From: a virus
Strand: one strand, 5' to 3'
DNA length: 20,964 bases
IMG/VR virus record: IMGVR_UViG_3300024261_000181
Coordinates: 1 to 20,964 of that record
The notes under the pieces were generated by a model. That model made no database searches, had not been told where the DNA came from, and saw nothing but the letters and a program-made list of their open reading frames with translations. Position numbers and translations under genes: made by a program. This document shows positions 1 through 20,964 of the stretch, piece after piece; positions within the stretch are counted from its first letter, which is position 1; each line of letters starts with the position of its first letter.

Positions 1-541
1 CAAATACTGCTGCACCTGAACCAGTTTCATCAGATAATACTCCTGCTAATTGTGCTGAAGTAGTTGCTGCAAATTGACTTAGAGGATTGGCTACAAGTGC
101 GTCTCCTGCTCCTACTGTGACTTCTGTTACTTGGTAGAATGTAGTTCCTCTTCTAATGAATAATACTCCTACTGTTTCTGATAGTGTTATGCTTCCTGCT
201 GAGGCTGTTATGAATGCTCCTTCTCCTGCCCCCGGAGATTGATTATGTCTTAATGTGATAGTATCTCCTGCGTCTGCATACAACCAAATTCTGTCGTTTG
301 CATTTGTGTTAGCATAAGTTACAAAGTCTAAATCGTCTGCTGTTCCTGATTCTGCTGCTACTATTGTTACTGTGTCTGTTACTGTTATTTCCCCGGATGT
401 GATTGTAATAATTGATTCTGTATTTCCCTCCATTCCTGTATCAAGAGGTGCTGCATTCCATTCATCTGTTCCTACCGGAGATGAACCATCATCTGCTACA
501 ACTACTGTAGTAGAGTGTTTACCTTTTGCTACTCGAGCCAT
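1..541 (-). CDS. Tail fibre-like virion protein, C-terminus cut by window edge
   Basis: The frame opens with ATG at 541 (MARVAKGKHSTT...) and stays open for 180 codons to the left edge, so only the N-terminal part is present. The visible protein is rich in Thr, Ser, Ala, Gly and Val with alternating beta-type segments (ITVTDTVTIVAAESG, ITLRHNQSPGAGE, ITLSETVGVLFIRRG), and it ends in the window with TSAQLAGVLSDETGSG, a segment common in phage tail fibres and other surface structural proteins. The start overlaps the stop of the preceding 50-aa gene in a TAATG, so translation is probably coupled. It lies at the distal end of the tail module, where receptor-binding proteins usually sit. A fibre or tail-tip role is inferred from composition and position; no catalytic motif is seen. 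Confidence 0.75.
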   Translation of the reverse strand, partial: MARVAKGKHSTTVVVADDGSSPVGTDEWNAAPLDTGMEGNTESIITITSGEITVTDTVTIVAAESGTADDLDFVTYANTNANDRIWLYADAGDTITLRHNQSPGAGEGAFITASAGSITLSETVGVLFIRRGTTFYQVTEVTVGAGDALVANPLSQFAATTSAQLAGVLSDETGSGAAVF

Positions 542-693
542 TATGCTGTCATCCTCTTAACTTTACCTGTTGACTCATTTCTTAATGTTACTCTAATGTC
601 TTCTTTGAATTGAATTTTCTCAGCAATACCATTACCACGGTTAATTTTCTCTAACATTTTAAATAAACCACCAAGCGTATTTTTAAAACGCAT
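541..693 (-). CDS. Small basic hypothetical protein (50 aa) in tail-tip operon
   Basis: A 50-codon frame starts at ATG 693 (MRFKNTLGGLFKMLEKINRG...) and ends with TAA at 543-541. The last A of this stop is the A of the next gene's ATG (TAATG). It starts 5 nt after the stop of the upstream 203-aa gene, so all three genes look like one operon. The protein is Lys/Arg-rich, with a short amphipathic N-terminal helix and a beta-like C-terminal half (IRVTLRNESTGKVKR). Small proteins of this size often precede tail fibre genes in tailed viruses, but no family is recognised and no function is proposed. It fills the gap between its neighbours exactly, which supports its being real. Confidence 0.6.
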   Translation of the reverse strand: MRFKNTLGGLFKMLEKINRGNGIAEKIQFKEDIRVTLRNESTGKVKRMTA

Positions 694-698
694 TAGGG

Positions 699-1310
699 TT
701 AAACTCCGTTAAAAGTATGATTAACGAATATCTTTAGTGTATCAGCAGCAGTCTTGTCAAAGGAAGAAATACTCCAGTGTGTCAAAACTTTGGTTGCTCC
801 AGATGGAGTTGCTCCACCAACGTGAACACATCCACCGATGATAGCAGTTTGGTTAAAGTCACCAGTAGTCCAACTTGTTAACCAAGTAACCACATCAGTT
901 CCTGCACCAGTGTTATCTGTATCACTGTCATTAGTTAAAGGATAAGTACCATCAATTGCTTTTCTTGAAGCAGTTACAGGGGTTGTAAGTTCGTTATATG
1001 TATCTGCTTTTGCTGGGGTTGCAGAGCCAGTTCTTAATTCTTGTCTGCCGGATGTACCATCGAAATCACTGGTTGGTGTTTCGGCTGCTGACATTTCAGC
1101 ATAGTATAAATCTCCGTCATTAGTTACAATATTATGAGTATAATTCCAAGTTTTGTCTAAAGTATCCATATTTTGTCTTACAATACAGATGTTATTTGAT
1201 GGGTCTAATTCGACACCTCTAGATAAGAAATTAGGCAAGTGGTCTTTCCAAGATTTATGTGCTTCTAGTCTTGCATCGACTGTATCAAAATTTGCTTCTT
1301 TAATTTCCAT
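699..1310 (-). CDS. Virion/tail-tip structural protein, unknown family (203 aa)
   Basis: ATG at 1310 is preceded by a TATA box at 1335-1344, fitting a leaderless transcript that would also carry the two genes downstream. The N-terminal 60 residues look helical (EANFDTVDARLEAHKSWKDH). The rest is Thr/Ser/Gly/Asp-rich beta-type sequence ending in DTLKIFVNHTFNGV, a hydrophobic beta strand at the extreme C-terminus like that of many small phage structural proteins. No enzymatic motif is visible. Position between the LamG tail protein and the fibre-like gene suggests a tail-tip or adhesin subunit; this is an inference from context. Confidence 0.7.
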   Translation of the reverse strand: MEIKEANFDTVDARLEAHKSWKDHLPNFLSRGVELDPSNNICIVRQNMDTLDKTWNYTHNIVTNDGDLYYAEMSAAETPTSDFDGTSGRQELRTGSATPAKADTYNELTTPVTASRKAIDGTYPLTNDSDTDNTGAGTDVVTWLTSWTTGDFNQTAIIGGCVHVGGATPSGATKVLTHWSISSFDKTAADTLKIFVNHTFNGV

Positions 1311-1334
1311 CTTGAAATTATATGGTCTATTCTA

Positions 1335-1344
1335 CCTTATAAAG
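1335..1344 (-). promoter_or_regulatory. TATA box for the 203-aa/50-aa/fibre operon
   Basis: On the minus strand this reads CTTTATAAGG, centred about 29 nt upstream of the ATG at 1310. It sits just beyond the stop codon of the preceding tail gene (1352). It has the spacing of an archaeal TATA element driving a leaderless or very short-leader mRNA. Confidence 0.7.
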
Positions 1345-1351
1345 ATTACTT

Positions 1352-3511
1352 TCAAGCACCCTTGTATTTTGTAGTCGTAGATGAAACTGTATCTACATCA
1401 GATATAATACTTCCAAGTGTTTCATAATAATCGAATTCAAATTCTCCTACTTTTAATATTGTTACTGCTTCTGGATATCTCCATTCTATTGATTTTATTG
1501 CTAGGTCTGATGTTGTTCCTGCTATTGTTCCCCCCTCTTGGTCTATAAGAGTACGTGTAGTAAAGTTATATGCTTTTAATGGATTTGCTATGTATACTCC
1601 ATTTCCCTCTCTTACAGAATTAACCAGTGTTGGTATACGAACTGTGTAACTTTTGTCAACATCTTTAAATAATGCTATGAATCTTGTTGCTAATGTTTCT
1701 AATCCTTTATCACCTGCTATATCTGCCACTGACCTTATTTGTGGAACATTTAGTTTTTTAGCATAGACACCATATTCAGTCTTTGAATTTGTATCATCTT
1801 TCTTAGTTAATATATTAGTTGCTTCATATTCATATTCTATATCTAATGTGTCTACTCCTGTTAATGCTGTTCCTAATGTTAATGTTGCATTTTCTACGTC
1901 TATTTGATATTCTCCTGCCCCCGGAGAAGTTGTAGGGTCATCTCCAATTTGGTTTAATAATACTCCTGTATCATCTACTCTTAGTCCTCCAATTGGATTA
2001 TGTGTTAAATCAAATACTAATCCAGCAGCACCCTGTGAATCACCTACAGTCATTTGTGATTCATGAAATTTAATTGGTAAATTGGTACCAACTACTGTTA
2101 TGTCATTAATGAGTTTAGTATCATCCTTTTTATCTGATGCTATTGTTACTCCTCTCTCACCATGAATAAATTCTTGATTAACTACTAATGACCCTGCTGT
2201 TTCAAGTATCATCACCTTATGAGGATATGTAAAAAAATCTACATCCCCACCTTCTATAAAATTTAATATTCTGATTAATACCCCTAGTTTACCCTCTGCT
2301 ATAAATTTGTATACCGTTTCACTTGTTATATTACTAATTATTCTGTAATTTGTGTCTGCACTTCTTACCATATCATGTATTATATTATCAGCATCTTGAT
2401 TCTCAAATAGATTAACTGTTCTGGTTGTAAGTTCCCAAGTGGCTGCTGGGTCTGCCCATATTCCAGAAGCATTTTCCTTAGAGTCAACAAGAATATCTAG
2501 AAATAATTTACCTTTTCCTTTAACATGTAATGTCTTATGATTGATTTTATCGTCAACTTTCCATACGGTTCCATATAATTTCTGTGTGAAGAATTGTGGT
2601 CTTTCGCCATATATTTTTGCTGCATCACTGTCCGATAATGTGCCACCAGAATATACTCTGGTTTGTGCAACCCTTGCCTTAGTAAAACTACCTCCTGCTT
2701 TATCCTTACCAAATAATAGATTTTCTGTATTATCTAAATCTCCTGATACTGAAGATGTTGTCATTTCTGTTAATGCTATAGGTACATTTGTTCCCCCCAC
2801 AGATATATGTAATGTACCTGTATTATCCCTATGAACCCTTACTAAACTCCATGCTGTAAACGACCCATGATGGTCTCCAGAATTATTAACATATGTTATA
2901 TCACTACCGGTGACTCCAGCAGTTCTATCTCTTACTATTATTTCATCATCGGTTGTTCCTAATACTTTATAAAATATTTCTATTCCGTTACCAGCTCCAG
3001 CAGTATCCCACTTGCTAAAAAGACAGTGTTCACTGTTTGATGATTCACCAGTAATTCTTTTAAACCATATATAAATATCAAACTGTCCTGTAAAATCTAA
3101 TACATTTGGTGATAATGACGGATGAGCTTCGGTGGGATTAACATATTCTAAATAATCACTAGAGCCATCATAATTAACAACATATCTATTTTTAAATTTA
3201 CCTGTTGCACTTTCCAATACATATGTAGGGGTGCCTACTTCATTATCGAATATTTCAAATCCGGCTTCATCTCTGCCACTATGTTGAAAATTCCATATAC
3301 CTTTAAGACTTGAAAGGTCTGCGATGTCTTGTAAATATCTTAAATTGTATTTTTGTTCTGCTGTAAAGTCTCCTGATATTGATACCTGTGCCGTGTCCAC
3401 TGCTCTCTTTCCTTCTCTTTTTACTATTGATGATAGTATTGGTGCTTTTTCTTGTTTTTGTATTACCCCGGAACTGTCTACTGTTTCTATGAAAGCTAAT
3501 ACTTTAGGCAT
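1352..3511 (-). CDS. Tail hub/tip protein with inserted LamG-type lectin domain
   Basis: The start is taken as ATG 3511 (MPKVLAFIET...), not the in-frame GTG at 3547, because AGGAG stands about 10 nt upstream and the GTG would overlap the previous gene by 23 nt. The protein is 719 aa. Residues 1-50 are a hub-like beta region. About residues 62-305 match a concanavalin A-like/LamG fold: FDIYIWFKR, then LFSKWD, GNGIEIFYK, and the closing ARVAQTRVYSGGTLSD, the usual end strand of LamG_3 domains. From about 310 a tail-hub-like region resumes (LYGTVWKVDDKINHKTLHVKGKG) and continues to a beta-rich C-terminus that contains SPGAGE. The layout resembles a siphovirus baseplate hub carrying a sugar-binding insertion. 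Position after the tape measure gene supports this. Lectin activity is inferred. Confidence 0.75.
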   Translation of the reverse strand: MPKVLAFIETVDSSGVIQKQEKAPILSSIVKREGKRAVDTAQVSISGDFTAEQKYNLRYLQDIADLSSLKGIWNFQHSGRDEAGFEIFDNEVGTPTYVLESATGKFKNRYVVNYDGSSDYLEYVNPTEAHPSLSPNVLDFTGQFDIYIWFKRITGESSNSEHCLFSKWDTAGAGNGIEIFYKVLGTTDDEIIVRDRTAGVTGSDITYVNNSGDHHGSFTAWSLVRVHRDNTGTLHISVGGTNVPIALTEMTTSSVSGDLDNTENLLFGKDKAGGSFTKARVAQTRVYSGGTLSDSDAAKIYGERPQFFTQKLYGTVWKVDDKINHKTLHVKGKGKLFLDILVDSKENASGIWADPAATWELTTRTVNLFENQDADNIIHDMVRSADTNYRIISNITSETVYKFIAEGKLGVLIRILNFIEGGDVDFFTYPHKVMILETAGSLVVNQEFIHGERGVTIASDKKDDTKLINDITVVGTNLPIKFHESQMTVGDSQGAAGLVFDLTHNPIGGLRVDDTGVLLNQIGDDPTTSPGAGEYQIDVENATLTLGTALTGVDTLDIEYEYEATNILTKKDDTNSKTEYGVYAKKLNVPQIRSVADIAGDKGLETLATRFIALFKDVDKSYTVRIPTLVNSVREGNGVYIANPLKAYNFTTRTLIDQEGGTIAGTTSDLAIKSIEWRYPEAVTILKVGEFEFDYYETLGSIISDVDTVSSTTTKYKGA

Positions 3512-3524
3512 GTTAAATATTCTC

Positions 3525-4358
3525 CTATGGACTCGCTTGTACACCATCTGGCGTAGTAGCAGTTTCGTCAGTTAATGGGTATTTTGCACTCCAAATTCCT
3601 TTTCCATCAGTGCTGTTTGCCCTGATTCTTACCTGTATGTATTCATTTGCATCAAATGTGTCATCTGGATTAGTAAACGGTGAACTGGCTTGTCCATATT
3701 TCTTACTTCGTATTGCACCTGTAGTTGTGTTGAAGAATTCTAAATCATAATCTACTATTGCGTCAGCTCCTCCCTTATATGTTGGTGCAGTCCATGTTGA
3801 TGTTACTCTACCAGTTGCTCCACCGGGGTCAGTCAAACCAATACTTGTAGGTGGGAATGGTGTGTCTCCATCCATTGTTGTTACCACACTTCCCTCTAAG
3901 AATGTTAGTCTTGCCATTAATGTTATTGGTGAGCCAGAAGTAGTATCGAATGAAATATTATTTACAAATCCAAAGTATGTTAAATCATCATTTACTCCTG
4001 TTAATTCACTGTAGTTTATCTTTAACATGAATCTATGTTGTAATGATGACCCTTGCATGTTTTTTGATAGGTATAGTAGTTGTTCTCTTACTGTTTGTAC
4101 TGCTGAGTCTTGTTTTCCTCCCCCACCTAAATCTGTATCTGAGGCAACCAATGTCCATGATAGAGATATCTGTGTTGTATTACCTTCTACTTTTACTAAT
4201 ACATTCTCTTCCGAGGTTTCTTCTGGTAACGGCATTGGTGATATAGGTGTTCTTACATCTATATTTATTGAGTTGAAATTATTTATAGTATATGTGAATT
4301 GGTCGGAACCTGTTTCCTCATCAGTTTCAATTACTTTATGTAATGTTATAGTTACCAT
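3525..4358 (-). CDS. Tail/baseplate protein with C-terminal fibronectin type III domain
   Basis: A protein of 277 aa. Residues 1-165 are a beta-rich module (MVTITLHKVIETDEETG...) compatible with a distal-tail or baseplate protein. After a Pro-rich joint (TPFPPTS) residues about 168-268 look like one FN3 domain: GRVTSTWTAP (the Trp strand), DAIVDYDLEFFN, and EYIQVRIRANSTDGKGIWS (the Y/RxRAxNxxGxGxWS signature). FN3 domains are common, dispensable surface-binding additions on tail proteins. The ATG overlaps the tape measure stop in TAATG, so translation is likely coupled. Position directly after the tape measure gene is where distal tail proteins lie in siphoviruses; that assignment is from synteny. 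Confidence 0.75.
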   Translation of the reverse strand: MVTITLHKVIETDEETGSDQFTYTINNFNSINIDVRTPISPMPLPEETSEENVLVKVEGNTTQISLSWTLVASDTDLGGGGKQDSAVQTVREQLLYLSKNMQGSSLQHRFMLKINYSELTGVNDDLTYFGFVNNISFDTTSGSPITLMARLTFLEGSVVTTMDGDTPFPPTSIGLTDPGGATGRVTSTWTAPTYKGGADAIVDYDLEFFNTTTGAIRSKKYGQASSPFTNPDDTFDANEYIQVRIRANSTDGKGIWSAKYPLTDETATTPDGVQASP

Positions 4359-5782
4359 TATTTATTCAATTGTCCTTGAAGAGTTGATACTAAATGGTCT
4401 GCTGTTGATTTATCTGGTATACTAGCTATATTCACTGTTACGTTTGTTACTTTCTGACCTAATTCATTAACACCTAATTCTTTAAGTCTTTCCGGGTCAT
4501 TCATTCCGAGTGAATCTCTTAATCCTATTGTAAACCAATTTTTAAATTCGGTTGCTCCGGGAATTAAATCCACGAATTGGGCTGCGAGCATAGCTGTTCC
4601 ACCTGAACCACCCCTAATACCACCTAATCCTAATTTAGCGTTGAATCCAATTCCACCGCCACCTTGACCAAGTCCACCTAAGATTCCTCCTACTCCAGTT
4701 CCAGATGGAACTTTCGATGAAGGTAACTTAATTCCATTCTTTGCAGCCCATTTTTCATATGCTGATGGGTCATATTTTCCATTATTAAGCCAAGGAACAC
4801 TACCTCCTTTTGCAGATGGAGTGGGTGGTTTTGGAGACGGGGTTGAAGATGAGTTTGGTATTCCCGGTTTAGGTATATTAGTTGCAGCCCATTTTTTATA
4901 TGCCTCTGCATCATATTTACCATTCTTCATCCACGGGGTTGAAGTTGAGTTTGGTACTGGTATTTTTCCGGGGTTTGGTGTGGGTGGGGTTACTGTTTTT
5001 TGTATGAATTGTTTAACCCAATCTGGCATTGGTATTTTAATACTAGGTAATTTAATTTTGTCTAATTTAAGTACGCCTGTCATGAATTTATTAACTGATG
5101 TTCTAAATTTACTTGGGTTTGATTTTTTGAAAGAGTCTAATGTTTTTTGTAATTTATCTACTCTTTTGGAATGGGCACTTTCTATTTTTTTTTCTTCTAT
5201 GCCCATAATATTTCTTACTATTCTTCCATGAATTTTACCTACTACTTTTCCTGCTTTACCAGCACCTTTGATTGCTATTCCTCCACCAATAATTGTGGCT
5301 GCTGCTGTCGAAAGTTGTAATACAATACCGTTTTCTCCTGAAAGATTTTTTAGAAAACCTGTAGCCATATTACCTATAGTTGTTCCAAGGTTTTTCATAA
5401 CTGGATATACATCTTGATACCAAGGTATGATGAATTTCCTTAACATGTAAACCATTATAGGTCTTAACATGAATCCTATGAAATCTCCTATTGGTCTTAA
5501 TATTAACATTACTGAGAATTGCATTAACTTTGCCATTTGTTTTAACATTGGTGAGAAACTTATTAGTGATTTTAATGCTCCTACTACTAATCCCCCTGCC
5601 AATATTTTACCTAGGATTCCACTGGTATCATTTGCCTCCTTTATAGCCTGAACTTTTTTCATTTGTGCTATTAGTTTACTGTTTACACCCTTTGATTCTA
5701 AAATTGCTTTTTTATGCTGAGATAATGCATCTACTAATTTCCCTGCTTTTAGGTTAATATTTACAGATTCTTCCTCAGACAT
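4358..5782 (-). CDS. Tail tape measure protein (474 aa)
   Basis: The N-terminus is helical and charged. Residues about 55-150 hold several hydrophobic, membrane-like helices (ILAGGLVVGALKSLISFS, FSVMLILRPIGDFIGFML), and another Gly/Ala segment lies near 155-180 (AAATIIGGGIAIKGAGKAGK). A Lys-rich helical stretch follows, then a Pro/Ser-rich linker with two copies of a W-NGKYD-AY-KWAA-N motif, and a Gly-rich region before the C-terminus. Hydrophobic helices inside a long helical protein, directly after the G/G-T chaperone genes, are characteristic of tape measure proteins. At the usual ratio of about 0.15 nm per residue it would set a tail of roughly 70 nm, short for a siphovirus (inference). 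A TATA box lies about 26 nt before the ATG. Confidence 0.85.
   Translation of the reverse strand: MSEEESVNINLKAGKLVDALSQHKKAILESKGVNSKLIAQMKKVQAIKEANDTSGILGKILAGGLVVGALKSLISFSPMLKQMAKLMQFSVMLILRPIGDFIGFMLRPIMVYMLRKFIIPWYQDVYPVMKNLGTTIGNMATGFLKNLSGENGIVLQLSTAAATIIGGGIAIKGAGKAGKVVGKIHGRIVRNIMGIEEKKIESAHSKRVDKLQKTLDSFKKSNPSKFRTSVNKFMTGVLKLDKIKLPSIKIPMPDWVKQFIQKTVTPPTPNPGKIPVPNSTSTPWMKNGKYDAEAYKKWAATNIPKPGIPNSSSTPSPKPPTPSAKGGSVPWLNNGKYDPSAYEKWAAKNGIKLPSSKVPSGTGVGGILGGLGQGGGGIGFNAKLGLGGIRGGSGGTAMLAAQFVDLIPGATEFKNWFTIGLRDSLGMNDPERLKELGVNELGQKVTNVTVNIASIPDKSTADHLVSTLQGQLNK
4741..4938 (-). repeat. Two-copy W..NGKYD..AY.KWAA.N motif in the tape measure protein
   Basis: Copy 1 (about 4882-4938) encodes PWMKNGKYDAEAYKKWAATN and copy 2 (about 4741-4798) encodes PWLNNGKYDPSAYEKWAAKN. 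Both are flanked by Pro/Ser-rich linkers. The copies diverge at the DNA level, so the duplication is old or the motif is under selection as a structural unit. Confidence 0.8.
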
Positions 5783-5802
5783 ATATAATTAATTCCTTAC
5801 CT

Positions 5803-5813
5803 GATTAATAAAC
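5803..5813 (-). promoter_or_regulatory. TATA box of the tape measure gene
   Basis: The minus strand reads GTTTATTAATC, centred about 26 nt upstream of the ATG at 5782, and it overlaps the last codons of the G-T chaperone frame, which ends at 5805. Confidence 0.6.
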
Positions 5814-6056
5814 TTTCCTTCCATCAGGCATGTTTATTGTTTGGTCACCTATAGGCATAGAATCCTCTTTGCCTTGACTTTTATTCTGCTCTATAATTAA
5901 AAGCATCATTTTTCTAAGATACTCTATTTCTTGTCTTTGGACTTTTTCTTTATCCCAACCGAAGTTGTTTGCACAGAAGGCGTAGACTGAGTAGGTTGCT
6001 CTTTCGAGTTTATCTCTCCAACGTAAGTCTCCATCCAATCCACCAGATACTTGTCT
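5805..6056 (-). CDS. T domain of tail assembly chaperone, expressed as G-T by -1 frameshift
   Basis: This frame is -1 relative to the 136-aa gene and follows it with a long overlap. From 6056 it gives 83 residues: RQVSGGLDGDLRWRDKLERA, then a helical region with AFCANNFGWDKEKVQRQEIE, LRKMMLLIIEQ and a tail ending DGRKVY. The segment FGWDKEKVQRQEIEYL resembles the short helical T region of siphovirus G-T chaperones (FGW-pattern followed by an acidic-hydrophobic helix). The fusion would be 93 residues of G plus these 83, 176 aa. A TTG at 6038 could in principle start the frame alone, but the slippery site upstream, the direction of the shift and the position before the tape measure gene all favour a frameshift product. 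Confidence 0.75.
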   Translation of the reverse strand, partial: RQVSGGLDGDLRWRDKLERATYSVYAFCANNFGWDKEKVQRQEIEYLRKMMLLIIEQNKSQGKEDSMPIGDQTINMPDGRKVY

Positions 6057-6334
6057 AAAGGGAATTTCTTCGATACCTCCTGAACTATCGGTTGGAAAAC
6101 GGCATAATCTAATTGGTTAATAACAGGTTCGCTTATTCTGAATGGTGCTTTAACTAAAGCTCTTAATACTAAATTCATTCTGTATTTGGCTAGTGATATT
6201 TTTGGTTCTCCTGTAGTTTCATCTATAGATGTGCATTTTTCTAATAGTGATTCTACCTCCCCAAAATTTAAAGAATCTTTGAATTCAAATTCTTCCTCTT
6301 TGCCTTCATAAGAAAAGTTCCTTGTATAAGTCAT
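5924..6334 (-). CDS. Tail assembly chaperone G (136 aa)
   Basis: The frame starts at ATG 6334 (MTYTRNFSYEGKEEEFEFKD...) with a TATA box about 26 nt upstream. The N-terminal 30 residues are a beta-type segment, then come helices (FGEVESLLEKCTS, MNLVLRALVKAPF, FQPIVQEVSKKFPLD) and a polar, Lys-rich tail (GIKKKSKDKK). It lies between the tail tube and tape measure genes, exactly where lambda-type G/G-T chaperones lie, and it has a -1 overlapping frame. The chaperone coats the tape measure protein during tail assembly and is not part of the finished virion (known for the family). The assignment rests on synteny and frameshift architecture more than on sequence identity. Confidence 0.8.
   Translation of the reverse strand: MTYTRNFSYEGKEEEFEFKDSLNFGEVESLLEKCTSIDETTGEPKISLAKYRMNLVLRALVKAPFRISEPVINQLDYAVFQPIVQEVSKKFPLDKYLVDWMETYVGEINSKEQPTQSTPSVQTTSVGIKKKSKDKK
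6056..6062 (-). other. Programmed -1 frameshift site C CCT TTA with upstream Shine-Dalgarno
   Basis: Read on the minus strand in the G frame the codons are TTC CCT TTA GAC, giving the canonical X XXY YYZ heptamer C CCT TTA. Both tRNAs re-pair in CCC TTT, after which the T frame continues (AGA CAA GTA). A perfect AGGAGG lies at 6081-6076, 13 nt upstream of the heptamer, similar to the stimulatory Shine-Dalgarno of E. coli dnaX. No clear downstream hairpin was seen by eye. Confidence 0.8.
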
Positions 6335-6354
6335 TAAATATTTAATAAATTACT

Positions 6355-6364
6355 AGTATTAAAG
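6355..6364 (-). promoter_or_regulatory. TATA box of the G/G-T chaperone gene
   Basis: The minus strand reads CTTTAATACT, centred about 26 nt upstream of ATG 6334, in the short gap after the tail tube stop codon (6372). Confidence 0.55.
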
Positions 6365-6371
6365 TCTTGCC

Positions 6372-7397
6372 CTAAGAACCTGCTTTCTCTGCTGTATCTT
6401 CATTCTCTGCTACAATCACACAACTTTTAGCTTGCCATGTTATTTCTTCAAATACAGGTTCAACTGGCTCAATTCCAGATACGTTATGTGATTCAATACC
6501 AATATCTGATAATGTTATTGTAATCGTTCTTTCATTTGTAGATGTTAATCCATTGGTGAATACCATTTCAATTGATGCTTGTTCTCTATCTACAGTTGTG
6601 GCAGTATCTTTACCAATCTGAGCAAGTAAGTCATCTAAATATGTGTGGTCTACCATTGAGGCTTGGAATCTACCAGTTATTTCAAATAGTTGTCTGTATG
6701 ATGATACGGCTTGTGCATCATCTAATCCATACAAAAGATTTGCTCCCTGTGTAAATGTAATGTCTGCACTTTGTACCTGTGCTACAGTTCCACCGTTATA
6801 TTTTAATTCAGCATGAGCAAATGTGTAAGGGAAGTTTGTAGTTGCTGTAAGATTAGATGCTTTTGCATAATTATCTGTATGTGTTGAACCTTGTGTTACT
6901 GTATCAGTTGTTAATAATGCTTCTTTACCATATTGGAAATCACATGAACAGTTTACTAAATCATCTACATTTGCTGAAATATTAAGAGAGTTTAATATAC
7001 TACCTTCCATTCTTCTTGTTACTGAACCAGTTTCTCCTTCAAAACCAACTTCAATCATTGCTGACCTTACTGCTGTTTCTCCTGAAGATATATCATATGT
7101 GAATGTATTAGGTGTTGGTGCTGCACTATATGTTGGTGCTCCAAATAATAAACCAAACATCCACGGTTCAGATAATACAAAGTCTATTCCTATAGAACCT
7201 GTCTGTTTACCATATGCATAGTCTGTTGGCTCTATACTGCATAATTGGGCTAATGTTTTCTTTGAGTTATTAAGTGACCAACTTGATACTTTTTGTTGTA
7301 AACCAAATGCTTTAAAATTAGGTGTCGATAATTCTCCTCCTCCAAATGTAGTCTCAAAATCATATTGAAGATACGAATTAGCACCTGTACGAACCAT
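6372..7397 (-). CDS. Major tail tube protein (341 aa)
   Basis: The protein is almost wholly beta-type, with regularly spaced Thr/Val/Ile strands and an N-terminal segment (TGANSYLQYDFETTFGG, then GLQQKVSSWSLNNSKKTL) like that of phage tail tube proteins that build hexameric rings. Other typical pieces are GSIGIDFVLSEPWMFGLLFG, MIEVGFEGETGSVTRRMEG, and the C-terminal FEEITWQAKSCVIVAENE. It stands directly before the tail chaperone and tape measure genes and after a terminator-like protein, which is the standard tail order. A strong TATA box (CTTTATAAG) about 27 nt upstream of the ATG gives it its own promoter, sensible for an abundant virion protein. No sheath gene follows, arguing for a non-contractile tail. 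Confidence 0.8.
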   Translation of the reverse strand: MVRTGANSYLQYDFETTFGGGELSTPNFKAFGLQQKVSSWSLNNSKKTLAQLCSIEPTDYAYGKQTGSIGIDFVLSEPWMFGLLFGAPTYSAAPTPNTFTYDISSGETAVRSAMIEVGFEGETGSVTRRMEGSILNSLNISANVDDLVNCSCDFQYGKEALLTTDTVTQGSTHTDNYAKASNLTATTNFPYTFAHAELKYNGGTVAQVQSADITFTQGANLLYGLDDAQAVSSYRQLFEITGRFQASMVDHTYLDDLLAQIGKDTATTVDREQASIEMVFTNGLTSTNERTITITLSDIGIESHNVSGIEPVEPVFEEITWQAKSCVIVAENEDTAEKAGS

Positions 7398-7418
7398 ATG
7401 TATGATTCTTCATTCTGG

Positions 7419-7428
7419 CTTATAAAGT
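7419..7428 (-). promoter_or_regulatory. TATA box of the tail tube gene
   Basis: The minus strand reads ACTTTATAAG, centred about 27 nt upstream of ATG 7397. It lies just before the end (7433) of the upstream tail terminator-like gene. Confidence 0.75.
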
Positions 7429-7432
7429 TTCC

Positions 7433-7858
7433 TTATGGGTCTAATATTCTGTAGGTGACTTCCATTACGTGTCTATACATATTTCTATAATTATGTGTCA
7501 GGTTTCGGCTTAGAGTAATTCTTAGGTCTGTGTAGCCTGTTCTTCTTACTTGTGCTTTTAATATTTTGTCTATTTGGTCTACTACTGCTCTGTGTCTTGT
7601 TTCTGTTCCATATCCCCGGATATCTATGACTGCAATAGGATGATGTAAGTGATTTGTGCCATAAAGACTAAAATAATCAACCTTCTCAGAACCGGGTGTT
7701 ATTACTACCACATCCTGAGTATCATCAATTATACCTACAGCTTTCTCTTCCCAGTTTACAGTGAATTTAGGCTTTGGAACATCATCATTATCATAATTCC
7801 ATTCAGTATTCATCATGTTGATTATATCGTCAATTGCATCATATGACCCTACACCCAT
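7433..7858 (-). CDS. Tail terminator/tail completion-like protein (141 aa)
   Basis: The ATG at 7858 overlaps the stop of the preceding gene in TGATG, so translation is probably coupled. The layout fits the small alpha/beta fold of tail terminator proteins: a first helix (YDAIDDIINMMNTEWN), a VVVITPGSEKVDYFSLYG strand-turn, a strand HPIAVIDIRGYGTETRHR, a helix AVVDQIDKILKAQVRR, and the final strands DLRITLSRNLTHNY and HVMEVTYRILDP. The final basic-to-beta segment ending in a conserved-looking VTYRILDP is typical of such proteins. Position between neck and tail tube genes supports a role in capping the tail and joining it to the head. The assignment is by fold pattern and synteny. Confidence 0.65.
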   Translation of the reverse strand: MGVGSYDAIDDIINMMNTEWNYDNDDVPKPKFTVNWEEKAVGIIDDTQDVVVITPGSEKVDYFSLYGTNHLHHPIAVIDIRGYGTETRHRAVVDQIDKILKAQVRRTGYTDLRITLSRNLTHNYRNMYRHVMEVTYRILDP

Positions 7859-8607
7859 CAGTTTGCACTTCCTTTGTTCAATGTGTGTGTTTTACTTCCA
7901 TAGTTGATATCTGTGGTGTTTTTATATACTGTTATACTTGTAGGATGTATTCCAACTTCTGACATCTTACTTCTTAATTTCCATGATAGGAATTCTAATG
8001 AGCGATTTACCTGTTCTGGTGTTTTCTTTTTATATTGTATTCCTGATGATGATACTCCTCCTGTTTTTAATTTTCTCCCCCCTTTATTATACCAATAATG
8101 ATTATATACTTTCATTTTTAAGTTTGGTCTCTTTCGTAGATATATTCTTTTCATCCAGTCCAAGAAATCTCTTCCACCCTCATTATCTCTCCCAGAGAAT
8201 ATATTTCCATCTCTTGGTGTAAGTGTTGGGTTTTTGATTAGTTCTGGTTCATCTATTATGTCAGGCTCTGGTGTTGCGTTATAATCATGAGTATCCACAA
8301 CTACTGCCCCCGGTGGAACACCAAATTTCTCTATATTATATCCTACAGATTCAGTTACTTTTGATTCTTTTGCTACTACATTTGTTAAAGAGTCAACTAT
8401 AGTTTGCGGTTTATCTGAGTCCATATCTGTTGTGTCTCCTATACCTTCTGCTGCTGCATATAGTTTTTCTATTAGGTCTCTTCTTCTTCTTCTTCTTTGT
8501 CCTTCTTGTCTTGGTGTTGTAGCTTCCCCACGCCTTTCAACTATACTGTGATTATATTTGTCAACTTCCATTTCTATGACCCTATCTATATCTGTTAGTC
8601 TTGCCAT
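7858..8607 (-). CDS. Neck/head-tail joining protein candidate (249 aa)
   Basis: The ATG at 8607 overlaps the upstream connector stop in TAATG. Residues 1-60 are helical and strongly basic, including six consecutive Arg encoded by six AGA codons. The middle is acidic and Pro-rich (NATPEPDIIDEPELIKNP). The C-terminal 110 residues hold an aromatic-basic core (FLDWMKRIYLRKRPNLKMKV, YNHYWYNKGGRKLK), a helix (TPEQVNRSLEFLSWKLRSKM) and a final strand (SITVYKNTTDINYG). Helices and strands of this sort, between connector and tail terminator genes, suggest a head-closure or neck protein (HK97 gp10-like position). No family is recognised with certainty. Confidence 0.55.
   Translation of the reverse strand: MARLTDIDRVIEMEVDKYNHSIVERRGEATTPRQEGQRRRRRRDLIEKLYAAAEGIGDTTDMDSDKPQTIVDSLTNVVAKESKVTESVGYNIEKFGVPPGAVVVDTHDYNATPEPDIIDEPELIKNPTLTPRDGNIFSGRDNEGGRDFLDWMKRIYLRKRPNLKMKVYNHYWYNKGGRKLKTGGVSSSGIQYKKKTPEQVNRSLEFLSWKLRSKMSEVGIHPTSITVYKNTTDINYGSKTHTLNKGSAN
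8479..8496 (-). repeat. (AGA)6 trinucleotide repeat coding for six Arg
   Basis: Six perfect tandem AGA codons on the minus strand encode R6 in the N-terminal third of the neck protein. Such tracts can change length by slippage without loss of frame. Confidence 0.9.
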
Positions 8608-9272
8608 TAGGCAATCGGAATAATCTCTTGACGTTGGTGTATGGTTCTATCTATATCTTCTTTCCATTGGTTTATTGAATCTCCCCAAGACCATCCACCT
8701 GAACCACCTACAGGCAATATGTCTGCTCTAAATGATGTTGATAGTAATTCTACTGCTACCATTTTTACACATGCCTCTTCAATGTCTAACGGAACAGTTG
8801 TGTCACCATAACGATAAGTAATTCTCATTCTGTTCTTTCTCATTACTGTAAAGATAAATCCTCTCATGTAAAGTCTTCCATATTCGGGGTCAAGTACAAA
8901 CCCACCATCAGCATTATCTGTAATATCATTATAGTTTGCAGACCCACCAGTATTCCCTCCAGAAGCACCATCGTATACTTCAAGTGAATCTCCTGAACTA
9001 GATACTAGTCCACCGTTTGCGTCTGTTCTGATTTTTCTATGTCGGAGGAATAAAGGAGTACCCCAACCAAATTCATATATAATAGGCATATCATGGACTT
9101 CAGTAGTGGCAGTTGCTTCACGCCATGCGTGACCAGTTCTTCTGTCTATTTCATCTTCTTTTCTGTTGATTAGTTTAATTACTTGTGCTTTGTTTGGTGT
9201 GGTTGTGTCTGTTATATCTACCCTCAAAAAATCTGCAACATCTTGCACAGTACAGTAGACAGGAGTAACCAT
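8607..9272 (-). CDS. Head-tail connector/adaptor protein (221 aa)
   Basis: The N-terminus (YCTVQDVADFLRVDITD, then KAQVIKLINRKEDEIDRRTG) is the typical opening of gp6-like head-tail connectors: a helix, a short loop, then a helix with ExxIDxxTGxxW, here EIDRRTGHAW. A beta-rich insertion follows, with FLRHRKIRT, a Gly/Ser/Asn loop, and LDPEYGRLYMRG, the characteristic strand LD.e.G.l......R.......YRYG. The end is a helix with PLDIEEACVKMVAVELL, the usual closing helix. This combination, after the capsid genes and before tail genes, makes a connector assignment good. It would sit below the portal ring. A weak TATA box is about 27 nt upstream. Confidence 0.8.
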   Translation of the reverse strand: MVTPVYCTVQDVADFLRVDITDTTTPNKAQVIKLINRKEDEIDRRTGHAWREATATTEVHDMPIIYEFGWGTPLFLRHRKIRTDANGGLVSSSGDSLEVYDGASGGNTGGSANYNDITDNADGGFVLDPEYGRLYMRGFIFTVMRKNRMRITYRYGDTTVPLDIEEACVKMVAVELLSTSFRADILPVGGSGGWSWGDSINQWKEDIDRTIHQRQEIIPIA

Positions 9273-9294
9273 ATGCTTAAATATGTGCTCCTAT

Positions 9295-9303
9295 CTTTTA
9301 AAG
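9295..9303 (-). promoter_or_regulatory. TATA-like box of the connector gene
   Basis: The minus strand reads CTTTAAAAG, centred about 27 nt upstream of ATG 9272. It is less canonical than its neighbours but keeps the same spacing. Confidence 0.5.
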
Positions 9304-9337
9304 TTTGCTCTAGTAACTAAACATGTATTACCTTACT

Positions 9338-9421
9338 TCAAGCTGATTTTATTGCTTCTTGCCCGGCAGAACTTGATGCTAGTTCATTAAATTTGCCTGT
9401 ATCTAAAGTGCCTAAACCCAT
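9338..9421 (-). CDS. Candidate micro-ORF (27 aa) abutting the upstream virion gene
   Basis: A 27-codon frame starts at ATG 9421, immediately after the TAG of the 138-aa gene (TAGATG), and ends in TGA at 9340-9338. It encodes MGLGTLDTGKFNELASSS followed by a short Ala/Glu/Lys helix. The exact abutment and the otherwise empty 150-nt gap argue that it may be translated by termination-reinitiation. There is no Shine-Dalgarno of note. It may also be chance or the remnant of a longer gene. Confidence 0.4.
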   Translation of the reverse strand: MGLGTLDTGKFNELASSSAGQEAIKSA

Positions 9422-9838
9422 CTAAGATTCGCCACGGTGATATATGTCTAATACACCTTGACTTGACCCAACGGCTGCTTTGATTCTAACAACACATCTA
9501 TTATAAGGATTGTCTAAAGTCTCTATTACAGGTGCTGCGGCTGCTGTTAATGTCGTTTCTGCTTTTATTTGTACCCAGCCATTTCCATAATCTGTGGCAT
9601 CTGTACCGGTCATATCAGTGTGGTCTGGTAACCAATCTGCTGTTGCCCAAATTTCATATTTTAAATCATTTGTAATACAATATAATGTAAATACTGAAGT
9701 TCTGACATTTCTACAGTCAATATCTAAACATGTTGCATAAGCGTCAGTTGATGTTAATGCTAAATTTCTATTATGTAGCCCAACTATTGAACTTCCATCA
9801 TTTGTGGTTTTCTCTCTACGTTGGTCTTCCTGAGCCAT
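9422..9838 (-). CDS. Small beta-rich virion protein (138 aa), possible capsid decoration
   Basis: ATG 9838 has a strong TATA box about 26 nt upstream and an oligo-T terminator before that, so the gene has its own transcription unit. After a polar N-terminus (MAQEDQRREKTTNDGSS) the protein is made of Thr/Val-rich strands (TSVFTLYCITNDLKYEIWAT, GNGWVQIKAETTLTAAAA, RCVVRIKAAVGSSQGVLDIY). It ends in a charged HRGES. Several Cys (4) are present without a zinc-type spacing. It looks like a compact virion surface or head-tail protein, given its place between capsid and connector genes. The specific role is unknown. Confidence 0.65.
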   Translation of the reverse strand: MAQEDQRREKTTNDGSSIVGLHNRNLALTSTDAYATCLDIDCRNVRTSVFTLYCITNDLKYEIWATADWLPDHTDMTGTDATDYGNGWVQIKAETTLTAAAAPVIETLDNPYNRCVVRIKAAVGSSQGVLDIYHRGES

Positions 9839-9858
9839 ACGTAATTATGTATAGTCTA

Positions 9859-9868
9859 CCTTATAAAG
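9859..9868 (-). promoter_or_regulatory. TATA box of the 138-aa virion gene
   Basis: The minus strand reads CTTTATAAGG, identical to the element at 1335-1344, centred about 26 nt upstream of ATG 9838. Confidence 0.75.
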
Positions 9869-9871
9869 TTA

Positions 9872-9901
9872 TTGGAAAAAAAGAAAAAAGGGTGTAAAAA
9901 A
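9872..9901 (-). terminator. Oligo-T archaeal-type terminator after the 122-aa gene
   Basis: Just downstream of the TAG at 9902 the minus strand has three T tracts (T6, T6, T7) separated by short breaks, with no evident hairpin. Tandem U-tracts are the usual intrinsic terminator in archaea. Confidence 0.7.
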
Positions 9902-10270
9902 CTAAAATCCTACTACTCGTAGTTTACAGGTCATAGTGATAGAGTCGGCATCATCTGCTTCATCGAGGACTGCACTTGCAGTTCCTGATTCATATAGTTT
10001 TAGCTTCCCTGTTGCTGCTGCACCTAGGGCTGCTGGAACGTATTGGGGTATATTGCCTGTTGAAACCTCTAGAACTGTTACTGCAATAATTGTAGTGAGT
10101 CTGCCGTCTAGGGTTAAATCTAGGACGTTTCCTGCAATATCGTAATCTTCTGATGTATAGGTTACGTCTACAATTGCTGTTTTGAGTTTGGATAATAGTT
10201 CTGCTTGTATGGATAGTGTTTTCCCGGTTACTGATTGGTAATCGGAATTCACTGCGATTGCGAGAGTCAT
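9902..10270 (-). CDS. Small virion protein (122 aa), decoration/cement protein candidate
   Basis: The gene follows the major capsid protein directly and has its own TATA box and flanking oligo-T terminators, the mark of an abundantly and separately expressed protein. The sequence is a run of beta strands (KTAIVDVTYTSEDYDIAGNV, LTTIIAVTVLEVSTGN, DSITMTCKLRVVGF) with an Ala/Gly-rich loop (VPAALGAAATGKLKL). No catalytic motif, signal peptide or membrane segment is seen. Its size, fold type and position match capsid cement or decoration proteins of tailed viruses, but this is inferred from context and composition. Confidence 0.65.
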   Translation of the reverse strand: MTLAIAVNSDYQSVTGKTLSIQAELLSKLKTAIVDVTYTSEDYDIAGNVLDLTLDGRLTTIIAVTVLEVSTGNIPQYVPAALGAAATGKLKLYESGTASAVLDEADDADSITMTCKLRVVGF

Positions 10271-10289
10271 TAAAATATGTGGAAAGTCA

Positions 10290-10300
10290 TTATATATAAA
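10290..10300 (-). promoter_or_regulatory. TATA box of the 122-aa virion gene
   Basis: The minus strand reads CTTTATATATA, centred about 26 nt upstream of ATG 10270. Confidence 0.75.
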
Positions 10301-10302
10301 GA

Positions 10303-10320
10303 TTTAAAAAAATGAAAAAG
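10303..10320 (-). terminator. Oligo-T terminator after the major capsid gene
   Basis: About 16 nt after the capsid stop codon the minus strand reads CTTTTTCATTTTTTTAAA, two T tracts (T5, T7) without a hairpin, directly before the next TATA box. Confidence 0.65.
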
Positions 10321-10335
10321 TGGGAATTGGTTCGA

Positions 10336-11562
10336 CTAAAGTTTAATGTCTCTAATCTTGCCTTGTGATTTAAAGTGTCTACAGACAGTTTCTCCCATTG
10401 TTCTGAACAATGCTTTCTCAACAAGTGTGTTACTGTTGATAAATGGATAACCCGGAGTACGTCTTGTGGCTTCGTAATACTCGGTTGGAATTGCGACTTG
10501 AATTCCTAATCTAGGATAACCAAATCCTTCTGCATCAGAAGTATCTAATGCAAATAGTCTACCGACTTCAGTTCCTCCAGTAGTTGGAGCATCTTTGGTT
10601 GGTACAAATGGTATGCCGTAGAGTGAGTTTACGTGGATACCTACACCAGTTCCATCGAATGTTTTGATTCCGTTAACATCGACTTGTACAATCTTCTCAC
10701 CGTATGGGTTTGCGACCCTGACTTGTGGAAGGTATAAGCCTTGAATTTCGGAGTAAACTTCGTGGCTTCCTAAGAATACATTTGGGTCTTTACCAGCAGC
10801 AATTCTGATTTTTCTGAGGTGAGTTCTAATTACATCATCAGTTAAGACACCATCAGTACCTAAAGTACCGGATGCTGATTCAACTGTTGCATCGTAAGTA
10901 GTTCCACTATCTCTGTCAATTGCAGAGGTAGTTGCTTTCCAAGGGTCATAATAGTCTGTGTATGTACCGCCTTGTGAGTCTTCTTCAGCATCGGAAGAAA
11001 TAATTCTATCCAATGATTCAAAGTCATTAGTACCGGCAAAGTTTGCACTTGCAGCAGCAGCGTCAGTTGCTACATCATTCAAGAGAGCTTGATTGATGAG
11101 TTCTTTGTGCTGTACAGCCATATACAATCTTAATGAACCGAGTCCACCCCAAATATCGTCTTTACTGTGATTTGAGAGCCATTCCATAACTTCAGATGTA
11201 CTGAAAGTTAGTGCCATAGTCTTTGGTCTAACATCAATCTCAGCAATTGTAGGCTTGATTGTGTCAGGAATTACACCACCTTCTGCGACACCACCTTTAG
11301 AGGTGTTGCCTTGTGCTGTATCGACTGTTGGTCTTGCGGAAATAACCCTCCATCCAGATTTATCCCAAGGATATTTTGGTAAGATACCGAAAGCGTTTGC
11401 TTCAAGATTTAATTGTGCCCATGCATATGCACCAAAGACTGCGTTGAAAACGCCTCCTGTTGATGTTAACATTGGGTTGTTGGTCTTGGAGATTAAGCTT
11501 CGGCTAAATCCACCGTAGTATAGAGACTCTAATTCGTCCATAGTTCTAATGCCGTTCACCAT
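10336..11562 (-). CDS. Major capsid protein, HK97 fold (408 aa)
   Basis: The protein follows the protease and scaffold genes. It has the usual order of HK97-fold elements: a helical N-arm, an E-loop-like segment with Gly/Ile and a beta return (GGVAEGGVIPDTIKPTIAEID, interrupted in the middle by a turn), the KTMALTFSTSEVMEWLS strand-helix, a spine-like helix (LYMAVQHKELINQALLND), and a P-domain/A-domain C-terminus (DDVIRTHLRKIRIAAGKDPN, FLGSHEVYSEI, YGIPFVPTKDAP). The start overlaps the scaffold stop in TAATG, coupling the two. A 90-residue Ser/Thr/Asp-rich stretch in the middle (about 190-240) may be an added surface domain. Assignment rests on layout and synteny. Confidence 0.8.
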   Translation of the reverse strand: MVNGIRTMDELESLYYGGFSRSLISKTNNPMLTSTGGVFNAVFGAYAWAQLNLEANAFGILPKYPWDKSGWRVISARPTVDTAQGNTSKGGVAEGGVIPDTIKPTIAEIDVRPKTMALTFSTSEVMEWLSNHSKDDIWGGLGSLRLYMAVQHKELINQALLNDVATDAAAASANFAGTNDFESLDRIISSDAEEDSQGGTYTDYYDPWKATTSAIDRDSGTTYDATVESASGTLGTDGVLTDDVIRTHLRKIRIAAGKDPNVFLGSHEVYSEIQGLYLPQVRVANPYGEKIVQVDVNGIKTFDGTGVGIHVNSLYGIPFVPTKDAPTTGGTEVGRLFALDTSDAEGFGYPRLGIQVAIPTEYYEATRRTPGYPFINSNTLVEKALFRTMGETVCRHFKSQGKIRDIKL

Positions 11563-12149
11563 TATAAAGTACCCTCCTTATCGTATTTTTCAGCAATGTC
11601 CAATAGACTTTTTCCTACCATTGACAAGTTCTCAAAACCTGCATTTCTGCATTTTGAGAGAATTTGGTATGGCAAGAGGTCTTCTTGTGCATTTTGTGCT
11701 TTTGACACGTTTGTGGTTGGTCTTTCGACTGGTGATGTTACATGAGATGAGATAGATTTCTCTTGCATCTTAAGGTCACCTTTATCTCCTTCTGGTTTAT
11801 CTTCGACTTTTCCATTGGCATCTTGGATACCGGATTGGTCACCAGTTGGGTAAGGGTCTTTTGGTGCAGTGACTTTGTCACCAATATCTTCGCTATCAGC
11901 ATTGCCTTTTGGGCTTTGTGGTAGGTCAGTAGGTGTCTCCATTGCTTTCTCCATCTTGTCTTGTCTTGCGACAATTGATTTGAGTGCTTCTAGGATTGCC
12001 TTATTGGTTTCTTCTTTGTCATCATCGTCAGAAGCTTTCACTTCTGGTTTGATTTCGTCTTTCTCGTCCTCTGCTTTTTTCTCGAAGGGATTTTCTTTTT
12101 CCTCTTCGTCAGCTTTGGCTATGGTTTTTATGTCATCTAATGTGGTCAT
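11562..12149 (-). CDS. Acidic scaffold-like protein (195 aa)
   Basis: The sequence is highly charged and low in hydrophobic residues, with acidic-basic runs at the N-terminus (DDIKTIAKADEEEKENPFEK) and a central coiled-coil-like helix (NKAILEALKSIVARQDKMEK). A long Pro/Ser/Asp/Lys disordered region follows, then a C-terminal helix of mixed character (YQILSKCRNAGFENLSMVGK). This composition and its place between the prohead protease and the major capsid protein are typical of scaffolding proteins, which are cut away during maturation. Translation into the capsid gene is coupled through TAATG. It has no enzyme motif. A shorter internal-core function cannot be excluded. Confidence 0.7.
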   Translation of the reverse strand: MTTLDDIKTIAKADEEEKENPFEKKAEDEKDEIKPEVKASDDDDKEETNKAILEALKSIVARQDKMEKAMETPTDLPQSPKGNADSEDIGDKVTAPKDPYPTGDQSGIQDANGKVEDKPEGDKGDLKMQEKSISSHVTSPVERPTTNVSKAQNAQEDLLPYQILSKCRNAGFENLSMVGKSLLDIAEKYDKEGTL

Positions 12150-12164
12150 GTTGTTATAATAATT

Positions 12165-12186
12165 CTATATAAAGGGGTTTATAAAG
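12165..12186 (-). promoter_or_regulatory. Double TATA element before scaffold-capsid operon
   Basis: Two boxes, CTTTATAAAC (12186-12177) and CTTTATATAG (12174-12165), precede ATG 12149 by about 32 and 21 nt. They lie over the last codons of the protease gene. This would allow strong transcription of scaffold and capsid genes independent of the protease. Confidence 0.65.
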
Positions 12187-13946
12187 ATTATGTTTCCTAC
12201 GCCATTTACTAAATGTCCTTCAGGAGATACTTCTACATTGTCACCATACTGTGCTATTCCTTCTGCTGATGTTGAAAACTTGTTCATTTCCATTACCCAT
12301 TCTTCTTCTGCTTTGTTTTTAATTGCTTTTAGTATAGGCATTGGTTCTTCTTTGTAGTTTTCTATATAGTCTTTTATTGCTAGGTGTAGTTCTGAGTTGT
12401 TGTCTGTGTTTTTATTTTCCTCCCAATATTTTCTTACTCCTTTCTCAAATTCACATTCTTTCTTTGCAATAGGGTCTGTAGGCTTGTTTCCTAGTTTGGT
12501 TGGGTCTCCTAGTTTCTCTGGAGTTATTGCGTCTGCGTCTTTCTTTTTCTCGTCTTTAGGGTCTGATTCTGATGATGTTACTTGGTTGCTTCCCCCGGTT
12601 CCGTTTACTGACGTGTTATATGCACCTAACCCTCTTGGGTTTTCAGTGCCTGTACCGACTATATCTTTCTGAATTATGATTGAACATCCACATGATTTCT
12701 TAAAGTATTGTCTATCTCCATCAGGTTTTGCTACTTCGTCTACACCTGTTTCAGATAGGTCTGGTTTTTCAGAACAACTTGCTTTTTCATCACATTGATT
12801 ACCTACACCTGTTGAACCCATTACATGGTCTGCTTTATGTTTTGGTGCATTAGGATTCATTCCATGTTCATTATTATGACGTGAGCCACAGTATGCTTCA
12901 GCGTCTCTAATGTCATCTTTATTTCCTTCTCCAGAAATACAAGATTCAGTTGAACCATATTCTTTTTGACCGGCATGAACTTTAGTATCTTTATCTACGT
13001 GTTGCTGAATTGAGCCACAATATCCACCGGCATTGTGTACCGATGGGTCTTTCTTTGCGTGTGCCTCACAGGCTGCAAATTCCATTTTTCCATATTTAGT
13101 AGGTAATGGTTTAGTCTTATCGTCTGGTCTCTTTAAATCAGTTTCAGGAAAGTCTTCCTCGTCTTGTCCGTAAATATCTTTTCCTGCTTCATACCAAATA
13201 GTACCATTAGAATCAATCATATGTATTTTTAATTTTTCTTCTCCTTCTTCAGTTGCTTCTGGGTTATAACCTTTGGCTTCACCAATATGAGTTTCAACTT
13301 CTTTAGGAACATCGTCTTGGTCTATTGGAGTACCCATATCTGCTTTTCTTACTTCTGCGTTGATATAACAACTTGTACCATCACATTTGGCTTTTAATTC
13401 TTCTCCATCTTTTTCTACATGGACTGCCTTTGCTAATGGGTTTACATCTGTAATTAATGCGAATGCAACTGCTGGGTCTTCACATACTGCCACTTCATAT
13501 ATCTCTAGGTCTTTTAATCTGTATGCCATCGTTCCATCTGATTGTGGTACTGGTATTCTGTTTGCTTTTGTTGCCCCTCCGAATGATAATCCTTTGTAAG
13601 TACCATCAACTATTTGTTTCCAAATGAAATCATCTAATGCTGTGTTTGAATGTATTTTACCTAAAATTTTAATTGCTGGGAGTTTCTCACCATTTTTAGC
13701 CTGAAGTGTTACTTTTTCAAAATTGATACCTCTGCCTACAATACGATTTGAATGAGTGTCTGACATTGGTGCATTTCTCTCCATCCATATTGGAAGAGCC
13801 TTGTATAGTTCATCTATATCTGTAATCTCTCCTTGACGGTCTTTAATCTCTACTGATAATATGCCTTCAAAGAAACGGTCTGTATTATCTTCTTTAATAA
13901 CTAGTTGTTTTGTGACAAAATTGGACACAGTTATCTCGTCTGTCAT
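12165..13946 (-). CDS. Prohead maturation protease with long Cys/His-rich extension (593 aa)
   Basis: Residues 1-180 match the caudoviral prohead protease (S78/XkdF-like) plan: a beta start (FFEGILSVEIKDRQGEITD), a candidate catalytic His in SDTHSNRIVGRG (His65), a candidate catalytic Ser in YKGLSFGG (Ser121), and the closing LKDLEIYEVAVCEDPAV. These enzymes cut scaffold and capsid protein in the prohead. The remaining about 410 residues are unusual for the family, which normally totals 200-300 aa. They are acidic and disordered-looking, with two copies of a C-(16)-YCG type motif (FAACEA...GGYCGSIQQH and ESCISG...EAYCGSRH), two pairs of Cys near 385-391 and 419-421, and many His. The C-terminus (about 470-560) has Lys/Glu helices. 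A fused scaffold or core segment is possible. It has its own TATA box. Confidence 0.75.
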   Translation of the reverse strand: MTDEITVSNFVTKQLVIKEDNTDRFFEGILSVEIKDRQGEITDIDELYKALPIWMERNAPMSDTHSNRIVGRGINFEKVTLQAKNGEKLPAIKILGKIHSNTALDDFIWKQIVDGTYKGLSFGGATKANRIPVPQSDGTMAYRLKDLEIYEVAVCEDPAVAFALITDVNPLAKAVHVEKDGEELKAKCDGTSCYINAEVRKADMGTPIDQDDVPKEVETHIGEAKGYNPEATEEGEEKLKIHMIDSNGTIWYEAGKDIYGQDEEDFPETDLKRPDDKTKPLPTKYGKMEFAACEAHAKKDPSVHNAGGYCGSIQQHVDKDTKVHAGQKEYGSTESCISGEGNKDDIRDAEAYCGSRHNNEHGMNPNAPKHKADHVMGSTGVGNQCDEKASCSEKPDLSETGVDEVAKPDGDRQYFKKSCGCSIIIQKDIVGTGTENPRGLGAYNTSVNGTGGSNQVTSSESDPKDEKKKDADAITPEKLGDPTKLGNKPTDPIAKKECEFEKGVRKYWEENKNTDNNSELHLAIKDYIENYKEEPMPILKAIKNKAEEEWVMEMNKFSTSAEGIAQYGDNVEVSPEGHLVNGVGNIIFINPFI

Positions 13947-13968
13947 GTATATCTAGTTGACGCTAATG

Positions 13969-13979
13969 CTTTATAAATA
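13969..13979 (-). promoter_or_regulatory. TATA box of the prohead protease gene
   Basis: The minus strand reads TATTTATAAAG, centred about 28 nt upstream of ATG 13946, just after the oligo-T terminator. Confidence 0.7.
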
Positions 13980-13987
13980 TTCTTAAT

Positions 13988-13999
13988 AATAAAAAAAGA
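13988..13999 (-). terminator. Oligo-T terminator after the two-TM protein gene
   Basis: Four nt after the stop at 14003 the minus strand reads CTTTTTTTATTA, a T7 tract without a hairpin, directly before the next TATA box. Confidence 0.6.
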
Positions 14000-14002
14000 G
14001 GG

Positions 14003-14236
14003 TTACGATTGTGTAGTCGTATTACCGTTTGACTGTCCTGCTCTAAATCCAAAATACATTAGTGCAGCACCTGCAAATATTGTGCTGAATTGCCATGCCT
14101 GACTAAATTGTTCTTGTGTGATTTTTATATCACCGTATACAAATCCAGTAGCAATTCCGACTCCTGCTGTTCCTATCAACAGAATTATAACTGATGATGC
14201 TAGAACTAGAGCCATTTCATTTTTTGTGAAAGCCAT
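14003..14236 (-). CDS. Two-transmembrane small protein (77 aa), holin candidate
   Basis: Two hydrophobic segments are clear: residues about 8-33 (MALVLASSVIILLIGTAG...) and about 47-66 (FSTIFAGAALMYFGFRAG). They are separated by a short loop with charged residues (GDIKITQEQ), and a polar Asn/Thr/Gln tail follows. Size and topology match class II holins, but also many unrelated small viral membrane proteins. The gene stands beside a coiled-coil/TM protein, a pair arrangement seen in lysis cassettes. TATA box at about 28 nt upstream gives it its own promoter. Function is inferred from topology and neighbourhood only. Confidence 0.65.
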   Translation of the reverse strand: MAFTKNEMALVLASSVIILLIGTAGVGIATGFVYGDIKITQEQFSQAWQFSTIFAGAALMYFGFRAGQSNGNTTTQS

Positions 14237-14258
14237 GTAAATCCAACCATTAATCAGG

Positions 14259-14268
14259 TATTTAAACT
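14259..14268 (-). promoter_or_regulatory. TATA box of the two-TM protein gene
   Basis: The minus strand reads AGTTTAAATA, centred about 28 nt upstream of ATG 14236. Confidence 0.6.
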
Positions 14269-14278
14269 TGATGTAGAG

Positions 14279-14560
14279 TTATATCATAATGGCTATGACT
14301 ACACCGGCTGTTGCTACAATTACACCTAATATGGATACTATCTTTCTGAATTTTATTAGAGATGTTTCTCTTTTTACTGCTTTATGCCCAGCCAGAATTT
14401 GTTCCTGTTCTTTTTTATAACGTGTGAGTTCTTTACCGACTAAAAGGTGTGTATCAAACTTGCCTGATATATCTGCCTGTGATTCGACAAGTTTGTTGAT
14501 TTGTTCCTGTATGTCGTCTATTCGTTCGAATATACGTTTAAATGCTATGTCATCTTCCAT
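14279..14560 (-). CDS. Coiled-coil protein with C-terminal membrane anchor (93 aa), XhlA-like
   Basis: Residues 1-40 form a heptad-rich coiled coil (FKRIFERIDDIQEQINKLVE), followed by a Lys/Glu/Gln helix and, at the very C-terminus (about 74-93), one transmembrane segment (VSILGVIVATAGVVIAIMI) ending the protein. This topology is that of the XhlA family of phage lysis-associated proteins, which act with a holin, and of some tail-anchored proteins. The neighbouring two-TM gene supports a lysis or membrane role. Sequence alone does not prove it. A TATA box sits about 26 nt upstream of ATG 14560. Confidence 0.7.
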   Translation of the reverse strand: MEDDIAFKRIFERIDDIQEQINKLVESQADISGKFDTHLLVGKELTRYKKEQEQILAGHKAVKRETSLIKFRKIVSILGVIVATAGVVIAIMI

Positions 14561-14580
14561 GTGTGTAATCCACTGTTATT

Positions 14581-14590
14581 CTATTTAAGT
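14581..14590 (-). promoter_or_regulatory. TATA box of the coiled-coil/TM gene
   Basis: The minus strand reads ACTTAAATAG, centred about 26 nt upstream of ATG 14560, near the stop of the upstream zinc-protein gene. Confidence 0.6.
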
Positions 14591-14604
14591 ATTCTTTCTG
14601 AGTT

Positions 14605-14832
14605 CTAGTTTAGGGCAATAAGATGTCCTGTATGTATTAATGCTAGTATGATTTCAGGTTCAGACACAAATTGCTCTAATAGGTCTTCTGGTGAGCCTGT
14701 GCCGTCAAATGCACCACATGCGTAACATATTGCTATTGTGAATTCACCGTCTGAATACACGTACATATCCTTACCTTTCCTCGTACAGTTGTCCAATTGG
14801 CATGTTGGCACGTTATTTAACTTTTTTGGCAT
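14605..14832 (-). CDS. Small zinc-ribbon protein (75 aa)
   Basis: Four Cys in two pairs, CQLDNC (residues 11-16) and CYAC (36-39), with a beta hairpin between them (KDMYVYSDGEFTIAI), look like a one-zinc ribbon. A C-terminal helix (SPEDLLEQFVSEPEIILALI) follows. The first pair has CxxxxC spacing instead of CxxC. Such proteins often bind nucleic acid or other proteins; no specific role can be given. The gene is divergent from the 177-aa plus-strand gene, and the two share one palindromic TATA element. Confidence 0.7.
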   Translation of the reverse strand: MPKKLNNVPTCQLDNCTRKGKDMYVYSDGEFTIAICYACGAFDGTGSPEDLLEQFVSEPEIILALIHTGHLIALN

Positions 14833-14850
14833 ATCGACACTACAAACAGT

Positions 14851-14860
14851 TTATTAATAA
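14851..14860. promoter_or_regulatory. Palindromic, probably bidirectional TATA box
   Basis: TTATTAATAA is its own reverse complement. Its centre is about 25 nt from the plus-strand ATG at 14881 and about 24 nt from the minus-strand ATG at 14832, the standard spacing found before other genes of this window. No second TATA-like box is seen in the 48-nt divergent gap. Confidence 0.65.
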
Positions 14861-14880
14861 GTATTATGTAAACTACAGTC

Positions 14881-15414
14881 ATGGCGTCATCAATATATGT
14901 ATATAGAAGCATAGCCGAATACAAAAAGTATTATGAGGGAAAACATGAACAACTTATATACCAAATACCTATACTTGATATGTATGTTGATACAGACAAA
15001 GAGAAGATGTTTGTCATTACTAACCAAGATTTGGATTCACAGAAACGCAATATAGATTTCTTTAGAACCATTGTACATGTTAGGAGTGAGACATTAGTTC
15101 CTAGTGTTATTAGTAATGATGAGTTTAATGTTAGAGTTGTTCAGCATGGTAAGGTTATGTATAATGGTAAGAGTGGTAATATTGAGTTCTTCCCCCGATT
15201 TAGAGGATGTGATATGAAACAACATGCAGACAGATTTATTGGTGGTGCTAAGGACGAGCAGAAATATCTTTTAAAGTATGACTATCGATATTATGATTTT
15301 CAGCAAGATAGGATAAATCTAATTTTAGGAGATGTGCAAAATTCGGTTTTAGATAATTTACGTTCAGTTTTGGGAAAAGTGGGTCGTTGCATATTTCCTC
15401 AAGATAATAAATAG
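14881..15414 (+). CDS. Unknown protein (177 aa), only plus-strand gene inside the structural block
   Basis: The frame starts at ATG 14881 (MASSIYVYRSIAEYKKYYEG). It has an N-terminal Tyr-rich alpha/beta region with strands (QLIYQIPILDMYVD, KMFVITNQDL), a central beta stretch (FFRTIVHVRSETLVPSVIS, FNVRVVQHGKVMYNGKSG), then YDYRYYDFQQDRINLILGDV and a terminal helix. No known motif, membrane segment or zinc site is seen. Its last 167 nt (from 15248) overlap, on the opposite strand, the sulfotransferase-like frame. It is presumably expressed from the shared palindromic promoter. Its opposite orientation suggests independent acquisition or a different expression time. Confidence 0.7.
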   Translation: MASSIYVYRSIAEYKKYYEGKHEQLIYQIPILDMYVDTDKEKMFVITNQDLDSQKRNIDFFRTIVHVRSETLVPSVISNDEFNVRVVQHGKVMYNGKSGNIEFFPRFRGCDMKQHADRFIGGAKDEQKYLLKYDYRYYDFQQDRINLILGDVQNSVLDNLRSVLGKVGRCIFPQDNK

Positions 15415-15775
15415 TTGGTTTCTCAGAAGCCCAATGTTTAATCCATCTGTCATAATCTAACTGTTCAAAGATATTATTAATTTCATTTTCATTGTTAGGA
15501 AAATTAACATATGTGTATAGGTTCACACCCGGATGAAAATATAAAAAGTTAGATAAGAATGCTAGTTTTCTATCCTTTCTAAAAATTAGAATCTTTTCAA
15601 AGTCTTTGTATTTCTCACTCCATTCTTTATTGGGAAATCCTTTTCTATAAATACATTCTATCTTTTCTACAATACAGCCGGGGTATTTCCTGTAAAGGTA
15701 TTCTACTAAACTAGTCTGTCCACATTTGTAAGCACCTATAATTGCAAATTTTAGAGTCTTACTTTCCGTGTATCC
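15248..15775 (-). CDS. Sulfotransferase-like P-loop protein, no canonical start codon
   Basis: The frame is open from 15775 (after a TGA at 15778) to TAG at 15248, up to 175 aa. It shows KFAIIGAYKCGQTSLVEYL, a beta strand and P-loop like the PAPS-binding 5' motif of sulfotransferases (G..K.GTTSL, here with GQTS). It then shows ILIFRKDRKLAFLSNFLYF, which fits the 3' phosphate motif (R-P--R--S-Y), and later KPTIYYLEEICNDPLF, like the usual IYYEDL..DP. No ATG, GTG or TTG occurs in frame before GTG 15526, which would delete both motifs. Translation must begin at a rare codon such as ATT 15742, by a frameshift from the zinc-finger gene, or the sequence carries an indel. PAPS transfer is inferred; a remnant is possible. 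Confidence 0.6.
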   Translation of the reverse strand, partial: GYTESKTLKFAIIGAYKCGQTSLVEYLYRKYPGCIVEKIECIYRKGFPNKEWSEKYKDFEKILIFRKDRKLAFLSNFLYFHPGVNLYTYVNFPNNENEINNIFEQLDYDRWIKHWASEKPTIYYLEEICNDPLFPKLNVNYLKPNFAHLLKLDLSYLAENHNIDSHTLKDISARP

Positions 15776-16245
15776 TCACCGGTCATAATCTGTTTCCATT
15801 CTTTACCGTGTTTTCTACGCATTGATTTCCAGAATGGGTCATGTCCGAATTGTCCACCTGCTTTGTTATATGCTTTAGTGGTATCAGCAACTCGTCTGTT
15901 GCAAGTTCTGCATAATCTACAATTGATTTGTTCGATATTAAAATGATAGTCTCTACAGAAATAACATAGTCCATAATATTTCGGGGCTACAACAGCCAAT
16001 AAAGCCTCTCTACCTTTCTTACCTGCACAGTCTCCACATATATCTACAAGTGTTGCTGCACAAGCTGCTTTAGTAAAACAACCAAAACATACTGCTTCAT
16101 TATCATCGTTTACGTGTAGGTATTCATTTGATTGGTGTGCTTTCCATAGTCTCTGTTGATTCTCGTTAGCGTTATGTTCTCCACCGGAGATTTTTCTATC
16201 ATTACCCAATCTGTTTACACCCACACATATTACATTCGTAATCAT
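15751..16245 (-). CDS. Multi-zinc-finger protein (164 aa)
   Basis: The start is set at ATG 16245. GTG 16296 would add 17 residues, and TTG 16209 would shorten it and avoid most of the overlap with the upstream Cys-rich small frame, so the start is uncertain. Cys pairs are CFGC, CGDC, CYFC and CRLCRTC, giving nine Cys in about 65 residues, with His in between (YHFNIE). The C-terminus is basic and aromatic (FWKSMRRKHGKEWKQIM). The set looks like two or three zinc sites in a treble-clef or HNH-like arrangement, but no HNH catalytic pattern is evident. It probably binds DNA, RNA or a protein partner in packaging. No named family is recognised. Confidence 0.7.
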   Translation of the reverse strand: MITNVICVGVNRLGNDRKISGGEHNANENQQRLWKAHQSNEYLHVNDDNEAVCFGCFTKAACAATLVDICGDCAGKKGREALLAVVAPKYYGLCYFCRDYHFNIEQINCRLCRTCNRRVADTTKAYNKAGGQFGHDPFWKSMRRKHGKEWKQIMTGEDTRKVRL

Positions 16246-16315
16246 CTCTAGTAGATTGATGACATGAACAGTCACATGGTAGCAAACTGCACTCACCGTC
16301 TTTACATTCAGGCAA
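16202..16315 (-). CDS. Candidate 37-aa Cys-rich mini-protein between two genes
   Basis: The frame runs from TTG 16315 to TAA 16204-16202 and has CKDGEC, then CDCSCH, then CNMCGC: nine Cys and one His in 37 residues. GAGGG stands 9 nt upstream of the TTG, inside the end of the preceding gene. It overlaps that gene's last 8 nt and the N-terminus of the zinc-finger gene. The dense, regular CxC/CxxC spacing is unlikely by chance at this base composition, so a small metal-binding protein is plausible. It may also be the true N-terminal zinc module of the next gene, separated by one frame change. Confidence 0.45.
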   Translation of the reverse strand: MPECKDGECSLLPCDCSCHQSTRDDYECNMCGCKQIG

Positions 16316-16742
16316 TTTCTTTATCCCTCTTTAGAATGGTTAGTTTTCTTAAGCACTCATCAATTATGTACACCGATTCTGTATGTGCATCGACATTGTC
16401 AGAAAGTGTGATTGCTCCAAAGATTCTGTCAATCTCTTCAAGTATTTTATGTTTAGTTACATTTGATGGTATACCTACCATTGTTGAAGCAATATTCATC
16501 CATGAATTTGTTGACAATGTTTCGTCTTTGTTAAGTTCTACGGTTACTGTATTATCTGAACCTGTAATAATATCATCTGGTAATGATTGTACCATTTTTG
16601 GTTTTTCTGTTAAATTAACTGTTCTAATTTTTCCTTGTGCTTCCATTGTTTTTGTTACAAGTGGTGATTTTTTCTTTCCCATATTTCTTTTTACCTTTTT
16701 GGTATGGGTACAGTTCTCTTCACAGTTAAGATGTTTCTTCAT
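16308..16742 (-). CDS. Unknown protein (144 aa) following portal
   Basis: ATG 16742 is chosen (MKKHLNCEENCTHTKK) because GGGAG lies about 7 nt upstream. The longer frame from 16778 would overlap the portal gene by 53 nt. The N-terminus has Cys pairs (CEENCTH) and a basic stretch (KKVKRNMGKKKS), the middle is Thr/Val-rich, and the C-terminal 70 residues form two or three helices (ILEEIDRIFGAITL, YIIDECLRKLTILKRDKEIA). It overlaps the portal stop by 17 nt and is likely translationally coupled. No family is recognised. The gene position after the portal would suit a small head or packaging accessory protein. Confidence 0.6.
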   Translation of the reverse strand: MKKHLNCEENCTHTKKVKRNMGKKKSPLVTKTMEAQGKIRTVNLTEKPKMVQSLPDDIITGSDNTVTVELNKDETLSTNSWMNIASTMVGIPSNVTKHKILEEIDRIFGAITLSDNVDAHTESVYIIDECLRKLTILKRDKEIA

Positions 16743-18684
16743 TATCATTCTCCCATCTGTTAAATGAATCAAACTCATTATCTACAAGTTCTCTTGCGTC
16801 TCTTACTGTCATCTTTGTTACCTTTCTTAATTCGTCTACTGTCTTGGTTTTCTTCCAACCGAAATCAAGTGAAGTCTGTAATGTGGTTTTAACTAATTCG
16901 TAATTGTTTGGTGTAATTCCATTAGGGAAATTCTTTCTGATACCTCCTGCTCTACCTGCTCCTCTTGGGTCACCTTGATTACCACCCTCAGTTCCAGTTC
17001 TCTTTCTTCCGGGAGCACCTTGCATACGTTGCTGTTCTTCTTTTGGAGCAGCACTGCCTCTACCACGTTCACCCGGCTTTAAAACTGTATCCTGATTCTC
17101 TTCACCCGGCTGTTTATTCTGTTGATTGAATTGGTCTTGTAAAGTAACCACAGGTTCTTGTGAAACTTCGAATTTTCCAGTTGGTGTTCTGGTAACTTCG
17201 AATCCTAGTTCTTGATAGGCTTTCATGTTTTCAATTTCAACACCTTCAATCTGTAGGTCTCTGAGTTTGTCAGTTTCTTCACCTTCGTTAAGTTTGATAT
17301 CCCAATCGTCAATACCCAAATGGTCAGCGATTTTTCTAAAGAATGATTTGTATAAAATATCTTGACCCCATTTGACAGCACGGTTTGTGATTGTAACTTG
17401 CAGTCCTTCTTGTGACCAACCAGTAGGAAGTTCACCGAAGTAAAGTGGAAGGACACCATACAATGCACCGATAATCATTCTGAGTTCTCTTCTAATAACT
17501 GTAAACTCTAATTCCTTTAGTGAGCCAGTAAAGTCAAGCCATTCAGCCATCTTACCTTGTGCTCCTTTATCATTTTCTACTAACAGTGGTTGTATAGAAT
17601 ATGGGTCTTCTAATGCTTTTTGTTGTAATACATCCCATGATTTTCTGAAAGTTTCATAATTTCTTGAAGATAGAATAAGCATTCCTCTTGGAGGTCTCAT
17701 CTTGTCGAAATATTTTCTAATGTATTCATCCATGTGAGACAAAGCCATTGCCTTTGACCAGATGGTATAAATTGGTGAATAACCATAAAGTAATCCCGGT
17801 GAGTATTTTCCAACTTTCCATATGATTTCTCCTTTAGCATAAACAACTCTTTTTGGTGTAGGAACACCGAGTCCATAAACTGTGTTAACTTCGAACCATG
17901 CAGGTAATCCAATTGCATTACAGATGTGACATCTTGCCTCTTCACCATCTTTGGTATACATGAGATTTTCTTTTCGGTGGGCAGGGTCAGGGCAAACCAT
18001 AACTTGAGCACCAGTATCAGTATAACCTAATCTACCATCAGCGTCAACAATGAATGCAATGCTAGGTGGGTCTATTCTGATATATTCAGTATACTCTTTA
18101 ACTTTAGATTTTCCAGTATCATCATTGATTTTATATTTAGGGGAAGTAAGCATAAATGCCATGTCGAATATTTCAAGGTCTTGTTCTAGTTGTCTAGATA
18201 GTTCTTCTAATGTCTGCTCGTTTCCATTGATTGGTTTTGTCATTAGGTCTTCTAGTCTTTTTCTGTTTGCTGGGTCTGGTTTTACTATGTTATTTCCCCC
18301 ACATGTATCACACATGAGTGGGTCGTCTTTTAAATCTTGAACATCTGAATTAGGCATCTCATCTACTGATATAGTTTCTTTCTTTTTCTCATGAGGTGGA
18401 TATTCAAATTGTTTTGAACAGTCCTGACATTTGTATTTGAATCGTTCTTTGATTTCAAATCCATTCTTGAACATTTCTCTGTTTAAAGTATCAATTGGAA
18501 TTCTCACTGCGTCTACAGTCTTGGCTAGTTCAACAACCATAGCCATTGGGAATGGGAAAATTGGTAATTTAGCACCTGTATCGGTACTCATCATAGGTGT
18601 GGATACTGTAGGTCTTACAGTTTGTGTAGTATTACGTTTGGAAATGAAATTAAATCCTTTAGATAAACTATCATACAAACCCAT
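16726..18684 (-). CDS. Portal protein with two zinc-knuckle insertions (652 aa)
   Basis: The portal forms the dodecameric gate for DNA packaging. Typical elements are an N-terminal clip/wing (LAKTVDAVRIPIDTLNREMF), the middle segment with KYFDKMRPPRGMLIL, and the stem-crown part ELEFTVIRRELRMIIGALYG followed by VLPLYFGELP and a helix (NRAVKWGQDILYKSFFRKIA). The C-terminal 130 residues are Gly/Gln/Arg-rich and end with a helix bundle. Two Cys/His clusters are inserted early: C86-x2-C89 with C125-x2-C128, and C231-x4-H236 with C252-x2-C255. These look like zinc-ribbon insertions, unusual for portals. A TATA box lies about 28 nt upstream. No terminase gene adjoins it in this window. Confidence 0.85.
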   Translation of the reverse strand: MGLYDSLSKGFNFISKRNTTQTVRPTVSTPMMSTDTGAKLPIFPFPMAMVVELAKTVDAVRIPIDTLNREMFKNGFEIKERFKYKCQDCSKQFEYPPHEKKKETISVDEMPNSDVQDLKDDPLMCDTCGGNNIVKPDPANRKRLEDLMTKPINGNEQTLEELSRQLEQDLEIFDMAFMLTSPKYKINDDTGKSKVKEYTEYIRIDPPSIAFIVDADGRLGYTDTGAQVMVCPDPAHRKENLMYTKDGEEARCHICNAIGLPAWFEVNTVYGLGVPTPKRVVYAKGEIIWKVGKYSPGLLYGYSPIYTIWSKAMALSHMDEYIRKYFDKMRPPRGMLILSSRNYETFRKSWDVLQQKALEDPYSIQPLLVENDKGAQGKMAEWLDFTGSLKELEFTVIRRELRMIIGALYGVLPLYFGELPTGWSQEGLQVTITNRAVKWGQDILYKSFFRKIADHLGIDDWDIKLNEGEETDKLRDLQIEGVEIENMKAYQELGFEVTRTPTGKFEVSQEPVVTLQDQFNQQNKQPGEENQDTVLKPGERGRGSAAPKEEQQRMQGAPGRKRTGTEGGNQGDPRGAGRAGGIRKNFPNGITPNNYELVKTTLQTSLDFGWKKTKTVDELRKVTKMTVRDARELVDNEFDSFNRWENDNEETS

Positions 18685-18690
18685 ATGATA

Positions 18691-18737
18691 TTGTCACTAT
18701 GTCACACTATATAAGGATTCTGTCAAGATTTGTCAAG
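18691..18737. promoter_or_regulatory. Divergent control region with four TGTCA repeats
   Basis: TGTCAC occurs at 18692 and 18700 (8-nt step), and TGTCAAG at 18721 and 18731 (10-nt step). They flank the portal TATA box (CCTTATATAG on the minus strand, 18707-18716) on both sides. The placement suggests an operator for a regulator of portal transcription and perhaps of the divergent gene at 18781. Confidence 0.45.
18707..18716 (-). promoter_or_regulatory. TATA box of the portal gene
   Basis: The minus strand reads CCTTATATAG, centred about 28 nt upstream of ATG 18684. Confidence 0.65.
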
Positions 18738-18750
18738 TGTAATTAGTAAT

Positions 18751-18760
18751 CTTTTTATCA
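18751..18760 (+). promoter_or_regulatory. TATA-like box of the mini-HExxH gene
   Basis: The plus strand reads CTTTTTATCA, centred about 25 nt upstream of ATG 18781, giving a leaderless or near-leaderless mRNA. Confidence 0.5.
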
Positions 18761-18780
18761 AGTTGTGATGGAATAATTAC

Positions 18781-19032
18781 ATGTTCTATGAAGAATATAT
18801 CCTATACCCAGAGGAAGAAGACCCTAGAGCAGAGTATGTGTCAGATGAATTAAAAATTTATTACTATATGTCTAATATGATAGAAGGTACTCACGATTTT
18901 ATGGATACTGTTACTCACGAATGGTTGCATGGACTATTTGATTGGGCTACAGAGGGAGCAAAACATGAAGAAGAAAAAATAGATGCAGATGGGGAACATT
19001 TCATAATGCGGTTGATGAACTTCAAAGACTAG
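18781..19032 (+). CDS. Mini HExxH metalloprotease-like protein (83 aa)
   Basis: The protein has a clear zinc-metallopeptidase core THEWLHGLFDWATEG (His46, Glu47, His50), followed by His62-Glu63 and, nearer the end, GEHFIMRLMNF (His73). Small stand-alone proteins with HEll-H...h-F-..l are known in phages and archaea and resemble the core of larger zincins. The N-terminus is acidic (EEYILYPEEEDPRAEYVSDE) and has no signal peptide. Whether it cleaves peptides is unproven; a third zinc ligand could be His62, Glu63 or His73. It begins the plus-strand accessory block, diverges from the portal gene, and ends in a CTAG shared with the convergent 42-aa gene. Confidence 0.7.
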   Translation: MFYEEYILYPEEEDPRAEYVSDELKIYYYMSNMIEGTHDFMDTVTHEWLHGLFDWATEGAKHEEEKIDADGEHFIMRLMNFKD

Positions 19033-19157
19033 GCATGTTTTTCACATGAGATATCTCTAGTTTCTTTGATACATTTACAAGATGTTGTTTTCTTTGTAGT
19101 TTTGATGACTACTTCCTCATCAATTACATCATATTCTTTTACGCGTGAACCTGCCAT
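19029..19157 (-). CDS. Small Cys-rich protein (42 aa), convergent with mini-HExxH gene
   Basis: A 42-codon minus-strand frame starts at ATG 19157 (MAGSRVKEYDVIDEEVVIKT) and ends in TAG. It has a CKC pair and a CEKH at its C-terminus, which could bind one metal ion. Support is the strong TATA box at 19178-19188, 26 nt upstream, and a purine-rich AAAAAGG just before ATG. Its TAG and that of the convergent plus-strand gene share CTAG (19029-19032). The plus-strand frame that covers the same DNA (19066-19266) has no good promoter and reads like a shadow. Function is unknown. Confidence 0.55.
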   Translation of the reverse strand: MAGSRVKEYDVIDEEVVIKTTKKTTSCKCIKETRDISCEKHA

Positions 19158-19177
19158 CCTTTTTAAAGGCTTCTTTT

Positions 19178-19188
19178 CTTATAAAAAG
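19178..19188 (-). promoter_or_regulatory. TATA box of the 42-aa gene
   Basis: The minus strand reads CTTTTTATAAG, centred about 26 nt upstream of ATG 19157. Confidence 0.65.
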
Positions 19189-19217
19189 ATTGAGATATTC
19201 CTATTATCCATTTTCAT

Positions 19218-19251
19218 ACTTATATATATTATATATATAACTTATATAACA
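19218..19251. promoter_or_regulatory. A/T-alternating promoter region before the matrixin gene
   Basis: This stretch is almost wholly TA steps, ending in CTTATATAAC at 19241-19250. That box lies about 50 nt before ATG 19296, so the mRNA would have a leader of about 25 nt, longer than elsewhere here. The remaining 19158-19295 gap holds nothing else recognised. Confidence 0.45.
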
Positions 19252-19295
19252 ATAACATACCGTTAAACTTAACTAGTAACCAAATAATACCAAAT

Positions 19296-20006
19296 ATGGT
19301 CACGGAAATGATTTGTAGAGCGAAATCAGACGGAAAATACGATTCTGTAAGGGTTTCTGGGGTCACAATTGAACAACAAATCGAAGATGACAGAAAATTT
19401 GGCTTTTTATCACCAAAAAACGGTGTTTTGAACTACATTATACTCAATAATGACAAAGAAATCACAGAAAAACAGGTAAAAAGAGCAGTTTCGATGGCAC
19501 TTTTCGGGTGGAGATTGCACGTTCCAATCAAGTTTAGACGTGTAAAAAACCGATTAGACGCAGATATTACAGTACAATTCAACTCAGAAGAGGACGATGA
19601 ACTTTTAGATAAAAATACATTAGCATATATGTACTATCCACTCGGAGGAATCAATGATGGCAAATGTGTCGTAAATAAGCGATTTCACTGGACAAACCAC
19701 GGTAAAGGGGTGGATATGCATGAAATAGACCCAACACACTATCCAATTCCTACCCCAAGCAATCCAAAGGGTAAAACATGGGATTTAGACAAGGTATTGC
19801 GTCACGAGTTTGGTCATGGTGTATTCGGTTTGCCTCATTCCCAAAGCGAAGCCAGAATCATGAGTGGTAATGAATCATTCATGGCAGAGTTTTTCACGGG
19901 GGAAGACATAACAAGAGCACAAGCAAAAGCAGGAATCAGAGAAGGGTTTGCACATAGATTAAAACAGTTGACCGGCTGGTATAAAATTAGAAGTAACAAC
20001 TCTTAG
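19296..20006 (+). CDS. Matrixin-like (metzincin) zinc metalloprotease (236 aa)
   Basis: The layout follows the matrixin catalytic domain: a helix with VKRAVSMALFGWRLHVPIKF, the strand DADITVQFN, the edge segment TLAYMYYPLGGINDGKCVVN with KRFHWT, then the active site RHEFGHGVFGLPHS (His170, Glu171, His174, His181) and a Met-turn (RIMSG, Met189). Between the second and third His there are six residues instead of the canonical five (HExxHxxGxxH). No signal peptide or pro-domain is visible: the protein begins directly in a charged region, so export, if any, needs another route such as lysis or virion association. A role in degrading the S-layer during entry or exit is attractive but inferred. The gene is followed closely by a secreted-type small protein. 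Confidence 0.85.
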   Translation: MVTEMICRAKSDGKYDSVRVSGVTIEQQIEDDRKFGFLSPKNGVLNYIILNNDKEITEKQVKRAVSMALFGWRLHVPIKFRRVKNRLDADITVQFNSEEDDELLDKNTLAYMYYPLGGINDGKCVVNKRFHWTNHGKGVDMHEIDPTHYPIPTPSNPKGKTWDLDKVLRHEFGHGVFGLPHSQSEARIMSGNESFMAEFFTGEDITRAQAKAGIREGFAHRLKQLTGWYKIRSNNS

Positions 20007-20010
20007 TAAG

Positions 20011-20020
20011 TCTTATATAT
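20011..20020 (+). promoter_or_regulatory. TATA box of the small membrane protein operon
   Basis: TCTTATATAT centred about 25 nt before GTG 20041 and 31 nt before ATG 20047, just after the metalloprotease stop. Confidence 0.6.
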
Positions 20021-20040
20021 CAAATTATTAATTTAACCAT

Positions 20041-20256
20041 GTGGATATGGTTACAATTTTTATTGCTCTCTTGTTAGGCGGACTACTCGGAGTAGGTATC
20101 GGTTCCTTTATGGCTGACGATACTCCACAGATGAATACTATTTGTGATTCATTTCATTCCGAAGTTAAAACTGTTACATCTGTAATTGGTGGAACCGCAG
20201 TTCCTTTAGAGGTAACTGAATATGTTTGTGATGATTTTCACATGAGGGATAAATAA
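20041..20256 (+). CDS. Small membrane-anchored or secreted protein (69-71 aa)
   Basis: Start is GTG 20041 or ATG 20047; the TATA spacing fits either. The N-terminus is a strong hydrophobic segment (MVTIFIALLLGGLLGVGIGS), a signal anchor or Gly-rich TM helix. Then comes a hydrophilic ectodomain with two Cys (TICDSFHSE and EYVCDDFHM) in similar CDSFH/CDDFH contexts, which might form a disulfide outside the cell. No family is recognised. It heads a run of at least five short, close-packed plus-strand genes. Confidence 0.65.
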   Translation: MDMVTIFIALLLGGLLGVGIGSFMADDTPQMNTICDSFHSEVKTVTSVIGGTAVPLEVTEYVCDDFHMRDK

Positions 20257-20257
20257 A

Positions 20258-20362
20258 ATGAATGCAAACAAATTTGAAGATGTACCAATTCTTAATACCC
20301 AAAAGATAACTGGGATGACAAGAATTCAGACTAATGATTATTCAGTCAAGGAGTATTACTAA
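20258..20362 (+). CDS. Small hypothetical protein (34 aa)
   Basis: ATG 20258 lies one base after the previous stop (TAAAATG), and the frame ends with TAA, whose last A is also the first base of the next ATG (TAATG). The protein is polar with no Cys (MNANKFEDVPILNTQKITGM...). The close packing with neighbours on both sides supports translation. Function unknown. Confidence 0.5.
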   Translation: MNANKFEDVPILNTQKITGMTRIQTNDYSVKEYY

Positions 20363-20505
20363 TGTTAAACACAGATAAAATAAATGGTGGGTATGATGTA
20401 CGAGTTGATTACAATCCTTGGTCATCATCAGGTTCAGAGCCTGAGCCGGGCAATGTTGCAGTACGATTTGATTGCGAATCATTAAGGAGAATTATAGGAA
20501 ATTGA
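20362..20505 (+). CDS. Small hypothetical protein (47 aa)
   Basis: The frame starts in the TAATG overlap at 20362 and ends in TGA at 20503-20505, which overlaps a TTG start of the next gene (TTGA). Composition is polar with a Ser/Pro/Glu-rich middle (NPWSSSGSEPEPGN) and a short helix (CESLRRIIGN). No motif is recognised. Confidence 0.5.
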   Translation: MLNTDKINGGYDVRVDYNPWSSSGSEPEPGNVAVRFDCESLRRIIGN

Positions 20506-20738
20506 AATTATCTAGAAAAGAATTAGAGAGCACTGTTTGCCTAGCGTGTGCAAAGAAATTTGGGGAGCATACAAAAGACAGAGGCACGAAATTCAGCATA
20601 AGTTCATTAATGGAATGCATGTTTAGAATCCAAGGTACCTATATGGAAATTGCAGATTTGAAACAAAAGGATATGGAAACACATCCCGGGGTAATGGACA
20701 TGCGTTCAGATATATCTAAAGGTGATAATAATGAATAA
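20502..20738 (+). CDS. Small hypothetical helical protein (78 aa)
   Basis: The start is TTG 20502, preceded by a purine-rich stretch (TAGGAAA) and overlapping the previous stop by 2 nt; the longer in-frame TTG 20472 would overlap by 34 nt. The sequence begins with a helix (LKLSRKELESTVCLACAKKF), contains one CxxC pair, a second hydrophobic helix (SLMECMFRIQGTYMEIADLK) and a charged tail. A small helical adaptor or regulator is possible. Nothing specific can be assigned. Confidence 0.5.
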   Translation: MKLSRKELESTVCLACAKKFGEHTKDRGTKFSISSLMECMFRIQGTYMEIADLKQKDMETHPGVMDMRSDISKGDNNE

Positions 20739-20964
20739 ATTTGGTATTGGTTTTTTAATTGGTATTATTCTATTGTTTGGTAGTATTGTTATTGCGTCTG
20801 AATATAAGTATGGTCAGTCACCGGGAGAAGTGATAGGAGAATTTATTTTCATATTAGAATCAATGGAATGTGATGAATTATATTATACCATTATTAACGA
20901 TGATTTAGAATATACCAAAAAGTTTTATATGGACAATTGTATATTTGGTGATACTAATGCTTAA
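20731..20964 (+). CDS. Small secreted or membrane-anchored protein (77 aa)
   Basis: ATG 20731 overlaps the previous stop by 8 nt (the frame extends upstream to ATG 20722 but that start is less likely; GGTGAT precedes 20731). Residues 4-24 (FGIGFLIGIILLFGSIVIAS) are a signal peptide or TM segment. The remainder is acidic with two Cys (ESMECDEL and MDNCIF). The TAA ends exactly at the right edge of the window, so the gene is complete. Function unknown. Confidence 0.65.
   Translation: MNKFGIGFLIGIILLFGSIVIASEYKYGQSPGEVIGEFIFILESMECDELYYTIINDDLEYTKKFYMDNCIFGDTNA

Follow-up and report, generated by a model that had tools for sequence, protein, structure and literature searches.

A LamG-like jelly roll inserted into the predicted tail baseplate hub of a virus from an archaeal tailed-virus lineage

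Introduction

A tail hub bearing a presumed carbohydrate-binding domain is already known. The hub gp44 of HFTV1 (PDB 9h4p chain BD), from an archaeal siphovirus-like tail, carries such a predicted domain, and adhesion to glycans has been proposed for it (PMC12494034). HVTV-1 (Druskaviridae) has gp133 as its probable hub, and its LamG domain is the product of a separate gene, gp137. Inserted domains occur in the siphovirus tip hubs lambda gpJ (an inserted FN3, FNIII-A) and T5 pb3 (the plug), and these differ from the hub described here in the hub domain, in the inserted fold and in their roles (PMC10721106). In the baseplate of roseophage R4C, the Dit, megatron, hub and fibre proteins of the tail tip bear several predicted carbohydrate-binding accessories, none of them termed LamG in the accessible part of that report (PMC10276861). 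LamG/ConA-type modules are also predicted to bind host glycans in Thermococcales viruses; as far as the accessible text goes, mainly spindle-shaped viruses were analysed there and the lectins do not lie within a tail hub (PMC12934983). Further literature is cited as PMC8651126.

Here we describe a variant in which a LamG domain is inserted within the hub. It is encoded in the IMG/VR record IMGVR_UViG_3300024261_000181, and the whole stretch of DNA that was analysed, 20,964 bases, is called the window. To our knowledge, no receptor has been described for the tailed viruses of abundant marine archaea. Searches of titles and abstract openings, in a literature that mostly excludes subscription journals, gave no description of LamG inside an archaeal tail hub.

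Results

The virus and its likely host

The window carries a block of head and tail genes on the minus strand. When 50,697 phage records were searched, the capsid and portal, which are related to those of HVTV-1, each gave 8 matches at E <= 1e-3, all of them to haloarchaeal tailed viruses. This supports membership of the virus in an archaeal-virus lineage and bears out the archaeal setting assumed in the first-pass annotation of this DNA.

AmoC is encoded in one of 19 related records (E 1.4e-14). The AmoC-like ORF (L095 1483-2061, on the contig of L059) adjoins that relative's copy of the window's capsid gene. None of 15 related records, all of which may be fragments, matched the family B DNA polymerase (PF00136), an enzyme listed in the ICTV profile of Apasviridae (PMC12999244) for those magroviruses; the Magrovirales are viruses of Poseidoniales. 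Since scans of genome contigs with the capsid and with the hub gave no relative, the host assignment rests on AmoC and the capsid kinship. Ammonia-oxidising archaea (Marine Group I) are the likeliest hosts of the group and, by extension from the group, the presumed hosts of the window virus itself.

Two other genes of the window were also noted. A matrixin-like metalloprotease (Peptidase_M10, E 8.9e-18) at 19296-20006 on the plus strand could target the host surface or serve lysis, while the portal (16726-18684, minus strand) has, by reading, paired CxxC motifs resembling zinc ribbons, with a weak A2L_zn_ribbon match (E 0.53).

A hub fold interrupted by a LamG domain

The hub gene and its parts are as follows.

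1352..3511, minus strand: tail baseplate hub gene with internal LamG, 719 aa (open frame, choice of start, structure model and fold match)
3326..3511, minus strand: hub part 1, residues 1-62, where the hub fold begins (aligned with intact hubs from model residue 1-2 on)
2600..3325, minus strand: LamG/ConA-like jelly roll, residues 63-304 (family matches in relatives, fold comparison)
1352..2599, minus strand: hub part 2, residues 305-719, with the rest of the fold and a helix at the C-terminus (fold alignment, LamG-free profile)

The open frame spans 1352-3547 on the minus strand. Translation most likely starts from the ATG at 3511, because in six close relatives an in-frame stop lies shortly 5' of the equivalent methionine. 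In part 1, G34, R36, D39 and D62 are invariant across 29 aligned hub proteins. The gene follows the tube, chaperone and tape measure genes and precedes fibre-like genes (chaperone, tape measure and fibre being named by position or reading).

An AlphaFold2 model, made from an alignment that included 28 relatives, had a pLDDT of 79.2 and a pTM of 0.77. We observed that its best fold match was the HFTV1 hub gp44 (Z 26.0, rmsd 3.0, 324 aligned residues; second-look aligner), model 1..715 aligning with chain residues 23..370, and that the hubs of Milano, 7-7-1, MuSo2 and Mu matched at Z 19.8-21.1 from model residue 1-2 to 690-691. Since these intact hubs align across both flanks at once, residues 1-62 and 305-691 form a single fold in the model. 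By this fold the gene product is a tail baseplate hub of the T4 gp27 / Mu gp44 / HFTV1 gp44 type. The first-pass annotation had read hub-like sequence on either side of the LamG domain and named structure prediction as the check; the intact hubs cover the model from 1-2 to 690-715, and the contrary outcome, flanks without a continuous hub fold, was not obtained.

The earlier placement of a complete LamG jelly roll at 2590-3330 agrees with the fold comparison, in which residues 62/64-304 (window 2600-3328) match jelly-roll domains at Z about 19.5-22. These include domain 4 of the arabinanase AbnA (Z 19.9; an entry with bound sugar) and the jelly rolls of clostridial-toxin binding regions (Z about 20-22), the latter a likeness of fold only. 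The ganglioside site of clostridial toxins sits in a different subdomain. Pfam Laminin_G_3 matched the window protein weakly (17.2 bits against a cut-off of 27.6, residues 132-294); it was found at E <= 0.1 in 18 of the 29 aligned hubs, the window included, with a best value of 4e-20, and exceeded the cut-off in some relatives, e.g. G007, G015 and G019. As fold matches are no proof of sugar binding, we treat the LamG domain as a putative binder.

The insertion site is empty in HFTV1

In the model, LamG occupies a loop in the first domain of the hub fold. In HFTV1 gp44, whose predicted binding domain is C-terminal (PMC12494034), a short loop joins the two strands that flank this site, by reading. 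The aligned HFTV1 span, residues 23..370, is shorter than an insert of about 240 residues allows, so it has no room for one. The hub model, the fold alignments and this loop confirm the first-pass view that the domain was inserted and not appended.

Profile comparisons were less uniform. The LamG-free profile spans the HFTV1 site in a whole-core comparison (E 7e-6, probability 84%), though the per-residue confidence is low at that point; under another setting the probability was 20% and the N-terminal part was placed differently. A search with the same profile matched HFTV1 gp44 in the C-terminal part only (residues 265-369, E 2e-5), and an N-terminal-only profile of 62 columns matched neither HVTV-1 nor HFTV1. 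HVTV-1 gp133 has, by reading, a contiguous hairpin at the site, with a weak match to the hub profile (E 0.008) and a Pfam YQBQ match below the cut-off (E 2.7e-5), and the whole-core profile comparison with HVTV-1 was not significant (probability <= 6%). The empty site is thus indicated by the structure, the loop reading and the whole-core HFTV1 comparison, and HVTV-1 gp133 is the less secure example. The separate HVTV-1 gene gp137 lies in the tail region and matches Laminin_G_3 at E 1.7e-15. By reading, gp133 (L094 24242-25669) seemingly has another extra segment (about residues 120-285) at a different position.

LamG is present in every long hub of the family

Relatives were gathered from matches to the tube and to the capsid, for the latter from the best 80 of 340; the window hub as query gave no match in the phage records or in a first scan of viral contigs. 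We observed LamG in all 29 non-identical hubs of at least 500 aa (the window and 28 other loci, none contained in another, near-identical ones kept), a count that is partly circular, since most of these sequences also went into the LamG profile. Six of the 29, however, were picked up with peptide patterns that lie outside LamG; they are absent from that profile, and LamG is present in them too. Relatives with an insertion-free hub, which the first-pass annotation had suggested looking for, were found outside the family (HFTV1 and, less securely, HVTV-1), while none was seen among the 29 long hubs. Every locus that matched the FN3 gene next to the hub and extended more than 300 bases beyond it also had a hub match; the three FN3-matching loci without one stop 17, 186 and 257 bases past that gene. 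Its presence in all 29 long hubs marks the insertion as old. In one relative, L010 (5438-8086), two LamG domains stand in tandem at the same insertion site.

Among the viral-model matches were also proteins of 798 and 935 aa named 'Concanavalin A-like lectin', and because of these the arrangement may exist in bacterial phages too.

LamG diverges with the hub core

Divergence was compared over the 20 of the 29 aligned hubs that exceed 640 aa. Mean identity was 29.5% for LamG and 29.8% for the C-terminal core, LamG was the more similar part in 91 of 190 pairs, and the two divergences correlated at 0.94. A family-wide faster evolution of LamG was therefore dropped as an idea. Since LamG and the core diverge together over long distances, free domain swapping, one of the points that the first-pass annotation had named for comparison, is not the rule, and LamG is fixed in the family.

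Fourteen hub pairs exceeded 70% identity, of which we quote five that share no hub. Two had an excess of differences in LamG: L007/L008, with 39 of 250 LamG residues differing against 5 of 486 elsewhere (Fisher p 1.2e-14), and L036/L041, with 60 of 223 against 59 of 441 (p 2.7e-5). LamG was the more conserved part in L002/L005 and neutral in L015/L113 and L019/L116. Two further pairs (L117/L118 and L003/L005) were near-identical and uninformative, and the remaining seven recombine the L002, L003, L005, L007 and L008 hubs: three with L007 showed the excess (p 1.2e-5, 1.2e-5 and 0.016), L002/L003 the opposite (0.005), and three were neutral. In the LamG of the two diverged pairs dS also rose, from 0.05-0.14 to about 0.30. 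As dS is raised along with dN, imported alleles account for these pairs without selection, and positive selection on LamG was dropped.

In nucleotide bins of L007/L008, LamG forms a dip (88%, 74%) between stretches at 94-100%, and two bins 5' of the tail genes stand at 76%; in L036/L041 the dip is wider and extends from LamG into the C-terminal hub. L002/L005 dips over the FN3 gene (72-82%) and again in the C-terminal hub (83%). The tape measure gene dips deeper than LamG (68% and 65% against 74% and 81% in L007/L008 and L036/L041, 250-base bins). A tape measure protein is an unlikely receptor contact.

The tail genes around the hub change as a block

The surrounding features are as follows.

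2..541, minus strand: first part of a fibre-like gene that runs off the window end (99% identity with L116)
3525..4358, minus strand: conserved tail protein ending in an FN3 domain, next to the hub gene on its upstream side (Pfam fn3 in homologues)
4358..5782, minus strand: probable tape measure protein (position between tail chaperone and hub block)
6372..7397, minus strand: tail tube protein (Pfam Phage_tube_2, E 3.3e-21)
1355..8607, minus strand: seven-gene tail cassette, from gene 7858-8607 through the hub (near-identical viruses differ here across the whole block)

The neighbouring FN3 domain named in the first-pass annotation was recovered through homologues: Pfam fn3 matched seven of nine aligned homologues and not the window's own protein. 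Its structure model (pLDDT 56.3) was too weak for use; by gene order the protein takes the position of HFTV1 gp41 and may likewise be a baseplate-tail connector. The tape measure candidate gave no significant family match; by reading, it contains a motif around PW-x-x-NGKYD, repeated twice. At the chaperone position (5805-6334, minus strand) two overlapping ORFs resemble the joined chaperone pair of HVTV-1, and a programmed frameshift is possible. In L116, the fibre-like gene encodes 392 aa; after it comes another fibre-like ORF, at least 1314 aa long, with a LamG-like stretch, by reading, at the end of the available sequence.

Over 8449-20964 the virus L019 shares 99.4% identity with the window, and over 1109-1354 it shares 99.6%. 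Inside the cassette identity falls to 29% for the hub, 28% for the FN3 protein and 36% for the tube, with the small gene 7433-7858 at 84%. The left junction is the hub stop codon. The right one is the start of gene 7858-8607, where identity rises from 40-87% to 100% between 8600 and 8630, and it is alike in L019, L016 and L116. L116, from another sample, has both flanks on one contig, with 98.9% identity over 1-1354 and a hub only 29% identical. L017, from yet another sample, tracks the window across the right junction (99.94% over 7402-12592), so this junction is not an assembly error. The seven genes, among them those from the tube to the hub, change together, while the fibre-like gene keeps its start.

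Discussion

The hub fold, the insertion, its presence in every long relative examined and the empty site in HFTV1 are the computed part of this work. From these we propose that the protein is the baseplate hub, presumably trimeric, of a siphovirus-like archaeal virus, in which a LamG jelly roll replaces a short loop of the first domain. The hub core would close the tail tube and may dock on the adjoining FN3 protein. The jelly roll would project outward from the core and most likely bind host-surface glycans as an adhesion element of the tail tip, probably jointly with the downstream fibres and not alone. We hold this explanation as a whole to be moderately probable.

The first-pass annotation had named LamG, along with the adjacent FN3 domain, as a good candidate for the receptor-binding element, a role that is plausible only. 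In its favour are the fold match to the sugar-binding arabinanase domain, the predicted carbohydrate-binding domain of the HFTV1 hub (PMC12494034) and the local divergence peak in two of five close pairs; against it, LamG is neutral in two pairs and conserved in one, it is fixed in the family, and in L116 a long fibre-like ORF with a LamG-like end lies downstream.

In a different reading, LamG is an architectural part of the hub (a spacer, a trimer contact or a dock for a fibre) and host recognition falls mainly to the downstream fibres. LamG is found in 29 of 29 long hubs and co-diverges with the C-terminal core, as would suit this reading, and L116 keeps the fibre-like flank of the window beside a very different hub. 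The long fibre-like ORFs downstream, one with a LamG-like end, and the LamG matches that 8 of 20 related records have away from the hub also point this way, as does lambda gpJ, whose inserted FN3 contributes to gpI contacts inside the tip (PMC10721106). However, the local divergence of LamG in two close pairs and the tandem domains of L010 fit an exposed, replaceable module better, and L007, among the closest hubs, has by reading no fibre-like ORF directly 3' of the hub on a contig that is a fragment. We consider an architectural LamG a serious but minority possibility.

That the jelly roll is an enzyme domain that cleaves glycans instead of binding them is very improbable. The ConA fold is found in glucanases as well, and enzymes are common on baseplates. 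However, a motif of the E-x-D-x(1,2)-E type, which we take to be that of GH16, occurs in one of 29 LamG regions, and the Pfam families matched by several members are LamG and not glycoside hydrolases. An artefact of gene fusion or misassembly, conceivable in a metagenomic record, is refuted by the relatives: at other loci, 28 further non-identical long hubs have this hub-LamG-hub order in one open frame.

A bolder reading, which we think rather doubtful, is that in marine archaeal tailed viruses the hub carries the primary lectin. LamG would then be a fixed receptor-binding module built into the hub, and its alleles would be replaced locally, or with the whole cassette at gene boundaries, so as to change the host strain without altering capsid and fibres. 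In one published survey, Laminin_G_3 is listed with the auxiliary metabolic genes of magroviruses, in four groups (PMC10160649). Such counts deserve checking, because in the viruses studied here Laminin_G_3 is a virion tail domain. Related archaeal tails present a presumed binding domain in three layouts: C-terminal in the hub of HFTV1, in a separate gene in HVTV-1, and inserted in the hub of the window. A clearly delimited domain at a known position in the hub offers a specific, expressible receptor-binding candidate.

Follow-up and report, generated by a model that had tools for sequence, protein, structure and literature searches.

A predicted programmed -1 ribosomal frameshift at the slippery heptamer CCCTTTA very probably (we put the probability at about 0.9) yields two tail products, G and the fusion G-T, in the archaeal-type virus analysed here, probably with the aid, in the window and most related viruses, of a Shine-Dalgarno (SD)-like AGGAGG upstream of the slip site. 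The window is the whole stretch of DNA that was analysed, namely an IMG/VR virus record of 20,964 bases. A preliminary description of this DNA had proposed such a frameshift, and comparative evidence from related loci, the predicted fold of G and the order of the surrounding genes now strongly support it.

Layout and conservation of the G-T locus

The elements of the locus, together with the genes flanking it, are as follows.

6372..7397, minus strand: tail tube (major tail) protein, encoded immediately upstream of G (Pfam Phage_tube_2, E 3e-21)
5924..6334, minus strand: G, putative tail assembly chaperone, zero-frame product of 136 aa (open reading frame, AF2 model, fold match)
6076..6081, minus strand: AGGAGG, SD-like candidate stimulator with a 13 nt spacer (anti-SD energy, synonymous shuffle, family-wide peak)
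6056..6062, minus strand: slippery heptamer C CCT TTA (conservation of heptamer and codons across relatives)
5924..6062, minus strand: G/T overlap, apparently dual-coded (depressed synonymous change in both frames)
5805..6062, minus strand: T, -1 frame extension of 85 codons counted from CCC (open frame, conservation, pN/pS, helical model)
4358..5782, minus strand: likely tape measure protein, encoded immediately downstream of T (position and length; gene order shared with HVTV-1 and HCTV-5)

On the minus strand the site reads ...GTT CAG GAG GTA TCG AAG AAA TTC CCT TTA GAC AAG..., and direct reading confirms the particulars given in the preliminary description. T lies in the -1 frame relative to G and is free of stops from the heptamer to 5805; C CCT TTA stands in the register of the G frame at 6062-6056; AGGAGG, at 6081-6076, lies 13 nt upstream of it; and the fusion comes to 176 aa, namely 93 G residues (through the Leu encoded by TTA) followed by 83 T residues. 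Neither motif is rare by itself in the window (AGGAGG, 10 seen and 6.8 expected; CCCTTTA, 4 seen and 3.0 expected), and the two at this exact spacing occur there once, at G-T. A AAAGAAAAAG near the stop codon of G, picked out by eye as an alternative slip site, was rejected, as slippage there would remove the conserved core of T. The gene order, tail tube followed by G/T and then a large open reading frame, matches that of HVTV-1. By its position and length the large frame is likely the tape measure protein; it has no family match in Pfam or PHROGs.

Used alone as a query, the G sequence retrieved no relatives from IMG/VR or from phages, and relatives were therefore obtained through the portal (147 relatives in IMG/VR, 80 retained) and the tail tube protein (181 relatives, 80 retained). 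Their loci were scored with profile models for T and for G up to the slip site, built from 25 sequences comprising the window and portal-derived loci in which the slip site had been pre-located by CCCTTTA. Because the profile sequences were chosen through their CCCTTTA, the loci found through the tail tube provide the cleaner test. The region was carried by 102 loci; grouped at 90% identity, they make up 55 lineages.

G followed by T in the -1 frame is present in all 102 related IMG/VR loci, and each has an in-register heptamer at the junction, CCCTTTA in 95/102 and CCCTTTT in 7/102. The conservation to which the preliminary description had looked as a check is thus complete for CCCTTT(A/T). 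The seven loci with CCCTTTT (L119-L125) are those nearest to the window by tail tube; the change replaces Leu with Phe and, on the sequence, leaves the site slippery. Codon usage at the site is equally constrained. Codon 0 is CCT in 55/55 lineages, yet CCT makes up ~38% of the Pro codons upstream, where CCA is the most frequent; codon +1 is TTA in 54/55 lineages (~48% of Leu codons); and the codon preceding the slip ends in C in 55/55 lineages, the background at comparable sites being 0.26. The lineages share ancestry, and products of these codon frequencies are a guide only and not true probabilities.

Substitution patterns were analysed in 40 equal-spacing pairs with overlapping membership. 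In these, G has a pN/pS of 0.21 ahead of the slip, and the part of the locus that encodes T only has one of 0.31, which indicates that T is under purifying selection. In the G/T overlap pS falls to ~0.19 in either frame, versus 0.36 and 0.50 outside it, a depression of synonymous change that we read as the mark of dual coding. Taken as comparative sequence evidence, the G-T arrangement and the conservation of its heptamer are evidently not due to chance.

Identity of the proteins and of the virus

Neither G nor T of the window matches a family in Pfam or PHROGs, and scans with alignments gave only weak hits, in PHROGs for G and in Pfam for T. In VIA-align 2 the AF2 model of G, with pLDDT mostly 88-97 over residues 1-100, superimposes on YqbN (3klu; Z 8.1, rmsd 2.4 over 83) and on the HK97 tail assembly chaperone (2ob9; Z 4.8). 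These two matches come from VIA-align 2 only, and a Foldseek search of the PDB with G gave no significant match. The model also matches annotated viral tail assembly chaperones with E down to 3e-5, including FS-gp41 of Mu and one protein from a Haloarcula virus. The modelled structure thus indicates a tail-assembly-chaperone fold for G; together with gene order and the comparative evidence, it supports the identity proposed earlier. T is modelled as a small helical domain, and its only good match is to an archaeal-virus protein that is itself uncharacterised; no annotated homologue of T was found.

The earlier assignment to an archaeal-type virus is likewise borne out, and the virus fits the archaeal tailed viruses of the Caudoviricetes by its structural genes and by the archaeal replication genes of its relatives. 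Among 50,697 phage records, the portal and MCP match only Haloarcula viruses, so that all named portal and capsid relatives are haloarchaeal viruses. RadA and MCM are encoded by a relative that shares 99.4% identity with the window across 12.5 kb, and both also occur in other relatives. One relative (G038; L254 1495-2058) encodes, close downstream of its capsid gene, a 187-aa AmoC that appears from a reading of its sequence to be of thaumarchaeal type, and a distant portal lies on a contig of a Thaumarchaeota MAG. A search for tRNA genes that might assign a host found none. From the Haloarcula-virus matches, RadA and MCM, AmoC and the portal of the MAG, marine Thaumarchaeota, archaea that oxidise ammonia, are the likely hosts. 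The AmoC of G038 also links these viruses to ammonia oxidation. At one end of the contig, an open reading frame at 19296-20006 (plus strand) carries a metallopeptidase-like HEFGHGVFGLPH motif.

The SD-like element and alternative readings of the locus

The AGGAGG of the window has an anti-SD energy of -11.1 (synonymous-shuffle p 0.015), and across the family the affinity for the anti-SD core is on average strongest where AGGAGG lies, at -19 to -14 from the heptamer. The excess over synonymous codon choice has a mean z of -1.95 and -1.76 in two overlapping intervals at the site, versus -0.48 to +0.22, that is no SD excess, at the other G positions tested. Glu at codon -6 is encoded by GAG in 22/22 cases, versus 25% elsewhere, and the SD is kept while the residues vary (AAG GAG, TCG GAG, AAG GGG, GAG GGG). 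These patterns indicate that an SD at this position, and nowhere else in G, is under selection. The anti-SD to which it would pair, CACCTCC at the 3' end of the 16S, is intact in 20/20 genomes of the order to which the Thaumarchaeota MAG belongs.

When an SD of -6 kcal/mol or better is taken as clear, it is clear in 38/55 lineages and absent in 17/55, and its state has changed only ~3 times on the tree. The clade nearest to the window (L119) also lacks it. The SD is therefore not required, and its distribution marks it as an apparently lineage-specific stimulator and not an obligate part of the signal. The preliminary description had looked to conservation of AGGAGG at synonymous positions; selection beyond synonymous expectation bears this out, and universality does not hold. 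A conserved 3' stimulatory structure was not found (mean z between -0.2 and -0.3, and no helix in the consensus after the slip). The lineages without an SD (L128-L161) have CCCTTTAGGG, and their consensus forms a weak hairpin that overlaps the slip site, too little to support a claim.

The genes of the window had been described as otherwise leaderless. This holds for most of them, which lack an SD leader, and fails for some with SD-like leaders; the leader of the major capsid gene, at 11562-11580 on the minus strand, is a perfect AAGGAGGG and the strongest SD among the window gene starts examined.

The frameshift could be real and the SD-like motif nevertheless play no part in stimulating it. 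The motif overlaps a conserved Lys-Glu-Val-Met stretch, and 17 lineages manage without it, as might be expected were it a by-product of the amino acid sequence or were it to serve another role, such as a folding pause or a G-frame start at a nearby ATG. A by-product would not readily account for an excess over synonymous expectation that is restricted to this place, nor for retention of the motif through changes of residue, and the nearby ATG, which the window does not have, stands just 2 nt from GGAGG and so leaves too little room for initiation. We regard a non-stimulatory motif as unlikely, and as the most serious competitor to the stimulated frameshift.

Separate production of T is far less probable. 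Here the AGGAGG, or G-rich sequence, would recruit a ribosome to a T-frame TTG or GTG 24 nt past the heptamer (6038 in the window), and many lineages, among them the window, do have such a codon at +24. It is, however, a side effect of the Asp-Trp/Glu-Trp that G conserves, and AGGAGG, at ~40 nt from it, is too far away. Moreover, 25/55 lineages have no ATG, GTG or TTG in the first 24 codons of T, which rules out independent initiation as the general mechanism; T has no conserved start of its own, as the preliminary description implied. Internal initiation would also leave the invariant in-register heptamer unexplained.

That the frame change reflects gene decay, or a mistake in sequencing or assembly, can be set aside with near certainty. 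The head and tail modules of the window come from different sources relative to G001/G002, and the contig may be chimeric; the G-T locus nonetheless lies well inside the tail module, T is under apparent purifying selection, and the identical arrangement in 102 loci already refutes an artefact. The window divides into 1-8440 and 8449-20964, the head half being 99.4% identical to L002 and L003 and the tail half different (39% aa identity in the tail tube protein), by either a natural module swap or a chimeric assembly. Slippage by RNA polymerase in place of the ribosome, known from some bacterial genes at long homopolymer runs (reviewed in PMC5009743), is just as improbable at a site whose runs are only three bases long (CCC, TTT) and whose codon register is conserved.

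Proposed mechanism and relation to known frameshift systems

Under the programmed frameshift favoured here, most ribosomes would translate G up to its own stop codon and release the 136-aa protein. Some would move back by one base on C CCU UUA, where the P-site tRNA-Pro would exchange CCU for CCC and the A-site tRNA-Leu would exchange UUA for UUU, and would then continue in T to give the 176-aa G-T. Where it is present, AGGAGG would pair with the anti-SD of archaeal 30S subunits engaged in elongation and make slippage more frequent, much as the hexamer of bacterial dnaX does. If lambda is a guide, G may bind the tape measure protein and T may recruit the tail tube protein, the two products being made in a fixed ratio.

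Lambda, with the slip site G GGA AAG, and other phages likewise place a G/GT chaperone between tube and tape measure, extend it in the -1 frame by a segment without its own start, probably at a fixed ratio, and share the chaperone fold (HK97 2ob9, YqbN 3klu); their hosts, by contrast, are bacteria, and no sequence homology to them was found. E. coli dnaX, with the heptamer A AAA AAG, has an SD-like hexamer ~10 nt upstream and a hairpin 3' of the site. The window resembles it in the hexamer upstream of a slippery heptamer, here with a 13 nt spacer, whereas its family has no conserved 3' structure.

The closest parallels are archaeal. Frameshifting by -1 between G and T is predicted in the Haloarcula viruses HVTV-1, HCTV-1, HCTV-2 and HCTV-5, with the heptamers GGGAAAC (HCTV-1), AAAAAAC (HCTV-2) and GGGAAAG (HCTV-5) (PMC5009743, PMC8211752). 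Like the present family, HVTV-1, HCTV-5 and HCTV-1 are archaeal tailed viruses in which the tail tube gene is followed by G/GT with a -1 shift at X XXY YYZ. Unlike it, they use GGGAAAG or GGGAAAC in place of CCCTTTA, they slip near the stop codon of G, whereas G of the window family runs on for 61-157 nt, their T domains bear no detectable relation to those described here, and their hosts are halophilic. G shows a weak homology to that of HVTV-1 (E 5e-5 in a six-sequence search); hhalign of G against a single HVTV-1 G returned a probability of 3, so that this homology draws on weak HMM evidence. HVTV-1 (L116 3965), HCTV-5 (L117 5613) and HCTV-1 (L118 5351) likewise have an SD-like motif ahead of the slip site; HVTV-1 and HCTV-5 are identical at the site, which leaves only two independent cases. 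No mention of these motifs was found in the literature read.

A 2021 review describes the -1 frameshift in fucA of Saccharolobus solfataricus as the only reported case in Archaea (PMC8211752). It is akin to the present proposal as -1 frameshifting by archaeal ribosomes, and differs in being in a cellular gene with another slip site, the slippery sequence not being conserved in full-length homologues (PMC8211752). G-GT frameshifting is widespread in phages and, in haloarchaeal viruses, predicted only (PMC5009743, PMC8211752), and no description of selection on an upstream SD in archaea was found in the open-access papers that were searched. The preliminary description held that SD-stimulated frameshifting is scarcely documented in archaea; this stands for the SD element, which is new, and must be tempered for G-GT frameshifting in archaeal viruses, which had already been predicted. 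What the sequences appear to add is a family of thaumarchaeal viruses, a heptamer that differs from those predicted earlier and hardly varies, and selection acting on the SD upstream of it.

The chances seem about even that archaeal tailed viruses in general stimulate -1 frameshifting through SD:anti-SD pairing during elongation. If so, reading-frame control through mRNA-rRNA pairing would operate in Archaea, including hosts whose viral genes mostly start without an SD. Annotation is affected as well, in that T is lost or called as a separate open reading frame unless the frameshift is modelled. The natural variants with and without an SD, and with two heptamers, would make the role of the archaeal anti-SD in frame maintenance directly testable.
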